Both the position numbers and the translations under genes were made by a program. A stretch of DNA of 64,000 nucleotides from Oceanobacillus oncorhynchi. Lineage in GTDB: Bacteria > Bacillota > Bacilli > Bacillales > Amphibacillaceae. Below the pieces are notes generated by a model. The model had not been told where the DNA came from, did not search any database, and saw only the letters and a list, made by a program, of their open reading frames with translations. The number at the start of each line of letters is the position of its first letter. Position 1 is the first letter of the stretch. Location: the NCBI RefSeq assembly GCF_000821065.1, contig NZ_CDGG01000001.1:3286001-3350000 (forward strand). The letters are read 5' to 3'. Below are positions 1-64,000 of the stretch, in pieces.

Positions 1-778
1 CCTCGTTTATATCCACAAAATGCTTTCCCGGTATCAAGCCAATCTCCTCAAGCTCTGGTAAGGTCGGCGCCATTAACAAGGTGCGGCACGCCGGCACCTC
101 AAAATATTTAAAAGTCACAACCTGACGTACGGAGCCGCAGGCAAAAAACAATTTCGCCTGATTGATGGTCCTGGCATAATTTTCGCCAATTAATGATTGC
201 TCCGCCTGTTCGCTTGTAAAATCTCGCCATCCCGGGTGAGGACGATGATAAAAATGAGGAATTCCTTGATAATGCTGTAATATCTTTTCTCTCAACGGGT
301 AGATTTGCGGAAAAGAAACTTCTCCCAGCATCATTAAATCAATTGCTTTTACACTGCCATAGTTTTTAAAGATGGAGGTATTCGCGAATTGTGGGAGAAA
401 AAACACCTGATGCTGTTTTTGGTGAGGGTAATGCTGGTAAAAATTATGCCGGCATATGACAAAGAATGTCTTGATTTGATTACGCACTATAAATCTTCTT
501 CTTTGTTCCACAAAACGATGTGCATCATTTACCATCAGACCTGCAGGCGTGTCAATATCAGCTAAGCCGGTAACAACAGGGACAAATGTTTTTCCTACAT
601 CATTTATAATTAAAATAAAATCCGGTTTGTCAGGGATCCTGCGTAATATTTTATTGATTGGTCCAGATTTTCGATACACCATCAAATTTGTTATTTTTGC
701 TAATTCCTGCTCCAAAGCAGCATAATTATTATTTGTAAAGCGAGAAGTATCAGCTGCGATCAGTAATAGCTTTAGCAT
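1..778 (-). CDS. Glycosyltransferase, CgeB/DUF3880-like (3' part missing)
   Basis: The frame is open from ATG at 778 (AGGAAGG lies about 10 bases upstream) to the window edge, so about 259 residues are seen and the C-terminus is missing. I translated it directly. The N-terminus is a Rossmann-like start (MLKLLLIAADTSRF); later come LMMLGEVSFPQIYPLREKI and FHRPHPGW-type segments followed by a region ending ..KYFEVPACRTLLMAPTLPEL, where a group-1 glycosyltransferase places its donor-sugar-binding E/PACG loop. This pattern is that of CgeB/DUF3880 (Glyco_trans_1_2) proteins, which in Bacillus modify the spore crust. It reads in the same direction as the sulfotransferase and CapF-like genes and is separated from them by a terminator. 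Glycosyltransferase is likely; acceptor, donor and spore versus cell surface are not shown by sequence. Confidence 0.62.
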   Translation of the reverse strand, partial: MLKLLLIAADTSRFTNNNYAALEQELAKITNLMVYRKSGPINKILRRIPDKPDFILIINDVGKTFVPVVTGLADIDTPAGLMVNDAHRFVEQRRRFIVRNQIKTFFVICRHNFYQHYPHQKQHQVFFLPQFANTSIFKNYGSVKAIDLMMLGEVSFPQIYPLREKILQHYQGIPHFYHRPHPGWRDFTSEQAEQSLIGENYARTINQAKLFFACGSVRQVVTFKYFEVPACRTLLMAPTLPELEEIGLIPGKHFVDINE

Positions 779-803
779 TGGTTCATCACACCTTCCTAAA
801 GTA

Positions 804-833
804 AAAACGCCTTCTGTGCTTAGAAGGCGTTTT
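804..833 (-). terminator. Rho-independent terminator after sulfotransferase gene
   Basis: AAAACGCCTTC at 804-814 and GAAGGCGTTTT at 823-833 form an 11-bp perfect stem with an 8-base loop; on the minus strand a T run follows. It lies between the sulfotransferase gene and the edge glycosyltransferase, so the latter needs its own promoter or readthrough. Confidence 0.75.
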
Positions 834-881
834 GAGCTAGCTTTTTATTATGGAGAAAAGCAGCAGACTAAGTTCGCAACG

Positions 882-963
882 TCCTGGGACTGGGACTGCG
901 ATTACTCGCCCCATCGAAAAGAGCTGTGTGTCAAAAACTTCCACTGAATGAAGTTTCGCTTTA
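882..963. repeat. Interspersed intergenic repeat, copy 1
   Basis: About 82 bp that recurs with few changes at 27366-27449. Shared blocks include CTGCGATTACTCGCCCCA and GAAGTTTC(A/G)CTTTAT. The 3' core overlaps the sulfotransferase stop codon. Shorter remnants of the core lie at about 5680-5700 and 59471-59492. No coding content seen. Confidence 0.7.
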
Positions 964-1698
964 TTTATACCCGAGTTTTGATAAAGTCTTATCAAAAGCT
1001 TTACTGATTTGCTGCTGCTGTTCTTGGCTTAAAACAGATTTCCATTTATTTGCCTTACCTTCTCTTACAAAAGGAAGCGCAGGATTAGTAAATTGTGAAG
1101 ACCCATTTAAATGCTCTTTTTGTTTTTGTTCCAATGCTTTCATATTATCGAAAGAAGCCCAATGGACTGCTTCATTGATTTCTTGTTCGGTTCTGTCTAA
1201 GTGTAAAAAGTTTATTATCCTTTTAGCTTCTTTCGTCGTATCTGCAAGAAGATCTTCATATTTCACAAGCAGAAAGCCGTTTTTGACCTTCTCCTGATTA
1301 TCGAGCCAGCTGTCTGTCTGCGTGTCCCACGATCCAGGCGCAATATCCCCATTCATAAAAGCTGCAAAAAAAGTATCAAAATCACGACTTTCTCCATGAT
1401 ATTTCTGGAAATGATGATAATAGGAAATGACAACATCCCTTGGATCCCTTACCAGGTAAATCACTTTAGGATAGGATGGGTCATAACTGTCATGGCTCCA
1501 TACAAGGTGTGGAGAGGGCAAGTTTTCGATTGGTTCACTTGATGCGTTTTGAATCATCGCTCCTTTCGTGGCCCAGTCCATTTTTTTTTGATATAACAAT
1601 GTGGCGACGAGAAATAACAAGAAGTTATTCCCGGATTTTGGATAGGCTACAAGACAAATATCGTCTTTTTGACATATATATGTTTGATTCGTTGACAT
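961..1698 (-). CDS. Sulfotransferase family protein
   Basis: A 245-residue PAPS-dependent sulfotransferase (Pfam Sulfotransfer_1 type). The 5'-phosphosulfate loop YPKSGNNF is at residues 19-26, the 3'-phosphate motif RDPRDVVIS at about 84-92, and a C-terminal REGKANKWK resembles the family RxGxxGxWK loop. Such enzymes move sulfate from PAPS to a hydroxyl or amino group of a glycan or small molecule in the cytoplasm. I use ATG 1698 rather than the longer reading from 1743: AAAGGA sits about 10 bases before it and lies in the last codons of the upstream gene, whose stop is 7 bases away, implying translational coupling with the CapF-like reductase. With glycosyltransferases around, a glycan acceptor is the best guess, but it is inference. 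Confidence 0.85.
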   Translation of the reverse strand: MSTNQTYICQKDDICLVAYPKSGNNFLLFLVATLLYQKKMDWATKGAMIQNASSEPIENLPSPHLVWSHDSYDPSYPKVIYLVRDPRDVVISYYHHFQKYHGESRDFDTFFAAFMNGDIAPGSWDTQTDSWLDNQEKVKNGFLLVKYEDLLADTTKEAKRIINFLHLDRTEQEINEAVHWASFDNMKALEQKQKEHLNGSSQFTNPALPFVREGKANKWKSVLSQEQQQQISKAFDKTLSKLGYK

Positions 1699-1705
1699 GA
1701 GGTTA

Positions 1706-2848
1706 TCATCCTTTCTGTTCATCCGTTTTATTCGGCTGAACATCTAATGAGATTGTATCCGGGTTCTCCGGATCAAATATTTCATTGGCCCAAAACAAAA
1801 CAATTATTTCTTCTTCCGTTATGTTTTCAATGGAATGGGTGTACCCTGGAGGGATGTCTACTATTTCAATATTTTGACCTGTAACTTGATAGGTGAGCTG
1901 GTTGTCCGAATCAATCTTCCTTAATTTAATGCGTGCTTCTCCTTTAATAACACAAAATTTTTCTACTTTTGTATGGTGATAATGGTTTCCTCTTATAACA
2001 CCCTGACGTGATGTTGATATAAAAACCTGCCCGGCCTGCTGTGATTTGATTAATTCAACTAAACTCCCTCTCTCGTCCCGGTGAGCAGGTAATGCATAGG
2101 ATAAGTTATCCATTTCTAAATAAGACAGATAGGTCGTATAAAGGTATTTTGTGAATTTATCAGACAGATCAGGGATAATCAGAGATTCTCGTACGTTCTT
2201 TATTTCATAAAGCTTTTGAGCGAGCTCGCCTACTGTCGTTTGGAAGGTCTGGTTAATATGGTTATAGAGCAGCTTATCCTGTTTTTTCTGATCAAGACAA
2301 TCTATAAAACTGTCTATGACATCATCAATATATACGAGGTCAAGCTTTTTATCAGCGTCATGGATTTCAATCTCTTTATCATGGGAAATTTCATGGCAGA
2401 AGGTAGCGACCACCGAGTTATAATGCGGCCTGCACCACTTGCCGAAGACGCCTGGCAAACGGTAAATGCACACATCTGCACCAGTCTCTATACGATAATT
2501 TTGAAGCACTTCTTCTGCAGCTTTTTTACTCAAACCATAAGGTGTATTCCCCTCTGCTTGAATGGATGAGGTAAAAATGATTTTCGGTGTTTTATGATGT
2601 TTTTTCAAATAGTTGACAATGGATTCTGTAAGTCCTCTATTAACACTAGCAAACGCATTGCTATTTTGGGGTCTGTTTACTCCTGCCAAATGATAGATAA
2701 TATCTGATTCGTTTAAATACTCATGCAGCAGTGACAGGTCGTCCCCATGATGATATTGCTTGAGAGAAACACCTTTCATCCTCTGTAATCTATCAACCAG
2801 ATTCTTGCCAATAAATCCGCCTGCACCGGTTACGGTTACGTTAATCAT
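1706..2848 (-). CDS. CapF/WbjC-like bifunctional SDR-cupin sugar-nucleotide reductase
   Basis: 380 residues. The N-terminal two thirds is an extended SDR (NAD-binding TGAGGFIGKNL near the start, catalytic YGLSK in mid-protein), and the last ~125 residues are a metal-binding cupin (HRDERGSLVELI, then GNHYHHTKVEKF). This two-domain architecture is characteristic of CapF/FnlB/WbjC, which reduces UDP-4-keto-hexose intermediates on the route to UDP-N-acetyl-L-fucosamine in capsules and O-antigen; S. aureus CapF has about 369 residues. CapE and CapG partners are not in this window, so the exact sugar is uncertain. ATG 2848 follows AGGAGG by 9 bases and fits the family start; the longer reading from 2890 lacks a site. 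It is first in an operon with the sulfotransferase. Confidence 0.85.
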   Translation of the reverse strand: MINVTVTGAGGFIGKNLVDRLQRMKGVSLKQYHHGDDLSLLHEYLNESDIIYHLAGVNRPQNSNAFASVNRGLTESIVNYLKKHHKTPKIIFTSSIQAEGNTPYGLSKKAAEEVLQNYRIETGADVCIYRLPGVFGKWCRPHYNSVVATFCHEISHDKEIEIHDADKKLDLVYIDDVIDSFIDCLDQKKQDKLLYNHINQTFQTTVGELAQKLYEIKNVRESLIIPDLSDKFTKYLYTTYLSYLEMDNLSYALPAHRDERGSLVELIKSQQAGQVFISTSRQGVIRGNHYHHTKVEKFCVIKGEARIKLRKIDSDNQLTYQVTGQNIEIVDIPPGYTHSIENITEEEIIVLFWANEIFDPENPDTISLDVQPNKTDEQKG

Positions 2849-3015
2849 GTTTATATTCCTCCTGTTTCTATTACCCACGCAATGGTCCAATTGGTGATAG
2901 CTGGACGATTGTTCAACACTTTTAAATACTTTTCTACATATTATGGAGTACGCTGCGAAATGTGAAAAAATAGGGCATAGGCAAGGTTGTTAATTGAAAA
3001 AGAGGGGATGTATAT

Positions 3016-4176
3016 ATGGTAGATTTATCTATTCATACAAAGGATTGGCTTGAAAAAATAACGCCAATAGCAGATATACATGATTTTTATAAGGAATTCT
3101 ATACAGACGAAACGGTAACATATACGCTTCCAAAAGGAGATTCACCGGAATGGGTCGACTGGGTAAAGCCACCAAAGTTTGGAGAGCGTCATAAGTTTGA
3201 CAAAGCTTATGTTTCAAAGATAGAAAATGGAAGTGTATGGATGTGCGATAAAGGGGAAGGCATGGTTTATACACTGGCCCCTGACAACACATACTTTCAC
3301 GATATGGTTTTCCATTTATATTGGAATTATTTTGAGAAGATTGCAGTTAACTCCATTCCTTCCGCTTCCGCTTATGAGGGGACGCTGGGTGTTTTGGCTT
3401 GGGCCGGGCATGCCAATTACTGGCATTGGCTGCATGATACATTGGGACGCTATCATTTACTGCAGCTCAGCGGGTTTAAGATAGATAAATATGTTCTACC
3501 CCCTCTGACGTTGCCATTTCAACGGGAGACGATTAAACTGCTTGGCATTCCAGAGGAAAAAATCTTACAGCTTACACCGGGAATGCATGTGAAAGCAGAA
3601 CAGCTGATTTTGCCATCTGTGCCATTCAATGCAGGAACTTGTGTGAAATGGACAATTGAATTCCTCCGAAGCGCATTATTGAAGAAGGATTCCTATCGCT
3701 CTGCAAATCCCGAAAAGCGAATCTATATTAGCCGGGAGGATGCTTCGTGGAGAAAGGTTGCCAATGAAGGAAAGCTTTTGGAGCTTTTGACCAGAAAAGG
3801 ATTTAAAAAAATTGTATTGAGTACGTTGACGGTAGAGGAGCAAATTGCTCTCTTTTCCTCGGCCGATGTAATCATAAGTCCAAACGGTGCCGGACTTGCA
3901 AATCTCATGTTTTGTCAGCCGCGGACAAAAATCATTCAATTATTTACAGCTACATCAGACGAATTTATAAAAATTGGACAATACCTGGATTTGGATTATC
4001 GTTTTTTGAAGTGCAGGAATGCCAATCCCGTCTCCACAGAGCATGAAGTTATCAAAAACCTCGTGGTGGAGTGCAAGAAAGGCAAACCCGTCTTCACAAG
4101 GCAAGAAGTTATCCAAAACCCCGTGGTGGATTTGAAAAAAATAGCTGAGATTTTGAAGGAGGAAGGGATAGATTAG
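3016..4176 (+). CDS. Glycosyltransferase family 61 (DUF563) protein
   Basis: 386 residues. The GT61/DUF563 hallmarks are present: NYWHWLHDTLGRYHLL around residue 135, RIYISREDASWRKVANE in the middle, and SADVIISPNGAGLANLMF towards the C-terminus, followed by IIQLF. Members are cytoplasmic or membrane-associated transferases that add pentose or hexose residues to polysaccharides; bacterial ones occur in capsule and spore-surface loci. AGAGGGG precedes ATG 3016. The gene is divergent from the capF-like/sulfotransferase operon across a 167-bp gap, consistent with shared control. A 60-bp in-frame tandem duplication lies near the 3' end. Sugar specificity cannot be read from sequence. Confidence 0.82.
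   Translation: MVDLSIHTKDWLEKITPIADIHDFYKEFYTDETVTYTLPKGDSPEWVDWVKPPKFGERHKFDKAYVSKIENGSVWMCDKGEGMVYTLAPDNTYFHDMVFHLYWNYFEKIAVNSIPSASAYEGTLGVLAWAGHANYWHWLHDTLGRYHLLQLSGFKIDKYVLPPLTLPFQRETIKLLGIPEEKILQLTPGMHVKAEQLILPSVPFNAGTCVKWTIEFLRSALLKKDSYRSANPEKRIYISREDASWRKVANEGKLLELLTRKGFKKIVLSTLTVEEQIALFSSADVIISPNGAGLANLMFCQPRTKIIQLFTATSDEFIKIGQYLDLDYRFLKCRNANPVSTEHEVIKNLVVECKKGKPVFTRQEVIQNPVVDLKKIAEILKEEGID
4012..4131 (+). repeat. 60-bp in-frame tandem duplication in GT61 gene
   Basis: Units 4012-4071 and 4072-4131 align without gaps over 60 bases. They encode 20-residue blocks beginning CRNANPVST and CKKGKPVFT and ending IKNLVVE and IQNPVVD. Divergence between the units shows it is not a very recent event. 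Confidence 0.88.
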
Positions 4177-4189
4177 TAAGGAATATTTC

Positions 4190-4225
4190 AAAAATGCAGG
4201 CGCTCAGAGAAGCACCTGCATTTTT
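4190..4225. terminator. Bidirectional terminator between convergent glycosyltransferase genes
   Basis: AAAAATGCAGG at 4190 pairs with CCTGCATTTTT ending at 4225. It gives a stem followed by T runs on both strands, exactly between two converging genes. Confidence 0.85.
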
Positions 4226-4235
4226 AAAGGCATTG

Positions 4236-5513
4236 TTATTTCAGCAATCTCAAAAATTCATTCCAGTCTGAACGGCTGGTTCTGGTTATGCTTTCCTTAT
4301 GCTCCCGTACATTATATATCGTAAAATCATGATACTGAAAACGAGCGCTCTGAATCAATTGATTTAATACGCTCACATCCTCATAAAGCTTTCCTTCTTT
4401 AAATGTTATCACAGGAAATCCTCCAATTCTTTTTAAAGCAGAAGTGCGGTATATCCTTGGTCCGAGAGGGAATCGATAGGAAAGAAGGTCAGCTCTTCCA
4501 TGGATATGCCTTCCCTTTGCTGTTCCTTTAAAAAGAACATCTCCCGTCAGCTGTTTCCACTTTCGAAGATTTCCATATAATACGGATACATTTTCAGAGA
4601 GAGTTGCCAGACGTTTTTTTATACTGGAAACAGCGTCCGGATCCAGCCAATCATCTGCATCAAGTTCTAAGATGAAATCGGATGTCACGTGAGGTAATAA
4701 ATGGTTGAGAGCGACAGCTTTTCCCTCGTTCTTTTTTTCGAAAAGCTTCACCAGCTGTCTGTCGTGCCATCGTTTGAGCCGATGATAGGAATTGTCTGTT
4801 GAGCCATCATCCATAATTAGTATCTGTTCCGGCAATTCATTTTGAAGCAGGCAGGAAACAACTGCAGTTTCTGCATGATTTTCCATATTATAATTGGAAA
4901 GGATGACAGATAGACTTGGACTTGCTGTTTGGATTTTATTCAGCTGGTACTTCTCTATGAATTTTTGTTTTTCTAATGTGCTGGTTGAATTGCTTCTTCT
5001 TGACTGCAGCACCAGACCTTCCTCATAGCGTCTTTTTAAACTCGATTTATCATTAAGCCAGGCTGGCAAAAGAGCCTCCTTAAACGGCAGCTGGGTGTTT
5101 AATAGAAATTGCTGGTTTTTAAGAAAAGGAGCAGACACTAGAAATGGCCGATGAATCACACGGTTTTGATACCGGCAGCCAGTTGTTAAAAATGACTCTG
5201 ATTGGGAAAGGTGAAGGGAATCAGCTTGAATAGCTGGAGAAAGGTAATCTGTATCATGCAGAAATAATACATAGGGATTGGTGATTTTTTGAATCACATC
5301 ATTCAATGTTTTCCCGGAATCATTCTCTTTGCATATAATCGATTGGATTTGCTTGATAGGAGTGAAATCTAGTATTCCTGCTAAAGACACGTTCTGTTCA
5401 TGGAGAACCATCACAGAATGTAATCTGGATTCAATCCTTTTTAAAGATACTAATGCTTTATGAATTGCTGCTACATCAGAATAAAGAATGAGAATCGCAG
5501 TGATATCCTTCAA
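4236..5513 (-). CDS. GT2-family glycosyltransferase with degenerate N-terminal GT domain
   Basis: 425 residues. The second half is a GT-A fold family 2 transferase: SVILSNYNMENHAETAVVS, then DDGSTDNS as the nucleotide-sugar site and ELDADDWLDPDA as the DXD metal motif. The first ~190 residues (DITAILILYSDVAAIHKAL, later VLFLHDTDYLS) look like a second GT2-like domain lacking clear DXD, so only one active centre is expected. Translation starts with TTG at 5513, with GGAGG 7 bases upstream. It converges on the GT61 gene and belongs to the same surface-glycan locus. Donor and acceptor are unknown. Confidence 0.8.
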   Translation of the reverse strand: MKDITAILILYSDVAAIHKALVSLKRIESRLHSVMVLHEQNVSLAGILDFTPIKQIQSIICKENDSGKTLNDVIQKITNPYVLFLHDTDYLSPAIQADSLHLSQSESFLTTGCRYQNRVIHRPFLVSAPFLKNQQFLLNTQLPFKEALLPAWLNDKSSLKRRYEEGLVLQSRRSNSTSTLEKQKFIEKYQLNKIQTASPSLSVILSNYNMENHAETAVVSCLLQNELPEQILIMDDGSTDNSYHRLKRWHDRQLVKLFEKKNEGKAVALNHLLPHVTSDFILELDADDWLDPDAVSSIKKRLATLSENVSVLYGNLRKWKQLTGDVLFKGTAKGRHIHGRADLLSYRFPLGPRIYRTSALKRIGGFPVITFKEGKLYEDVSVLNQLIQSARFQYHDFTIYNVREHKESITRTSRSDWNEFLRLLK

Positions 5514-5882
5514 TCGGAAGCCTCCGTTCTTTTACGATATTTCTATTTATCACGGAGAATCGTCTGTAAAACTCCCACCTCCAAATAAAGCGTAAGAATA
5601 AATTTATTTAGGCGGGAGATAACGGACGCTACCTCCTTGAATCACTCAACTAATCCTTCAGTGGGGAAACGCAAAACTTCCGCTGAATAAAGTTTCATTA
5701 CATATATATGAAGCTAATCTAATTTTATCCCATGTAAGTAATCAATGTGGCCTTCATGGCATCCTTTTCAAATGAATATGTAATTGAAAAAGGTTTATAC
5801 AACCATTTTTTCATTCTCCGTTTCCGATAACACCTTTAAAACATATATTATTACATCTTGTGTATTGGTGGTGTAGATATAT
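5514..5882. other. Intergenic region with degenerate repeat pieces
   Basis: No gene is seen. At about 5655-5700 there are fragments of the interspersed repeat in both orientations: CCTTCAGTGGGG (reverse of the copy-2 CCCACTGAAGG) followed by CTGAATAAAGTTTCATTA. The rest is AT-rich without recognisable sites except the upstream region of the broken GT2 gene. Confidence 0.5.
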
Positions 5883-6092
5883 ATGATAAAAGTAAGCCTT
5901 TGTATGATTGTAAAAAATGAAGAAGAGGTGATGCGGCAATGTCTGGATAGTGTAAAGGACCTCTGCGAGGAAATCATCATTGTCGATACTGGTTCTACAG
6001 ACAAAACGAAAGAAATCGCAAGAGAGTACACAGATAAAGTCATTGATTTTAAGTGGATTGATGACTTTTCAGCTGCCAGAAACATTGCCTAA
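5883..6092 (+). pseudogene. Truncated GT2 glycosyltransferase (N-terminal fragment)
   Basis: 69 codons matching the start of SunS-like/TPR-containing GT2 glycosyltransferases: VSLCMIVKNEEEVMRQCLDS, then IIIVDTGSTDKTKEIA, then DFKWIDDFSAARN. In intact members this is followed by the DXD motif (LDADD) and about 200-300 further residues. Here it ends with a stop right after SAARNIA, and the downstream sequence to 6378 holds no continuation in any frame that I can see. A GGTGGTG lies upstream of ATG 5883. It lacks the metal site and is very likely a remnant; it marks decay of the glycan locus at this end. Confidence 0.75.
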
Positions 6093-6378
6093 TCGGAGAG
6101 AATTAATCTGGATGATGATACACTAAGCAGAATCATTTCCTTTCTGTCTTATTCTTTGTAGACTTAGCGTATAAATAGTTATCGATTGACTAATGGGGAT
6201 TTATTTTAATGTAAATAATGCTGCTTAAGTCCAGTTTTGGTCTAAAGGTCTTTTGATTTATGGTGCTGACACAGTCTAAATGAAGTGAGTAAGCACAGCT
6301 TATCTTTGTTTAAAAGATAAAAAATTAACTGAATATAGCTTCAGTTTATGAGCAGCTGCTGCGGGAGGAGGAATTAAC

Positions 6379-7443
6379 TTGAAAAAAATATCATCAAGTG
6401 TTGTTCAATTTCGGGGAACACATTATGAATTTGGCTATCATCAAGGTACTTTATTAAAAAATCATATCTTAGTAAAGAATCGTGAAAATCAATGGAAGGT
6501 AAGAACGTCTTTATTTTCTATTGATATCAAAGAAACAAAAAGGATTTTTCAAGAAATAGCACCGGCAATATGGGAGGAATTATTAGGTTTTGGTGACGCG
6601 CTTGAATGGCCGATGGAGAGAGTACTGCTTGAATTTGGAGGGTATCGGGTAAATTTGAACCGTTCCGGATGTTCCATTATAACAGGAGCAGATTATATGA
6701 TCAGAAATTATGATTATCATCCGAAAACATACGATGGCTTTTATTCCGTATTCCAACCGACGGATACAGGATACGCAGTTATAGGAGTTACGCAGAAAGT
6801 AACGGGACGTTGTGACGGAATGAACGAAAAGGGTTTAGCAATGGGATATACCTTTATGCATCGTAAACGCCCGAAAGATGGATTTGTCTGTCATATGATT
6901 GGAAGAATGATTTTAGAAACATGCGCTAATATCGAAGAAGCTGTTTCGTTGCTAAAACAAATTCCGCATCGGGGATCATTTAGTTATGTGTTGTTTGATA
7001 AAGATCATTCGGAATCAACGATTGTTGAGGCTTCTCCAAGAAATGTAGAGGTAAGGACTGGAGCATCATGCACGAATCATTTTCAAATACTGAAGAAGGA
7101 AAACCGTCATTATTTGAAGGATTCGAAAAGACGACTGGAAATTATGGAAAGCAGCTCAGCCAATCTTCTTCATGGGAAGGAAGCTTTTCAGCTTTTAAAT
7201 GGAACAGAGAATGGTGTGTTTTCTAAATTATACGGGCAGTGGGCAGGGACAATACATACTACTGCGTATTTTCCATCGAAATTAGAAGCATGGATTGCCC
7301 TTGGCGGTGATCAGCAGCCGGTGAAATTTGATTTTGCATCATGGCTGAAGGGGAATGATTTCCCTGTTTCTGAAGTTACAGGAATGGTAGATACAGATAT
7401 TCCTTTTGTTCATATGGAGAAGGCGGATTGGTATAAGAAATAA
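6379..7443 (+). CDS. C45-family autoproteolytic acyltransferase/hydrolase
   Basis: 354 residues, related to acyl-CoA:6-aminopenicillanic acid acyltransferase (peptidase family C45, Ntn-hydrolase fold). The predicted nucleophile is Cys98 in NLNRSGCSII; family members cleave just before this Cys to expose an N-terminal thiol. IRNYDYHP and GRCDGMNEKGLAMGYT match conserved pocket segments of the family. These enzymes hydrolyse or form amide bonds with acyl chains. Translation starts at TTG 6379 after GGGAGGAGG. The M20 amidohydrolase lies 210 bp downstream on the same strand, so both may act on N-acylated compounds. The substrate is not predictable. Confidence 0.82.
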   Translation: MKKISSSVVQFRGTHYEFGYHQGTLLKNHILVKNRENQWKVRTSLFSIDIKETKRIFQEIAPAIWEELLGFGDALEWPMERVLLEFGGYRVNLNRSGCSIITGADYMIRNYDYHPKTYDGFYSVFQPTDTGYAVIGVTQKVTGRCDGMNEKGLAMGYTFMHRKRPKDGFVCHMIGRMILETCANIEEAVSLLKQIPHRGSFSYVLFDKDHSESTIVEASPRNVEVRTGASCTNHFQILKKENRHYLKDSKRRLEIMESSSANLLHGKEAFQLLNGTENGVFSKLYGQWAGTIHTTAYFPSKLEAWIALGGDQQPVKFDFASWLKGNDFPVSEVTGMVDTDIPFVHMEKADWYKK

Positions 7444-7546
7444 TTTTATTTACCATGGTGTCTAAATGAGGCAGATTCACGATAGAGAGAGGAGCAGCCT
7501 CTTTTGCAGGAGGAAGCTGCTGCTCATATAATCTCATAAATCCTAG

Positions 7547-7575
7547 TTGACAACTCGGGATAAAATAGGTAGACT
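7547..7575 (+). promoter_or_regulatory. Putative sigma-A promoter for M20 amidohydrolase
   Basis: TTGACA at 7547-7552 and TAGACT at 7570-7575, spaced by 17 bp, about 80 bp before the GTG start. Confidence 0.5.
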
Positions 7576-7653
7576 TATATAAAATTCAGAATTTATTTCT
7601 GAACATGTGTTAGGTAAGTCATATATACTATTGAGATGGGCGGAGATTAAACA

Positions 7654-8847
7654 GTGAGCACAGTAGATAATAAAATAATACATTCCATATTTAAAGAATT
7701 TGATGCAAACTTTGAAGAAGTAAAAGACTGGAGAAGGTATATGCACCAGCATCCAGAATTATCCTTTAAAGAGGAGAAAACAGCAAAATACATAGAAGAA
7801 AAATTAAAAAGCTTTGGTTTAGATGTTCAAAAAAATATCGGAGGGCATGGTTTAATAAGTGTCTTGGAAGGAACACAGCCTGGCAAAAAGATTGCTTTAA
7901 GAGCAGATTTTGATGCGCTGCCAATTGAGGATGAAAAAGAAACCGCTTATAAATCTACTAATCCCGGTGTGATGCATGCTTGTGGTCATGATGGGCATAC
8001 AGCAGCTTTATTAGGCGTGGCAAAAGTAGTAAGCCGATATAAGGAAAATCTGAAAGGAAGCATTGTTTTTGTATTCCAGCCAGCAGAAGAAACACCGCCT
8101 GGCGGAGCGAAGTTCATGATAGAAGAAGGAATTTTAGATGATGTAGATTATGTATTTGGAGCTCATCTTGCATCAGACATACCAATCGGGAAAGTTGGTG
8201 TAGGAGCGGGATATCAAATGGCGGCAGTAGATAAGTTTGCCATTGATATTAAAGGACATGGCGGTCATGGCGCCCGGCCGCATGATACTACGGATTCACT
8301 GGTAATAGGAACGAGCATTGTCGAGGCTTTGCAAAAAATAGTCAGCCGGCAAATTGATCCGTTAAAATCAGCTGTGGTGACAATTGGTGTTTTTCAGGCA
8401 GGGAACGCATTTAATGTCATTCCTGATACAGCACGTATTGAGGGAACGGTGCGCAGCTTCGATCCAGAAGTACGTGATAAAGTAGAAACGGAAATTCGTT
8501 CGATATTAGATGGAATCACCAGTGCATTTCATGCGGCTTATGAACTGGACTACTTAAGAGGATATCCTGCATTATTCAACCATCTAGAAGAAACAGACCT
8601 TGCCAGAGATTTATTCAAGAAAGCTTTTGAGCATGAGAATGTAGTAGAATTTTCTCCGGCTATGGGGGCAGAGGACTTCTCCTACTTTTTAGAAGCAAAG
8701 CCGGGGACCTATTTCCGGGTTGGTTCTAGAAACGAAGATGTAGCCACACATTACCCGCATCATCATCCTCGATTTGATATTGATGAACGGGCATTGGTGA
8801 ATACGGAAAAAGCATTTGCAGCAATCATTAATCATTATTTATTGTAG
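7654..8847 (+). CDS. M20-family amidohydrolase (N-acyl-amino-acid hydrolase type)
   Basis: 397 residues, of the M20D/IAA-amino-acid-hydrolase-like group. Visible are LRADFDALPIEDE, the metal site MHACGHDGHTA, the QPAEETPPGG segment with the catalytic Glu, a dimerisation domain (GHGGHGARPHDTTDS) and the C-terminal MGAEDFSYFLEAKPGTYF. These cytoplasmic di-metal enzymes remove acyl groups from amino acids. The start is GTG 7654 with GGCGGAGA upstream. A small unknown gene follows 43 bp downstream, probably cotranscribed. The natural substrate cannot be read from sequence. Confidence 0.88.
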   Translation: MSTVDNKIIHSIFKEFDANFEEVKDWRRYMHQHPELSFKEEKTAKYIEEKLKSFGLDVQKNIGGHGLISVLEGTQPGKKIALRADFDALPIEDEKETAYKSTNPGVMHACGHDGHTAALLGVAKVVSRYKENLKGSIVFVFQPAEETPPGGAKFMIEEGILDDVDYVFGAHLASDIPIGKVGVGAGYQMAAVDKFAIDIKGHGGHGARPHDTTDSLVIGTSIVEALQKIVSRQIDPLKSAVVTIGVFQAGNAFNVIPDTARIEGTVRSFDPEVRDKVETEIRSILDGITSAFHAAYELDYLRGYPALFNHLEETDLARDLFKKAFEHENVVEFSPAMGAEDFSYFLEAKPGTYFRVGSRNEDVATHYPHHHPRFDIDERALVNTEKAFAAIINHYLL

Positions 8848-8890
8848 AATAAAAAAATGCAGGAAAGTTTCAGCAGAAAGGAATTTAAGC

Positions 8891-9325
8891 ATGACTCGGC
8901 CAAAGATATCTTTAATGGAAGCGTATATGATTGAAACAATGCGCGTAAACGGAATAACAAATGAAGAAATAATAGCAGGTGTAAAAGCTAAAGATGTATC
9001 AGGGTGGAAGCAAATAAATGAAAAATTTGATTTTGAACAGCTGATTGCATTAGCGGAAAAGGATTTAGCAGCTTTTGAAAAAGTAATTCATGATGGTTAT
9101 GCTGTTAAATTTGTAACGGTTGGCGGCTTGGAGAGATTATTGAGTTTGAAATTTGGGAAAGAGGATGGAAAGGATTATCAAAAACAGCAAGCAGGGGTAA
9201 TTGATTTGAATTTGGATGAACCTGCTCTGAATGAGTTAAAGCAGATTCTTTCCCTTAATTGGAAAGTAGAAGATGGAGCAGAAGGTATTTCCGTGTTGTT
9301 GAAAGACCAGAAGGATTTTTCTTGA
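8891..9325 (+). CDS. Hypothetical protein, 144 residues
   Basis: I do not recognise the family. ATG 8891 has AAAGGA 9 bases upstream; the longer in-frame reading from 8816 would overlap the amidohydrolase and has no ribosome site. The protein begins MTRPKISLMEAYMIETMRV, is mostly hydrophilic and helical in character, and has no signal peptide, membrane segment or cysteine motif. It seems to be the last gene of the amidohydrolase transcript, because a strong terminator follows within 15 bases. No function is proposed. Confidence 0.75.
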   Translation: MTRPKISLMEAYMIETMRVNGITNEEIIAGVKAKDVSGWKQINEKFDFEQLIALAEKDLAAFEKVIHDGYAVKFVTVGGLERLLSLKFGKEDGKDYQKQQAGVIDLNLDEPALNELKQILSLNWKVEDGAEGISVLLKDQKDFS

Positions 9326-9337
9326 AATTTCCAAAGG

Positions 9338-9374
9338 AGCGCTATAAACCTAATTTTGGGTTTATAGCGCTTTT
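9338..9374 (+). terminator. Terminator after the amidohydrolase/unknown gene pair
   Basis: AGCGCTATAAACC at 9338-9350 pairs with GGTTTATAGCGCT ending at 9371, followed by a T run. Confidence 0.88.
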
Positions 9375-9414
9375 CAAATATCTAAACCTTAAATTAGGAA
9401 AGCATTAGGCATAT

Positions 9415-9443
9415 TTGACTTTACACTGTATAGATTCTATGAT
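9415..9443 (+). promoter_or_regulatory. Putative sigma-A promoter of first SorC-type regulator
   Basis: TTGACT at 9415-9420 and TATGAT at 9438-9443, spacer 17 bp. The ACAAATGT-type operator found at the other promoters of this locus is not seen here. Confidence 0.55.
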
Positions 9444-9506
9444 TAATATAAAGAATAAAGGAAGTTTAATAATTAGTATTTATAAACTGTGAAGAGAGCG
9501 GATGTT

Positions 9507-10457
9507 ATGCTAAGTTGGGAAGAACGGCGTTTAATGGTTAAAATTGCGCAATTATATTACTATGAAGGATGGACACAAGCAAAAATTGCAAAAAAGCAAA
9601 ATGTTTCACGTCCTATTATCTCGAAATTGTTAAATAATGCCAAAAAAGAGGGTATTGTAGAAATTTATATTAAAGATGAAACGTTACATAGCGTGGAGTT
9701 GGAAAACGCTATTATGAAAAAATTTGATTTGAAAGAAGTTATTGTGGTATCCACAGCGGGCTTTGCTCCTGAGATGATAAAACGCCAGCTGGGAAAATCA
9801 GCTGCTTCTTATATAGCGAATCACTTAACGGATGTAAAAAGCTTAGGGCTTTCTTGGGGAACAACGCTATTATCTTTCGTAGAAGAGTACCCTTATAAAT
9901 ATAAAAAGGACACACATATTGTTCCAATTATTGGCGGAATGGGAAGCGAGTATGTTCATTTACATTCCAATCAATTAGTTTTCCATCTATCACAAAAAAT
10001 GAATTCAAGCTGCTCTTATTTATATGCTCCAGCGATGGTAGAATCTATTGATTTAAAAGAAAGGTTAGTTGAGTCAAAAGATATTTCTCATGTTTTAGAG
10101 CAAGCAAGAAATGTTGATATGGCGGTTGTTGGTCTTGGGAATCCGTTTAAAAGCTCAACAATGGAAAAAATAGGGTATCTAAACCAGAAAGACCTCGCAT
10201 CTTTACGTAAAGCGGGAGCGGTAGGAGATATCAGTTCGAGATTTTACGATGCGATTGGAAAAGAATTAAATCATCCCTTAAACGATCGTGTTATCGGTTT
10301 AGACTTAAATGAAATTAAACAGATACCCGAAGTTATTGGAATAGTGGAAGGCTCATATAAATTAGAAAGTCTAGAAGCGGCATTACAAGGTAAATATTTT
10401 GACGTATTAATTATTGATGATCGAACGGCACAGGAATTGGTTGAAAGCTATATATAA
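9507..10457 (+). CDS. SorC/DeoR-type sugar-binding transcriptional regulator (paralogue 1)
   Basis: 316 residues from ATG 9507. The N-terminal winged HTH shows GWTQAKIAKKQNVSRPIISK, and the rest is the SorC effector domain (LGLSWGTTLLSFVE, PIIGGMGSE, VVGLGNP, AVGDISSRFYD, LNHPLNDRVIG). Proteins of this family bind a phosphorylated sugar or polyol and control its catabolic operon. Aligned by eye it is about half identical to the regulator at 15372-16319, whose start supports my choice over GTG 9489. It ends 1 bp before an IS1182-family insertion and converges on the dehydrogenase/GlpD-like operon. It may control that operon or be an older duplicate; no operator test is possible here. Confidence 0.88.
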   Translation: MLSWEERRLMVKIAQLYYYEGWTQAKIAKKQNVSRPIISKLLNNAKKEGIVEIYIKDETLHSVELENAIMKKFDLKEVIVVSTAGFAPEMIKRQLGKSAASYIANHLTDVKSLGLSWGTTLLSFVEEYPYKYKKDTHIVPIIGGMGSEYVHLHSNQLVFHLSQKMNSSCSYLYAPAMVESIDLKERLVESKDISHVLEQARNVDMAVVGLGNPFKSSTMEKIGYLNQKDLASLRKAGAVGDISSRFYDAIGKELNHPLNDRVIGLDLNEIKQIPEVIGIVEGSYKLESLEAALQGKYFDVLIIDDRTAQELVESYI

Positions 10458-10477
10458 GAAACGAGGCTGGGACATAA

Positions 10478-12139
10478 CTAGCCAAAAATAATGAACAGAT
10501 GGATTTCACATCGGATTTTAATGTGAAATCCATCTTTTTTTGAAATCATTGATAGGTAGGTACATAAAAAGCGGCTAGAGGCAGCGTATCTTCTCAGATT
10601 CACTGCCATTAAGGCGAATCCCAATTCATTTTCCACTTTGGGTTTTCCTCGTACAGAGAAACGAGTGAAACCCAAATTAGCCTTCAAGAATCCAAAGAAA
10701 GGCTCTACATCTATTTTACGTTTTCCGTAAAGCTTGCCCATTTCTTCATCTGAAAGCTGTTCTCGTATCGTCTTCTTTTGTGCTTCCCATTTTCCATTAT
10801 AAAATATTTTTCGGTTGTTGCCTTCCTTTGCTTTGGTACATTGCTCTCGTAAAGGACAGCCTGTACAATCTTCACATTCATAGACCTTAAATTGTCGCTG
10901 GTAACCATACTTATCTGTCCGCTTGGCATCATAACGATAGGTAACAGCTTGTCCGTTTGGACAAGTAAAGGCATCTTGTTTGGCATCATAATCCCAGTTG
11001 GCGGTGTTAAAAGGATTGTTTTTATATTTTTTCTTCTTCTCCTTACGATACATATTGTAAGTGATAAGGGCAGTTCGTAATCGTTCCAGGGTGACATTTT
11101 CTATATTCTGTTCACTTCCATAAGCTGCATCTGCTACGAGGAAATCAGGCAACGCAAAATAATCCTTTTCTATCCGATCTAAAAAAGGAATCCATGTTCG
11201 TGTGTCCGTAGGGTTCGGAAAAATATCATAGGCTAATGCGTAACGTCCTTCCGTTGCCAATTGCACATTATAAGCAGCTTTCAACTGCCCATTCTTCATA
11301 TGATCATCTTTCAACCGCATAAAGGTGGCGTCATGATCCGTCTTAGAATAGCTGTTACGTTCTTCTAAAATCTCCAATGCTTCTTCATATTTTTCTTTAC
11401 GGCGAATGAAATCGTGTACCTTTTTTAAGGCTTGTTTTGGTTGCTTTCGTTCCGAACGCAAAACTTTTCGGTCTTGTGCTTCTTCCCTTGATTCGATTTG
11501 TTCCGTATAGGTTTGGACAGACTTATCCAAATCCGTTGCCATCTGTTGAAGTTCCTTTGTCGTTAGAGCCTCAGGGCTTTCCCGTTCGATTTCTGGAATA
11601 ATTTCTTTTTCTACCAGTTCTTCATAGAGTGCATTCGATTTCTTGATAAGGTTTGCTTGATAGCGTTCAATCGATTTTCGCCAGACAAACGTGAATTTAT
11701 TGGCATTGGCTTCGATTTTGGTTCCATCGATAAAGATAGCCTCTGCATCAATCAACTCTTTTTCCACCAGCTGACAACGAAACTGAACGAAGCACTGACG
11801 CAATAGTTCTTTTACTTCCGGATTCACACGAAAACGGTTGATGGTACGATAGCTGGGCTCATATCCTTGCGCAAGCCACATCATCCGCACACTGTCTTTT
11901 AATAATCCTTCGATTTTTCGGCCAGAGAACACTGACTGGGTATAAGCACATAAAATAATTTTCATCATCATACGCGGATGATAGGCTGGACAGCCTGTCT
12001 GACGGATAAAACCGGTGAAAGCTTCTTCTGGAATCTGTTCAATAAATTCATGGACTGTATAAGCTATATCATTTTCTTGTAATTTCATCTCGAAATCTAA
12101 TGGCAAAACGATTTGATTTACGTTATAATATTTATACAT
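10478..12139 (-). CDS. IS1182-family transposase (copy A)
   Basis: 553 residues from ATG 12139, which follows GAGGT; the reading from 12208 would include the regulatory stem. N-terminal DUF772-type domain (GCPAYHPRMMMKIILCAYTQ), then DDE-type catalytic segments (FIDGTKIEANANKFTFVWRK, with FLVADAAYGSEQN further on), a Cys-rich zinc-like block (CPNG, CEDCTGCPLREQC) and the C-terminal KIDVEPFFGFLKANLGF with the acidic residue. The frame is full length and uninterrupted, so it could be active. The last ~20 residues are encoded by the left-end terminator hairpin, suggesting an unconstrained tail. It is only distantly similar to the transposase at 50254-51612. Confidence 0.93.
   Translation of the reverse strand: MYKYYNVNQIVLPLDFEMKLQENDIAYTVHEFIEQIPEEAFTGFIRQTGCPAYHPRMMMKIILCAYTQSVFSGRKIEGLLKDSVRMMWLAQGYEPSYRTINRFRVNPEVKELLRQCFVQFRCQLVEKELIDAEAIFIDGTKIEANANKFTFVWRKSIERYQANLIKKSNALYEELVEKEIIPEIERESPEALTTKELQQMATDLDKSVQTYTEQIESREEAQDRKVLRSERKQPKQALKKVHDFIRRKEKYEEALEILEERNSYSKTDHDATFMRLKDDHMKNGQLKAAYNVQLATEGRYALAYDIFPNPTDTRTWIPFLDRIEKDYFALPDFLVADAAYGSEQNIENVTLERLRTALITYNMYRKEKKKKYKNNPFNTANWDYDAKQDAFTCPNGQAVTYRYDAKRTDKYGYQRQFKVYECEDCTGCPLREQCTKAKEGNNRKIFYNGKWEAQKKTIREQLSDEEMGKLYGKRKIDVEPFFGFLKANLGFTRFSVRGKPKVENELGFALMAVNLRRYAASSRFLCTYLSMISKKDGFHIKIRCEIHLFIIFG
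10498..10541 (+). terminator. Terminator hairpin at left end of IS copy A
   Basis: GATGGATTTCACAT at 10498-10511 pairs with ATGTGAAATCCATC ending at 10534, followed by seven T on the plus strand. It would stop transcription entering the element from SorC regulator 1. Confidence 0.85.
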
Positions 12140-12197
12140 AAGGATACCTCGATTCTGTTTTTGTAGTGGTACTTTAACTTTATCAGAAGGTATCCTT
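12140..12197 (-). promoter_or_regulatory. Stem-loop that buries the transposase ribosome site
   Basis: On the minus strand AAGGATACCT followed by TCTG (12197-12184) pairs with CAGA, four unpaired bases, and AGGTATCCTT (12157-12140). The second arm contains the GAGGT ribosome site and abuts the ATG at 12139. Transcripts starting upstream of the element would fold and hide the site, as in IS10 and IS50; this function is inferred. Confidence 0.6.
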
Positions 12198-12235
12198 TTT
12201 TTGTACATTTATTTCATTTTTTTTATCCAATTAAA

Positions 12236-12275
12236 AAAGTGACTTCCTACTTGCCTTAGTAGAAAGTCACTTTTT
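12236..12275. terminator. Terminator hairpin at right end of IS copy A
   Basis: AAAGTGACTTCCTAC from 12236 pairs with GTAGAAAGTCACTTT (one mismatch) and is flanked by A and T runs, so it can act on either strand. Confidence 0.75.
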
Positions 12276-12318
12276 CTGTTTTTACTGGGTTTTGTCCCAG
12301 CCTCGTTTAAAATTTTTA

Positions 12319-13362
12319 TTATTTCCAAGGGGTTACTACGCATTTCAAACCGTTTTTATCAAGAGCGGTTTGAAACGCTTTTTTTGTATTCTGCAAAGAG
12401 AATACATCTGTGACAAATGGAGTGAAATCAATTAGTTCTTCATCAATCCATTTCACTGCTTCTACATGTAAATCACGCGGAGCTCCGTGTGTACCAACAA
12501 CAGTTAATTGTTTATAGATAAAATGATTTGTATTAATTGAAGTTTCAGTAACCTTCTTATTTCCTGAGAAATATAATACTCTTCCTTTTTTTCGTACAAT
12601 TTCCAAAGCCTCATTTTGAACATAAGCAGAGGGAGCAGTTACAATGGCAACATCAGCACCTAATCCACCTGATGCATCAAGAATGGTTTGCAATGTATTA
12701 TCCTTAGTTGGGTCGATAACTATATCAGCGCCGATTTGCTTAGCAAGCTCTTGCCTTGCTTTGGAACGCTGTACAGCAATAACTTTCCCGGCGCCCATTT
12801 TTTTAGCTGCAGCAATATACATACACCCAATTGCGCCTGCTCCATAGACAACGACTGCATCACCGGCATTGATCTTTACTTCAGTCAGCCCGCTAAGCAC
12901 ACAGGCGAATGGTTCAGAAAGGCTCGCTAATTCATATGATGTAGTATCTGCAATGCGCTGGATAGATCCATATTCAATAAAGTTTCGCGGCAGCACCATA
13001 TATTGAGCAAAGCCGCCATCGATTTGGTAGCCAATAGATTCTCCTTTTACACAAAAGTGGCTGTCATTTTTTTGGCAATAGTAGCATTCGCCACAAGGGA
13101 GATGTGCCCAAAGTGTGACGCGGTCTCCTAATTGAAATGATGAAACATATTTTCCTTTTTGGATGATTTCTCCTGCTATTTCATGTCCGATAATTCTAGG
13201 AAAACTTACCCGGCTGTCCCCGTTTTGGAAGATTCGTAAATCGGACCCGCAAACTCCAGTGGCATGAACCTTTAATAATATTTCATGGTCATCGATATCA
13301 GGAATCTCCTTTTCCTGATATTCGAGCTTTTCTTTACCAGTTAATGCGACTGCCTGCATCAT
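12319..13362 (-). CDS. Zinc-dependent medium-chain dehydrogenase (polyol/threonine DH type)
   Basis: 347 residues, MDR superfamily. The catalytic zinc site is ATGVCGSDLR plus IIGHEIAGE, the structural zinc site is the CGECYYCQ...HFC cluster near residue 100, and the Rossmann motif is VVYGAGAIGCMYIAAAKKMG. Such enzymes oxidise polyols or hydroxy acids with NAD+. AGGGGG precedes ATG 13362, 12 bp after the GlpD-like gene, so the two form an operon. Its place beside a SorC regulator and a polyol PTS suggests a polyol or polyol-derived substrate, but the exact one is unknown. Its 3' end lies 10 bp from the IS element. Confidence 0.87.
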   Translation of the reverse strand: MMQAVALTGKEKLEYQEKEIPDIDDHEILLKVHATGVCGSDLRIFQNGDSRVSFPRIIGHEIAGEIIQKGKYVSSFQLGDRVTLWAHLPCGECYYCQKNDSHFCVKGESIGYQIDGGFAQYMVLPRNFIEYGSIQRIADTTSYELASLSEPFACVLSGLTEVKINAGDAVVVYGAGAIGCMYIAAAKKMGAGKVIAVQRSKARQELAKQIGADIVIDPTKDNTLQTILDASGGLGADVAIVTAPSAYVQNEALEIVRKKGRVLYFSGNKKVTETSINTNHFIYKQLTVVGTHGAPRDLHVEAVKWIDEELIDFTPFVTDVFSLQNTKKAFQTALDKNGLKCVVTPWK

Positions 13363-13374
13363 ATTTGGTTCCCC

Positions 13375-15030
13375 CTAATCTTCTTTGAAATGGAGTGCTT
13401 TTTTGATTTGGTATTGCATTTGACGGATTTCTTGTTCTTTAACGGCGTCGTTCCACTGAAGAATATCAGCAATCTCTTTAGTAACTATTTCTAATGTTTC
13501 TTTAACAAGCTCTAAATCAAATAATAAATAGCTTGTACGACGATCATAGAAATCAGTTAATGTTGAAACCATTTCATGCTCGATTGTATAACGAAGTTCT
13601 CCTAAAATGTTCCTGTGTACGTGTTTTAGTTGCTGCCCGTTATAGCTATCTATTGTCTGCAGTAATTTTTCAGTGTTTGATCCATAACGCAATACATAGT
13701 TAGTGATGTTCTGCTGTGAAATTTCTAAATGACTATATCGTCCATGAATCCGATCCGCATACTCATAAAGTTCTTTAATATTGTTAAATTGTGATCCGGA
13801 TAGTTTTAAATTTGCTGTTTTAGTTGTAGGAAGATTTAATTTGTGTTTTTTATCGATATAAGTTAGAATGCGATCTGCCATTTTACGATAACCAGTCAAT
13901 TTTCCGCCAGCAATGGTAACAACACCAGAATTTGATTCGAAAATTTCATCATGACGAGATAATTCGGAAGGTTTTTTTCCGCTCTCGCCAATAAGCGGCC
14001 GAATTCCTGCCCAACTGGATGATATATCCTGAACCTGTAATTTTACATTTGGAAACATATCCTTTAAGCAGCCTAATAAATATTGAACTTCGCTAAGATG
14101 CACATGTATATCATCCATATCTTTATTGTACAGTGATTCTGTTGAACCGACATACGTACGGTTTCCTACTGGAATAACGGCTATCATTCTTCCGTTATGT
14201 TGAAAATAAACAGAGGATTTCACTGGTAATTTATCATAAGGAAATACAATATGAATTCCTTTCGCAAGAACCATATGCTTCCCGGTTATTTTCTCATCCT
14301 TCTTACGAACTTCATCAACCCAGGGGCCAGCAGCATTTACAATGTGTTTAGCATAAACAGTGAATGTCTGGTTAGCACAGTGGTCTCTTCCTACGATTCC
14401 TTTAACCATGTTATTTTCATCTTTTAGGAATTCGGTCATTTCGGCATAATTTAAAATTACAGCGCCTTTTTCTTGTGCTGTTTTTGCTACTTCCAGTGTT
14501 AAACGGCTGTCGTCTGTTCTATATTCAATATAACATCCGCTTCCTTGAACGATCTTTTTGTTAAAAAGGGGTTCGTTTTGAAGCGTTTTCTTTTTTCCGT
14601 ATAGGCTATGGCGTTCCTCTTTTTTTACACCGGCAAGTTTGTCATAAAGGGTGAGTCCGGCTTTTAAAGTTACTAAATTATAAGACTCTTTTTTTATCAA
14701 AGGAAAATTCATAGTAATCGGGTAAACGAGATGAAGGGCATTATTATAAACAATATCGCGTTCTGATCCAGTTTCTTTTACAACAGGAAAATCAAAGTTC
14801 TGTAAATATTTTAAACCTCCATGGATTAATTTTCCTGAGCGGCTGCTTGTTCCTGATGCGAAGTCATAACGTTCTATTAAAGCTACTTTTAGTCCTCTTG
14901 TGATAGCATCTAGGGCAATTCCGCTTCCTGTGATTCCTCCGCCAATAATCAATAAATCGAATTGTTGTTCTTCTAATTGGTGAAGGGTGCTGTCACGATG
15001 AAGTGTAGAAAAAGAATGATTATGAGACAT
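13375..15030 (-). CDS. glpD: GlpD-family FAD-dependent polyol-phosphate dehydrogenase
   Basis: 551 residues, full length for aerobic glycerol-3-phosphate dehydrogenase. The FAD dinucleotide motif is LLIIGGGITGSGIALDA, followed by GTSSRSGKLIHGGLKYL, VYPITMNFPLI, YRTDDSRLTLEVA, the SSWAGIRPLIGE segment and the C-terminal DAO_C domain. GlpD oxidises glycerol-3-phosphate at the membrane and passes electrons to quinone; homologues such as EryB oxidise other polyol phosphates. No glpF/glpK accompanies it. It is instead cotranscribed with a zinc dehydrogenase and its promoter carries the same operator pair as the PTS operon. A substrate other than glycerol-3-phosphate is therefore plausible. The start ATG 15030 has AGGAGG. 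Confidence 0.85.
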   Translation of the reverse strand: MSHNHSFSTLHRDSTLHQLEEQQFDLLIIGGGITGSGIALDAITRGLKVALIERYDFASGTSSRSGKLIHGGLKYLQNFDFPVVKETGSERDIVYNNALHLVYPITMNFPLIKKESYNLVTLKAGLTLYDKLAGVKKEERHSLYGKKKTLQNEPLFNKKIVQGSGCYIEYRTDDSRLTLEVAKTAQEKGAVILNYAEMTEFLKDENNMVKGIVGRDHCANQTFTVYAKHIVNAAGPWVDEVRKKDEKITGKHMVLAKGIHIVFPYDKLPVKSSVYFQHNGRMIAVIPVGNRTYVGSTESLYNKDMDDIHVHLSEVQYLLGCLKDMFPNVKLQVQDISSSWAGIRPLIGESGKKPSELSRHDEIFESNSGVVTIAGGKLTGYRKMADRILTYIDKKHKLNLPTTKTANLKLSGSQFNNIKELYEYADRIHGRYSHLEISQQNITNYVLRYGSNTEKLLQTIDSYNGQQLKHVHRNILGELRYTIEHEMVSTLTDFYDRRTSYLLFDLELVKETLEIVTKEIADILQWNDAVKEQEIRQMQYQIKKALHFKED

Positions 15031-15048
15031 GTCGAATCCTCCTATATT

Positions 15049-15118
15049 TTACAAATGTTCAAAAACAAAAATTTTGTAATTTTATAATGAGTATATAATT
15101 TGGGGAGTAACAAGTCAA
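15049..15118 (-). promoter_or_regulatory. Promoter and SorC-type operator pair of glpD-like operon
   Basis: Minus-strand TTGACT (15113-15118) and TATACT (15090-15095) are 17 bp apart. Downstream lie ACAAATGT (15051-15058) and the degenerate AATTTTGT (15070-15077), whose centres are 19 bp apart, matching the spacing of operator pairs at 16358-16389 and 18421-18453. Confidence 0.65.
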
Positions 15119-15302
15119 TAATCTAGATGGTTAAAAACCTTTATTCATGTTTGTTTATAATGGCGAGATGATTCACACAATTGGAAAATAGCTGTAGTTA
15201 TACATCAATACACCAAGGATAAAGAGCTGCAAAATGGTGTTTTGCTTCTTTGTAAAGAATAAGTGTCCGCAAAATTTCAGCACAGTGAAATTTCTTCAAA
15301 TT

Positions 15303-15358
15303 TGAATGCGTTTGCATAAAATCTGAAGAAATATGATATAATCGTGTTACATTTGTAA
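15303..15358 (+). promoter_or_regulatory. cre site, -10 box and operator upstream of second SorC regulator
   Basis: On the minus strand 15317-15303 reads ATGCAAACGCATTCA, a full match to the CcpA cre consensus WTGNAANCGNWNNCW. TATAAT is at 15337-15342 without a good -35. TTACATTTGTAA, the locus operator, follows at 15347-15358. This suggests glucose repression plus autoregulation. Confidence 0.6.
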
Positions 15359-15371
15359 GGGGGTTGAAATT

Positions 15372-16319
15372 ATGAATATTGAAGAAAGAAGATTAATGAC
15401 AAAAGTAGTCAAACTGTATTATTTAGAAGGTTGGACACAAACGGAAATTGCAAAAAAAATTAACAAATCCAGGCCAATTGTCTCTAAACTTCTGAAGCAG
15501 GCAAAAGAAAAACAAATAGTTGAAATATACTTGAAGGATAGTACTGTACATACGGTTCAACTAGAGAGAGAACTGGAGCAAAAATATAATTTGAAAGAAG
15601 CAATTGTGATTGAATCCGCACATAGCGGCCCAGAATTAATTATGCGCAAACTTGGGGTAGTGACAGCGAGATATATTGAAAAAAAACTGGATCAAATAAA
15701 TACAATTGGTATTTCATGGGGAACTTCTGTATATGCAGTTGTCGAAGCTTTTCAATATCAAGCAAATAAACCCGTTCATCTTATTCCGCTGATTGGCGGT
15801 ATTGGACAGAACTATATTGGTTACCATACCAATTCACTGCTTTTTGAGCTTGCTCAGAAGTTAAATTCAACTTCTTCCTATCTGTATGCTCCAGCAGTTG
15901 TCGAAAGTGAAGAGTTAAGGAATCATATTGTACGTTCTAAAGATGTGAAAGAAGTTCTTACTAAAGGAAAACAAGTTGATATAGCGATCGTAGGTATTGG
16001 GAATCCAGGAATACAAAACACGATGACAGAAATGGGTTATTTATTGGAAGAAGATCAGCAAAGTCTTTTGAATGCTGGGGCCATTGGTGATATCAATTCA
16101 AATTTCTTTAATAAAGATGGTGAACTCGTTGACCACCCATTAAATAATCGCACAGTAGGAGTTAAGTTGGAAGATATTAAAAATATTTCAGAAGTAATTA
16201 CAATTGTAAGAGGAGATTACAAATTATTCCCGTTGCATGTTGCACTTGAAAATAACTTTATCACTACATTAGTTATTGATAGTGATACCGCAGAGAAACT
16301 TTTGAAAAAATACAAATAA
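15372..16319 (+). CDS. SorC/DeoR-type regulator of the polyol PTS operon (paralogue 2)
   Basis: 315 residues. The N-terminal HTH includes GWTQTEIAKKINKSRPIVSK; the effector domain carries IGISWGTSVYAVVE, LIPLIGGIGQNY, IVGIGNPG, GAIGDINSNFF and DHPLNNRTVGV. It is about half identical to the regulator at 9507-10457. The start ATG 15372 follows AAGGGGG. It reads straight into gutM and the srl genes, 88 bp apart, with a promoter and two operators between. By position it is the specific regulator of the PTS/DRL/dehydrogenase operon; family members respond to the phosphorylated substrate. Whether it activates or represses is not shown. Confidence 0.9.
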   Translation: MNIEERRLMTKVVKLYYLEGWTQTEIAKKINKSRPIVSKLLKQAKEKQIVEIYLKDSTVHTVQLERELEQKYNLKEAIVIESAHSGPELIMRKLGVVTARYIEKKLDQINTIGISWGTSVYAVVEAFQYQANKPVHLIPLIGGIGQNYIGYHTNSLLFELAQKLNSTSSYLYAPAVVESEELRNHIVRSKDVKEVLTKGKQVDIAIVGIGNPGIQNTMTEMGYLLEEDQQSLLNAGAIGDINSNFFNKDGELVDHPLNNRTVGVKLEDIKNISEVITIVRGDYKLFPLHVALENNFITTLVIDSDTAEKLLKKYK

Positions 16320-16322
16320 ATG

Positions 16323-16389
16323 TTGACAAAGTTTTGAAAGCGTTTTATTATTCTATTTACAAACGTAAATTAATATTACATTTGTAAAT
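16323..16389 (+). promoter_or_regulatory. Promoter, cre-like site and paired operators of gutM-srl operon
   Basis: TTGACA 16323-16328 and TATTAT 16346-16351 are 17 bp apart. Between them TGAAAGCGTTTT (16335-16346) is a near-consensus cre, placed to block RNA polymerase. Downstream are TTTACAAACGTAAAT (16356-16370) and ATTACATTTGTAAAT (16375-16389), near-palindromes with centres 19 bp apart. Confidence 0.75.
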
Positions 16390-16407
16390 ATAAGAGGGGG
16401 ATAAGTT

Positions 16408-16806
16408 ATGTGGGGAACTTTCATTTTAATTTTTGCCTTTGTGTGGGGAGTACAGTTTCTAATGACACAACTGCAAGTAAAGCATTATCGTTCAAACATA
16501 AAGAGCTTTACCAATCGAAAGTCAGGTTTTTTAGGAACAGGTTATTTTAAAAAAAGGTTTGGAACAGGGGCGTTGGTTTTATTAGTATCTGATGAAAATT
16601 TGCAGGTAGTTGAAGCAAAAATAATGAAAGGGATTACCGTTTTTGCTCGCTTTAAAGATAGAAAAGAATTAATCGGCAAGGATTTATTTGAAGTTGAAAA
16701 TATGGAGATTCTCGATGCTAAAGAGAAAAATGCCGTTCAAGGAGCAGTCAAAATGATTGAAAAAGAGTTTGAGAAGAAAGGGGAGAAAGCAGCATGGATT
16801 TCTTAA
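16408..16806 (+). CDS. gutM: Glucitol operon activator GutM-like protein
   Basis: 132 residues with an N-terminal membrane segment (FILIFAFVWGVQFLM) followed by QLQVKHYRSNIKSF and a small soluble domain ending ..MIEKEFEKKGEKAAW. This is the GutM/SrlM family, found with glucitol-type PTS genes and described in enterobacteria as an activator. The ribosome site AGAGGGGG lies before ATG 16408. It is the first gene of the operon and overlaps srlA by 13 bases. Its real role in Gram-positives is less clear; a membrane-linked accessory function of the PTS is possible. Confidence 0.85.
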   Translation: MWGTFILIFAFVWGVQFLMTQLQVKHYRSNIKSFTNRKSGFLGTGYFKKRFGTGALVLLVSDENLQVVEAKIMKGITVFARFKDRKELIGKDLFEVENMEILDAKEKNAVQGAVKMIEKEFEKKGEKAAWIS

Positions 16807-17324
16807 TCAGTATTGCAGAAGGATTTATTGGAATGTTTGAAGAAGGCGGAGAAACTTTCATGGGGCTAGTAACGGGTATTATTCCAATGCTCGTTGTATT
16901 AATTACAGCAGTAAATGCTTTAATCAAATTTATTGGGGAAGACAGAGTAAATAGTTTTGCACAAAAGTGTACAAAATATTTTGTTTTACGATATACTGTT
17001 TTTCCGTTTTTAGCCGTTTTTTTCCTTACTAATCCAATGTGCTATACATTTGGACGTTTTTTACCGGAGAGACAGAAACCAGCTTTCTATGATTCAGCTG
17101 TTTCATTTGTCCATCCAATAACCGGGCTTTTCCCACATGCAAACCCGGCAGAATTATTTGTATATATGGGAGTAGCAGCTGGAATTACAGAACTGGGTTT
17201 ATCATTAGGGCCGTTAGCTTTAAGATTTCTGTTGGTCGGAATTGTCGTTATGTTGATTAGAGGAGTTGTAACAGAGATGATTACAGCCCGTATGTTAAAA
17301 AATAAGCAAGACAGCGCAGCGTAA
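16794..17324 (+). CDS. srlA: PTS glucitol/sorbitol-type IIC2 component
   Basis: 176 residues, matching the SrlA/GutA IIC family: EGFIGMFEEGGETFMGLVTG near the start, then the RYTVFPFLAVFFLTNPMCY and GRFLPERQKPAFYDSA segments and several hydrophobic helices. It forms part of the membrane channel that moves the polyol while it is phosphorylated. ATG 16794 lies inside the end of gutM with GGGGAG upstream, so the two are translationally coupled. The family covers sorbitol, but homologous systems take other polyols. Confidence 0.92.
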   Translation: MDFLISIAEGFIGMFEEGGETFMGLVTGIIPMLVVLITAVNALIKFIGEDRVNSFAQKCTKYFVLRYTVFPFLAVFFLTNPMCYTFGRFLPERQKPAFYDSAVSFVHPITGLFPHANPAELFVYMGVAAGITELGLSLGPLALRFLLVGIVVMLIRGVVTEMITARMLKNKQDSAA

Positions 17325-17353
17325 TAGTTGAACAATTATGGGAGGGATAGAGA

Positions 17354-18406
17354 GTGAGTGAATTTAAAGCGGTAAAAGTTCATAAAGGACCTTCTGGATG
17401 GGGTGGTCCATTAGTAATTCAGCCTAGTGAAGAACAAAAATATATTATTTCTGTAACTGGCGGGGGAATCCATGAAGTTGCACAAGCTTTAGCAGAACAA
17501 ACGGGAGCTATTGCGATAGATGGTTTTGAAAAGTCTGTACCGAAAGAAGAAATAGCAGCGGCAGTTATTAATTGCGGTGGAACGGCGAGAAGCGGGGTAT
17601 ATCCGCGAATGGGAGTAAAGACAATTAACACATTTAGTAATTCGCCATCCGGGCCATTAATGAAGTTTATTAATGAAGGTAATTTCGTATCAGGAGTAGA
17701 GAGTCAAAGTCAATTTGAAAGTGTGGATGCATCTGGAGAAGCAGTTACAACGGCAAAAGTTGAGAATGATGATGCACCAGATTTAATGGATAAAAAGGTT
17801 GCCCAACAGGTAAAAGAAGAAGCAAAATCAAAAGTAGCTGAATCTAAGAACGGTAATGGAAAGAAAAAGAATCCGATAATGAGATTTATTGAGATCCTGG
17901 GAAATAAAGTGGGGAATGTCGTAAGTGTCTTCTTCCAATCAGGACGAGATACAATTGAAACGGTTATTAAAAATATCTTGCCGTTTATGGCTTTTGTAAG
18001 CGCATTAATGGGTATCATCACATTTACAGGAATCGGTGATATGATTGCTAATTTAGTTGCTCCGTTAGCAACAAGTCTTATTGGAATGCTAATCCTGTCA
18101 TTTATCGCTGCCATTCCAGTAATATCTCCATTACTCGCACCGGGCGCAGTAATTGCTCAGGTTGTCGGAGTACTCATTGGTGTGGAAATCGCAAATGGTA
18201 ATATACCTCCACAAATGGCATTACCGGCATTGTTTGCTATTAATCCGCAAGTTGGTACAGATTTTGTGCCAGTTGGATTAACGCTTGGGGAAGCAGAAGC
18301 AGAAACGGTTGAGGTTGGAGTTCCGGCAGTATTATTCTCTAGATTAATTACTGGACCAATAGCAGTAGTTATTGCTTATCTTGCTAGTTTTGGACTTTAC
18401 AGTTAA
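17354..18406 (+). CDS. srlE: PTS glucitol/sorbitol-type IIBC component
   Basis: 350 residues. The IIB domain at the N-terminus has the phospho-cysteine Cys74 in [16 protein letters not shown]; a charged, Lys/Glu-rich linker (about residues 130-175) leads to the membrane IIC domain with IRF-type helices and [31 protein letters not shown]. It receives phosphate from the IIA protein encoded downstream and phosphorylates the incoming polyol. GTG 17354 follows GGGAGGGATAGAGA. The linker is unusually long and charged compared with SrlE of enterobacteria (about 319 residues). Confidence 0.92.
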
Positions 18407-18420
18407 TTAACTCGAGATTT

Positions 18421-18475
18421 TTTACAAATGTAAATATGTATAACATTTGTAAAAAGGTGAGATGTCATGTATAGT
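18421..18475 (+). promoter_or_regulatory. Internal operator pair and possible promoter before srlB
   Basis: TTTACAAATGTAAAT at 18421-18435 and AACATTTGTAAA at 18442-18453 have centres 19 bp apart. TTGTAA (18447-18452) and TATAGT (18470-18475), spaced by 17 bp, could be a promoter overlapped by the second operator. It would give separate control of srlB and the catabolic genes. Confidence 0.55.
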
Positions 18476-18541
18476 AGATTTATAAAATAAAGATTATTAG
18501 AAATTCTTACAGAAAATTTTGTGCGTTGAAGGGTGATTTAG

Positions 18542-18907
18542 ATGAGTCAATTACAATTAGATTTAAATGTAACTGAAGTTGGGGAAGATGTAGAGCTGAT
18601 GAAAGAGGAAGGTATATTGATTTTATTTAATAATACCGTGCCAGAAGATTTGAAAACGATTGCTGTTATTCACGATGGCGCATTTCATCAAGACATTAAG
18701 TCTGGCGATAACATGATAATCAACGGTGAACTTTTCCGTATCCTTCATGTTGGAGATAAAGCAAATGAAACGTTGTCACAGCTAGGCCATGCCACATTTA
18801 ATTTTGAAGGTGAAACGGAATATGATATGCCGGGTACGGTTTATCTGGAAAAAAAAGAAATTCCTCATATAGAGACAGGTTCTACAATTTCATTTCACAG
18901 ATTATAA
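18542..18907 (+). CDS. srlB: PTS glucitol/sorbitol-type IIA component
   Basis: 121 residues, of the SrlB/GutB IIA family. The expected phosphohistidine is His44 in AVIHDGAF, which aligns with His43 (CFIHCHGE) of the E. coli protein; LSQLGHATFNF and MPGTVYLE are further family segments. It takes phosphate from HPr and hands it to the IIB cysteine. GAAGGGTGA lies before ATG 18542. It is separated from srlE by a 135-bp region that carries operators, and followed 26 bp later by the DRL-like gene. Confidence 0.92.
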   Translation: MSQLQLDLNVTEVGEDVELMKEEGILILFNNTVPEDLKTIAVIHDGAFHQDIKSGDNMIINGELFRILHVGDKANETLSQLGHATFNFEGETEYDMPGTVYLEKKEIPHIETGSTISFHRL

Positions 18908-18933
18908 ATTAGTCATAGAAGGAGTGCGTGTCC

Positions 18934-20223
18934 ATGTTAAATTTAAATAGAAAACTTGAAAAATTACAAAACGAAGGATCTTATATCAAAGTTGGTCTTG
19001 TAGGCGCCGGACAAATGGGAAGAGGGATGATTTCACAAATTGAGGGTATGAAAGGGATGCGGGTAGTAATTACTTCCGATTTAGCAGTAGAGAATGTGAC
19101 AAATGCTTATAAACATGCTGGAATCGATGCTGCCAGTATTCAAGAAACAAATGATAAAGAGGCAGCGTCTAAAGCGGTTCAGGAAGATAAAGTAGTTGCT
19201 ACAAAAGATATGAAACTTGTAACCTCTCTCCCTGAAGTAGACGTTGTAGTAGATGCTACGGGTATTCCAAATGTAGGAGCAGAAATTGCCTGGGATTCTA
19301 TTTTAAATAATAAACATATTATTATGTTAAATGTTGAAGCGGATGTTACGGTCGGACCGCTGCTCAAAAAAATGGCGGATTCTGCCGGCGTCGTATATAC
19401 AGGATCTGCAGGGGATGAGCCTGGAGCAATTATGGAATTATATGATTTTGCGGATGCGATGGGATTTGAAATTGTAGCACTCGGAAAAGGGAAAAATAAT
19501 CCGTTAAATTTAGAAGCGAATCCGACAACGGCGGAAGCAGAGGCTAAAGAAAAAGGGTCATCCCCTAAAATGCTTGCATCCTTCCAAGATGGAACAAAAA
19601 CAATGGTTGAGATGAATGCTGTTGCAAATGCAACTGGATTTTCACCAGATAAGCCCGGAATGCACGGTTTTGAAGCCTCTGTTCAAGAATTGCCAAAAGT
19701 CTTTCTTGAAAAGGACAAAGGCGGAGAGGTAAATGGAAAAAGAATTGTAGAGTTTATCAACGGAATCGCACCAGGCGTATTTGCCATCATTGCTTCTGAT
19801 AAAGAAGAAGTTAATGCAGAAATGCAATATTTAAAAATGGGAGATGGACCAAATTATGTGTTATATCGTCCATATCATTTAACTAGTTTAGAAACGCCAT
19901 TATCCATTGCTAAAGCATATATTGATCATGAGGCAACGATTGCTCCTTATTATGGATTACAGGCAGAAACGGTTACAGTAGCTAAAAAAGATTTGAAGGA
20001 AGGGGAGCATCTGGATTATATCGGCGGCTATACCGTTTATGGACATATTTTAAAAGCTGAAGAAGCTAAAGAACAAAAAGCTCTTCCGCTAGGGTTGGTT
20101 GATAGAAATGTTGTATCGAAGAAAGATATTAAAAAAGGTGAGATTATTACCTATGATGCCGTAGAACAAACAGAAGAATCTACTATTTGGAAGCTTCGTT
20201 CTATTCAAGATAGAGAGTTTTAA
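18934..20223 (+). CDS. DXR-like (DRL-type) NAD(P)-dependent oxidoreductase with SAF domain
   Basis: 429 residues. The N-terminal homoserine-dehydrogenase-like NAD(P) domain has KVGLVGAGQMGRGM, then DATGIPNVGAE and MNVEADVTVGP; the catalytic domain has GSAGDEP and GKGKNNPLNLEA, with FSPDKPGMHG; a SAF domain lies at the C-terminus (KKDLKEGEHLDYIGGYT). These features match DRL, the second class of 1-deoxyxylulose-5-phosphate reductoisomerase described in Brucella; relatives of unknown substrate are common. A Bacillaceae should have normal dxr elsewhere, so this copy within a PTS operon is probably catabolic, oxidising a branched polyol phosphate. ATG 18934 is preferred over GTG 18928 because GGAG is 9 bases before it. 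Databases often call such proteins homoserine dehydrogenase; the rest of that enzyme is absent. Confidence 0.82.
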   Translation: MLNLNRKLEKLQNEGSYIKVGLVGAGQMGRGMISQIEGMKGMRVVITSDLAVENVTNAYKHAGIDAASIQETNDKEAASKAVQEDKVVATKDMKLVTSLPEVDVVVDATGIPNVGAEIAWDSILNNKHIIMLNVEADVTVGPLLKKMADSAGVVYTGSAGDEPGAIMELYDFADAMGFEIVALGKGKNNPLNLEANPTTAEAEAKEKGSSPKMLASFQDGTKTMVEMNAVANATGFSPDKPGMHGFEASVQELPKVFLEKDKGGEVNGKRIVEFINGIAPGVFAIIASDKEEVNAEMQYLKMGDGPNYVLYRPYHLTSLETPLSIAKAYIDHEATIAPYYGLQAETVTVAKKDLKEGEHLDYIGGYTVYGHILKAEEAKEQKALPLGLVDRNVVSKKDIKKGEIITYDAVEQTEESTIWKLRSIQDREF

Positions 20224-20329
20224 TAAACTGGGGTTAATCAGGATGTGTTTTGCGCTTTAGCAAGGCATATTCATTTACACACATTTTTACATTTGTGCCT
20301 AATAAGAACAAAAGGAAAGGATGAAATTT
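20224..20329 (+). promoter_or_regulatory. Gap before E1 alpha with one operator-like site
   Basis: TTACATTTGTG at 20287-20297 matches the locus operator ACATTTGT. No terminator is visible, so the dehydrogenase genes may be read from upstream and also have their own regulated start. No good -35/-10 pair was found. Confidence 0.4.
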
Positions 20330-21310
20330 ATGTCAAAATTAAACGTTCCAGATAAGATTACAAATGAAAAACTGGTAGAACTCTATAAACAAATGTGGAC
20401 AATCCGTTTTTTCGAAGAGAAAGTAGATCAATTCTTTGCAAAAGGTAAAATCCATGGAACAACGCACTTAGCAGTAGGACAAGAAGCAAGCGCTGCAGGC
20501 GTATGCGCTTTACTAGAGAAAGAAGATAAAATTACCAGCACGCATCGCGGGCATGGTCATTGCATCGCTAAAGGAGCTACGCCGGATAAAATGATGGCAG
20601 AGTTATTCGGCAGAACAACAGGCTATTGTAAGGGAAAAGGCGGATCCATGCATATTGCAGATGTAGAAATGGGTAATCTTGGTGCAAACGGTATCGTTGG
20701 CGGAGGGATTCCATTAGCTGTCGGCTCGGCATTAACAGCATCGATGAAAAAGTTAAATTATGTAACTGTCTGCTTTTTTGGGGATGGCGCTACGAATGAA
20801 GGAAGTTTTCATGAAGCAGTGAACCTTGCTGCAGTTTGGAATTTGCCAGTTATCTTTGTTTGCGAAAACAACCAATACGGCATGTCTGGCCCTGTGAAGG
20901 AAATGGTGAAGATAGAGGATATTGCAACAAGAGCAAAATCCTATGGCATCCCTGGAGTGGTAGCTGACGGAAATGACCTTATTGAAATGATGAATGTCAC
21001 AAATGATGCGCTTGAGCGTGCTAAAAACGGGGAAGGACCAACCTTAATTGAAGCAAAAACCTATCGTTGGAAGGGTCACTCGAAAAGTGATGCTAAAAAG
21101 TATCGTACCCGTGATGAAGAAACAGAATGGAAAGAAAAAGATCCAATCAAACGACTTAAGGAACTGTTAATCAGTGAATCTATTATCACGGAAGAACAGG
21201 CGGAATCACTGCGAAAAGATGCTTTAAAAGAAATTGAAGACGCAGTTGCTTTTGCTGAAGAGGGCCCGATGCCTACGAAGGGTGATTTATTAACGGATGT
21301 ATTTGCTTAA
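20330..21310 (+). CDS. acoA: TPP-dependent acetoin-dehydrogenase-type E1 alpha subunit
   Basis: 326 residues, the size of AcoA. The thiamine-diphosphate motif starts GDGATNEGSFHEAVN at 151 and ends with ENNQYG at 179-184. IHGTTHLAVGQEA, THRGHGHCIAKG and GGSMHIAD are family segments. With E1 beta it forms the decarboxylating/cleaving component that forms hydroxyethyl- or acetyl-TPP and passes the two-carbon unit to the E2 lipoyl arm. ATG 20330 has AAAGG 9 bases before it and is preferred to ATG 20321. It is 106 bp after the DRL-like gene and split from E1 beta by a structured element. It may act on a phosphorylated ketose rather than acetoin, which is my inference. Confidence 0.88.
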   Translation: MSKLNVPDKITNEKLVELYKQMWTIRFFEEKVDQFFAKGKIHGTTHLAVGQEASAAGVCALLEKEDKITSTHRGHGHCIAKGATPDKMMAELFGRTTGYCKGKGGSMHIADVEMGNLGANGIVGGGIPLAVGSALTASMKKLNYVTVCFFGDGATNEGSFHEAVNLAAVWNLPVIFVCENNQYGMSGPVKEMVKIEDIATRAKSYGIPGVVADGNDLIEMMNVTNDALERAKNGEGPTLIEAKTYRWKGHSKSDAKKYRTRDEETEWKEKDPIKRLKELLISESIITEEQAESLRKDALKEIEDAVAFAEEGPMPTKGDLLTDVFA

Positions 21311-21354
21311 AGTGAACGTTCAAAAAGTCCTCAAATGATAAGCGGCAGGAAAAG

Positions 21355-21423
21355 GAGCTTCTACTAAGAACGCCCACGTCGTGTGGGCAACGTAGAAGCC
21401 ACCGCATCCTGCGGAAGTGCGTT
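21355..21423. repeat. Hairpin unit 1 of the MITE-like element
   Basis: Stem CTTCTAC/GTAGAAG encloses a second stem GCCCAC/GTGGGC and is followed by a small stem CCGCA/TGCGG. It aligns with unit 2 at an offset of 110 bp. Confidence 0.75.
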
Positions 21424-21464
21424 GACGTGTTTTTTCCGATACTCACGTATCTATACACATAGGG

Positions 21465-21533
21465 GAACTTCTGTTAATACCGTCCACGTCCTGTGGACAA
21501 CACAGAAGTCACCAGATCCTGTGGAAGTCCGTT
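21465..21533. repeat. Hairpin unit 2 of the MITE-like element
   Basis: Outer stem CTTCTGT/ACAGAAG, inner stem GTCCAC/GTGGAC. Compared with unit 1 the changes keep pairing on both sides (AC/GT to GT/AC in the outer stem, C-G to T-A in the inner). Confidence 0.75.
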
Positions 21534-21613
21534 CATAAAAAACACGTCGCCTTGAACTTCTTGCTTCTAATTTGATTACTTTTTGAACCTGTATTTAATA
21601 AGGAGGAAAGAAA

Positions 21614-22597
21614 ATGAGAGAATTAACATATTTAGAAGCAGTTCGTGAAGCAATGAGCCAAGAGATGCGTCAAAATGAAGATGTTTTTATTCTTGGTGAA
21701 GATATAGGGGTATATGGAGGAGCTTTTGGAGTTACCCGGGGAATGATTGAAGAATTTGGTCCGGAGCGAATACGAAATACGCCAATCAGCGAATCTGGGA
21801 TTGCCGGTGCGGCAGTTGGTGCAGCGTTGACTGGGATGCGCCCGATTTTAGAGCTGCAGTTTTCTGATTTTATTACGATTGCGATGGATCAAATGGTGAA
21901 TCAGGCCGCGAAGATTCGTTATATGTATGGCGGAAAAGGAAAAGTTCCGATGGTTTTACGTACGCCAAGCGGATCAGGTACAGGAGCAGCTGCACAGCAT
22001 TCGCAAAGTTTAGAGGCTTGGGTGGCTCATGTTCCTGGTTTGAAAGTTGTTCAGCCTTCTACAGCGCATGATGTAAAAGGACTATTAAAAGCAGCGATGG
22101 ATGATGATAATCCGGTGATTTTTTATGAGCATAAATTACTTTATAAAACAAAAGGGGACGTACCGGAAGAGCAATACAGCATCCCGCTGGGAAAGGCAGA
22201 TATTAAGCGGGAAGGAACAGATGTAACAATCGTAGCAACAGCTATTATGGTACACCGTGCTTTAGAAGCGGCTGAGGAGCTGGAGAAGGAAGGCATCAGT
22301 GCAGAAGTTGTTGATCCGCGCACATTAGTACCGCTGGATACAGAAACAATTATTCAATCTGTTTCCAAAACATCTCGTTTAGTTGTTGTCCATGAAGCGG
22401 TAAAAAGAGGCGGTTACGGTGCAGAGATTGCCAGTATGATTGCAGAGAGTGAAGCATTTGATTATTTAGATGCGCCGATTAAACGATTGGGCGGTGCCTC
22501 TTCGCCGATTCCATATAACCCGGAATTAGAGAAAATGCATGTGCCGCAGGTTCCAGATATTATCCAGGCAGTGAAGGAAACATTAAATAAAGCATAG
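21614..22597 (+). CDS. acoB: Acetoin-dehydrogenase-type E1 beta subunit
   Basis: 327 residues, typical of the transketolase-like beta chain: [54 protein letters not shown], then [19 protein letters not shown] and the C-terminal domain with [13 protein letters not shown] and [13 protein letters not shown]. The pyrophosphate/pyrimidine site lies at its interface with E1 alpha. AGGAGG is 8 bases before ATG 21614. It is close to E2 (15 bp). Pyruvate and branched-chain dehydrogenases share this fold; the alpha-chain length, gene order and E2 type favour the acetoin-dehydrogenase group. Confidence 0.88.
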
Positions 22598-22612
22598 AAA
22601 GGAGGGATTCAG

Positions 22613-23965
22613 GTGGCTAAAGAAATATTTATGCCTAAGCTAAGCAGTACGATGGAAGTGGGCACCCTGCTTCAATGGTTTAAAGAAGAGGGAGATTCTG
22701 TTGAAATGGGGGAGCCCCTATTCGAAATTATGACGGATAAAATCAATATTGAAGTTGAGTCATATGAAGAGGGCATACTGCTAAAGAAATATTTTAAAGT
22801 GGATGATGAGGTCGAAGTAAATGCTTGTATTGGTTATATAGGAGAAGCAGGAGAAAAAGTTCCTGATAATCCGCCGGCAGCTTCCGAAGAATCTGAATCA
22901 GTAGAAAATGTCCAGGAAGAAGCATCTGCTGAGGGACAGGAGCAAACAGTTAGTACCGATTCTGATCAAGAAGAAAATAAGGACGGAAAAGTCAGAGCGA
23001 CTCCTGCTGCCAGACGAATTTCCCGCGAGAATGATCTTTCCTTATCCGCTATTTCCGGCTCTGGTCCAAATGGAAGGGTACATCAACAGGATGTCGAAGC
23101 AGCTCTTGTCGCAGGTGTGATAGCTGTGACGCCGTTGGCAGAGAAAATAGCAGCTGACCATGGAATTGATTTAAATCAAATTACGGGTACAGGGGCGCGC
23201 GGAAAAATTGAAAAGCAGGATGTACTTTCTTATCTGGAAAAAGCAGATGAAATTTCAAAAGAAACGGAATCTGAGCCAGCAGAACGTATAAAGCTCAAAG
23301 GACTTCGTAAAGCGGTTGCTGACAAAATGGTACAAAGCGTTCAATCCATCCCGCATGTAACCTTGACAAGCGACGTGGATATGACGAATGTTATTGACCT
23401 GCGTAAATCATTGCTTCCTGTGATTGAAAAAGATACGGGATACCGGTTATCCTTTACCGAAGTGATTATAAAAGCAACTGCCAATGCACTTATGAAGCAT
23501 CCAAAATTAAATGCCTCTTTAATTGGTGATGAAATTGTGATGAACAATGAAGTCAATATCGGACTGGCAGTTGCTGTAGATAATGGATTGATTGTGCCTT
23601 CTATTAAAAATGTAAATCAAAAAGGTCTGGCTGCGTTAACTCAAACTAGTAAAGAACTGGGCAAGAAGGCAAGAGAAAATAAACTAAAACCGGATGAAAT
23701 GCGCGGAAGTACCTTTACCATCAGTAACTTGGGAATGTATGCCATTGATGCCTTCACTCCTATTATTAATGGACCGGAAACAGCGATTTTAGGTGTTGGA
23801 AGAATTGTTGAAAAGCCTGTTGTTGTAGATGGAGAACTGACAGCTCGTCCAATGATGGTGCTTAGTCTGTCCTTTGATCACCGTGCAATTGATGGTGCAC
23901 CAGCTGCAGCATTCTTAACGGACTTGAAGGCGAATCTTGAAAATCCATACAGTTTATTAGTTTAA
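22613..23965 (+). CDS. acoC: Dihydrolipoamide acetyltransferase E2 with two peripheral-binding domains
   Basis: 450 residues. Lipoyl domain at about 1-80 with the lipoyl-lysine Lys43 in MTDKIN; acidic flexible linker 85-125; a first E3/E1-binding domain at about 127-165 (ATPAARRISRENDL, ISGSGPNGRVHQQDV); a second at about 172-208 (VTPLAEKIAADHGIDL, ITGTGARGKIEKQDV); then the catalytic acyltransferase domain, with SFDHRAIDG near the C-terminus. It transfers the acetyl group from E1 to CoA. GTG 22613 follows AAAGGAGGG. The two tandem binding domains are less usual and may serve to hold E1 and E3 at the same time. Confidence 0.9.
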   Translation: MAKEIFMPKLSSTMEVGTLLQWFKEEGDSVEMGEPLFEIMTDKINIEVESYEEGILLKKYFKVDDEVEVNACIGYIGEAGEKVPDNPPAASEESESVENVQEEASAEGQEQTVSTDSDQEENKDGKVRATPAARRISRENDLSLSAISGSGPNGRVHQQDVEAALVAGVIAVTPLAEKIAADHGIDLNQITGTGARGKIEKQDVLSYLEKADEISKETESEPAERIKLKGLRKAVADKMVQSVQSIPHVTLTSDVDMTNVIDLRKSLLPVIEKDTGYRLSFTEVIIKATANALMKHPKLNASLIGDEIVMNNEVNIGLAVAVDNGLIVPSIKNVNQKGLAALTQTSKELGKKARENKLKPDEMRGSTFTISNLGMYAIDAFTPIINGPETAILGVGRIVEKPVVVDGELTARPMMVLSLSFDHRAIDGAPAAAFLTDLKANLENPYSLLV

Positions 23966-23977
23966 GGGGCGGAGTAA

Positions 23978-25351
23978 ATGACAAAATTTGATGTAGCGAT
24001 AGTTGGCGGCGGTCCCGGAGGATATGTATCGGCAATCCGAGCTGCAAAGCTGGGCTTGTCTGTTGCGCTGGTAGAAGGAAGAGACCTGGGTGGAACTTGT
24101 TTAAATCGTGGCTGTATTCCTTCTAAAACATTATTAAAAAATGCAGAAGTGATCAATCAAATAAAAGATGCGAAAAAGTTTGGAATCCAGGTTGATTCAT
24201 ATTCATTGGAATTAAAAACAATGATTAATAGAAAGAATCAGGTTATTCAGCAGCTACAAAACGGGATTAACAGTCTATTAAAAGCGAATAAAATAAAGCT
24301 ATATTCTGGTTATGGAACAGTGGATAATCAAAAAATAATTACGGTTGATACCGGAGAGAAAACAGAAAAGCTGGAAGCGGAATCTATTATTCTGGCAAAC
24401 GGCTCCAAGCCTTTTGTTCCTAACCTTCCGGGGCTTAATGAAGTTCCTTATTATACAAGTGATACGATATTCGATATAGAAGAGGTCCCGGAGCATTTAG
24501 TTATTGTCGGCGGCGGGGTCATTGGATTGGAAATCGCCTGCATTTTTCAAAGCTTAGGAACGAAAGTAGAAATTGTGGAAATGGCAGATCGTATCATTCC
24601 TGCAGAAGACAAGGAAGCAGCTGATTATCTAGCAAATGAGCTGAAAAGAAAAGGGATAGGCATGCATACCAGTGCAAAGGTGCTGGAATTGAAGAAGGAT
24701 AAGAAAACGGTGGTCAAATTAGAAAAGGACGGAAAAGAAACGAGTCTGGAAACAGATAGTGTCCTTGTTTCTGTGGGACGCGAACCTAATTTGACCGGAT
24801 TGAATGACCTTTCTATTAACTATGAAGGCAAATTTGTCAAAGTGGATAAATCGATGCAGACCAATGTAAAAGGGATTTATGCTATCGGAGACTTAATTGG
24901 CGGATACCAGCTTGCACATGCAGCGAGTGAAGAAGGAATTCGTGCAGTCAGTCATATTTTAGGTGAAACACATCCAAAAGATTTCATTATGCCACGCTGT
25001 ATTTATACATTTCCTGAGATTGCAAGTGTTGGGATGACAGAAGAGCAGGCGAAAGCAGCGGGCTATCAGGTGAAAGCTCAAAAAGTAGACTTAGCCGCTA
25101 ATGGAAAAGGAATAGCTTCTGCCGAAAACAGCGGATTTATGAAAATTATCTCCGAAGAAAAGTATGGTGAAATCCTCGGTGTGGTGCTTGCTGGCGCCCA
25201 TGTGACGGAAATGATCAGTCAGGCAACTTCTTTCATGTACTTAGAAGGGACGGTAGAAGAGTTGGAGGATATGATTTTTCCGCATCCAACCTTAGCGGAG
25301 GGAATGTTTGAAGCAGCTGCAAAATGGCTGGATAAAGGGATTCATTATTAA
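23978..25351 (+). CDS. lpdA: Dihydrolipoamide dehydrogenase E3
   Basis: 457 residues. FAD motif DVAIVGGGPGGYVSAIRA at the N-terminus, redox disulfide Cys41/Cys46 in GGTCLNRGCIPSKT, NAD motif LVIVGGGVIGLEIAC, FAD-contacting YAIGDLIGG and dimer-interface histidine segment FPHPTLAE. It reoxidises the dihydrolipoyl arm of E2 with NAD+. It follows E2 by 12 bp and completes the dehydrogenase complex. A strong terminator closes the operon 120 bp downstream. Confidence 0.93.
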   Translation: MTKFDVAIVGGGPGGYVSAIRAAKLGLSVALVEGRDLGGTCLNRGCIPSKTLLKNAEVINQIKDAKKFGIQVDSYSLELKTMINRKNQVIQQLQNGINSLLKANKIKLYSGYGTVDNQKIITVDTGEKTEKLEAESIILANGSKPFVPNLPGLNEVPYYTSDTIFDIEEVPEHLVIVGGGVIGLEIACIFQSLGTKVEIVEMADRIIPAEDKEAADYLANELKRKGIGMHTSAKVLELKKDKKTVVKLEKDGKETSLETDSVLVSVGREPNLTGLNDLSINYEGKFVKVDKSMQTNVKGIYAIGDLIGGYQLAHAASEEGIRAVSHILGETHPKDFIMPRCIYTFPEIASVGMTEEQAKAAGYQVKAQKVDLAANGKGIASAENSGFMKIISEEKYGEILGVVLAGAHVTEMISQATSFMYLEGTVEELEDMIFPHPTLAEGMFEAAAKWLDKGIHY

Positions 25352-25471
25352 AAAAAGAAAAGTGCTGTATATTCCATTTGTAGTCGTAATTTCATGTAGT
25401 ATAGCAGCACGATTTCAACAGGATATACCATGCCTTTATAAGAGTTGATTTAAAATACAGTTGGTAACTAA

Positions 25472-25520
25472 ACCGATCCGAAGAGCTGGATATATTTCCA
25501 GCTCTTCGGATCGGTCTTTT
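25472..25520 (+). terminator. Terminator of PTS/DRL/dehydrogenase operon
   Basis: ACCGATCCGAAGAGCTGGA and its reverse complement form a 19-bp stem with a six-base loop (25472-25515), followed by CTTTT. An additional weak inverted repeat (GTGCTGTATA / TATAGCAGCAC) lies at about 25361-25410. Confidence 0.9.
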
Positions 25521-25585
25521 ATTTTCGTAATGCGTTTGATTTCCCTTCTAGTCATCGTTCTAACTATACTGTTTGTTTTCAATTG

Positions 25586-27163
25586 TTAAGCATTTACGCC
25601 CTTATCTACAATATCCACTTTTTTTCTCTTATTTGCAATCAATGTAATCGCAAAAGATAATATAAAAGCTGCAAGCATGGCGATGATAAATCCGTATGGA
25701 TTATCAGATAAAAATGGTGTGGTGAATGTTGGAACGTAGGCGGTCCCGCGAACGTCGAACAGGCCGACTAGGGCGCCGCCGACTCCGGCAGATAAAATGG
25801 CACCGGCGAATACGATTTTATTTGAGAACATGAACGGATAGGCTGCTTCCACAAATGTTCCGAATCCCATATTGATCAAGAATCCTGGGGTTGCAGCAGC
25901 TGCTTCTCCTTTTTCCCTTGGAGCAACGATGTTTGCTAAGTTGATTCCAGCAGATACCATAACTAAACCAACCATATCAATGGCTCCTAAGAAGCTTACG
26001 CCTGTTTTTTCCATTTCTAATAATACGATTGGCAAAATAGCTGCATGGTATATCCCGCCTAAAATGGCCGGCCAAATAAGCAGACCGCCTAGTAACCCCG
26101 CTAAAATAGGGTTATATGCAATGGCTGCCTCGATTGCAATTTTAATTCCATCCCCGATGAACAATGCGATCGGCGCGAATAAAAAGTAGACTAATAGCCC
26201 TGCGGATAAACCGGCTAGGCCTCCAGTGACGATATTTACGGTTGTCATCGGAAATTTCCAGCTGATGCATTTTTGAAAGAAATAATGTACGAAAACTCCT
26301 GCTAAAATACCACCAATGAGACCGCCAATAATACCGCCATTAACGGATAATACACCAGCTACAACCCCGGCTACAATTGATACCTCGTCTAAATTAGACA
26401 CTTGTTTGGCGGCAATTGCAGCGATAATAATCGGAAGTGCTCCAATCATTATATCAAAAATATCTTCTAGACCACTGAATATCGGAATCTTACTTAACGC
26501 AAGAACAAGTGCCATCGCAATAAAACCAGGCAATGCAGAAACCATGATACCGCGAATATTCATATTTTTCCAAATGCTTCCGCTGTTTTCCGCATTCATT
26601 TTACTCGTGGTTCCAATAATTGGTTTATATGTTACATCCCAATATTTTGCAAGGGAGCTAATGAAAGAAATTGCTCGCGTTCGGTTCGTTGTACCAGTTG
26701 TTCCTGATTTAGCAATAACATTCGCACCTTGTGCGCTGATGGTTGCCATGGACGTTCCGCCTGTTCCGACGATCGGTATGTTCCTTTGAATGGCTGCGTT
26801 AATGACATTTTGATTGGCGCACTTTGGATCCGCACTCATGACGATTAACCCATCCACTGTTTGATTAAGTATAAGCGCAGCTATCTGCTCGTCTGTCTGT
26901 TTTGCTTGTTCGTTTATTTGTTCTAATGTATTTGGAGGGCTTTGTGTAACTTGCCCTTCTTCATCTAGACTAAAAAGGCTTGTTTTCGAGCTTGCTTTTG
27001 CTTGGTCCATGGAAACGTCAGAAGCAATAAATTGAACGGCAGCGATGTTAAAATCTGCAGCACTGCATTGGTTTTCAATTTCGTCTAATAATTTCCTTGG
27101 ATTTTTTCCTCCTAAATTGTACAGGTTGCCGCCGGAGCTACCTATGATAGCTATAGTTTTCAA
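25586..27163 (-). CDS. PTS IIC-like membrane protein with unknown N-terminal domain
   Basis: 525 residues. The C-terminal ~340 residues are hydrophobic and resemble fructose-type PTS IIC (GGIYHAAILPIVLLEMEKTG; ATPGFLINMGFGTFVEAAYP; GAILSAGVGGALVGLFDVRG). The first ~170 residues are a soluble alpha/beta domain (KTIAIIGSSGGNLYNLGG, LIVMSADPKCANQNVINAAI, GTGGTSMATISAQGANVIA) without the cysteine motif of a IIB domain, so it is not a normal IIBC protein. It may be a transporter using another IIB or none. TTG 27163 is chosen because TGGGGGA is 7 bases upstream; the reading from 27208 has no site. No PTS partner is adjacent. Confidence 0.7.
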   Translation of the reverse strand: MKTIAIIGSSGGNLYNLGGKNPRKLLDEIENQCSAADFNIAAVQFIASDVSMDQAKASSKTSLFSLDEEGQVTQSPPNTLEQINEQAKQTDEQIAALILNQTVDGLIVMSADPKCANQNVINAAIQRNIPIVGTGGTSMATISAQGANVIAKSGTTGTTNRTRAISFISSLAKYWDVTYKPIIGTTSKMNAENSGSIWKNMNIRGIMVSALPGFIAMALVLALSKIPIFSGLEDIFDIMIGALPIIIAAIAAKQVSNLDEVSIVAGVVAGVLSVNGGIIGGLIGGILAGVFVHYFFQKCISWKFPMTTVNIVTGGLAGLSAGLLVYFLFAPIALFIGDGIKIAIEAAIAYNPILAGLLGGLLIWPAILGGIYHAAILPIVLLEMEKTGVSFLGAIDMVGLVMVSAGINLANIVAPREKGEAAAATPGFLINMGFGTFVEAAYPFMFSNKIVFAGAILSAGVGGALVGLFDVRGTAYVPTFTTPFLSDNPYGFIIAMLAAFILSFAITLIANKRKKVDIVDKGVNA

Positions 27164-27561
27164 GATTATTCCCCCAGTAGAAAATTTCAATAAACAGGTT
27201 TTTAACACATTAGTATTTTAACATACTAAAGCGATAAAGTCTTTAAAGATTTAAAAGAAAGTGATTTGAGCGGCTAGGGAATAGATTTCTAAGATTCTGT
27301 TTAACAGATATCTTCATATTAAATGTTTTGTATTTGTTGAAATGAAATTTAACGCAGTGTAACTGGCTGGGGCTGGGGCTGCGATTACTCGCCCCACCGA
27401 AGAACTGTTGTGCGTCGAAAAATCCCCACTGAAGGAAGTTTCACTTTATCGAATGCTGTTTTTGTTGATTGAATGATTTCATCGAATTTTGTCTTATTTT
27501 ACTTTAGATTCCTCTTTTGATATAATCATCAATCATTGAGAGCAGTAAAGGAGAAGATGAA
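27164..27561. other. Intergenic region with repeat copy 2
   Basis: Divergent promoter region between the PTS IIC-like gene and mscS. Its middle is filled by the repeat at 27366-27449. No other feature is convincing. Confidence 0.5.
27366..27449. repeat. Interspersed intergenic repeat, copy 2
   Basis: Same element as 882-963: CTGCGATTACTCGCCCCA is identical and CCACTGAAGGAAGTTTCA is nearly so. Both copies are on the same strand and non-coding. Confidence 0.7.
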
Positions 27562-28389
27562 ATGGATTGGATAGAAAATATAAATTGGGAGCAGCTTCTA
27601 TTAGATACTGGATTTATTCTTTTAAAATTGATTGGAACGCTTATTGTATTTTATATTGTACGTGCTATTGGAAAGCGATTTATTCGGAATTCCTTTTCCA
27701 AAGCACAAGTGAAGAAAAAAATGTCGGCAGGCAGAACGAAAACGCTGCAGTCTTTAACCATTAGTACGTTTTCTTACGCTTTACTATTTGTTACGCTAGT
27801 GGTTGTTCTTGGTATTTTTGATATTAATGCCACTGGTTTAGTTGCCGGGGCTGGTGTGGTAGGACTGGCTATTGGCTTTGGTGCGCAAGGATTAGTCAGT
27901 GATGTAGTTACAGGCTTTTTCTTACTGCTGGAGAAGCAGGTGGATGTTGGTGATTATGTAACAGCTGCCGGATATGATGGGGTTGTAGAAGATGTCGGGC
28001 TCAGAACAATGCAAATTCGCAGCTTTGATGGCACGTTAAACTATGTACCTAATCGGGAAGTTACCTCCCTAAGCAACCACACCCGCGGGAATATGCAGGC
28101 TTTAGTGGATATTGTCATTCCATATAGTGATAATATTGATGAAGCAGTTGGCATTATTCAAACCGTTTGTGATGAAATGAAAGAAATGAATTCTAAAATC
28201 GTAGAAGGGCCCAATGTAATTGGTGTCCAAACGTTTGATACAGCTGCGGTAACTTTACGGGTTATTGCTAAGACAGAAATGATGGAGCAATGGGCAATAG
28301 AACGTGATTTACGAAAAGCGATTAAAGAAGCGCTTGATGCAAATCAGGACGATCCTGAAAAAACATATGCCGAACAGCCTCAGGGATAG
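27562..28389 (+). CDS. MscS-family mechanosensitive channel
   Basis: 275 residues. Three N-terminal membrane helices, the last being the pore helix with glycine/alanine packing (GAGVVGLAIGFGAQGLVSDV), then the beta domain beginning EKQVDVGDYV and YDGVVEDVGLRTMQIRSFDG, PNREV. This is the YkuT/YggB-like small-conductance channel which opens on hypo-osmotic shock and releases solutes. AAAGGAG is 9 bases before ATG 27562. A terminator follows, so it appears monocistronic. Confidence 0.92.
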   Translation: MDWIENINWEQLLLDTGFILLKLIGTLIVFYIVRAIGKRFIRNSFSKAQVKKKMSAGRTKTLQSLTISTFSYALLFVTLVVVLGIFDINATGLVAGAGVVGLAIGFGAQGLVSDVVTGFFLLLEKQVDVGDYVTAAGYDGVVEDVGLRTMQIRSFDGTLNYVPNREVTSLSNHTRGNMQALVDIVIPYSDNIDEAVGIIQTVCDEMKEMNSKIVEGPNVIGVQTFDTAAVTLRVIAKTEMMEQWAIERDLRKAIKEALDANQDDPEKTYAEQPQG

Positions 28390-28435
28390 GTGAAGACATA
28401 AAAATACATTTAGTAAGAAGAATAATGTTATTTTG

Positions 28436-28471
28436 AAACAAAAAGGCTTTCGATCAATCGATGCCTTTTTT
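28436..28471 (+). terminator. Terminator after mscS
   Basis: AAAAAGGC and GCCTTTTTT flank a GATCAATCGAT-containing loop, followed by T residues. Confidence 0.75.
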
Positions 28472-28788
28472 GTTTGATTTTATTTAAAAGGGGGATAAAA
28501 GATGAAACAGGAGTGGTCTGGTGATTATAAGGAATAATCGCTATTTATTTTCTTAATAAAAGAAATAATCTTAATTTTATAATAGGACTTTTGAATCAAC
28601 TTTATTTCTGAAGCAGATGTTTTTTATTTAGAGAGTCATAGATGCACGCACATCCTGTATAATAGTGTCATGATAAAGATACATATACAATTTTCTTTTA
28701 CTAAGAAATAGAAAACAAACAAAATTTTGATTGCTGAGCAGGTAAGAAATAATGAGCATTTGCAAAATAAGCTTTAGGAGTGAGTTGG
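28472..28788. other. Intergenic region before hemAT
   Basis: AT-rich. ATG 28501 with GGGGG upstream opens only 11 codons, too short to call a gene. No other feature seen. Confidence 0.4.
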
Positions 28789-30078
28789 TTGAGAAGTATT
28801 TTTCGTAAAGATGAGAGAGAAGAGAGTTTATTGGAAAGCAGTAAAGAAGTAACTGTGGTTTTAGAGAAGCTGCAGCAAACCGATTTAGCGTTACAGCTGA
28901 AAATATCCAGGTTAACAAAGCAGGATTTGGCTGTTGCCAGATTATTGAAGCCGGTGATTCAAGAAAATATTGATATTATTATCGATGCTTTCTATGCTAA
29001 TTTGGCACTTTCTCCAGAGTTAATGGATATTATCGAAGACAACAGTTCGGTCAGCCGATTAAAACAAACATTGGCAACACACGTTATAGAAATGTTTTCC
29101 GGAGAAATTAATCAAGCATTTATTGACAAGCGCCGGAGGATTGCCCAGGTGCATGTACATATTGGTTTGCAGCCTAAATGGTATATCGCTTCCTTTCAAG
29201 AGCTGTTCTTTCAAATATCCAAGCTAGTATCAGATACATATCAGGACAAAGAAAACTTTTTGTATGCGATACAGGTGGTAAATAAGCTGTTGAATTTCGA
29301 GCAGCAGATCGTCTTAGAAGCATATGAAGCAGATATTGAAGAGAAAAGAGCTGTGATGGATGAAAAGAATCAAAACCTGATTACTTCCATGAGAGAAACA
29401 GCTGAGAACTTGAGCTTCTTGTCTTCGGAAACGAATCAGTCTGTGATAAAAATGGTAGATCAAGCAAATCGAATCAATCAAATATCCAAGCAAGGGGAAG
29501 AAATTGCTGCCGCCACAAGTGAATCAGCACAGCAGGGGATGGAGCAGACACAGACAACGAATGCAGGCATGTCCCATTTGGATAAGCATATGGCACTTGT
29601 CGTAGAAAGGTTGGAACAATTAACGGGCAGTGCCGAAAAAATCAAATCGGTGATTTCTATTGTAGAGTCGATTGCGGGGCAGACAAATTTATTAGCTCTA
29701 AATGCGTCTATCGAAGCAGCAAGAGTTGGTGAGCAAGGAAAAGGCTTTGCTGTGGTAGCGGATGAGGTGCGTAAACTTGCGGAGCAATCAGCGAAAGCTG
29801 TTGCTGAAGTAAGCGATTTGATCCTGGAGACAAACGAACAGGTTGCAAATAGCCGGGAAGCGATTAGAGAAACACAGGAAGAAGTAACATCCGTCCGTGA
29901 ACAAACAGCGAAAACAGCAGAAATATTAAGGAAGGTTTCGGAATCTATGGCCCGTATTTCGCAAAACAGCAGTCAGATTCAACAATCATTGGAAGAAAAT
30001 CAGCACAGTATCAGTGAAGTAGAATCTTCCATGGGTGAGATTGAGAATTACTCTCTGAAATTTAATGAAATGGAATGA
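28789..30078 (+). CDS. hemAT: HemAT-type globin-coupled aerotaxis transducer
   Basis: 429 residues, the length of B. subtilis HemAT. Residues ~25-180 are a protoglobin sensor; the heme-ligand histidine lies in [15 protein letters not shown] (His122 or His124). The rest is a soluble methyl-accepting signalling domain with the hairpin tip [25 protein letters not shown]-type sequence and [12 protein letters not shown]. There is no membrane segment. It senses O2 and signals to CheA/CheW. I choose TTG 28789, with AGGAG 8 bases before; GTG 28780 overlaps this site. No che genes are next to it. Confidence 0.92.
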
Positions 30079-30140
30079 TAGTTTGTTATTACCGCAATTT
30101 TAAAAACGCTTAAAGAATCTTGACGGAATGAGGAATATAC

Positions 30141-30968
30141 ATGAGACAATCCTATTTTTATTTAAAGCTGGAATCCCACGAGCTGCCAATGGCTTATAAA
30201 AAAGAGAACCGTCGTGTGCGGGTATTATTGCCAAAGGATTATGGGAAAGAAAAGGATCGGCATTATCCTGTTGTGTATATGCATGACGGGCAAAATGTTT
30301 TTTACAGCAGTGAAGCCTACAGCGGTTATTCATGGAAGGTGATTCCGGCAATAAAACGGAATCCGGATTTGCCCAAAATGATTATTGTCGGGATTGATAA
30401 TGGCGAAAGAGACCGCATTAATGAATATACACCATGGAAAATAACGGAAAGCCCGCTCCCGGAGGATATTGAATTGGGAGGAAGAGGCGCTGAATTTGCT
30501 GAATTTATTATGACAGTAGTAAAGCCTTTTATCGATGAACATTATCGAACTAAACCAGATAAATACCATACGGCAATGATTGGCAGCTCCCTTGGCGGAA
30601 ATATTTCTGCTTTTATGGGAATTGAATATAAGGATCAAATCGGCGGCCTGGGGATTTTTTCGCTTGCTAACTGGATTACTAACAAAGCATTTGACCATTA
30701 TATGGAAAGAGAAACGTTAGATCCGGAACAGCGTGTGTATGTCCAAGTCGGGACAGAGGAGGGTGACGACGCGGACCGGCAATTAATGTATGGTAATATG
30801 AAGCAGGCGTATATCGACTGTTCGCTAAAGTATTATAAACAGCTGGTCAAAGGCGGTATTCCTATCGACCATATCGATTTAAATATTTTTTCGGATGAGG
30901 AGCATAATGAGGAAGCCTGGTCAAAGCATCTTCCGGAATGTTTTCGATTCTTAGGTGCAAATTGGTGA
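30141..30968 (+). CDS. Alpha/beta hydrolase, esterase D/YbbA-like
   Basis: 275 residues, of the putative esterase family PF00756 (enterochelin-esterase-like, as YbbA). HYPVVYMHDGQNVF contributes the oxyanion region, the nucleophile is Ser in IGSSLGGNISAF, and the C-terminal EEHNEEAWSKHLPE supplies the histidine (DEEHNE). It lacks a signal peptide, so acts in the cytoplasm. ATG 30141 has TGAGGA upstream. Its neighbours are an ATP-grasp protein and a second esterase, a combination that may form one pathway. The substrate is unknown; a siderophore ester is one candidate but no siderophore genes are present. Confidence 0.85.
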   Translation: MRQSYFYLKLESHELPMAYKKENRRVRVLLPKDYGKEKDRHYPVVYMHDGQNVFYSSEAYSGYSWKVIPAIKRNPDLPKMIIVGIDNGERDRINEYTPWKITESPLPEDIELGGRGAEFAEFIMTVVKPFIDEHYRTKPDKYHTAMIGSSLGGNISAFMGIEYKDQIGGLGIFSLANWITNKAFDHYMERETLDPEQRVYVQVGTEEGDDADRQLMYGNMKQAYIDCSLKYYKQLVKGGIPIDHIDLNIFSDEEHNEEAWSKHLPECFRFLGANW

Positions 30969-31204
30969 TAGAGATAGCTGTTTAAAAATTGATAGAATCC
31001 GTCGGAAATCATTGTGAGTTTGAGTTGGTTCATGGTTGATTAACTTCATCAAATTGGATGAAACGGCGGTTTCTTTCGAGTATTTTTTTATTATCTAATC
31101 TTATTTGACAATTTTCTAAAAATTATATTGATTTTAAATTAAAAAAATGGTATTTTAACAGGTAATCTAATGATTTTTACCTAGGTAACGAAAGGAGAAA
31201 TAAT

Positions 31205-32374
31205 ATGAATTATATCCTAATTTCACCATATTATCCCAAGAATTTTCAGACTTTTGCGCATCGTTTAAAAAGTGCAGGCGTTCAAGTATTTGGAATTGGG
31301 GAAGAGCTTTATGATCAATTAGGTTCAGAATTACAAAAATCGTTAAGCGAATATTATCGGGTCAATAGTTTAGAAAATGTTGATGAAGTAAAGCGTGCTG
31401 TAGCGTTTTTGTTTTTTAAGCATGGCCCGATTGACCGAATTGAGTCTAATAATGAACACTGGTTAGAGCTTGATGCGCAGCTTCGTGAACAATTTAATGT
31501 GTATGGGAATAAAACAGCTGACTTGAAAAAGGTAAAGTTTAAATCGGAAATGAAAAAGCTGTTTAAAAAAGCTGGTGTGCCAGTGGTAGAGGGCTATGTC
31601 GTAAAAAATAAAGAGGATTTGTCGAAAGCTGTGGAAAAATTAGGGCTTCCTGTAATTGCGAAGCCGGATAGTGGTGTCGGCTCGGCTGCGACCTTTAAAT
31701 TGAGTTCAGATGAAGATATACGTCATTTTGAAGCGGAATTGCAGGAAACAACCGTTTATTTCCTGGAGCCTTATGTGGAAGGCGGAAAGCTGTGTACGTT
31801 TGATGGCCTGACGGATCAAAATGGAGATATTGCTTTTCAGACAAGTTTTACATATAATGTGCCGACATTAGAGCTCGTTCAGGGGCAGCTGGATCTATTC
31901 TATGTTATTCAGAAGGAAATTGATCCGAAGCTTGAAGCATACGGGAAAGCGATTGTGAAAATCTTTGGCATGAAGGAACGTTTTTTTCATATTGAGTTTT
32001 TCCAATTAGAAAATGGAGATTACGTGGCGCTGGAGTATAATAACCGTCTGGCTGGCGGCTACACCATTGATATGTATAACTATGCTTACTCGATTGATTT
32101 ATTTGCACAGTATGCTTCTTTGGTAACAGGAAGCGGATTTAAGAAGCCGGATGTTCCGAATCAATATTGTATTGGAGTTACCCAGCGGGACGCCTATCAA
32201 TACCAAAACAATACCAAAGCAATCCGTGATAAATTCGGAGACAGGGTAAAGTTTGCTGAGCGTATGCCGGAAGCATTTGCCCATCTGCAGGGAAATCAAT
32301 TTTATGCAATCAATGCGGATACGGAAGAAGAGGTTAATGAAATTACTCGTTTTGTACATGAACGAAAAAAATAG
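31205..32374 (+). CDS. ATP-grasp domain ligase of unknown substrate
   Basis: 389 residues. Rossmann-like N-terminal domain (NYILISPYYPKNF), then an ATP-grasp fold: LPVIAKPDSGVGSAATFK for the nucleotide loop and lysine, VYFLEPYVEGG for the hinge, and IEFFQ...YVALEYNNRLAGG for the metal site. It resembles biotin-carboxylase/carbamoyl-phosphate-type single-chain ATP-grasp enzymes, which join a carboxylate to an amine or thiol through acyl phosphate. AAAGGAG lies before ATG 31205. Only 17 bp separate it from the downstream esterase, so the pair is an operon. Confidence 0.85.
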   Translation: MNYILISPYYPKNFQTFAHRLKSAGVQVFGIGEELYDQLGSELQKSLSEYYRVNSLENVDEVKRAVAFLFFKHGPIDRIESNNEHWLELDAQLREQFNVYGNKTADLKKVKFKSEMKKLFKKAGVPVVEGYVVKNKEDLSKAVEKLGLPVIAKPDSGVGSAATFKLSSDEDIRHFEAELQETTVYFLEPYVEGGKLCTFDGLTDQNGDIAFQTSFTYNVPTLELVQGQLDLFYVIQKEIDPKLEAYGKAIVKIFGMKERFFHIEFFQLENGDYVALEYNNRLAGGYTIDMYNYAYSIDLFAQYASLVTGSGFKKPDVPNQYCIGVTQRDAYQYQNNTKAIRDKFGDRVKFAERMPEAFAHLQGNQFYAINADTEEEVNEITRFVHERKK

Positions 32375-32391
32375 AGACAGGGGATTTGACA

Positions 32392-33132
32392 ATGCAGATG
32401 GAACAGTTAAGCCATTGGAGCGGAGAATTAGGAAGGGAGATGCCATTAAACAGATATGGACACAGCGGTACACCAATTATTGTGTTTCCATCATCCGGCG
32501 GGTCACATTATGAATACTATGATTTTGGAATGATTGATGCGTGTCAGGAATTTATTGAAGCGGGAAAGGTGCAATTTTTCGCGTTAGCCAGCGTGGATAG
32601 CGAGAGCTGGCTGCATGATTCCAAGCCGCCGCATGACCGCGCATTAGCTCATGAGGCGTACGATCGTTATGTCATTTCAGAAGCAATTCCATTTATTCAA
32701 CATAAAACAAACTGGTTCCATCCAATGATGACAACCGGCTGCAGCATGGGGGCTTATCATGCGCTCAACTTTTTCTTAAGGCACCCGGATGTTTTTCAGA
32801 CGACGGTGGCCCTCAGCGGTATATACGATGCACGCTTCTTTTTCGGAGATTATGGAAATGACCCGCTTGTCTATGAAAATTCACCGAGTGATTATATCTG
32901 GAATCAGAATGATGGCTGGTTTATCGATCATTACCGTTCAGCCGATATTATTGTCTGTACCGGCCTTGGGGACTGGGAGCAGGATGGACTGCCTTCATTT
33001 TATACATTGAAAAAAGCGTTTGAAGAGAAGCAGATTCCTGCCTGGTTTGATGAATGGGGCGAAGATGTTTCCCATGATTGGATTTGGTGGCGGAAGCAAA
33101 TGCCTTATTATCTGGAAAAATTGTTTTCCTAA
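32392..33132 (+). CDS. Esterase-family alpha/beta hydrolase
   Basis: 246 residues from ATG 32392 (AGGGG 8 bases upstream). PIIVFPSSGGSHYEYYDFGM is the oxyanion region, TGCSMGAYHALNFF holds the nucleophile Ser, and DEWGEDVSHDWIWW the catalytic His. It belongs to the S-formylglutathione-hydrolase/Esterase_phd group but not to FrmB. It directly follows the ATP-grasp gene and ends the three-gene cluster with a terminator after it. Paralogy to the hydrolase at 30141 is distant. Substrate unknown. Confidence 0.85.
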   Translation: MQMEQLSHWSGELGREMPLNRYGHSGTPIIVFPSSGGSHYEYYDFGMIDACQEFIEAGKVQFFALASVDSESWLHDSKPPHDRALAHEAYDRYVISEAIPFIQHKTNWFHPMMTTGCSMGAYHALNFFLRHPDVFQTTVALSGIYDARFFFGDYGNDPLVYENSPSDYIWNQNDGWFIDHYRSADIIVCTGLGDWEQDGLPSFYTLKKAFEEKQIPAWFDEWGEDVSHDWIWWRKQMPYYLEKLFS

Positions 33133-33138
33133 AATGCT

Positions 33139-33173
33139 AAAACACTAGTACAATAAAAGTGCTGGTGTTTTTT
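33139..33173 (+). terminator. Terminator after ATP-grasp/esterase operon
   Basis: AACACTAGTAC and GTGCTGGTGTT pair through G-U contacts around AATAAAA, followed by a T run. Confidence 0.6.
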
Positions 33174-33246
33174 AATGGGGAAAATTTGGTAGAGGGAGCA
33201 GTTATATGCTCCCTGCTGAAAAATAGATGGATAAAGAGGTTAAAAG

Positions 33247-34098
33247 ATGAAACGAACTAAGAAAACCAAAAACAATTTAAAAAGAGGGATTATATTAAGC
33301 GTTCTCCTGCTGGCAATGCTTTCATTGCTGATTAAAGTATATTTTGATACAAACACTTTTAAGATTAATAGAGAGCAGTTTTCCAGTGTGAAGCTGGAGG
33401 CTGATAAGGAGCTATCTGTACTGCAAATAACGGATGTACATAGCCGGTTGTTTGGGGAAGATAATGAAAGGGTGCTCGAAAAGGCGAGAGAGCTGGATGC
33501 GGATATCATTGTGCTGACAGGAGATTTGATTGACCGGAAAACAGAAGATCTGGAGATAGCCTTTGAACTGGCAGAGGCTTTAGTACAGGTAAACCCGGAT
33601 ACCTATTTTGTCACTGGCAATCATGAGCATGAAAATCCGGAGAAAGAGGCTTTTTTGGCCGGATTAGAGAAGAGAGGAGTACGCATTCTAAGCAATGAAC
33701 ATACACAATTTGAAAAAGATGGCCAGCTGTTTAATATGGTTGGCGTGAATGACGTATCCACAAATCATGAAGATATGTCTTCGGCTTTTTCCAACGTAGA
33801 TACGGATAAATATACCATTCTACTTTCTCATGCTCCCGCCGTTATTCAGAAATACCCGGAGGTTGATGCGGATATCGTGTTAAGCGGTCATACCCATGGC
33901 GGACAGGTAAGACTGCCGTTCATAGGGGCGCTTGTTGCTCCGGATGAGGGACTGCTGCCGGAATTACAGAAGGGCGTATATCCATTAGGCGATGCGCGTT
34001 ATTTGTATATTGACAGCGGTCTGGGGACTTCTGCATTGCCAATACGATTTCTTAACCAGAGTCAGATCAGTTTGATTACGATTCAACCGGAACAATAG
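33247..34098 (+). CDS. Membrane-anchored calcineurin-like phosphoesterase
   Basis: 283 residues. An N-terminal basic stretch and one membrane helix (IILSVLLLAMLSLLIKVYF) anchor it. The metallophosphoesterase motifs follow in order: QITDVHSRLFG, LTGDLIDRK, TGNHEHE, LSHAP and LSGHTHGGQ. It resembles YkuE/YaeI-type enzymes that hydrolyse phosphodiesters or lipid pyrophosphates at the membrane. AAAGAGG is upstream of ATG 33247. It stands alone between two terminators. The natural substrate is not known. Confidence 0.88.
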   Translation: MKRTKKTKNNLKRGIILSVLLLAMLSLLIKVYFDTNTFKINREQFSSVKLEADKELSVLQITDVHSRLFGEDNERVLEKARELDADIIVLTGDLIDRKTEDLEIAFELAEALVQVNPDTYFVTGNHEHENPEKEAFLAGLEKRGVRILSNEHTQFEKDGQLFNMVGVNDVSTNHEDMSSAFSNVDTDKYTILLSHAPAVIQKYPEVDADIVLSGHTHGGQVRLPFIGALVAPDEGLLPELQKGVYPLGDARYLYIDSGLGTSALPIRFLNQSQISLITIQPEQ

Positions 34099-34102
34099 CA
34101 TG

Positions 34103-34146
34103 AAAGAAGCAATGCCTGTTTTTTTACGAAGGTATTGCTTCTTTTT
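34103..34146 (+). terminator. Terminator after phosphoesterase gene
   Basis: AAAGAAGCAAT and ATTGCTTCTTT pair around a T-rich loop, followed by TT. Confidence 0.85.
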
Positions 34147-34250
34147 ATGCTAAAAACCTGTCATTTAATTTACGGAATATATAGTGATATAATAGAAAAC
34201 AAATCGCATTTACATAAAATAAAGACAGTTTAAGGGGGATTTTCTTTTTC

Positions 34251-35984
34251 ATGGGCAATCAACAAGGGCTAAAGACAGCTAAAACGGTAAATGAAAGAAG
34301 AGAGGAGTTATTGGAGGCTTATCCTGTTTGGAATCGGGATACTATCGCTGCTCATTTTCAAAAAAGTGTGGAAGCTTATGCGGATCAAGCTTTCATGCAT
34401 ATTAACGGGATGACGTATACCTATCAAAATGTATGGGACCATGCTGTAGAAATAGCAAAAGCGCTTATACATAATGGAGTGAAAAGGCGCGATCATCTTG
34501 CTGTTTTACTGGATAATGATGCAGCCTATCCGTCTCTTATGATAGCTTCATCGATGGTCGGCTCTGTGTTCATTCCACTTAATTCCATGCTTTCGAAAGC
34601 GGAATTAACCTATATATTACGGCAGTCAGATACGAATCATTTAGTTGTGCATGAGACAGTGAAGGATAAGCAACACGCTCAAACAGTCGCAGCGTTATGG
34701 CAAACAAAAGAATTTCAAGATGCTTCACTGGAAAAAGTAATCTGTATGGAAACAGATGGAGATACGGAAATCTTGGATTCCTTTATTAAATGGGAGGATT
34801 TCCTGCACGCAGGCCAGGAGGTTTCTGATACAGAATGGAAACAGCGTTGGAATGCCTCCCTATATCCGGATGAAGCAGCTATTATTATGTACACTTCTGG
34901 TTCAACGGGAAGTCCTAAAGGGGTTATGCTGACACATGATATGCTGCTTCGCTGCGCGTTTAGTACATGCTACAGCCGGGCTATTGAGAAAGGCCGGATT
35001 ACATTTGCTCCATTGCCATTTTATCACTGCTTTGCCATTGTAGAAGCGATACTGGCTATGTCTTTTGTTGGCGGTTCTTTCATTTCTGCGCTTGGAGCAT
35101 CCCCGTTAAAATCACTGGAATTAATGGAAAAATATCGTGCGAATGATTACTTATGTGTTCCATCTACCCTGGTAAACTTATTAAATCATCCAAAGGTGTC
35201 AGAATTTGATTTGTCATCGCTTTTTGCGATGTGGTGCGGGGCTGCACCTGCTCCCGTTCCCGTATGGAAAAAAGCCATGGATACGCTGGGATTGACGGAA
35301 ATGATTACCGGGTATGGGCAGACGGAGGTAAGCTCCTCGGGGCTGACAACAGAACTGGGGGATTCTTTAGAAATGATTTCGACAAGAGTAGGGCGTCCTA
35401 AATTAGCGGGTTCCAGCGGGCTTTCGGAGTTCCAAGGGCACGCAACAGAATATAAAACCATCAATCCGCAAAATGGAAAGGATTTAGAAGCGGGAGCTGT
35501 TGGGGAATTAACTGTCCGCGGTCCATCTGTGACAAGCGGATACTATAATAAGCCTGAAGAAACAGCGGCAGTTATTGACAAAGATGGCTGGCTGCGTACC
35601 GGCGATGTCGGAAGAATAGATGAAAATGGCTATGTACAGCTTTTAGGCCGCAGTAAAGAAATGTATAAGGTTTCCGGAGAGCTGGTTGCTCCAAGAGAAG
35701 TAGAGGCGGTTATTTCCGAACATCCAGCCGTTGCACAAGCGGGTGTGATAGGGGTTCCTGATTCGATGACAACAGAAATAGGGGCTGCGTTTATTGAAGT
35801 GTATGATGGAGAAGCTGTTACGAGAAAGGAAATCGTCCAGTGGTGTACAGATAAGCTAGCACGTTTTAAAATACCTAGATATGTCTGGGTTATATCAGCT
35901 TTTGATTGGCCGCTGACAAGCACTGGAAAAATTCAAAAATTTCGTTTGCAGGAAATGGCGGAGGAGAAGTTAAACCGCCCATAA
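34251..35984 (+). CDS. Acyl-CoA synthetase (AMP-forming)
   Basis: 577 residues, ANL superfamily. The adenylate motif IIMYTSGSTGSPKGVMLTH is at about residue 213, then GYGQTEVSS, then YYNKPEETAAVIDKDGWLRTGDVG with the hinge, and the C-terminal lysine in TSTGKIQK. It activates a carboxylic acid with ATP and CoA. AGGGGG lies before ATG 34251 at slightly long spacing. A hotdog thioesterase follows after 36 bp and probably belongs to the same operon. Medium- or long-chain fatty acids are likely, but specificity is not visible. Confidence 0.9.
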   Translation: MGNQQGLKTAKTVNERREELLEAYPVWNRDTIAAHFQKSVEAYADQAFMHINGMTYTYQNVWDHAVEIAKALIHNGVKRRDHLAVLLDNDAAYPSLMIASSMVGSVFIPLNSMLSKAELTYILRQSDTNHLVVHETVKDKQHAQTVAALWQTKEFQDASLEKVICMETDGDTEILDSFIKWEDFLHAGQEVSDTEWKQRWNASLYPDEAAIIMYTSGSTGSPKGVMLTHDMLLRCAFSTCYSRAIEKGRITFAPLPFYHCFAIVEAILAMSFVGGSFISALGASPLKSLELMEKYRANDYLCVPSTLVNLLNHPKVSEFDLSSLFAMWCGAAPAPVPVWKKAMDTLGLTEMITGYGQTEVSSSGLTTELGDSLEMISTRVGRPKLAGSSGLSEFQGHATEYKTINPQNGKDLEAGAVGELTVRGPSVTSGYYNKPEETAAVIDKDGWLRTGDVGRIDENGYVQLLGRSKEMYKVSGELVAPREVEAVISEHPAVAQAGVIGVPDSMTTEIGAAFIEVYDGEAVTRKEIVQWCTDKLARFKIPRYVWVISAFDWPLTSTGKIQKFRLQEMAEEKLNRP

Positions 35985-36020
35985 TAAGTAAGATAGAGAA
36001 ACGTATAGGAGGAAATAGGA

Positions 36021-36494
36021 ATGGCACAAGAATGGCATCAGCACCAAATGCGAGTGCAATACAAGGATACAGATCAAATGGGGGTTGTTCATCACGGGAA
36101 CTATATTACCTGGTTTGAGGTAGCGCGGACAGAGTGGATGAGGCATTTTGATATGTCCTATCACGCGATTGAAGAAGAGGGGCTGCTTTTACCGGTATTG
36201 GACGTGAATGCTGTATATAAAAGCTCAGCAAGATTTGATGATTTGGTTGTATTGTTCACACGTATTGAGCAGTATTCCCCGATTCGGTTAGTTTTTGAAT
36301 ATGAAGCGAGAAGAATAACGGAAGAAGATTGGAAAGCTAACGGGTTGAATCATGCCACAGCGGATGAACCTTACGGGGAATTACTCACCACGGGAAAAAC
36401 AACACATATGTGGGTGAATAAGGCGTGGAAACCGGTGAAGCTTCGAAAAACACATCCAGAACTGTATGAAAAAATACAGCGAATTGCTGACTAG
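36021..36494 (+). CDS. Acyl-CoA thioesterase, YbgC/4HBT hotdog family
   Basis: 157 residues. The YbgC-like signature VQYKDTDQMGVVHHGNYITWFEVARTEW-type region begins at residue 10, with the catalytic Asp in YKDTDQMG. It hydrolyses acyl-CoA to acid and CoA. AGGAGG is 9 bases before ATG 36021. Its pairing with an acyl-CoA synthetase suggests a futile or clearing cycle for an acyl group, or different chain specificities. It ends 22 bp before the oxidase gene. Confidence 0.88.
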   Translation: MAQEWHQHQMRVQYKDTDQMGVVHHGNYITWFEVARTEWMRHFDMSYHAIEEEGLLLPVLDVNAVYKSSARFDDLVVLFTRIEQYSPIRLVFEYEARRITEEDWKANGLNHATADEPYGELLTTGKTTHMWVNKAWKPVKLRKTHPELYEKIQRIAD

Positions 36495-36516
36495 AGGAAT
36501 AGGGAGGGAGCTCAAA

Positions 36517-37656
36517 ATGGAATACGATGTGATTATTATTGGTGCGGGATCCATGGGGATGTCGGCAGGCTATTATTTAACAGAAGCGGGCCAAACAGTG
36601 GCGCTTATTGATTCCGATGACCCTCCGCATGAAGAGGGTTCTCATCATGGGGAAACAAGACTGATCCGTCATGCCTACGGAGAAGGCGGAAATTATGTTC
36701 CATTGGCATTACATGCACAAAAGCTGTGGGAAGAGCTGGATGAGAAAACGGAGGAACGCATATTTTTAAAGACTGGTGTTCTAAATTTTGGTGCAAAAGG
36801 AAATGTGTTTTTGGAGACCGTTCAAAAATCAGCAGAGGAATATCAGCTTCCGCTGGATGTCATGACAGCAGAAGAAATTAACAATCGCTGGCCGGGATTT
36901 CAATTAGATGCTGACGCTGTCGGCTATTTTGAGAGAAATTCGGGCGTATTGTTCAGTGAAAATGCTGTTCGCGCCTATCGGATCTTAGCAGAAAAAAATG
37001 GTGCGGATTTATATACAAACAGATCTGTTCAAGCAATTGAAACAACAGCTGATCAAGTTACAGTAAAATTAACCGATGGCGAAATAAAAGGGAAGAAGCT
37101 ACTTATCTCTGCCGGAAAGGGTACCAATCAAGTGACAAAGCTGCTCGATATCTCGCTGCCTCTTACGCCTGTGCGGAAGACATTTTCCTGGTTTACGGCA
37201 GCTGAAGTAGCGAATTATACGGAAGAATCGTTTCCGGGCTGGGGACATGTTGACCAGGAAAGTACATATTATGGTTTTCCGAGTATCGATAGCGCCGGAT
37301 TGAAAATTGGCAGACATGATGCAGGGCATCCTTTAGAGGACCCGGGAGAGCTGGCTCCGTTTGGAACATATTCTGAAGATAAACAGGAGACACTTGCCTT
37401 TGCGCGTAAGCATTTCTCGAAGGATATAGACCTTAAAGAAGGCAGGGTGTGTACATATACAAACACACCTGATGAAGATTTTATTATAGATTATTTGCCG
37501 GGGCATACCAATATTGTCGTTGCCTGCGGATTTTCCGGTCATGGTTTTAAATTTGCCAGCGGAATTGGGGAAAGCTTAGCCAGGTTATTAACGGATAGGG
37601 AACTGGCAGTGAGTTTAGAAAGCTTCCAGCTAAATAGATTTGATGGGTATCAATAG
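36517..37656 (+). CDS. Monomeric sarcosine oxidase / N-methyl amino acid oxidase
   Basis: 379 residues from ATG 36517 (GGGAGGGAG upstream; an earlier in-frame ATG lies inside the thioesterase gene and has no site). FAD motif YDVIIIGAGSMGMSAGYYL, then GSHHGETRLIRHAYGEG with the flavin-contacting His and Arg, and Cys in RVCTYTNTPDED, the residue that holds FAD covalently in SoxA/SolA. It oxidatively demethylates sarcosine or related N-methyl amino acids, giving formaldehyde and H2O2. It follows the thioesterase and ends before a bidirectional terminator. Confidence 0.88.
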   Translation: MEYDVIIIGAGSMGMSAGYYLTEAGQTVALIDSDDPPHEEGSHHGETRLIRHAYGEGGNYVPLALHAQKLWEELDEKTEERIFLKTGVLNFGAKGNVFLETVQKSAEEYQLPLDVMTAEEINNRWPGFQLDADAVGYFERNSGVLFSENAVRAYRILAEKNGADLYTNRSVQAIETTADQVTVKLTDGEIKGKKLLISAGKGTNQVTKLLDISLPLTPVRKTFSWFTAAEVANYTEESFPGWGHVDQESTYYGFPSIDSAGLKIGRHDAGHPLEDPGELAPFGTYSEDKQETLAFARKHFSKDIDLKEGRVCTYTNTPDEDFIIDYLPGHTNIVVACGFSGHGFKFASGIGESLARLLTDRELAVSLESFQLNRFDGYQ

Positions 37657-37660
37657 AATG

Positions 37661-37707
37661 AAAACAAAGGTGCATCCGCTTGTTTAATAGGATACACCTT
37701 TGTTTTT
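37661..37707. terminator. Bidirectional terminator between oxidase and opp operon
   Basis: AAAACAAAGGTGCATCC pairs with GGATACACCTTTGTTTT (one mismatch). A and T runs flank it, between convergent genes. Confidence 0.85.
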
Positions 37708-38695
37708 AAGTATTTGCTTTCTCTTGATCTACTAAATGACAAGCTACAAAATGCCCTGGCTCTCTTTCCTTGAATACAGGTGTTTCATTTTTACAAATAT
37801 CCATAGCAAATGGACAGCGAGTATGAAATTTGCATCCGGAAGGGGGAGATGCGGGATTAGGCAAATCTCCTTTCAACAAAATACGTTCGCGCCGTTTGGT
37901 CGGGTCAGGAATAGGAACCGCAGACAGCAATGCTTTTGTATAAGGATGCTGCGGGTTCTCGTATAATTGATCCCTGCTGGCCAGTTCCATCATGGTACCC
38001 AAATACAGTACACCTATCCGGGAGCATAGATGCTCTACCACACTTAAATCATGAGAAATAAATAGATAGGATAAGTTTCTTTTTTCCTGCAGTTCTTGAA
38101 AAAGGTTAATAATTTGCGCTTGTATGGATACATCTAGTGCGGAAACTGGCTCGTCCGCTACAATAAATTCCGGGTTCATAATCATCGCACGGGCGATGCC
38201 GATTCGCTGACGCTGACCGCCGCTGAATTCATGCGGATATTTATTGATATGGTACGTCGGCAGTCCGCATAGTTCCATTGTTTCCATCACTTTTTCCTTC
38301 ACATTCTTTTTTGTTGCTAAGCCGTGGTCCAGTAAAGGCTCTGCAAGGGCATCGCCAATCCGTAACCGCGGATTTAAAGAGCTGAATGGGTCTTGAAAGA
38401 CAAATTGCATCTTCGTACGCAAGTGACGCATTTCTTTTTTATCTAATTCAAAAACATTTTTTCCATGATATTTGATTTCTCCATTGGAAATATCTTGAAG
38501 GCGCAGAATTGATTTACCAATGGTGCTTTTCCCGCTGCCAGATTCTCCGACTAGTCCAAATGTTTCTCCTTCTTTAATATGAAAAGTTACATTATCAACG
38601 GCTTTGATATACTCATTGTTTTTACTAAACATTTTTTCTTTTGTTTTATATTTTTTCTCGAGCTGATGGACTTGAATAAGCGATTCCTGCGTCAT
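37706..38695 (-). CDS. oppF: Oligopeptide ABC transporter ATP-binding protein OppF
   Basis: 329 residues. Walker A GLVGESGSGKST, signature FSGGQRQRIGIARA, Walker B EFIVADEPVSALD and the C-terminal oligo_HPY cysteine cluster (GCKFHTRCPFAMDIC). The cluster cysteines are those that bind an iron-sulfur centre or metal in DppD-like proteins. The start overlaps the oppD stop by ATGA. It is the last gene of the operon. Confidence 0.93.
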   Translation of the reverse strand: MTQESLIQVHQLEKKYKTKEKMFSKNNEYIKAVDNVTFHIKEGETFGLVGESGSGKSTIGKSILRLQDISNGEIKYHGKNVFELDKKEMRHLRTKMQFVFQDPFSSLNPRLRIGDALAEPLLDHGLATKKNVKEKVMETMELCGLPTYHINKYPHEFSGGQRQRIGIARAMIMNPEFIVADEPVSALDVSIQAQIINLFQELQEKRNLSYLFISHDLSVVEHLCSRIGVLYLGTMMELASRDQLYENPQHPYTKALLSAVPIPDPTKRRERILLKGDLPNPASPPSGCKFHTRCPFAMDICKNETPVFKEREPGHFVACHLVDQEKANT

Positions 38696-39681
38696 TTGTG
38701 TACCACCTCATTTTCGTAAAGCCAGCAGGCGACTTTATGTTCACTGCTGTCATCGCTTTTTAGCTCGGGTGTTTGCTGTGTGCAAATCTTCATGCAGTGT
38801 TCACAGCGGTCAGCAAAGTAGCAGGAGGGCTTTAAATCAACCAGCTTCGGAACCTGCCCTGGAATGGTATACAGTTTTTTCTTTCGGGATCCGAGGACGG
38901 GCTTGGCTTGCAATAAACCCTTTGTGTAAGGGTGCTTCGGATTAGCAAATATCTCTTCCACCGTGCCTTGCTCAACTACTTTACCGGCATACATTACTAC
39001 AACCCTGTCTGCTACTTCAGCTACGACACCAAGATCATGTGTGATCAGCAGCATGGACATATTTGTTTCTTCCTTTAAATCCTGTAATAAATTCAATACC
39101 TGTGCTTGTATCGTGACATCGAGCGCTGTTGTCGGTTCATCTGCAATAAGCATCTTCGGGTCGCAGGCAAGGGCAATGGCAATCATTACGCGTTGAAGCA
39201 TGCCCCCCGACAATTGATGCGGATAGGATTTGATAATTTGTTCACCGCGTCCAATACCAACCATTTTTATCAGTTCAAGTGATTTCTTTGTTGCTTGTTT
39301 TTTGGAAATCGCCTGATGCTCTAATAAGACTTCTGTCATTTGTTCTCCTATTGTCATAACAGGGTTTAGGGAAGTCATTGGCTCTTGAAAAATCATAGAT
39401 AGCTCATTTCCCCGAATTCTGCGCATATTTCCTTTCGAAAGCTTGGTGAGATCTTTACCTGCTAAATTTATTTCTCCTTCTACCTTTGATGTATCGGGAA
39501 GCAGCCCCATAATAGACATGGCTGTAACACTTTTTCCACATCCTGATTCTCCGACGATGCAGACAGTTTCTCCTTGATAAACGTCAAAGTTGATTCCATC
39601 CACAGCTTTTACCAATCCGTCTTCTGATTGAAAGTGTGCTTTTAACTGATGAACGGATAAAAGCGGTTCTTGTTGTGCCAT
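38692..39681 (-). CDS. oppD: Oligopeptide ABC transporter ATP-binding protein OppD
   Basis: 329 residues. Walker [13 protein letters not shown], signature [14 protein letters not shown], Walker [13 protein letters not shown], and a C-terminal cysteine cluster ([14 protein letters not shown]). Starts 4 bp after the oppC stop with GGAAGG upstream. Partner of OppF in the nucleotide-binding dimer. Confidence 0.93.
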
Positions 39682-39685
39682 GTAA

Positions 39686-40606
39686 TTACCTTCCTTTCAT
39701 GTTTGGATCAATGGAGTCGCGCAGTCCATCGCCTAATAGATTTACCGCAATAACCGTAATGAAAATGGCTACACCAGGAGGAATCCAAAGCCATGGTCTG
39801 TTGGTAAAATCGATTAACGTATTCGCTGTATTAATCATGTTTCCCCATGAGGCAGTCGGCGGGACAACACCCAATCCGAAGAAGCTTAATACCGATTCGC
39901 TTAAAATAGCTCCCCCGACACTTAATGTAGCCGTTACAATTAATAAAGGAACGACGTTTGGGAGAAGATGATTTAATACTTTTCGTTTATCACGCAGCCC
40001 CAATACTTCGGTTGCTACCATAAACTCTCTTTCTCTTAAACTGAGAACCTGGCTGCGGATCAATCGCGCGAGGCTCGGCCAGTTTACCAGACTTAACATA
40101 ATCATAACAATATATAATCTTTGCTCTGCCGGCACCTGCCACTCTGACATAATAGCAGCCATGATAAAAAGAAGCGGAAGGCCGGGTAAAGTCATTAAAA
40201 TATCAGCAATACGCATTACAATTTGGTCGATAATACCACCATAATATCCTGCTAGAATACCAAGAATGCCGCCAATTGTTACGGCCAGGAACATTGCCCC
40301 GATTCCGACAGTCAAGGAAATTCTGCCGGCCAGCATTAATCTGGTAAGTACATCTCTTCCTAAGTGATCCGTTCCAAGCCAGTGTGATAAATTAGGGGCC
40401 TGGTGAATAGCTTGCGAGTTAGTGCCAGCGGTCATATATGGGGAAAAGAAAGGCCCGACGAAACTGAATAAAAACACTAATAAAAGAATAAGTAATCCGG
40501 CAATAGCCATTTTTCTTTTTAAAAAACGTTTCAAAACTTCTTTCCATAAAGAAGATTTTTGAACAGTGTGACCTGATTGAATCATTTCATTACTTGAATA
40601 AGCCAT
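39686..40606 (-). CDS. oppC: Oligopeptide ABC transporter permease OppC
   Basis: 306 residues, BPD_transp_1 type with a hydrophilic N-terminal arm. HWLGTDHLGRDVLTRLMLAGRIS-type start and the EAA loop VATEVLGLRDKRKVLNHLLP mark it as the DppC/OppC member. Six membrane helices are expected. It pairs with OppB, 17 bp upstream. Confidence 0.92.
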   Translation of the reverse strand: MAYSSNEMIQSGHTVQKSSLWKEVLKRFLKRKMAIAGLLILLLVFLFSFVGPFFSPYMTAGTNSQAIHQAPNLSHWLGTDHLGRDVLTRLMLAGRISLTVGIGAMFLAVTIGGILGILAGYYGGIIDQIVMRIADILMTLPGLPLLFIMAAIMSEWQVPAEQRLYIVMIMLSLVNWPSLARLIRSQVLSLREREFMVATEVLGLRDKRKVLNHLLPNVVPLLIVTATLSVGGAILSESVLSFFGLGVVPPTASWGNMINTANTLIDFTNRPWLWIPPGVAIFITVIAVNLLGDGLRDSIDPNMKGR

Positions 40607-40623
40607 TGTGCTCGCCCCCTCTA

Positions 40624-41580
40624 CTATTTAACTCTGACACGAGGGTCAGCAATTCCATATAGAATATCTGCGATTAAATTACTAATAACAGTTAGTACAG
40701 CAATAAACATGGTAAAGCCCATTAATAAAGGGTAATCCCTTACAGAAAAAGCCTGCATATAGATAGCGCCGATTCCCGGCCAGTTGAAAATCTGCTCTGT
40801 GATAATTGCTCCGCTGAATAGTGCCGGAAGCTCAAAAGCAAATAAAGTGATGGCGGGGAGAAGGGCATTTCTTAATGCGTGTTTATAAATAACAACTTTT
40901 TCCTTCAACCCTTTTGCTCTTGCGGTACGCACAAAATCCTGTTTTACTACTTCCAGCATATTTGTTCGGAAATACCTGGTCAGGCCGCCAATTCCAAGCA
41001 TGGTCAAAACAATGACAGGAAGCACCATATGCTCTGCGATATCTTTTATACGGGCCCAACCAGTATAATCCGCTCCTGAAGTTGTCATACCGCCGGCAGG
41101 AAACCAGCCTAGGTCAACAGCAAAAAATTTAATAGCGATTAGACCGAGAAAGAAAGAGGGGATGGCCATTGCTCCGAAAACAAGAATCGTCACAAAGGAA
41201 TCAAAAAAAGAATATTGTTTCGTTGCTGAGATAACCCCGATAACAAGTGCGATTCCCCATGTTAAGAATAAAGATGCAAAAGCAACGATAAAAGAGCTCC
41301 ATATGTAATCATTAAGAACTTCCGTAACAGGTCGCTGGAATTGAAGGGAGTAACCTAAATCTCCCTGAAATAAATTTCCCAGCCAAATAAAGTAGCGGGT
41401 AATGGTAGGCTGGTCAAAACCGTACAGGGCATATAATTCCGCTTTTCTTTCCGCTGTTAAATTTGGATCTGTATCAATGAAATTACCTGGAATCAAGGAA
41501 TACAAAAAGAAAATAAGAATAGATGCGCCAATCAGCGTTGGGATTAAATAAAGCAACCGTTTGACAAAATAATTGTTCAT
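40624..41580 (-). CDS. oppB: Oligopeptide ABC transporter permease OppB
   Basis: 318 residues. N-terminal YFVKRLLYLIPTLIGASILIFFL, the family GFDQPTITRYFIWLGNLFQGDLGYS segment and EAA loop FVRTARAKGLKEKVVIYKHALRNA. It is separated from oppA by 185 bp that hold a hairpin, so it may be expressed at a lower level than the binding protein. Confidence 0.92.
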   Translation of the reverse strand: MNNYFVKRLLYLIPTLIGASILIFFLYSLIPGNFIDTDPNLTAERKAELYALYGFDQPTITRYFIWLGNLFQGDLGYSLQFQRPVTEVLNDYIWSSFIVAFASLFLTWGIALVIGVISATKQYSFFDSFVTILVFGAMAIPSFFLGLIAIKFFAVDLGWFPAGGMTTSGADYTGWARIKDIAEHMVLPVIVLTMLGIGGLTRYFRTNMLEVVKQDFVRTARAKGLKEKVVIYKHALRNALLPAITLFAFELPALFSGAIITEQIFNWPGIGAIYMQAFSVRDYPLLMGFTMFIAVLTVISNLIADILYGIADPRVRVK

Positions 41581-41674
41581 GTTGATGCCCTCCTTTTAAC
41601 TCATGATTGATATAAGGCTGCAAATTTTAAAAAACAATATGTAAAAAGTTTTTATTTCTATAAAAAAGCAAGAA

Positions 41675-41703
41675 GATTCCTATCTAAGATGAAGACAGGA
41701 ATC
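41675..41703 (-). terminator. Attenuator-like hairpin between oppA and oppB
   Basis: GATTCCT at 41675-41681 pairs with AGGAATC at 41697-41703; on the minus strand a T-rich stretch follows. It may lower transcription of the permease genes relative to oppA. Confidence 0.45.
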
Positions 41704-41765
41704 AACTGCTTTATATCATTGGACCTGTATGAATAATCACTGCTTAACTATTTATTCCGGTTTTA

Positions 41766-43490
41766 TTATTCCGCGATTCGCAAAAGCTCCAAGCTTGGTG
41801 CAATGCCGCGAATGCCATTTGGTTCAAAACCTTCTACCCGTGCATTTGTACCTGCTAATACTTTATTATAATTAAGCAGGATCATCGGCGGATCCTCTTG
41901 CAGTTTTGCATACAATTCATGATAAGCTTCTGCGCGTTCGTCAATATCGCTGACAGCTACGGCAGCATCAATCAATTCATCCACTTCTGGATTATCATAA
42001 CCTCGAAAGGTGCTGTCATTATATTCTGAGTGGAATGCCTCTACACCAATATGCGGATCTGGCTGCATCGTAGTGGAGAAAGATACAAGATCATGGTCTC
42101 CGTTATCTACGCGAGATAATAATGCATTGAAGTCCATTTGTTCAATTTGCAGGTCAACTCCAATATCACGGTAGTTTTCCTGTGCTAAAGTGACAAAAAT
42201 ATCATTTCCGCCGCTTCCATCTGTTGTAAAGAAATAAACTCTTAATTTCTCACCATCTTTTTCACGAATGCCATCAGATCCTTCTTCCCAGCCTGCTTCT
42301 TCCAGCAATCGTTTTGCTTCTTCCGGATCATATGGGAAAGCCTCAATCTCATCTGTGTGAGCCCAGGAAACAGGTGCAACAGGAACATTAGCTAATTCAG
42401 CATAGCCTTGGAACCGTGTATCGATGTACGCTTGACGGTCCAGCCCAAGATTGAAAGCAATACGGACATTAGGATCCTGGAAAATTTCAGATTCATGGTT
42501 AAATGCAACATAGCTGTAATTAGAAGACGTGTAAAGGTCAATATTTGCATAACCTAAAGACTGTAATAATTCGAAATTATCCTGATCTGCCGGGAAAGTA
42601 CTATAATCTAATTCCCCAGTTTGGAAGAATTGCTGTGAATCTCCTTCAGAGGTTCTATAAATAAATGTATCTATTTCCGGCTCGCCATTATAGTAATGCC
42701 CGTTAGAAGTGAAGCGGATTTCTTCCCCTGGATTATAAGCTTCAAATTTAAACGGACCAGCACCGACTGGTTCTAGATGATAATCACTAATATAATCTAA
42801 ATCACCTTTTGAATAATCAGCACCATAGTATTCTTCGCTGAGAATTTGACCGCCAAGCATGGTTAATGCTCTTGCATTGGGCTCCTCCAGCTGGAATTCG
42901 ATTGTTTGGTCATCAATGACGTTTATGCCTTCAATTTCTTCTGCATTGCCTTCTTTGTAATCCAGTCCGCCGACTACATTGGCTTCAGTGATATCCGTGG
43001 AACCTGGATAGGATGGGTCATGAAGAAGCGTGATAGTAAATGCTACATCCTCTGCAGTAAAAGCTGATCCATCATCAAATTTTAAATCATCTCTTAAATG
43101 GTATGTATAAGTTAGTTCATCATCAGAAATTTCCCAATCTTCAGCTAGACGAGGGTAAGGTTCACCCGTTTCATCAATATCAACCAAGGGAGGGAACATA
43201 ACGGATTGTACATTGCCATCATAACCGCTTGTATTAAAATATGGTGTAAATACACCGCCTGGTTCTTGCAGACCGACAACTACTGTATTGCCTCGATTAA
43301 GTGCTAGTTCTGGAGAGCTGTCCGGATCACTTGCTTCAATTTTTGTATCTTCTACAACATCTAATCCTTGTTCACCTTCTTCGGTTGGGGCAGCTTCACT
43401 TTCTTCGTCACCTCCCATTTCCGTATTACATGCTGCTAAAAATAAAATAAGTGCGGTAAACAAAATTAAATAGTACTTTGGAACTTTCAT
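41766..43490 (-). CDS. oppA: Oligopeptide-binding lipoprotein OppA-like
   Basis: 574 residues from ATG 43490 (GGGAGG 8 bases upstream; the reading from 43508 lacks a site). Signal peptide with lipobox LAAC at about residue 22, then an acidic linker and the SBP_bac_5 domain (WEISDDELTYTYHLRDDLKFDDGSAFTAEDV-type region, QDPNVRIAFNLGLDRQAYI). It captures extracellular peptides and delivers them to OppBC. It is the first gene of the opp operon. The linker is rich in Glu/Gly, common in halotolerant Bacillaceae. Confidence 0.92.
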   Translation of the reverse strand: MKVPKYYLILFTALILFLAACNTEMGGDEESEAAPTEEGEQGLDVVEDTKIEASDPDSSPELALNRGNTVVVGLQEPGGVFTPYFNTSGYDGNVQSVMFPPLVDIDETGEPYPRLAEDWEISDDELTYTYHLRDDLKFDDGSAFTAEDVAFTITLLHDPSYPGSTDITEANVVGGLDYKEGNAEEIEGINVIDDQTIEFQLEEPNARALTMLGGQILSEEYYGADYSKGDLDYISDYHLEPVGAGPFKFEAYNPGEEIRFTSNGHYYNGEPEIDTFIYRTSEGDSQQFFQTGELDYSTFPADQDNFELLQSLGYANIDLYTSSNYSYVAFNHESEIFQDPNVRIAFNLGLDRQAYIDTRFQGYAELANVPVAPVSWAHTDEIEAFPYDPEEAKRLLEEAGWEEGSDGIREKDGEKLRVYFFTTDGSGGNDIFVTLAQENYRDIGVDLQIEQMDFNALLSRVDNGDHDLVSFSTTMQPDPHIGVEAFHSEYNDSTFRGYDNPEVDELIDAAVAVSDIDERAEAYHELYAKLQEDPPMILLNYNKVLAGTNARVEGFEPNGIRGIAPSLELLRIAE

Positions 43491-43529
43491 TGAACTTCCT
43501 CCCTGCATATAGTTTTAATGAATAACTAT

Positions 43530-43558
43530 AATTTAACCTCATAAACCCGATAAGTCAA
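43530..43558 (-). promoter_or_regulatory. Putative promoter of opp operon
   Basis: Minus-strand TTGACT (43553-43558) and TAAATT (43530-43535), spacer 17 bp, about 40 bp before the oppA start. Confidence 0.45.
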
Positions 43559-43789
43559 CAGGGGATTTAAAGTAAGATTTTTCTGTTAATCTGATTTTTT
43601 ATGAAAATATTGGGAGAAGCTAAGTATCGAAAGGTTTTCCGATTCAGAATAATTTTTAATTAGAACAGGAGAAGCAGTAGTAATACTTGTTTCAACAAGC
43701 CGGATTATTATATGCTTAACGCAGATTATTTTTTACTTAAACCACACGAAGCATAGAACGAGAATAATAGAATATAAAGGAGAAGAAGG

Positions 43790-44536
43790 ATGTTAGAGCT
43801 CGGATCTCTGGATTGGATGCTGATTGGCCTGTGTGCTTTGCTGATAGGATTTTCTAAATCTGGTCTGCCAAACTTAGTTATTTTAGCAGTAACCTTAATT
43901 ATGTTCGTCTTTCCAGCGAGAGATTCTGTCGGATTTTTGCTGCCGATGCTGTTAGCAGGTGATTTGTTTGCGGTTACATATTATAGAAGGAATGTGGTAT
44001 GGAAATATTTAATCAGCCTGGTGACGTGGGTATTGATTGGGATTATTATGGGCTTCTTTGTTTTGCAGAATATTGATGATGCGCAGCTAAAACCGGTTAT
44101 CGGTGTCATTGTATTAATGATGATTGCATTGAATTTTATTCGGCAAAAGCTGGGTTCCCGCTTTAATGAGATGCTTCCGAACTCGCTATTGTTTATAGTT
44201 TTTATGGGGATTCTTGGAGGATTCACTACGATGGTCGGAAATGCTGCAGGCGCGATAATGACTATTTATCTGCTGGTAAAAGGGCTGCCGAAAAAAGCAT
44301 TTATTGGAACAAGCGCCTGGTTCTTTCTGACAGTAAATTTGATTAAATTTCCTTTTTATGTTCATCTCGATATGATTACGTTTGATACTTTCACTGTCAA
44401 TATGATGATGGTGCCGATTATTTTAGCCGGCGCATCTGCCGGAGCAAAAATACTGAATTTTATTCCGCAGCGGGTATTCACCCTGTTGATTTTAATTTTC
44501 GCAACACTTGGCGGATTGAACTTGATTTTTAATTAA
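43790..44536 (+). CDS. TauE/SafE (TSUP) family membrane exporter
   Basis: 248 residues with about eight hydrophobic segments. The internal TSUP repeat is visible as IGFSKSGLPNLVILA and, in the second half, GFTTMVGNAAGAIMTIYLL with PKKAFIGTSAWFFLTVN. Members move sulfite, sulfoacetate or other organic anions out of the cell. AAAGGAG is before ATG 43790. No neighbours indicate the substrate. Confidence 0.9.
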   Translation: MLELGSLDWMLIGLCALLIGFSKSGLPNLVILAVTLIMFVFPARDSVGFLLPMLLAGDLFAVTYYRRNVVWKYLISLVTWVLIGIIMGFFVLQNIDDAQLKPVIGVIVLMMIALNFIRQKLGSRFNEMLPNSLLFIVFMGILGGFTTMVGNAAGAIMTIYLLVKGLPKKAFIGTSAWFFLTVNLIKFPFYVHLDMITFDTFTVNMMMVPIILAGASAGAKILNFIPQRVFTLLILIFATLGGLNLIFN

Positions 44537-45318
44537 AAAATATATGAGAAACAGCCGTTATTCTGGAGGAGAGCAGTCGATTTTTATGGTTTGTATTGTA
44601 TCTAAAAATAGTTCAATAACTTAAAAAGGGAAAGGTTCATACTTTCTTACGATTCAGACATAAATAGTTAATGAAGTACTGAAAAAAGGAAAAGAACAAT
44701 CAAAGGATCCATTTATCTGGAATGAAAGGGTGGAGAGAATATGAATAGCAAAGATTCCGTAGTGAAAACTGGAGTTGGGTTCGGTTCTGTATTGGCTATA
44801 ACTATCTCTTGGAGTGTAAATCAATCTATTCTATGGGCTATTATTCATGGTGTTTTTGGATGGCTCTATGTAATTTATTATGCATTAGTGAGATAAAAGA
44901 GACATGTATTTATGCAAAATATCACTTTATCAAAAATACGAAATCATTCAAATAATGAGTATTTTGGTATTTTTTAATGGATTTATGATTATAGGTATTG
45001 TTCAATTCTTAAATCGTTTTGAACACCACACTAACAGCCGATATCACTAACTCAAAAGGAGAGAGAAGACAAGATTTTTTCTTGTGTGAGAGTAAATGAA
45101 AATGGTCTGTCCTTTTTATTCAGTGATTTTTTACAAAAGGTCTAGACGTATTTATTTGATATTTGGTATGATAAAGAAATATCTTTTATTTCTTGCTAAA
45201 AAGGAGAAATGCAATGTGGCTTCCATTGAGTTCTTTCTTTCAGGGGATAGAAGATTGAATTATTTGAATTTTTATGATAAGAAGCCATTAATGAACGTAT
45301 TTTTAGGAGGATTTGGAA
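44537..45318. other. Long intergenic region with one small gene
   Basis: 782 bp. Only the 51-codon gene at 44741-44896 is supported. At 44930-44980 repeated short TATTTT/AAAATA stretches could form a weak stem. The frame 45096-45356 is not supported (see rejected items). Confidence 0.5.
44741..44896 (+). CDS. Small membrane protein, 51 residues
   Basis: I translated this from the sequence; it is too short for usual gene callers. GGTGGAGAG lies 4 bases before ATG 44741. The product starts MNSKDSVVKTGVGFG and continues with a hydrophobic stretch of about 35 residues rich in aromatic residues (SVLAITISWSV, AIIHGVFGWLYVIYYAL), probably one or two membrane helices. I do not recognise a named family. 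It stands alone between the TSUP and BASS transporter genes. Confidence 0.65.
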   Translation: MNSKDSVVKTGVGFGSVLAITISWSVNQSILWAIIHGVFGWLYVIYYALVR

Positions 45319-46263
45319 GTGAAGATTTTAGAAAGAATCAGTGCCTTTGCAGGTAATACCTTTGCTTTATGGGTTATTTTATTTGCCATCGTCAGTTTTC
45401 TGTTTCCAGGCGGATTTACTTGGATTGCGCCGCATGTAAGTATTTTATTAGGAATTATTATGTTTGGGATGGGGTTGACACTTACACCTCAAGATTTCAA
45501 GGATGTATTAAAAGCTCCTAAAAGTGTATTCATTACTGTACTTGCACAATATATTATCATGCCGCTCTTAGCATATGGTTTGGCTGTTGTTTTTCAGTTG
45601 CCGCCTGAAATTGCAGTCGGTGTTATTCTTGTAGGGTGTTCACCTGGCGGAACGGCATCCAATGTCATTACATACTTAGCGAAAGGGAATACGGCCTTAT
45701 CTGTATCCGCAACAACGGTATCCACTTTATTGGCGCCTGTGTTGACCCCGGCATTAACACTTCTATTGGCGAACCAATGGATGCCGGTTTCATTTAAGGA
45801 TATGTTTATCCAAATATTACAGGTTGTCCTTGTTCCAATTATTTTAGGGTTTGTGATTCGGTTATTATTCAGTAAACAAGTAGAAAAAAGTATTTCTGTA
45901 CTGCCGCTTGTTTCTGTGATTGGTATCGTCGCCGTCGCCGCAGCAGTTGTATCTGTAAATAAAGAGGCCGTAGCAACATCTGGATTACTTATTTTTGGTG
46001 TCGTTGTGCTGCATAATCTATTAGGATTGTTGCTTGGTTTTTCGATTGCCAGACTGTTTAAATTGAACTTTTCAGATCAAAAGGCAGTCTCTATTGAGGT
46101 TGGTATGCAGAACTCTGGACTTGCCTCCACCTTAGCATTAACATTCTTTTCCGCTACGCCGATAGCTGCTGTGCCAAGTGTGCTCTTTAGCATCTGGCAC
46201 AATATTTCTGGTCCGGTGCTTGCCACATTCTGGTCAAAATATGATGATAAAACGAATCATTAA
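45319..46263 (+). CDS. Bile acid:sodium symporter (BASS) family transporter
   Basis: 314 residues, about nine or ten helices. Family marks: MFGMGLTLTPQDFKDVLK, VGCSPGGTASNVITYLAKG (sodium/substrate site) and EVGMQNSGLASTLALTFF. Bacterial members of this YocS/PanS-like group move organic anions such as pantoate or keto acids with sodium. GTG 45319 is used because AGGAGG is 8 bases upstream; TTG 45313 is only 2 bases from it. A terminator follows at once. Substrate unknown. Confidence 0.9.
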   Translation: MKILERISAFAGNTFALWVILFAIVSFLFPGGFTWIAPHVSILLGIIMFGMGLTLTPQDFKDVLKAPKSVFITVLAQYIIMPLLAYGLAVVFQLPPEIAVGVILVGCSPGGTASNVITYLAKGNTALSVSATTVSTLLAPVLTPALTLLLANQWMPVSFKDMFIQILQVVLVPIILGFVIRLLFSKQVEKSISVLPLVSVIGIVAVAAAVVSVNKEAVATSGLLIFGVVVLHNLLGLLLGFSIARLFKLNFSDQKAVSIEVGMQNSGLASTLALTFFSATPIAAVPSVLFSIWHNISGPVLATFWSKYDDKTNH

Positions 46264-46264
46264 C

Positions 46265-46308
46265 AAAAAATCTCTAGCAGATAGATATTCTATCTCTAGA
46301 GATTTTTT
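46265..46308. terminator. Bidirectional terminator after BASS gene
   Basis: AAAAAATCTCTAG pairs with CTAGAGATTTTTT. It separates the transporter from the convergent small gene. Confidence 0.88.
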
Positions 46309-46636
46309 AATGTAAAGCGTTCATTTCATTCTTATTTATTTTTTCTCCATAGGCGGTTACCGTTCCATCAGATATTGCTTTTAATAGAATTTGTCCGTCC
46401 TCTAATGCACTGCTGGGGAGGATGGACGGAATAGGTCCTGAAATTGATTTTCCTTCTATATCATAAAAAAGGAATCCTTCTTTTTCATCCTTAATAAAAG
46501 CATTTACTTTCATGTTTGGGGGAATAAGCAGCGTTAATTTATCTGTATCATTCCAGATTACCTTCACTAATAATTTTTTTCTCTGTTTATTTTCAACAAA
46601 TGCTTTCCATTTCAAAATGGAGATACTTTCTTCCAT
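46307..46636 (-). CDS. Hypothetical protein, about 109 residues
   Basis: I do not recognise it. The start ATG 46636 follows AGGAGG by 11 bases; a longer reading begins at ATG 46672 with a poor site. The protein starts MEESISILKWKAFVENKQ, has several short hydrophobic beta-like strands (LLVKVIWNDTDKLTLLIPP) and no membrane segment or metal motif. It is convergent with the BASS gene. Confidence 0.65.
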   Translation of the reverse strand: MEESISILKWKAFVENKQRKKLLVKVIWNDTDKLTLLIPPNMKVNAFIKDEKEGFLFYDIEGKSISGPIPSILPSSALEDGQILLKAISDGTVTAYGEKINKNEMNALH

Positions 46637-46947
46637 ACGGATTCTTTCCTCCTGTGTAAATTGCCGGATCATTCACTTTCAAAAACAGTATAACAGATTC
46701 CGGTTATTTTTGCTTGAGAAACCTGAATTTGGGGATTTACCTATGAAAAAGAAAGGATTTCCGATGAATTCCAAGTTTAAAGAACGTAATCAGCGGGTGA
46801 TGAGGTGAAATCACAAAATTTGCATATATTTTCTGAAATATGGGTTAATAATGAATTTTTAATAAAAATAGAATTTTGTTATACTTAGATGTATGGTACT
46901 TTATTTTATCCATATAAATGAAACTAATTCGTAGGGGGTATTTTTGG
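46637..46947. other. Intergenic region before the amino-acid ABC operon
   Basis: AT-rich divergent region. TATACT at 46880-46885 may be a -10 box but no good -35 is in place. No riboswitch-like structure recognised. Confidence 0.35.
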
Positions 46948-47760
46948 ATGTTTAGTAAAAAGAAAACTTGGGTTTTCATGCTGGCACTTATTTTATTACT
47001 AGTTTTAGCTGCGTGTGGTGGTGGAGATGATACTTCAGGAGATGATGGGGAAGCAGACGCAGACAACGGTGATTATGATTTAAATGATTCGTACACTGTT
47101 GTAAGTGATAATTCTTTCGTTCCATTTGAATTTATGGAGGATGGGGAGCTAGTTGGTTTTGATATTGAATTAATTACTGCAGTTGCAGAAGAAGCGGGAT
47201 TCGAAATTGATGGAGAAATTCAAACAACGAATTTCGATGGGATCATTCCAGGTTTACAAACAGGGCAATTTGAAATTGCCGTTGCTGGAATAAGTATTAC
47301 GGAAGAACGAAAAGGTACAGTGGATTTCAGTGATCCTTATTATGAATCCGGTATCACCATTGCTGTCCCAGAGGATAATAAGGATATTAATAGTTTAGAG
47401 GATTTAGAAGGAAAAACAATTGCAACCCGGTTAGGATCTACCAGTTCACAATTTTTAGAGGAAAACCTGGAGGATAAGACCATTGATACTTATGAACAGC
47501 TGGATCAAGTATATATGTCAGTTGAAAATGGGAGTGCTGATGCAGCCGTATATGATCTTCCTAACGTAGAGTACTATATTGCAACAACTGGTGATGGATT
47601 AAAAGCAGTTGGTGATACTTATCAGGCAGAAGATTATGGTATTGCAATTTCAAAAGGAAATGAGGAATTAGTAGCTGCGATTAACGATGCATTGGCAACG
47701 TTACATGAAAACGGAACATATGATGAGATCTATGATAAATGGTTTGGCGCTTCGGAGTAA
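46948..47760 (+). CDS. Polar amino-acid ABC transporter substrate-binding lipoprotein
   Basis: 270 residues from ATG 46948, preceded by AGGGGG at 9 bases. Signal peptide with lipobox VLAAC, an Asp/Gly-rich linker, then SBP_bac_3: DNSFVPFEFMEDGELVGFDIELI, GEIQTTNFDGIIPGLQTGQFEIAVAGISITEERK, then GTYDEIYDKWFG at the C-terminus. It binds a polar amino acid, likely glutamine-type, outside the membrane. Followed by a hairpin and then the permease and ATPase genes. Confidence 0.92.
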   Translation: MFSKKKTWVFMLALILLLVLAACGGGDDTSGDDGEADADNGDYDLNDSYTVVSDNSFVPFEFMEDGELVGFDIELITAVAEEAGFEIDGEIQTTNFDGIIPGLQTGQFEIAVAGISITEERKGTVDFSDPYYESGITIAVPEDNKDINSLEDLEGKTIATRLGSTSSQFLEENLEDKTIDTYEQLDQVYMSVENGSADAAVYDLPNVEYYIATTGDGLKAVGDTYQAEDYGIAISKGNEELVAAINDALATLHENGTYDEIYDKWFGASE

Positions 47761-47823
47761 GAAATAAAGCAACAAATGCTTAATTGAAAAGCGAACCATT
47801 AGTGCAGTTGACTTGGCAGGGAT

Positions 47824-47864
47824 AAAATAAGGAGCTGGCAATCTTATGCACGGCTCCTTATTTT
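47824..47864 (+). terminator. Attenuator-like hairpin between binding protein and permease genes
   Basis: AAAATAAGGAGC pairs with GCTCCTTATTTT around 17 loop bases. It ends in TTTT and lies in a 125-bp gap, which would give more binding protein than permease. Confidence 0.7.
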
Positions 47865-47885
47865 ATGTACCAGAGAGGTGAGGAA

Positions 47886-48536
47886 ATGTTTGATTTTACA
47901 CAGGTAATTGATTTTTTACCGCAGTTAGGTAAAGGCTTATATTATACGCTATTAATTTCTATTATTGGCTTATTAATTGGTTTTGCTTTAGGCGCTATAT
48001 TCGGTTTAGGCAGGATATCAAAAAATAAATTCTTTTTTATTATTGCATCTATTTATGTAGAAGTTATTCGAGGCACACCGGTACTTGTTCAAGCTATTTG
48101 GATTTTCTTTGCATTACCAATTATTACCCAGTACAATATGGATTCCATTACTGCCGGAGTTGTTGTTATTGCGATAAACTCTGGAGCATATATTGCAGAA
48201 ATCGTTCGCGGATCGGTTGATTCGATTGATAAAGGGCAAATGGAGGCTGGACGTTCTTTAGGACTAAATAAACACCAGACAATGCGTTATATTATCTGGC
48301 CACAGGCTTTTAAGCGAATGATACCGCCGCTTGGTAATCAATTTATTATCAGTATTAAAGATACCTCCTTATTGTCTGTTATATTAGTTCCAGAATTAAT
48401 GTTCCAGGGCAGATATATAGCATCGAATCATTTTAACGCAGTAGAGATTTATACAACAGTAGCTTTGTTTTACTTAGTAATTAATTTCAGTCTGTCCTTA
48501 TTGCTGCGTTATATAGAAAGAAGGTTGAAGTATTGA
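47886..48536 (+). CDS. Polar amino-acid ABC transporter permease
   Basis: 216 residues, HisM/GlnP family. [20 protein letters not shown] is the typical start, [18 protein letters not shown] is a conserved segment, and the EAA loop is [27 protein letters not shown] 47886 has GAGGTGAGG upstream. Its stop codon overlaps the ATPase start. Confidence 0.93.
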
Positions 48537-49258
48537 TGATTACAGTGCAGGATTTACACAAGCGTTTTGGAGATAATGAGGTTTTAAAAGGAATTCATTG
48601 TGAAGTGGAAGAAAAAGAAGTCGTGTGTGTGATTGGGCCCAGCGGATCAGGTAAGAGTACGTTTTTACGGTGTCTTAATTTATTAGAGGAAATTACAAGC
48701 GGAGATGTGATTGTAGACGGCTACAATATAAGGGATAGGGCAACAGATATTAATATGATTCGAACAGAAGTTGGAATGGTTTTTCAGCAGTTTAATCTGT
48801 TTCCGCATAAAACGGTGATTCAAAATGTGATGCTTGCACCTCAAAAGGTTCGGAAGCTTTCTCCAAAAGAAGCAAGGCAAAGGGGAGAAGCTTTATTAGA
48901 AAAGGTGGGACTTGCTGAGAAAGCAGATCAGTATCCGTCCCAATTATCCGGAGGACAGCAGCAGCGTGTAGCGATAGCAAGAGCTCTTGCTATGGAACCG
49001 AAAATGATGCTTTTTGATGAACCAACCTCTGCACTTGATCCGGAGCTTGTCGGTGAGGTTTTGGAGGTAATGAAGCAGCTTGCGAAAGAAGGCATGACAA
49101 TGGTGGTGGTCACACATGAAATGGGATTTGCCAGAGAGGTTGCGGATAGAGTATTATTTATGGATGAAGGTATTATTATGGAAGAAAATACACCGGATAT
49201 CATTTTCAATAATCCAGAGTCTGAGCGAACTAAAGACTTCTTAAATAAAGTTTTATAA
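48536..49258 (+). CDS. Polar amino-acid ABC transporter ATP-binding protein
   Basis: 240 residues, GlnQ type. Walker [19 protein letters not shown]-loop [11 protein letters not shown], signature [16 protein letters not shown], Walker [15 protein letters not shown] and H-loop VVTHEMGFA. The start ATG 48536 overlaps the permease stop (TGATG). A terminator follows. Confidence 0.95.
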
Positions 49259-49267
49259 TTATAGAAG

Positions 49268-49315
49268 AGAGCTGGTTTCATGATTCCTCCAATCATCGGT
49301 AAACCTGCTCTTTTT
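49268..49315 (+). terminator. Terminator after amino-acid ABC operon
   Basis: AGAGCTGGTTT and AAACCTGCTCT form a stem with one mismatch, followed by TTTT. Confidence 0.8.
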
Positions 49316-49398
49316 ATTTCCTCCCAAAAAGCGTATACTTATTATAATTATGGATATATCCTCAAGGATTATTTCATCTGGAAAGAAGGGAGCTTATT

Positions 49399-50043
49399 TT
49401 GGTTAAATCATTTCGATGGTTATTTTTTTTGCTGGGAATAATGATTTTCAGCGGCGGTATTTCACTGACCATTAATATGCAGCATTTAGGCATCCACCCG
49501 TGGGATGTATTAAATGTCGCGATGTTTGAAAGGGTCGGGTTTACAATTGGAACATGGAATATTATAATTTCCATGATTTTGATTGTTGTCTGTTTTATTT
49601 TAGACCGCAGATACATAAAGGCAGGTACTTTTTTTAATGCCGTTCTTGTAGGGTCATTTGTGGATTTCTATCATTGGACAGGAATTCTTCCGGAAGCGAC
49701 CAATACGTGGGTGGACATTCTATTTATATTAGCTGGTATTTGTATCATGGGGTTTGGCGGAGGACTGTATAATGCGGCAGGTGTCGGATCCGGCCCGCGT
49801 GACGGCTTTATGCTTTCGCTTGCAGATAAATTGAAAGCGCCGATTGGCAGAGTCCGGATTATCACGGAATGCAGTGTGCTTGTTATAGGGTGGATTATTG
49901 GTGGACCGGTATTTATCTTTACATTTATTTTTACATTCATTCAAAGTCCGATATTTCAAGCTACTTATTTAAAAATGGGGGAGTTTGTTTTAAAGGTAGA
50001 ATACAACCAAAATAAGAAAAGAAAGGAAACCCATGTTTCCTAA
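49399..50043 (+). CDS. YczE/YyaS/YitT-type membrane protein
   Basis: 214 residues, about five membrane helices. GGISLTINMQHLGIHPWDVLN at the start and GLYNAAGVGSGPRDGFMLSL later are typical of the YczE family, whose B. subtilis member is needed for surfactin production through an unknown mechanism. TTG 49399 follows AGGGAG. It has no obvious partner: the downstream IS element begins 110 bp later. Transport or membrane-organisation function is a guess. Confidence 0.85.
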   Translation: MVKSFRWLFFLLGIMIFSGGISLTINMQHLGIHPWDVLNVAMFERVGFTIGTWNIIISMILIVVCFILDRRYIKAGTFFNAVLVGSFVDFYHWTGILPEATNTWVDILFILAGICIMGFGGGLYNAAGVGSGPRDGFMLSLADKLKAPIGRVRIITECSVLVIGWIIGGPVFIFTFIFTFIQSPIFQATYLKMGEFVLKVEYNQNKKRKETHVS

Positions 50044-50132
50044 GGATAAAAAAAGAAAGCGGCTTGATACAGAGCAGAGGCAGGGAAATCGTATGTGCGT
50101 ATTAGAAAAATAGATATACTTGTGTCAAAAAA

Positions 50133-50153
50133 AGGACCGGCTCAACCGGTCCT
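50133..50153. repeat. Left copy of 21-bp direct repeat (hairpin) flanking IS copy B
   Basis: AGGACCGG-CTCAA-CCGGTCCT. It is a palindrome with an asymmetric loop; the loop has the same orientation as at 51716-51736, so it is a direct repeat. An A7 run lies to its left. Confidence 0.88.
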
Positions 50154-51715
50154 CAGGCTGTCGAGAAACCCTCGGCAGTCTATTTTTATGTGGGAAACAG
50201 CCCCAATTGACCGTAATTATTTGGTATAATAGAAGTACCAAACAAAGGCGGTGATGAGCTTGTTTCACACGAGAAAACACATGCAAAATGAAATGGAATT
50301 TGTTTGTTTAGAAGATTTAGTCCCCCAAGACCATTTACTACGGAAAATAGATAAATACATTGATTTCTCTTTTATTATTGAAAAAGTAAAACCTTATTAT
50401 TGTGAAGATAATGGTCGTCCCTCTCTAGACCCCCTTATTTTATTCAAAATGATGTTTGTTGGGTATTTTTTTGGCATTCGTTCGGAACGCCAACTTGAAA
50501 AGGAAATTCAAACAAATAATGCTTACCGCTGGTTTCTAGGTTTAAAACTGACAGATCCAGTTCCTCACCATTCTACCATCAGTTGGAACCGTCGAACCCG
50601 TTTTAAAGATACGGAGATTTTCCAAGAAATTTTTGATGAAATTGTTCTCCAAGCTATGAATCACCGTATGGTTGGAGGAAGAGTTCTTTTTACGGATTCC
50701 ACTCATTTGAAAGCGAATGCCAATAAACATAAATTTAGTCGGGAAGAAGTCGAAGTGGAAACACGAGACTACGTAGAAGAACTAAACCAAGCCATTCAAG
50801 AGGATCGTAAACAGAATGGAAAAAAGGTCCTAAGAGATAGAGAGGAAGTGAAACAAGTCAAAACCATTCGGAAAAGTAAAACAGATCCGGAAAGTGGTTT
50901 TATGTCTCGGGACCACAAACAAGAAATGTTCTGTTACTTAGATCATCGAACCACAGATATGAAATATAATATTATTACAGACGCGTACGTCACTCCGGGA
51001 AATGTACATGATTCGGTCCCTTATCTGAAACGGTTAGACCGGCAAATCAAACGGTTTGATTTTATCGTGGAAGCAGTGGCTTTAGACTCCGGTTATTTAA
51101 CGAATCCAATCTGTAAGGGATTAGCTGATCGGAATATATTCGGCGTCATCGCTCACCGTCGCTATCATCCAACGAAAGGGTTATTTCCGAAGTGGAAATT
51201 CCGTTATGATGAAGACCGAGATAGTTATACTTGTCCGAATGGAGAAGAATTGCCATATAAAACAACGACACGAGAAGGTTACAGAGAATTTAAATCAGAC
51301 CCAAAAAAGTGTATATCCTGTCCGCTTTTGAAACAGTGTACCCGCTCGAATAATCATCAGAAAGTAGTCACCCGTCATGTTTGGGAAGAACATAAAGAAC
51401 ACGTGCGATTAAACCGGTTATCCGTTTCCGGAAAAAAGCTATACAAATTTAGAAAAGAAAAAGTAGAGCGAAGTTTTGCAGACTCTAAAGAGCTGCATGG
51501 ACTTCGCTACTGCAGGTTGAGGGGATTGCAGAATGCGGGAGAGCAAGTATTACTCACCGCAGCCTGCCAGAACATGAAGAAGATTGCCATCTACCTATCC
51601 AAGCAAGGGTAGGTAGATGGGAGTTTATTTTCATGATATATCTTATTTTTCTCTTGATTATTTTAACCATATAAAAAAGCTTGCAGAGAAAATACCATAC
51701 TTTCTCTACAAGCTG
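50154..51715 (+). mobile_element. IS1182-family insertion sequence (copy B)
   Basis: 1562 bp. Ends begin CAGGCTGTCGAGAAA on the left and, on the other strand, CAGCTTGTAGAGAAA from the right, each forming a subterminal hairpin. One transposase gene lies inside. The element is flanked by the 21-bp direct repeat that corresponds to the terminator hairpin of the minus-strand gene set on its right. Confidence 0.85.
50254..51612 (+). CDS. IS1182-family transposase (copy B)
   Basis: 452 residues from ATG 50254 (AAAGGCGG upstream). N-terminal DUF772-like region (DPLILFKMMFVGYFFGIRSERQ), catalytic segments LFTDSTHLKANANKH and ALDSGYLTNP, the zinc-like block (CPNG, CISCPLLKQC) and KVERSFADSKELHGLRYC with the third acidic residue. 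Complete frame, likely functional. A small stem TTTGGTA/TACCAAA lies just before the ribosome site. Unlike copy A it is shorter by 100 residues and a different subgroup of the family. Confidence 0.93.
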   Translation: MSLFHTRKHMQNEMEFVCLEDLVPQDHLLRKIDKYIDFSFIIEKVKPYYCEDNGRPSLDPLILFKMMFVGYFFGIRSERQLEKEIQTNNAYRWFLGLKLTDPVPHHSTISWNRRTRFKDTEIFQEIFDEIVLQAMNHRMVGGRVLFTDSTHLKANANKHKFSREEVEVETRDYVEELNQAIQEDRKQNGKKVLRDREEVKQVKTIRKSKTDPESGFMSRDHKQEMFCYLDHRTTDMKYNIITDAYVTPGNVHDSVPYLKRLDRQIKRFDFIVEAVALDSGYLTNPICKGLADRNIFGVIAHRRYHPTKGLFPKWKFRYDEDRDSYTCPNGEELPYKTTTREGYREFKSDPKKCISCPLLKQCTRSNNHQKVVTRHVWEEHKEHVRLNRLSVSGKKLYKFRKEKVERSFADSKELHGLRYCRLRGLQNAGEQVLLTAACQNMKKIAIYLSKQG

Positions 51716-51736
51716 AGGACCGGCTCAACCGGTCCT
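51716..51736. repeat. Right copy of 21-bp direct repeat (hairpin) flanking IS copy B
   Basis: Identical to 50133-50153 and followed by a T run. It is also the terminator stem for the minus-strand genes ending at 51748, but on that strand the T tract now lies 1.6 kb away behind the IS. Confidence 0.88.
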
Positions 51737-51747
51737 TTTTCCAATAT

Positions 51748-51879
51748 TTATACTAAGTAATCAACTAAAGCTGCAATACTTTCTTGATTCTCATTAAAGT
51801 TCTGCAGCCATAACCAGGTAAAGAAGCCTGTCAGGAGAATCAGAAGAAGAATAATAAGAACAACATAAGATCCCTTCAA
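51748..51879 (-). CDS. Small single-pass membrane protein, 43 residues
   Basis: Translated from the sequence: MKGSYVVLIILLLILL continues into TGFFTWLWLQNF and an acidic tail ending ALVDYLV. One membrane helix. TTG 51879 has GAGGTGG upstream at 5 bases. It lies 18 bp after the DadA-like gene and is followed by the hairpin terminator, so it is the last gene of that operon. Family not recognised. Confidence 0.6.
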   Translation of the reverse strand: MKGSYVVLIILLLILLTGFFTWLWLQNFNENQESIAALVDYLV

Positions 51880-51897
51880 ATGAGCCACCTCTTTTCA

Positions 51898-53022
51898 TTA
51901 CTGACGCTTTAATGCAGATGATACATCATAATGCTCTAAAATGATATCTGTTTCTTCATGTAAAGCTAATTTTGCAAGCTGCTGTCCAAGATAAGGGCCC
52001 ATCGTCAGTCCGGATGAACCGAGTCCGTTTGCTAAAAGAATATTGGAATATGCAGGCAGTTCGCCAATAACCGGCAAGAAACCGGGTGTGTACGGGCGAA
52101 AGCCGACCCGGGTTTCCAAAATGGTTGCTTCTGCTAACTCTGGTGCAATCTCAAGCCCTTGATCTAAAATTTCATGTACGGCTGCTGCGGTGACGCGATA
52201 ATCAAAATTAACCTTATCCTCATGAGTTGACCCAATGACGAAGCGGTTGTCATCCTGCGTGAGTAAATATTTTGTTCCAGGAGGCATAACTACCGGCCAA
52301 TGTGCTGTGTGTAAACATGGAATTTCCAGATGCATAATTTGTGCCCGCTGGAACGAAACATCCAGATGGATGTCCAAAGGGTCTACGGTTTCCTTCATCC
52401 AAGCTCCGTTCGCCAAAATGACTTTTTCGGCATCAATGACCTCATTATTATACTCCACACCGGTTACCGTATTACCAGCTGTGTATAATTTGGCATCTCC
52501 AGATAGAAGGGAAGCCCCATTTGCTTTGGCAGCATTTCTTAAAGCCTTTACTAATTTTCTTCCATCGACCCGCGCTGCTCCACTGATAAAGACAGCCTGG
52601 TAATCCTTTTGCAAAATGGGAAAGCGCTGATATGTTTCTTCGGCATCCAGACGGATAATATCACCGATTTCTGGAGCGTCTTCCCGGCGTTTATACGCTC
52701 TTTCTTCCATACCGTCTACTTTTTTGGAGTCTGTATGGAGGCTGAGTGCTCCTACCTGTTTATAACCGGTATCCTTCTCGCCGAGATTTTCTAAATCCGC
52801 TATAAGCGATGGATATATCCGGGCGCCATTTTTAGCAAGATGATACCACTTTTTGTTACGGCGCTGGGAAACCCACGGGCAAATAATTCCTGCTGCTGCG
52901 TCCGTTGCTTGACCTTCATCGTGCCGGTCAATCAGAATGACCTCTGCACCTTGTTTTGAAAGATAATAGGCGGTGCTGGAACCTAAAATGCCGCCGCCAA
53001 TAATAATATAAGGTTTACTCAT
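51898..53022 (-). CDS. DadA-like FAD-dependent amino acid oxidase/dehydrogenase
   Basis: 374 residues. FAD motif YIIIGGGILGSSTAYYLSKQGAEV at the N-terminus, DAAAGIICPWVSQRRNK as the DAO-family flavin/substrate loop, and the C-terminal TRVGFRPYTPGFLPVIGE and GLGSSGLTMGPYLG. It resembles DadA and glycine oxidase and would deaminate a D-amino acid or glycine. AAGGGATAAA is upstream of ATG 53022, which lies 8 bases inside the DinB gene, showing coupling. Confidence 0.87.
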   Translation of the reverse strand: MSKPYIIIGGGILGSSTAYYLSKQGAEVILIDRHDEGQATDAAAGIICPWVSQRRNKKWYHLAKNGARIYPSLIADLENLGEKDTGYKQVGALSLHTDSKKVDGMEERAYKRREDAPEIGDIIRLDAEETYQRFPILQKDYQAVFISGAARVDGRKLVKALRNAAKANGASLLSGDAKLYTAGNTVTGVEYNNEVIDAEKVILANGAWMKETVDPLDIHLDVSFQRAQIMHLEIPCLHTAHWPVVMPPGTKYLLTQDDNRFVIGSTHEDKVNFDYRVTAAAVHEILDQGLEIAPELAEATILETRVGFRPYTPGFLPVIGELPAYSNILLANGLGSSGLTMGPYLGQQLAKLALHEETDIILEHYDVSSALKRQ

Positions 53023-53479
53023 TTTTATCCCTTGAAATAACCTGATACATGCCTTTGATTTTACCCAAAAGCTCTGCTTCGCGGAAGGAAAGCATAATCA
53101 GCAAATCGCCCTGAGTCTCAACGCTGCCGAATGGAACTTTAAATTGTACATTCGATTTCCAGAATAAATCATTAAATTCATTAATACGCTGTTGTTGCAG
53201 CTCTAATGCTTCTAATAACGTTTCTAAACTGGGCGGTTCTTCCGTCCAATCCTTTGGGCTTGTCCCAGAGCTGAAAAGTTCAGCATAGCCAGCTGGTATA
53301 TTTTCTGATTTTACAGGGTAGCGGAATAAGAATTTTTCCATGGTTACGAGCGCGTGGCCTAAATGCCAGCGGATCGTTGTATCAAAATAGTCTGCCTGCA
53401 CATCGATACTATTATCATCCAGCTCGGAAGCAAAGGTGAGCAAAGCAGTACGTGTTAAGTTAAATTGTTTTCTTGTCAT
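53015..53479 (-). CDS. DinB-superfamily protein lacking the last metal histidine
   Basis: 154 residues of the four-helix DinB/YfiT fold. The family metal site uses three histidines; His in TIRWHLGHALVTMEKF is present, but the C-terminal HxxxH-type motif is replaced by SFREAELLGKIKGM. It may therefore bind no metal or act as a structural homologue. GGAGG is 9 bases before ATG 53479. It is first in a three-gene operon with the DadA-like and small membrane genes. Function unknown; some relatives are thiol-S-transferases. Confidence 0.78.
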   Translation of the reverse strand: MTRKQFNLTRTALLTFASELDDNSIDVQADYFDTTIRWHLGHALVTMEKFLFRYPVKSENIPAGYAELFSSGTSPKDWTEEPPSLETLLEALELQQQRINEFNDLFWKSNVQFKVPFGSVETQGDLLIMLSFREAELLGKIKGMYQVISRDKNE

Positions 53480-53657
53480 TTCATCAATCCTCCAATGATA
53501 CTAATTATAATCTAATAATGATTATTTTTACAGTATTTTGAGGCGGAATCAATAATATTTCCAGCATTTTTTTACAGAAACAAGATTAGGGCTGGAGCAT
53601 AGGACATTAAATGTGATAATCTATATATGGAAAGTTTGTCGAGGGAGGAAATCAAAA

Positions 53658-54581
53658 ATGTCAAAAACACTTATTTTCGGACATAAAAATCCAGATACGG
53701 ATACTATTTGTTCCGCATTAGCTTACGCTGATTTAAAAACAAAATTGGGGGAAGACGTAAGTCCTGCACGCTTAGGTGAAGTAAATGGGGAAACAAAATT
53801 TGCTTTAGAGCAATTTGGAGTAGAAGCTCCAGCACTTGTTCAGAAATTAGAAGATGGCGCTGATGTTATTTTAGTAGACCATAATGAATTCCAGCAAAGT
53901 GCTGATAACATTGAAAACGCGGTTATCCACGAAGTAATCGATCACCACCGTGTATCCAATTTCCAAACCAAAGAGCCGCTTTATTTCCGTGCCGAGCCAG
54001 TGGGATGTACCGCAACTATTTTAAACAAAATGTACAAAGAAAAACAAATTGAATTAGATAAACACATTGCAGGATTATTATTATCCGCTATTATTTCCGA
54101 TTCTTTATTATTAAAATCACCGACGTGTACAGAAGAAGATGTAAAAGCAGCGCAAGAATTGGCTGAAAAGGCTGGAGTGGACCTGGAAGAATACGGTTTA
54201 GAAATGTTAAAAGCCGGTGCAGATATCAGTGATAAAACGGTTAAAGAATTGATTACCATGGATGCTAAGGAATTTGCAATGGGCGATGCAAAGGTAGAAA
54301 TCGCTCAGGTAAATGCAGTCGATGTCAGTGAGATTTATCAGCTTCATGATGAATTAGTAAGTGAAATCACGGCAACTGTAAATGAAAAAGGATTGGATTT
54401 ATTCTTGTTTGTTGCAACTGATATTCTAAATAATGATTCCGAAGTATTAGCAGTAGGACCAGAAAAAGCTAATGTTGAAAAAGCATTCCATGCCACTTTA
54501 GATGAAAATGATCGTGCTTTATTAAAAGGTGTTGTTTCCCGTAAGAAACAGATTGTGACAGCTTTAATAGAGCAATTTTAA
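53658..54581 (+). CDS. ppaC: Manganese-dependent inorganic pyrophosphatase
   Basis: 307 residues, family [21 protein letters not shown] at the start, VDHNEFQQS and [14 protein letters not shown] form the DHH motifs, and a C-terminal DHHA2 domain ends with SRKKQIV. It hydrolyses pyrophosphate to drive biosynthesis in the cytoplasm and needs Mn2+ or Co2+. GGGAGG lies before ATG 53658; the reading from 53613 is not supported. It has its own terminator. Confidence 0.96.
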
Positions 54582-54600
54582 AACGGTATATAAAAAAGTG

Positions 54601-54632
54601 AAATCCCCTTACCTGATTGGTGAGGGGATTTT
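54601..54632 (+). terminator. Terminator of ppaC
   Basis: AAATCCCC and GGGGATTT with extra ACC/GGT pairing form the stem; TTTTG follows. Confidence 0.88.
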
Positions 54633-54726
54633 GTTGATATCGATTTACTAGTAGAAGGATGTTGAGCAATTGATAAGAAATTTTAAGCGTTTTGATTTGA
54701 TAAACTGAAAAAGAGGAGGGATTTTG

Positions 54727-55203
54727 ATGAAGGAGGAACCGATAAAAAGAAGGGTAGACACTGCATCAAGAGTGATTATGGCATCCCCACAAACCATTTA
54801 TCAAGCATTTATAAACCAGGAAGCACTGATTTCATGGCTGCCGCCAAAAGGAATGTCAGGTCATGTGGATGCATTTGACCCTAGGCAGGGAGGAACTTAT
54901 AGGATAACTCTTACGTACGAAATGGATAGTGCGCATTCTGGTAAAACTACAGATAATACAGACGTAACGCAAGGCAGGTTTTTGGAGCTGGTTCCAAACA
55001 AGCGCATCGTTCAATCCGTCAATTTCGATTCCGGAGACTCGTTATTTTCAGGAGAGATGATTCAAAAATGGCTTTTTGAAGACGCTTCAGAAGGCACAAA
55101 AGTTACTGTCATTTGCGAGAACGTACCTGAAGGAATACGAAAGGAGGATCATGATATAGGTTTAAAATCCACATTGGAGAATCTTGCTGTCTTTACGGAA
55201 TAA
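54727..55203 (+). CDS. SRPBCC/AHSA1-family protein
   Basis: 158 residues. ASPQTIYQAFINQEALISWLPP at the start and DPRQGGTYRITL, then SVNFDSGDSLF and TVICENVPEGI, are typical of the AHSA1-like (Aha1_N/START) fold. It binds a hydrophobic ligand; no defined reaction. ATG 54727 follows GAGGAGGG. Many copies of this family occur in Bacillaceae; context gives no clue. Confidence 0.85.
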   Translation: MKEEPIKRRVDTASRVIMASPQTIYQAFINQEALISWLPPKGMSGHVDAFDPRQGGTYRITLTYEMDSAHSGKTTDNTDVTQGRFLELVPNKRIVQSVNFDSGDSLFSGEMIQKWLFEDASEGTKVTVICENVPEGIRKEDHDIGLKSTLENLAVFTE

Positions 55204-55251
55204 AAAAAGTAACCATTGTTTTAAATCCTCCCTATAGAAAAATGATAAATA

Positions 55252-55283
55252 AAAAAAGCTGATCAATGATGATCAGCTTTTTT
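55252..55283. terminator. Bidirectional terminator between AHSA1 and csp genes
   Basis: AAAAAAGCTGATCA and TGATCAGCTTTTTT with a four-base loop. Confidence 0.9.
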
Positions 55284-55297
55284 CGATTATCTGCTTA

Positions 55298-55498
55298 TTA
55301 GTTTTTAACAACGTTAGCAGCTTGTGGTCCGCGGTTTCCTTCTTCGATATCGAAAGTAACTGTTTGACCTTCTTCTAAAGTTTTGAAACCTTCGCCTTGG
55401 ATTGCAGAGAAATGTACGAATACATCGTCTCCACCTTCAACTTCGATGAAACCGAAGCCTTTTTCAGCGTTAAACCATTTTACAGAACCTGTGTTCAT
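55298..55498 (-). CDS. csp: Cold shock protein (CspA family)
   Basis: 66 residues. [19 protein letters not shown] and [14 protein letters not shown] carry RNP1 and RNP2, the RNA-binding patches. It binds single-stranded nucleic acid and acts as an RNA chaperone. The gene has a long leader. ACGTGGAGGT lies before ATG 55498. The paralogue number cannot be seen here, so the exact B/C/D name is not given. Confidence 0.95.
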
Positions 55499-55644
55499 TC
55501 TTTTACCTCCACGTGCAATTGTTGCACTGTTTATTACTATTTAGTTCAAAGTTAAATTTCAAGACGAAAGATGTATCCCATCCTGTATTTCTACCGAATC
55601 TAAATAAGTATCCTTATTATAGCATCTACAATGATAAAAGCCAA
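55499..55644 (-). promoter_or_regulatory. csp promoter and long 5' leader
   Basis: Minus-strand TTGGCT (55639-55644) and TATAAT (55616-55621), 17 bp apart. The transcript would have about 110 bases of leader before the start codon, as in cold-regulated csp genes. No distinct cold box was identified. Confidence 0.7.
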
Positions 55645-55795
55645 CCTTTTTAGGAAAAAAGTTTCTAAACCTGCTTATACACAAATTTTTTAACCGATTA
55701 TTTTTCTGAAATCACTTAAAGAGCGGGCTTTCCGGCTATTATTAAAAATCAAAATAAATCTGGGTATCTGTCTTGCTCGACTTGTACGTTTATCA

Positions 55796-55804
55796 CATAT
55801 AGTA
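55796..55804 (+). promoter_or_regulatory. Putative sigma-K -10 box of cotD-like gene
   Basis: CATATAGTA matches the sigma-K -10 consensus CATANNNTA exactly; an AC at 55780-55781 lies 14 bases upstream. This fits late mother-cell expression known for cotD in B. subtilis. Confidence 0.5.
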
Positions 55805-55834
55805 AAAAGAGAGAACAAAAAGGAGGAAGAAACG

Positions 55835-56164
55835 ATGCAAGGTAAAGAGCGATTTCATCCGCAGCGATCGAATGAAAAGACCATTGTGCATCCGACAAAG
55901 CATCAATATGTCCACACGTCATCCGAATCTGTTGTTAATCATATTCATCCTGTCCATACAACGTATGTAAATCACCATAGTATAAAAAAGCAGCATCCGC
56001 ACCCGTATGGAAAAAATGCCTTTATGGGCAGACCGCAAATTGGACCACGTCCGCCATTCCCTTCTGCGCCGTTCGCTTTACCAGGACAAATGCCTCCTGG
56101 ACACATGGGAGAAATGAGAAATCACCCAGGCATTCGTCCGCCGAGAAGACCGGGAATGTGGTGA
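55835..56164 (+). CDS. cotD: CotD-like spore coat protein
   Basis: 109 residues, His- and Pro-rich. TIVHPTKHQYVHTSS then VNHIHPVHTTYVNHHSIK match the CotD core, in which HIHPxHTTxVN repeats; the second half (about 66-109) is a Pro/Gly/Arg-rich tail absent from B. subtilis CotD and lacking its Cys residues. It is a component of the spore inner coat. AAAGGAGG is before ATG 55835. The next gene is ypsA, as in B. subtilis, which strengthens the call. Confidence 0.85.
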   Translation: MQGKERFHPQRSNEKTIVHPTKHQYVHTSSESVVNHIHPVHTTYVNHHSIKKQHPHPYGKNAFMGRPQIGPRPPFPSAPFALPGQMPPGHMGEMRNHPGIRPPRRPGMW

Positions 56165-56175
56165 AAATAACAATG

Positions 56176-56196
56176 GGCAGTGCGGACTGCCTTTTT
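56176..56196 (+). terminator. Terminator of cotD-like gene
   Basis: GGCAGT and ACTGCC around GCGG, followed by TTTTT. Confidence 0.75.
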
Positions 56197-56282
56197 GTTA
56201 AACAGAGACAAGCTTTCAAATCAAGTATTCCTGCGTTAAAATAGGAGATAACTTAAGCTTGTAAAGAAGAAAGGATATTACT

Positions 56283-56852
56283 GTGAAAATTTTACATGTA
56301 ACAGGCTATAAGCCGACGGAATTAGGCATCTTCAAAGAAAATGATCCCAGAATTGTTTTTATTAAGGCAGCTTTAGAGAAAAGGCTGCGCACCTTTATAG
56401 AAGAAGGATTAGAATGGATTATTATTTCTGGACAGATGGGTATTGAGCTGTGGGCTGCTGCTGTGATAATGGATTTAAAAGAAACCTATGAGGTACAAGT
56501 AGGTGTTTTTCCGCCGTTTGAAAATCAGGATGAACGTTGGCCGGACCCGATCAAGGAAAAATATGAAGAATTAATGATGACAGCCGATTTTTTCAAACCG
56601 CTGTATAGAGGTGGGTATCAGGGGGCGTACCAATTTCGGGCGAAGGATTTATGGCTGATTGATAAAAGTGATGCTGCTTTACTCCTCGTGGATGAAGAAT
56701 ATCCCGGCAGCGTTCGCTATTTTTATGATGCTGTGAATCGGACGTCCAAGGAGTACCCCGTTTTTACGATTACACCTCAGGACTTAGAGGATGTTGTCGA
56801 AGAACTGCAAATGCAGGACCCCGATTACTGGGATTCTCCGGATAATTATTGA
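56283..56852 (+). CDS. ypsA: YpsA-family SLOG protein (DUF1273)
   Basis: 189 residues. MKILHVTGYKPTELGIF, WIIISGQMGIELWAA and SDAALLLVDEEYPGSVRYF match YpsA, a SLOG-superfamily Rossmann protein thought to bind a nucleotide-like ligand and linked to cell division and oxidative stress in Firmicutes. GTG 56283 follows AAAGGA. Position after cotD conserves the B. subtilis order, although ypsB does not follow here; a SIMPL protein does. Confidence 0.92.
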   Translation: MKILHVTGYKPTELGIFKENDPRIVFIKAALEKRLRTFIEEGLEWIIISGQMGIELWAAAVIMDLKETYEVQVGVFPPFENQDERWPDPIKEKYEELMMTADFFKPLYRGGYQGAYQFRAKDLWLIDKSDAALLLVDEEYPGSVRYFYDAVNRTSKEYPVFTITPQDLEDVVEELQMQDPDYWDSPDNY

Positions 56853-56903
56853 ATGGTACAGCCCTTATACAACATAGGATGGTATGAGGGAGGGATGTTC
56901 GCA

Positions 56904-57569
56904 ATGTATTATACTTATGGACCGCCTAATTATGGGCATAGAATGTATGAGCGACAAAATAATCAGCAGGGGACCATCACGGTCACTGGCGTGGGCACGG
57001 TTATAGTTTCGCCGAGTATTGCCCGTATTCAATTGGTTGTTTCCACCGTCAGCAGCTCTTTAGAGGAAGCGCAGAAAGAAAATACAGGACGAATGAATCA
57101 GGCTCTGGATACCTTGCAGCAAATTGGTGTTCCTAGAGAGCAGATTCAAACTACCAGCTTTTCTGCAAGACCGATGTATAGCTATCAGGATGGCAATCAG
57201 ATATTACAGGGCTACGAGGTTCGAAATGAAATCACTGTAGTTACGGATGATATGGACCGAATTGGAGAAATCATTGATCGTGTCACCGAAAATGGCGTAA
57301 ATGAAGTTGTTTCGATTGAGTTTTCGGTAAATGATCCGGAGAACTTTTATATGGAAGCATTAAGCTTTGCACTTACAGATGCAAAGAAGAAGGCAGAAAG
57401 CTTAGCTGAACAGCTTGGCGCTAATTTAAACACGGTTCCATTAAAGATTAACGAACAGACTGCTTCGCCAGGGGTTGGACCTGCGCAGGTATTCAAGATG
57501 GTGTCTACGCCAATTGAACCGGGAAATCAATCGATAGAAGCACGCCTGGAAGTAGTGTATCAGCTTTAA
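56904..57569 (+). CDS. SIMPL-domain (DUF541) protein
   Basis: 221 residues from ATG 56904, with GGGAGGG 9 bases upstream (ATG 56853 is also in frame but has no site). It begins with a Tyr/Pro-rich segment (MYYTYGPPNYGHRMY), followed by the SIMPL fold: GTITVTGVGTVIVSPSIARI, LQQIGVPREQIQTTSFSARPMY and a conserved C-terminal part. There is no classical signal peptide, so it is probably cytoplasmic or attached to the spore; the Tyr-rich start resembles spore-associated SIMPL proteins. Function unknown. Confidence 0.82.
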   Translation: MYYTYGPPNYGHRMYERQNNQQGTITVTGVGTVIVSPSIARIQLVVSTVSSSLEEAQKENTGRMNQALDTLQQIGVPREQIQTTSFSARPMYSYQDGNQILQGYEVRNEITVVTDDMDRIGEIIDRVTENGVNEVVSIEFSVNDPENFYMEALSFALTDAKKKAESLAEQLGANLNTVPLKINEQTASPGVGPAQVFKMVSTPIEPGNQSIEARLEVVYQL

Positions 57570-57581
57570 GAAAGGAAATAT

Positions 57582-57630
57582 AAAAAAATACAAATCAAGC
57601 ATGTTGAAAGTACTTGATTTGTATTTTTTT
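57582..57630. terminator. Bidirectional terminator after SIMPL gene
   Basis: AAAAAAATACAAATCAAG pairs with CTTGATTTGTATTTTTTT, between convergent genes. Confidence 0.92.
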
Positions 57631-57649
57631 ATTGTAAGCGTGGCATTCC

Positions 57650-57970
57650 CTATATACAAATAGAGATAATGTATAAAATGATTGCCGCTATAAACAGCAG
57701 TCCGTTAATCATTAAAAATAAGCCATAGTATTTTAACATTTCTTCCAAAGCCTGCTTGCTTTTTCTGTCCGACCTCAAAAGACGGCCTGCTTCCATTCCG
57801 CTTTTATACAAATAAACACCCAGCAAAATAGATGCGAGCCCGGGAACAGGCCCGATAATGGACGGGAAATTCTGAATGATGATGAAAATTCCGTACAGAA
57901 TGATGATAATACCGAGAAATTTGCTTAAAATATGAATCCATTTAAAGTATTTTGGGTGCAAGTATTCCAA
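57650..57970 (-). CDS. Small three-helix membrane protein (paralogue 1)
   Basis: 106 residues. Hydrophobic helices ILSKFLGIIIILYGIFIII, GPVPGLASILLGVYLYKSG and YGLFLMINGLLFIAAIILYI, resembling DUF5362-like proteins, but I am not sure of the family. TTG 57970 follows AAAGGAG. It shares the segment (A/G)PVPGL.(S/L)ILLG..L(F/Y)K(S/T)G with the broken gene at 59047-59372. It ends the operon. Confidence 0.75.
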   Translation of the reverse strand: MEYLHPKYFKWIHILSKFLGIIIILYGIFIIIQNFPSIIGPVPGLASILLGVYLYKSGMEAGRLLRSDRKSKQALEEMLKYYGLFLMINGLLFIAAIILYIISICI

Positions 57971-58016
57971 AAAAATGCTCCTTTCCGAAAGTGATGTTTT
58001 TTATTTAACATCTTTT

Positions 58017-59030
58017 CTAAAGCTCCAAATCGCTTAAGTATCCTTCCCCTGTGTGAATATATTGGTATATCTCGTATAAATCCTTATCCAATTTGTTATC
58101 TTTAACGGTTTCCTCCATATTCTCTGACATGTAGTCCGTCGCTTTGAACCATTCCTCATTCTCGAGTGCTCCTTCCGGATAGGGAATGTCAGGGGAGATA
58201 GCGTGAACTTCCTCGAGCCTTTCTATCATTTGATACGTACGCCAACTTGGATATAATTTGATATCCCGCCAGTTCTCTTTCTCTCTTAATAGATTTTGTT
58301 CCTTTATATCTCCATCAATAATAATGGCATATAAATGCCAAAAATCAGATGCTTCTGCGTTTTTATCAAGATCTGGCTCCCATTCTTCAAGATCTTTTTC
58401 TTCCAGAATGTCGGGAATATTGTGGAATGCAGCATTCAGCGGATTTTCCAATCCAGAAAAGGCCCTGTCGATAAAATCCTCTTTGATGGCAGAAGCATAT
58501 AATTCTTCCAATGATCCAATAACGGCTTCTTCGTCTAACCGCTGTAAAACATCACCGGAATATGTAAGAGGATCAAAGCGAAAAACATTTGCTTGACGCC
58601 CGTCATCCAATACGATATTGAGTGCATAATCATTAAAAGAACGTCCTTTGTAGTTTATTTCCTCTATTGTCAGGGATTCCTCTTTTTCCGATATCATGAA
58701 AGCATAAAAATATTCCAGCATTGAAAAATATAATTTGTCATAGCTGTCATTATACGATTCTTCCTCATTTATACAGGTGGAGTAGACGGCGGTTGCGAGT
58801 TCTTCTTCTAAGTTCTCCTTAGAAACCAATACATCCTCATTAAGCTTTTCCTTTAAAGGTTCATACGTATCCCTTTCAAAAAGAGAAACTCTTTCCTCCA
58901 GCGCTTCTTCTGTACCTGCTTCCATAGAGCTGCAATTTACTTCCACGTCAAATGAACTTTCTTCTAGGTTGTCTGTTCCACAAGCTGAGAGGATAATGGT
59001 CAAAATCAGGATAAATGATAATTTTTTCAT
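58017..59030 (-). CDS. Lipoprotein of unknown function
   Basis: 337 residues. Signal peptide KKLSFILILTIILSACG with lipobox LSAC, so lipid-anchored on the outer face of the membrane. The mature part is very acidic and helical, with repeated Glu/Leu stretches (LEERVSLFERDTYEPLKEKL) and an aromatic segment YFYAFMISEK. I do not recognise the family. GAGAGGG lies 7 bases before ATG 59030. It sits between two paralogous membrane-protein genes in one operon. Confidence 0.78.
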   Translation of the reverse strand: MKKLSFILILTIILSACGTDNLEESSFDVEVNCSSMEAGTEEALEERVSLFERDTYEPLKEKLNEDVLVSKENLEEELATAVYSTCINEEESYNDSYDKLYFSMLEYFYAFMISEKEESLTIEEINYKGRSFNDYALNIVLDDGRQANVFRFDPLTYSGDVLQRLDEEAVIGSLEELYASAIKEDFIDRAFSGLENPLNAAFHNIPDILEEKDLEEWEPDLDKNAEASDFWHLYAIIIDGDIKEQNLLREKENWRDIKLYPSWRTYQMIERLEEVHAISPDIPYPEGALENEEWFKATDYMSENMEETVKDNKLDKDLYEIYQYIHTGEGYLSDLEL

Positions 59031-59046
59031 ATTAATTCCCTCTCTC

Positions 59047-59372
59047 CTATGTAATAAAAATAAAAAAGATAAGATAAAACAAAATAATTAAGCTGGCCAA
59101 TATGCTAGTCAGCAGCAGGAACCAAAGATGATTTTTGAAAAATTTTCTAATACATATATTCTTGATGCATCTTTTTTGAGTTCTCCCGCAAACTTTCCCG
59201 TTTTAAATAAAAAGCTTCCTAATATCATCAGGATAAGCCCCGGAACAGGAGCAATAAGAGCAGAAGAAAAACCGGTGAAAAATAGAAGCAATCCATAGAT
59301 AAATAAAATAATTCCGACAAATATTCCCCAAATCTGGATGCGTGTCAGATATTTTTTGTTTAGCGTTTCGAT
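59047..59372 (-). pseudogene. Frameshifted small membrane protein (paralogue 2)
   Basis: Reading from 59372 gives a protein like the one at 57650-57970: TRIQIWGIFVGIILFIYGLL, then IAPVPGLILMILGSFLFKTG and AGELKKDASRIYVLENF. It then hits a stop. Shifting by one base at a run of T (59136-59141 region) restores a third helix (FLLLTSILASLIILFYLIF) and a stop at 59047-59049, giving 108 residues, about the length of paralogue 1. AAGGAGG stands 7 bases before an ATC codon where the start should be. Two defects suggest decay or a switch in a homopolymer. Confidence 0.62.
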
Positions 59373-59470
59373 ACCTATCCCTCCTTATTTTTTGACACAC
59401 CTCTGAATTATTAGTAGATAATGAAACATATTACCATAATTTTGTTTTAAAATGGAAGAGCAGTACTATC

Positions 59471-59492
59471 ATTAAATGAAGTTTCGCTTTAT
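59471..59492. repeat. Core remnant of the interspersed repeat
   Basis: ATTAAATGAAGTTTCGCTTTAT resembles the 3' core of copy 1 (TGAATGAAGTTTCGCTTTAT), differing at few bases. Confidence 0.45.
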
Positions 59493-59529
59493 AATAAAAA
59501 CATCATTTTGTTCAAAGGGAGTGAGCTGT

Positions 59530-60027
59530 ATGAATTACCATGTAAGATTGGCAGAAGAGACAGATATTGGTGCTGTTCAGCGTATTGTTTGCCAAAGCTG
59601 GCATGATACATATGAAGGCATTATACCCAGAAGCATTCAGGATGCATTTTTAAATAAATCATATAGTAATCAAACCATGCTTCAACGTATCGAACTTTCC
59701 AGTCTATATGTTGTGGAGTCGGATAAACGAATAGAAGGGTTTGCGAATTTTAGCCGGGTATCAGAAAAAGGAATCAGTACGCTTTATGCTATTTACTTGT
59801 ATCCGGATACACAAGGGAACGGAATGGGAACAGCGTTATTAGAATATGGGATAGAGGATTTGAAACCTGCGTTTATTCAGCTAAATGTAGAAAAGGAAAA
59901 TGCAAAAGGGATGGCGTTTTATAAAGCAAGAGGTTTCAAGATTATTTCTGAATTCACCGAAGACCTCAGCGGGCACACGTTACATACCTGTACAATGGAA
60001 TTAGAAGTAAATCGTTCCTCTAATTAA
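59530..60027 (+). CDS. GNAT-family N-acetyltransferase
   Basis: 165 residues from ATG 59530, preceded by AAAGGGAG. The acetyl-CoA pyrophosphate loop is YLYPDTQGNGMGTALLEYG; FYKARGFK is the C-terminal motif. WHDTYEGIIP at residue ~25 is common in this subgroup. Transfers an acetyl group to an amine; substrate unknown. No partner gene is seen. Confidence 0.9.
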   Translation: MNYHVRLAEETDIGAVQRIVCQSWHDTYEGIIPRSIQDAFLNKSYSNQTMLQRIELSSLYVVESDKRIEGFANFSRVSEKGISTLYAIYLYPDTQGNGMGTALLEYGIEDLKPAFIQLNVEKENAKGMAFYKARGFKIISEFTEDLSGHTLHTCTMELEVNRSSN

Positions 60028-60096
60028 TCATTAGAACACGCTTCTGATTTTTGCTATACTAAGGAACATAACCGAATTGGAATAGGAGAAGTTGAC

Positions 60097-60948
60097 ATGG
60101 CGACAACACTACTAACTAGAATCAACGAACGGCTCCATCAATTTTCTAAAACTGAGAAAAAGATTTCGAAGTATATTTTACATCATGCAGAGCTTATTCC
60201 AAATATGACGACGAAAGAATTAGCGAATAAGGCGGATGTGAGCGAAGCAAGTGTTATTCGTTTTGCAAAGACAATCGGAATTGGAAGTTTTAAAACCTTT
60301 AAAATTTCCTTGGCACAGGAGTTAGCGGTAACAGATGATTATATCACTGACTTTTCTATTTTACAGAAAAAAGATTCTCCCTATGAATTGTTTCAAAAAG
60401 TCGTTCATGTGAATAAAAATGCGATCGAGCTGACGATGGAATCTTTAGAAAAAAAAGAGCTGGATGATGCAGTCAACGTGCTAAAAAATGCTCGTAAGAT
60501 TATATTTTATGGTGTAGGCGGCTCATCGATTGCTGCGCTCGATGCGGTATATAAATTTACGAAACTCGGATATGAAGTGGAGTTTAATGCAGATTTTCAC
60601 TACATGCTGTCAAAGGTGCCTCATTTTAACAGCCAGGATGTATTTGTAGCCATCAGTATGTCTGGAAAGACGAAGGATGTTTTAGATTTAGCACGATTGG
60701 CTCAAGAAAAAGGAGCTAAGGTTATTGCAATAACGAACATGAATAAGTCCCCGCTATATAAAGAAGCAGATATTCGATTAGCGACACCGAATGTAGAGCA
60801 GGATTTCCGGATTGGAAGTATTACTTCAAGAATGACCCAGCTGACGATGGTAGACAGCTTGTATATCAGTATTTTTAATATCATCGGTGAAAATGTGCTG
60901 GATGAATATCAAGAAGCTAGAGATTATGTTGTGAAATTAAGAAGATAG
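60097..60948 (+). CDS. murR: RpiR-family regulator (MurR-like)
   Basis: 283 residues. N-terminal RpiR HTH (TTKELANKADVSEASVIRFAK) and C-terminal SIS domain (IIFYGVGGSSIAALDAVYKF, VFVAISMSGKTKDVLDLARLA) that binds a sugar phosphate. It precedes murQ and murP and is most probably the MurNAc-6-phosphate-responsive regulator. ATG 60097 follows TAGGAG. Its 3' end holds a small GAAG/CTTC hairpin with T7, a possible terminator overlapping the stop. Confidence 0.88.
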   Translation: MATTLLTRINERLHQFSKTEKKISKYILHHAELIPNMTTKELANKADVSEASVIRFAKTIGIGSFKTFKISLAQELAVTDDYITDFSILQKKDSPYELFQKVVHVNKNAIELTMESLEKKELDDAVNVLKNARKIIFYGVGGSSIAALDAVYKFTKLGYEVEFNADFHYMLSKVPHFNSQDVFVAISMSGKTKDVLDLARLAQEKGAKVIAITNMNKSPLYKEADIRLATPNVEQDFRIGSITSRMTQLTMVDSLYISIFNIIGENVLDEYQEARDYVVKLRR

Positions 60949-60967
60949 CTTCTTTTTTTATCATAAA

Positions 60968-61031
60968 ATGAAATTTAATTTCATAAAATATATAAAACTT
61001 ATTGACTTTTAATTTCAAAAACATTTAAAAT
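60968..61031 (+). promoter_or_regulatory. MurR operator and murQ promoter
   Basis: ATGAAATTTAATTTCAT (60968-60984) is a palindrome with a single central base; a half-site TAATTTCA recurs at 61010-61017 between TTGACT (61002-61007) and TAAAAT (61026-61031). The layout fits repression by the RpiR-type regulator. Confidence 0.6.
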
Positions 61032-61063
61032 AGAGTTATAAGCGAATAGAGGAGAGTGATGAT

Positions 61064-61954
61064 ATGCTCGATAAGTTAACAACAGAAATGCGAAATCAGC
61101 ATTCGATGCATTTAGATGAGATGTCGACAATGGAAATTTTAGAGACAATGAATAAAGAAGATGAGCAGGTTTTAACAGCAATCAAGGAGCAGCTGCCGCA
61201 AATTGAGAAAGCTTCAAAATATGCGATTGAATCGTTTAAGAAAAATGGAAGACTGATTTATGTCGGAGCTGGTACAAGCGGCAGGTTAGGCGTTTTAGAC
61301 GCAGTGGAATGTGTTCCTACATTTGGTACGCCGTCAGAGATGGTTCAGGGAGTTATTGCGGGTGGTATGAAAGCGCTTTACGAAGCCGCAGAAGGTGCGG
61401 AGGATAATCCGGAGCTCGGCGCTGCTGACCTTAAAAACATTCAGCTCTCAGAAAACGATACAGTAATTGGAATAGCTGCGAGCGGACGTACACCGTATGT
61501 TATCGGCGCTTTGCAATATGCTGATTCGAAAAAAGCGAATACAGTCAGCGTATCCTGTAATAAAGATGCTGTCATGAGCCAGTATGCTTCTGTAGCAATT
61601 GAACTGAAAACAGACGCAGAGGTGCTGACTGGTTCTACAAGATTAAAGGCCGGGACTGCTCAGAAAATGACTTTAAATATGATTTCGACTGCAGCAATGG
61701 TAGGCATTGGCAAGGTTTATCAAAACTTTATGGTGGATTTAAAGCCGACGAATGAAAAATTATTGGAAAGGTCTAAACGAAACATAATGGAAATCACTGG
61801 AGCCGACTATGATACAGCAGCCTCCTATTTTGAAAAGGCAAACAACCAGGTGAAGGTTGCGATTGTGATGATACTGCTGGAATGCTCCTATGATGATGCG
61901 GTGAATAGATTGAATAATTCGGATGGATTTGTTCGACATGCGCTGACAAAATAA
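61064..61954 (+). CDS. murQ: N-acetylmuramic acid 6-phosphate etherase
   Basis: 296 residues. LIYVGAGTSGRLGVLDAVEC and FGTPSEMVQGVIAGG are MurQ signature segments of the SIS fold. It splits the lactyl ether of MurNAc-6-phosphate to GlcNAc-6-phosphate and D-lactate. AGGAGAG precedes ATG 61064. It is followed by murP (14 bp) and mupG. Confidence 0.95.
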   Translation: MLDKLTTEMRNQHSMHLDEMSTMEILETMNKEDEQVLTAIKEQLPQIEKASKYAIESFKKNGRLIYVGAGTSGRLGVLDAVECVPTFGTPSEMVQGVIAGGMKALYEAAEGAEDNPELGAADLKNIQLSENDTVIGIAASGRTPYVIGALQYADSKKANTVSVSCNKDAVMSQYASVAIELKTDAEVLTGSTRLKAGTAQKMTLNMISTAAMVGIGKVYQNFMVDLKPTNEKLLERSKRNIMEITGADYDTAASYFEKANNQVKVAIVMILLECSYDDAVNRLNNSDGFVRHALTK

Positions 61955-61968
61955 AGGGAGGGTTTACC

Positions 61969-63342
61969 ATGAAGAAAGAACAGAGAATGGCCGCGGAAAT
62001 TTTAGAACAGGCAGGCGGTAAAGGTAATCTCCAGCGGATTGCTCACTGTATGACACGGCTGCGCTTATCTTTAAAGGATGATTCGAAAGCTGATTTGGCA
62101 GGGTTAAAACAGATTGATGGCGTAATGGGCGTGGTTGAAGATGAGACACTGCAAATCGTAATCGGGCCTGGTACTGTCAATAAGGTTGCTGCAGAAATGA
62201 GCCAGCTGACTGGATTTGGCATCGGGGAAGACGCAAATGCGGATGATTTAACGTTTGAAGAAAAAGCAGCACTGGATAAACAAAATATGAAAGCAAAGAA
62301 CCGGACCCCCTTTAAAAACTTTTTACGTAAGCTTGGAAATATTTTTATACCTTTAATTCCGGGCCTTGTAGCATCAGGAGTTATTAATGGCGGAGCGAAC
62401 TTTGCAGTCAACGCAGGGGTGGATCCAGAGCAAAACTGGATGCAGATATTGCTCTTGTTTGGCGGTGTTATCTTTGCTTCCTTAGGAATCTTAGTAGGCT
62501 GGAATACTTCAAAGGAATTTGGCGGAACTCCGGTATTAGGTGCTATAGCAGGAATGATTTTATTTAGCCCGCAGCTTGAAAATATTGCGATTTTTGGAGA
62601 GGAATTAACTCCCGGCAGAGGCGGTTTGTTTGGTGTTATCTTTGCCGCCTGGCTGATGACGGTTGTTGAGAAAAATGTGCGTAAAGTGATGTGGAATGCA
62701 GTTGATATTATTTTTACTCCTTTAATTACCGTGCTGGTTGTTGGATTTGTATCCTTATTTGCCATTATGCCGGCAGCAGGTTTATTATCCGATGGAATCA
62801 CTAAAGGGTTGATTGCCTTGATTGAGACGGGCGGCGTTCTAGCAGGGGCCGTTCTGGCAGGGTTCTTCCTGCCATTGGTTACGGTTGGCCTGCATCACGG
62901 TTTGACACCGATTCACTTAGAGTTGATTAATGCGTTTAATGAAACGGCACTGTTGACCATTTTAGCGATGGGCGGCGCCGGGCAGGTTGGCGCAGCGATT
63001 GCGATTTATGTAAAAACCAAAAATAAGCATTTAAAAAATATTATCAAAGGAGCTGCTCCGGTTGGCTTCTTAGGGATTGGTGAGCCGTTAATGTACGGGG
63101 TGACCCTGCCGCTTGGAAGACCGTTCTTAACCGCTTGTTTAGGAGCATCCATCGGCGGAGCGTTCCAGGCAGTGATGAATACAGCAGCTGCAGGAATTGG
63201 CGTTTCAGGCTTATCATTGATACCATTAATAACAAATGGGCAGTATATAAGCTATTTTCTAGGACTTGTTATTTCGTATGTATTTGGTTTCTTATTTACG
63301 TATGCGTTCGGCTTTAAGGATAGTATGGCAGATGGAATTTAA
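61969..63342 (+). CDS. murP: PTS N-acetylmuramic acid IIBC component MurP
   Basis: 457 residues. IIB domain with Cys27 in IAHCMTRLRLSL, then IIC with IPGLVASGVINGGANFAVNAG, GLHHGLTPIHLELIN and GIGEPLMYGVTLPL. It has no IIA domain and must use a IIA of another system, as known for MurP. It takes up MurNAc or MurNAc-disaccharide and phosphorylates it. GGGAGGG lies before ATG 61969. Between murQ and mupG this confirms the MurNAc recycling pathway. Confidence 0.92.
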   Translation: MKKEQRMAAEILEQAGGKGNLQRIAHCMTRLRLSLKDDSKADLAGLKQIDGVMGVVEDETLQIVIGPGTVNKVAAEMSQLTGFGIGEDANADDLTFEEKAALDKQNMKAKNRTPFKNFLRKLGNIFIPLIPGLVASGVINGGANFAVNAGVDPEQNWMQILLLFGGVIFASLGILVGWNTSKEFGGTPVLGAIAGMILFSPQLENIAIFGEELTPGRGGLFGVIFAAWLMTVVEKNVRKVMWNAVDIIFTPLITVLVVGFVSLFAIMPAAGLLSDGITKGLIALIETGGVLAGAVLAGFFLPLVTVGLHHGLTPIHLELINAFNETALLTILAMGGAGQVGAAIAIYVKTKNKHLKNIIKGAAPVGFLGIGEPLMYGVTLPLGRPFLTACLGASIGGAFQAVMNTAAAGIGVSGLSLIPLITNGQYISYFLGLVISYVFGFLFTYAFGFKDSMADGI

Positions 63343-63347
63343 CAATT

Positions 63348-63375
63348 AACAGGAGGCTGCGGCCTCCTGTTTCTT
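63348..63375 (+). terminator. Attenuator-like hairpin between murP and mupG
   Basis: AACAGGAGG and CCTCCTGTT with a six-base loop, followed by a mixed T/C stretch; termination may be partial. Confidence 0.5.
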
Positions 63376-63401
63376 CTTATATAATAGATGGAGGGATAGT
63401 T

Positions 63402-64000
63402 ATGTTAGGAATTTCTATTTATTTAGGGAATACACCAATAGAACAACAGATTCCCTATATTCGAAAAATGAAGGAAAGTGGATTTCATTCCATTTTCACC
63501 TCTTTGCATATTCCGGAGGATGATCAGACAATATACAAAGAGCAGCTTCAGGCGCTTGGTAAAGCAGCGATTGAATTAGATATGGAACTCATGGCGGATA
63601 TTTCACCAAATTCGTTGCAGGCATTAGGCTTTAACTGGGAGAATGCAGATCAATTACTAAACTGGGGACTCTCCGGTCTAAGGATTGACTACGGTATTGA
63701 TGACCAGACAATCATTGATTTATCACATAAAATGCGGATTGCATTAAATGCCAGTACCATTGACGTGGACGCGTTAAATCATTTGAGGGCGAAAGGTCTC
63801 CATATGGAATCAGTAGAAGCATGGCATAATTATTATCCGCGTCCGGAAACCGGGTTAGGGTCCGTAGATTTTATTCAAAAAAATAGGGCATTAAAAGAAG
63901 CTGGTTTAACCGTAATGGCTTTTATACCGGGAGATAAGCAATCACGGGGCCCGCTATACGAAAAATTGCCAACCTTGGAACAGCACCGCGGGTATTCCCC
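63402..64000 (+). CDS. mupG: 6-phospho-N-acetylmuramidase MupG (DUF871), 3' part missing
   Basis: About 199 residues are in the window; the family has about 350-360. LGISIYLGNTPIEQQIPYI, GFHSIFTSLHIPEDD, ADISPNSLQALG, LRIDYGID and MESVEAWHNYYPRPETGLG are DUF871/MupG segments of the TIM-barrel part. It hydrolyses MurNAc-6P-GlcNAc to MurNAc-6-phosphate and GlcNAc, the substrate for MurQ. ATG 63402 follows GGAGGGA. The gene is complete up to the window edge. Confidence 0.92.
   Translation, partial: MLGISIYLGNTPIEQQIPYIRKMKESGFHSIFTSLHIPEDDQTIYKEQLQALGKAAIELDMELMADISPNSLQALGFNWENADQLLNWGLSGLRIDYGIDDQTIIDLSHKMRIALNASTIDVDALNHLRAKGLHMESVEAWHNYYPRPETGLGSVDFIQKNRALKEAGLTVMAFIPGDKQSRGPLYEKLPTLEQHRGYS

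Follow-up and report, generated by a model that had tools for sequence, protein, structure and literature searches.

The window, the whole 64-kb stretch of Oceanobacillus oncorhynchi DNA that was analysed, contains an operon headed, 5' of gutM, by a gene for a SorC/DeoR-type regulator. The initial annotation had placed gutM-srlA-srlE-srlB, DRL and E1a/E1b/E2/E3 in this order on one strand, and all of these genes were recovered at the expected places on the forward strand, with open frames and tight spacing; the single strong terminator that it described is a 19-pair stem. The features are given below, with a strand for all but the operator sites and the repeat element.

15347-15358: operator, exact copy, 5' of the regulator gene
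15372-16319, forward strand: SorC/DeoR-type sugar-binding transcriptional regulator (Pfam Sugar-bind, E 8.9e-72)
16323-16351, forward strand: promoter-like site TTGACA-17-TATTAT 5' of gutM, with 11 of 12 consensus matches; such sites are not above chance in the region
16357-16387: operator pair 5' of gutM, 16357-16368 (1 mismatch) and 16376-16387 (exact)
16408-16806, forward strand: gutM (Pfam GutM)
16794-17324, forward strand: srlA, glucitol-type PTS IIC (Pfam EII-GUT; NCBIfam)
17354-18406, forward strand: srlE, glucitol-type PTS IIB(C) (Pfam EIIBC-GUT; NCBIfam)
18422-18452: operator pair 5' of srlB, 18422-18433 (exact) and 18441-18452 (1 mismatch)
18542-18907, forward strand: srlB, glucitol-type PTS IIA (Pfam PTSIIA_gutA; NCBIfam)
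18928-20223, forward strand: DRL (DXR type II), MEP <-> DXP reductoisomerase family (Pfam DRL_cat, E 3.5e-67)
20287-20298: weak operator copy 5' of E1a (2 mismatches)
20321-21310, forward strand: E1a, E1 alpha of a ThDP-dependent complex (Pfam E1_dh; GHSKSD loop at residues 252-257)
21311-21610: 300-base dispersed repeat separating E1a from E1b, with copies elsewhere in the genome
21614-22597, forward strand: E1b, E1 beta (Pfam Transket_pyr and Transketolase_C)
22613-23965, forward strand: E2 (Pfam 2-oxoacid_dh, with lipoyl and E3-binding domains)
23978-25351, forward strand: E3, dihydrolipoyl dehydrogenase (NCBIfam TIGR01350, lipoamide dehydrogenase, 548 bits)
25472-25515, forward strand: intrinsic terminator, 19-pair stem followed by a T-rich tail

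At the family level, the IIA, IIB and IIC gut subunits of a glucitol-type PTS and GutM were all present (Pfam, NCBIfam), and E1a, E1b, E2 and E3 made up a full set of the acetoin/PDH type by the same two collections. The ATG at 18934 was judged the likelier start of DRL. The repeat element between E1a and E1b had 20 matches in the genome, five of which (itself included) spanned at least 170 bases.

The operator that the initial annotation had proposed to be shared, TTACAAATGTAA, was borne out by three mismatch-free copies in the 64 kb (15347, 16376 and 18422), all within intergenic stretches of the operon; with up to two mismatches, 27 matches were found in the window against 14.3 expected. 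A site or pair 5' of srlB was also seen in loci L040-L047 and L116, and the copies preceding E1a in other loci are better than the one in the window. Across other genera, 53 of 63 TTACA-NN-TGTAA sites lay within 350 bases upstream of genes of the system, 32 times the density elsewhere. Operator-type sites precede both E1a and gutM in five Brevibacillus loci, and both DRL and E1a in Paenibacillus. The SorC-type regulator presumably binds this shared operator and would control the whole operon through it.

The DRL of the window is a full-length member of DXR-II, having both the Rossmann domain (Pfam NAD_binding_3) and the DRL catalytic domain (DRL_cat), and aligned along residues 3-429 with the Brucella DRL of known structure (3upl/3upy; E 4e-107). 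Both proteins have E174, F178, K191, K193, G121, T229, H250, R320 and Y322; however, V351 of the Brucella enzyme is Q in the window DRL, which counts against the pathway proposed below, as does the variability of position 250, where H was found in 60 of 79 E1-linked DRLs. In contrast to the Brucella protein, the window DRL lies in a PTS catabolic operon of a host with no detected MEP pathway, and the direction proposed for it is from MEP to DXP. Residues K191, K193, T229, G121 and R320 were kept in all 79 E1-linked DRLs, the window's included; the available text of an earlier DXR-II study assigns T229, K191 and K193 to ligand binding and R320 to the dimer interface (PMC3847144). Among eight remote DRL_cat proteins, T229 was present in one, K191 in five, and K193 and R320 in six each.

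A search of genome neighborhoods, suggested in the initial annotation as support for a link between DRL and E1, showed the two near each other in many genomes, excluding an association found only here. Within flanks of up to 10 kb per side, 54 of the 80 named DRL loci contained E1, 67 glucitol PTS and 51 both; E1 was not found in the retrieved DNA of the other 26, some of which is incomplete, with two loci reaching E2/E3 at the edge. At least 20 of the 27 genomes of the order with a strong DRL had an E1_dh match within 15 kb, compared with 1.26 expected (counted by eye), and none of the 15 with only a remote DRL_cat protein had one among the matches listed. The linkage spans phyla. In the phylum sample, E1 accompanied DRL in 17 of the 32 loci retrieved and was not found in the DNA retrieved for the remaining 15; DRL and E1 also lay together in one Actinomycetota contig. 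Candidatus Hakubella has regulator-DRL-E1a-E1b-E2, and its contig breaks off just after an E3-like gene has begun. On alphaproteobacterial plasmids, DRL-E1a-E1b-E2 was contiguous in seven of eight loci retrieved via DRL, with one exception, two of the eight having been chosen because their records were E1a matches too. Gene order is reshuffled among Planococcus, Marinococcus, Salinicoccus, Salibacterium and Brevibacillus.

DRL loci usually provide for phosphorylation, through a glucitol PTS, an MFS transporter with an FGGY kinase, or an ABC transporter with a PfkB-type kinase. MFS and FGGY kinase genes adjoin DRL in some loci, and a transporter with a kinase sometimes replaces the PTS; L079 and L251 have PTS genes alongside MFS and kinase genes, hence there is no replacement in these two. 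Uptake and phosphorylation, DRL and E1-E2 thus form a recurrent set with one operator type, a set absent from some DRL loci. The DRL loci without E1 speak against the pathway proposed below, as do the other partners of DRL in other lineages. These are FSA and transketolase in Ligilactobacillus, and TIM-like, class II aldolase and YjbQ-like proteins in L201; in Listeria the PTS is the sole partner, with a tagatose-bisphosphate aldolase further along, and some Tissierella DRL loci had no evident partner genes.

Gene content and its conservation lead us to propose that the operon probably encodes a pathway dedicated to the breakdown of a 2-C-methyl tetritol, with 2-C-methyl-D-erythritol as the most likely one. 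The type of pathway is well supported; 2-C-methyl-D-erythritol as the exact substrate, the oxidative direction of DRL and DXP as the substrate of E1 are each putative. In the first step, the glucitol-type PTS would import the polyol and phosphorylate it to the 4-phosphate (MEP), which DRL would then oxidize to DXP. The lipoamide-dependent E1-E2-E3 complex, predicted to be kin to acetoin dehydrogenase yet distinct from it, would split DXP at C2-C3 on ThDP, freeing glyceraldehyde 3-phosphate and passing the two-carbon unit to CoA to give acetyl-CoA and NADH. The DXR equilibrium favors MEP, and the second step would therefore have to be pulled by the third. Going by its title, a 1986 report by Yokota and Sasajima, cited in PMC3424233, is said to describe PDH and acetoin dehydrogenase forming 1-deoxyketoses, that is, the same bond and the same enzyme class in the synthetic direction; free 1-deoxyketoses were formed there, whereas the operon would carry out the physiological breakdown of a phosphate ester. 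The Brucella erythritol pathway (eryABCD) likewise has tetritol uptake, phosphorylation and oxidation and a SorC-type regulator, but is not known to involve a skeleton rearrangement by DRL or a lipoate complex. The reverse of the cleavage has precedent, because PDH forms 1-deoxyxylulose from pyruvate and glyceraldehyde and a mutant PDH raised DXP about 20-fold in vivo, as given in the available text of PMC3424233.

The same logic could apply to a different 2-C-methyl polyol, be it 2-C-methyl-threitol, one of the L series or a methyl pentitol, yielding another 1-deoxyketose phosphate for the complex to cleave. Stereochemistry and chain length are not fixed by sequence, the Oceanobacillus group has a divergent GlpD-like and Zn-alcohol dehydrogenase pair that could serve a related polyol, and E1s of the window's type also occur beside galactitol-type PTS genes with no nearby DRL (L229, L236). 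However, DXP/MEP is the only DRL activity reported in the available text of the literature consulted, and the ligand-binding residues of DRL are conserved; we regard a different methyl polyol as possible but rather unlikely.

Acetoin dehydrogenase cleaves CH3-CO-CHOH-R on ThDP, and its genes (aco, with AcoR) have the same E1 alpha/beta, E2 and E3 layout as the operon. E1-E3 might be acetoin dehydrogenase of the ordinary kind, or else an additional pyruvate dehydrogenase, and simply lie next to the PTS and DRL. The nearest NCBIfam models for E1a and E1b are those of pyruvate dehydrogenase, with E1a just under the cut-off (388.9 vs. 393.85 bits) and E1b above its own, and the Priestia record names its E1a pdhA. 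Apart from that of the operon, just two full-length E1 alpha genes occur in the window genome (34 and 33% identity), therefore no second acetoin-type E1 alpha was found in it; these two group with PDH/branched-chain rows, far from the operon E1. In the tree, the other clade nearest to the window's E1 is the AcoR-linked acetoin type, but the AcoR-linked E1s form one clade (99% SH-aLRT; six AcoR-linked rows plus L215 and L234, AcoR being identified by eye from its N-terminus and the tree made by a quick method with no bootstrap) and the window E1 falls outside it. Identity to the six AcoR-linked enzymes is 50-54% in E1a and 50-53% in E1b. Residues 254-256 of E1a read S-[KR]-S in all 84 window-type rows and F-E-G in all six AcoR-linked ones, although the window-type rows were not resolved as a single clade (two changes), which counts against the proposed pathway. 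Four genomes (G043, G205, G260 and G284) each carry a window-type E1 plus an AcoR-linked E1. The operon further differs from acetoin dehydrogenase in having a SorC-type regulator in place of AcoR and in its linkage to PTS and DRL genes, a linkage that outlasts gene shuffling and spans phyla, and the same operator type lies 5' of PTS, DRL and E1 genes in other genera. Neither acetoin nor pyruvate is known as a PTS polyol. The option of acetoin itself beside an unrelated PTS, listed in the initial annotation, is thus unlikely, and we consider an ordinary acetoin or pyruvate dehydrogenase very improbable. Counting against the proposed pathway, window-type E1s without a nearby DRL were also found on a C. 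difficile plasmid, with TRAP-transporter-like genes in L232, and with neither these nor galactitol-type PTS genes in L233 and L235. The S-K-S loop of E1a may bind phosphate, a role that is weakened because TRAP uptake, seen beside one window-type E1, does not phosphorylate.

The specificity of this DRL being putative, the substrate could also be a branched polyol with no methyl group, such as apiitol, from which DRL would make a normal ketopentose phosphate, to be turned into glycolyl-CoA by the complex. A lipoate complex would be unnecessary for this route, because transketolase alone should deal with such a phosphate; the E1 clade nearest to the window's type also acts on a methyl ketone, so that a methyl-free substrate seems highly unlikely compared with a 2-C-methyl tetritol. 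The least probable explanation, that DRL makes MEP for isoprenoids as in Brucella beside unrelated neighbors, draws on the conserved DXR-II signature and on the rescue of DXR-deficient E. coli by eleven members of the clade described in the available text of PMC3847144, but can be dismissed as far as four family searches reach: DRL cannot serve isoprenoid synthesis here because the searches of the window genome detected HMG-CoA reductase but neither DXR-I nor IspG nor a full-length DXS. The rest of the MEP pathway was thus not found with the window DRL, and DXR-I was present in the other 38 of the 42 DRL_cat genomes with IspG.

The literature consulted regards DXR-II as an alternative enzyme of isoprenoid synthesis. 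The available text of the same study leaves open why it is scattered, why it occurs together with DXR-I, and why it is found in Finegoldia, which has neither the MEP nor the MVA pathway, and in Chloroflexus, which has MVA alone (PMC3847144). A 2026 review, in its available text, gives no defining DXR-II pattern besides overrepresentation among certain pathogens (PMC13001223). We tentatively suggest that DXR-II may have been catabolic at its root and recruited to isoprenoid synthesis where DXR-I was lost, an idea that we rate somewhat short of an even chance. If true, a catabolic root would account for the patchy spread and for the occurrence of DXR-II where a genome lacks the MEP pathway, and a catabolic role could answer the distribution puzzle.

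Our literature search found no published description of such a pathway. Methyl tetritols are made by plants and are also formed from isoprene in the atmosphere. If the proposed pathway operates, it would offer a candidate way for bacteria to use methyl tetritols and a sink for plant 2-C-methylerythritol, possibly also for the 2-methyltetrols arising from isoprene in air. Lipoate complexes would gain a new activity, DXP dehydrogenase (acetyl-transferring), and engineered isoprenoid hosts a means to feed or drain DXP.

The gene content described in the initial annotation of this operon (window 15372-25351, plus strand) was borne out: a SorC-type regulator, gutM and three glucitol-type PTS genes are followed by a type II DXP reductoisomerase (DRL) and by genes for E1a, E1b, E2 and E3, after which a single 19-pair terminator closes the operon in a genome of 4.6 Mb. 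The annotation had proposed catabolism of 2-C-methyl-D-erythritol, and from sequence comparison a three-step route from this polyol is the most likely reading. The PTS would bring in 2-C-methyl-D-erythritol as 2-C-methylerythritol 4-phosphate (MEP), DRL would oxidize and rearrange MEP to 1-deoxyxylulose 5-phosphate (DXP), and the complex would split DXP into acetyl-CoA and glyceraldehyde 3-phosphate. The stereochemistry of the polyol is left free by the sequence. The equilibrium of the MEP to DXP step is unfavorable, and cleavage by the complex, in effect the DXP-synthase carboligation in reverse coupled to oxidation, would pull it. As a precedent, one study reports that purified pyruvate dehydrogenase made 1-deoxyxylulose from pyruvate and glyceraldehyde, and pyruvate dehydrogenase E1 mutants raised DXP about 20-fold in vivo (PMC3424233). 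Among the open-access matches listed, no title or opening of an abstract dealt with bacteria growing on methylerythritol, with a catabolic operon containing DRL or with the cleavage of DXP, which does not prove absence in print.

The operon and its surroundings in the window include the following additional features:

9489-10457 and 10478-12208: second SorC-type regulator and transposase-like gene
12319-15030, minus strand: genes for a GlpD-like flavoprotein and a Zn-alcohol dehydrogenase, transcribed away from the operon
21311-21610: repeat element separating E1a from E1b, with 20 matches genome-wide

Five of the 20 matches to the repeat element, itself included, span at least 170 bases. The GlpD-like/Zn-alcohol dehydrogenase pair is kept beside the operon across the Oceanobacillus group and may serve a related polyol; an operator-like site with two mismatches lies near it (window 15049-15060). 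Such a pair also follows the cluster in Shinella, at only 29-30% identity. The transposase-like gene, recognized by eye, separates the second SorC-type regulator from the alcohol dehydrogenase gene in the window. Regulators related to the SorC-type ones were present in 101 of 135 loci, the operon's own kind counted in.

A scan of named genomes found a relative encoded in 94 stretches, of which the best 80 were retained as DRL loci. Among these best 80 of 94, the closest DRL was that of O. jeddahense (90% identity to the window's DRL), E1 lay inside the fetched flanks in 54 loci, a glucitol PTS was present in 67, PTS and E1 occurred together in 51, and a related regulator was found in 64. Gene order varied by lineage, being PTS-DRL-E1-E3-regulator in Planococcus and E1-E3-regulator-PTS-DRL in Marinococcus, while the E1 genes are divergent from PTS-DRL in Salinicoccus and E1-E3 are inserted between srlE and srlB in Salibacterium. 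Within the sample of 299 genomes of the order, 42 had a DRL_cat match, comprising 27 with a strong DRL and 15 with a remote homolog only. Among the matches listed, 20 of the 27 strong-DRL genomes have an E1_dh match on the contig that carries DRL and no more than 15 kb from it, vs. 1.26 expected from E1_dh match number and genome size; this is a family assignment, and the type of the near E1 was checked for part of the 20. None of the 15 remote-homolog genomes had one within 15 kb of the DRL_cat gene among the matches listed, the nearest being 16.5 kb away in G276 and belonging to the acetoin clade. Four of the seven strong-DRL genomes lacking a near E1 (G205, G260, G043 and G240) encode a window-type E1 elsewhere. 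A phylum sample gave a match in 39 of 398 genomes, and E1 was present in 17 of the 32 loci fetched from it (32 of the 45 places listed). In a set of 129 loci encoding a DRL-like protein, a total that includes the window and one duplicate, E1 was present in 59/69 at ≥60% identity to the window's DRL, 13/32 at 50-60%, 8/20 at 40-50% and 1/8 below that. E1 linkage requires 15 gains or losses on the DRL tree, so DRL ancestry alone is no predictor of E1.

From the distribution of operators, the PTS, DRL and E1 genes look like one regulon. Exact copies of TTACAAATGTAA in the window are confined to the intergenic stretches of this operon. The motif TTACA-NN-TGTAA was surveyed in the named loci (best 80 of 94), five further loci and the window; 53 of its 63 copies lay at most 350 bases upstream of a gene of the system, at a density 32 times that elsewhere. 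Both E1a and gutM are preceded by such a site in five Brevibacillus loci, as are both DRL and E1a in Paenibacillus; in several Planococcus loci a site precedes E1a. We infer that the regulator binds this predicted operator.

The cluster extends to other phyla and to plasmids. Candidatus Hakubella (Actinomycetota) carries regulator-DRL-E1a-E1b-E2 and then an E3-like gene of which only the beginning fits on the contig; this contig is short and showed no transporter. A DRL match was found in 111 plasmid records, and eight alphaproteobacterial loci, part of this set, were fetched via DRL. E1a, E1b and E2 directly follow DRL in seven of the eight, with one exception; two of the eight were picked since their records were also E1a hits, and the other six gave five linked. 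A ninth such locus, fetched via E1a, is linked too. Uptake genes vary: Rhizobium sp. K1/93 and Terrarubrum have a glucitol PTS with its own ptsP, R. sophoriradicis and Agrobacterium have an ABC transporter and PfkB-type kinase at the cluster, and three loci (L076, L083 and L209) have an MFS transporter and FGGY kinase next to DRL with PTS genes absent from the fetched DNA. Two further loci (L079 and L251) have this transporter and kinase next to DRL plus PTS genes. A phosphorylating step usually accompanies the cluster, and since either a PTS or a transporter-plus-kinase can occupy this position, the DRL substrate is suggested to be a phosphate ester. Cofactor genes also adjoin the cluster, for thiamine synthesis in Rhizobium sp. 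K1/93 and for lipoyl synthase in Agrobacterium.

Other DRL lineages, in Listeria, Ligilactobacillus and loci with TIM-like or aldolase genes, have other partners, so DRL may supply several routes. In four loci (L199, L201, L205 and L212), DRL and PTS clusters have as neighbors a YjbQ-like protein (by eye), a triose-phosphate isomerase of archaeal type and a class II aldolase, families that were tested for L201 only; what DRL makes there perhaps enters another route. On a Ligilactobacillus salivarius plasmid (L250), a single run of genes encodes DRL, a glucitol PTS, fructose-6-phosphate aldolase and a transketolase, but no E1.

Plain acetoin, one of the alternatives in the initial annotation, is unlikely, judging from a tree and from the neighborhoods of E1 genes that do not lie near DRL, and the complex does not appear to be the usual acetoin dehydrogenase. 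Six E1 sequences beside AcoR-like activators, recognized by eye, formed one clade with two others (99% SH-aLRT), and the window's E1a fell outside it; window-type E1 sequences did not resolve as a single clade. At E1a residues 254-256, all 84 window-type sequences have S-K-S (R in one), whereas all six AcoR-linked sequences have F-E-G; S-[KR]-S is also found in E1a from ten plasmid sequences. Both types occur together in four genomes (G043, G205, G260 and G284). The nearest NCBIfam models for E1a and E1b were pyruvate dehydrogenase ones. In an alignment with human pyruvate dehydrogenase E1 alpha, the loop corresponds to GHSMSD, which contains phosphorylation site 1 and lies at the channel to the active site. 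The conserved positive residue would fit an anionic substrate. Locus L232 combines S-R-S with genes resembling a TRAP transporter, a caution that an anion other than phosphate could be involved. Window-type E1 was also found without DRL nearby, beside galactitol-type PTS genes, on a C. difficile plasmid (L248) and at L229 and L236, the PTS type coming from a family search for L236 only. This arrangement would be consistent with a 1-deoxyketose being imported directly and phosphorylated on entry, and suggests a second entry point for such a phosphate.

An isoprenoid role of DRL was ruled out for the window's genome by four family searches. Among the 42 DRL_cat genomes, 38 have DXR-I and IspG with no HMG-CoA reductase match, and the remaining four, the window's included, have HMG-CoA reductase without DXR-I and IspG. 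Searched with the DXS N-terminal model, the window's genome gave at best 36.6 bits, in a 283-residue frame, so no full-length DXS was found there. The DXR-II signature residues are intact in the window's DRL despite no detected MEP pathway. Elsewhere, DRL lies near an IspG-like gene at L115 and near IspD/IspF-like genes at L084, L198 and L101 (by eye, from N-termini); in Salinicoccus and spirochaetes, such neighbors may reflect chance adjacency to common housekeeping clusters.

No constant partner beyond PTS, DRL and E1-E3 emerged; the GlpD-like/alcohol dehydrogenase pair, galactitol-type PTS genes and a zinc-ribbon-like protein recur inconstantly. The last, found in or near these operons, had no Pfam family above cut-off and no match in the window's genome in a search run without a positive control. 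Examples are:

L049:11505-11852: zinc-ribbon-like protein
L182:4253-4567: zinc-ribbon-like protein

With these and others, it was present in 49 of 135 loci; it is about 105-125 residues long and has two C-x2-C pairs, and the motif SKP[YF]R is conserved in it.
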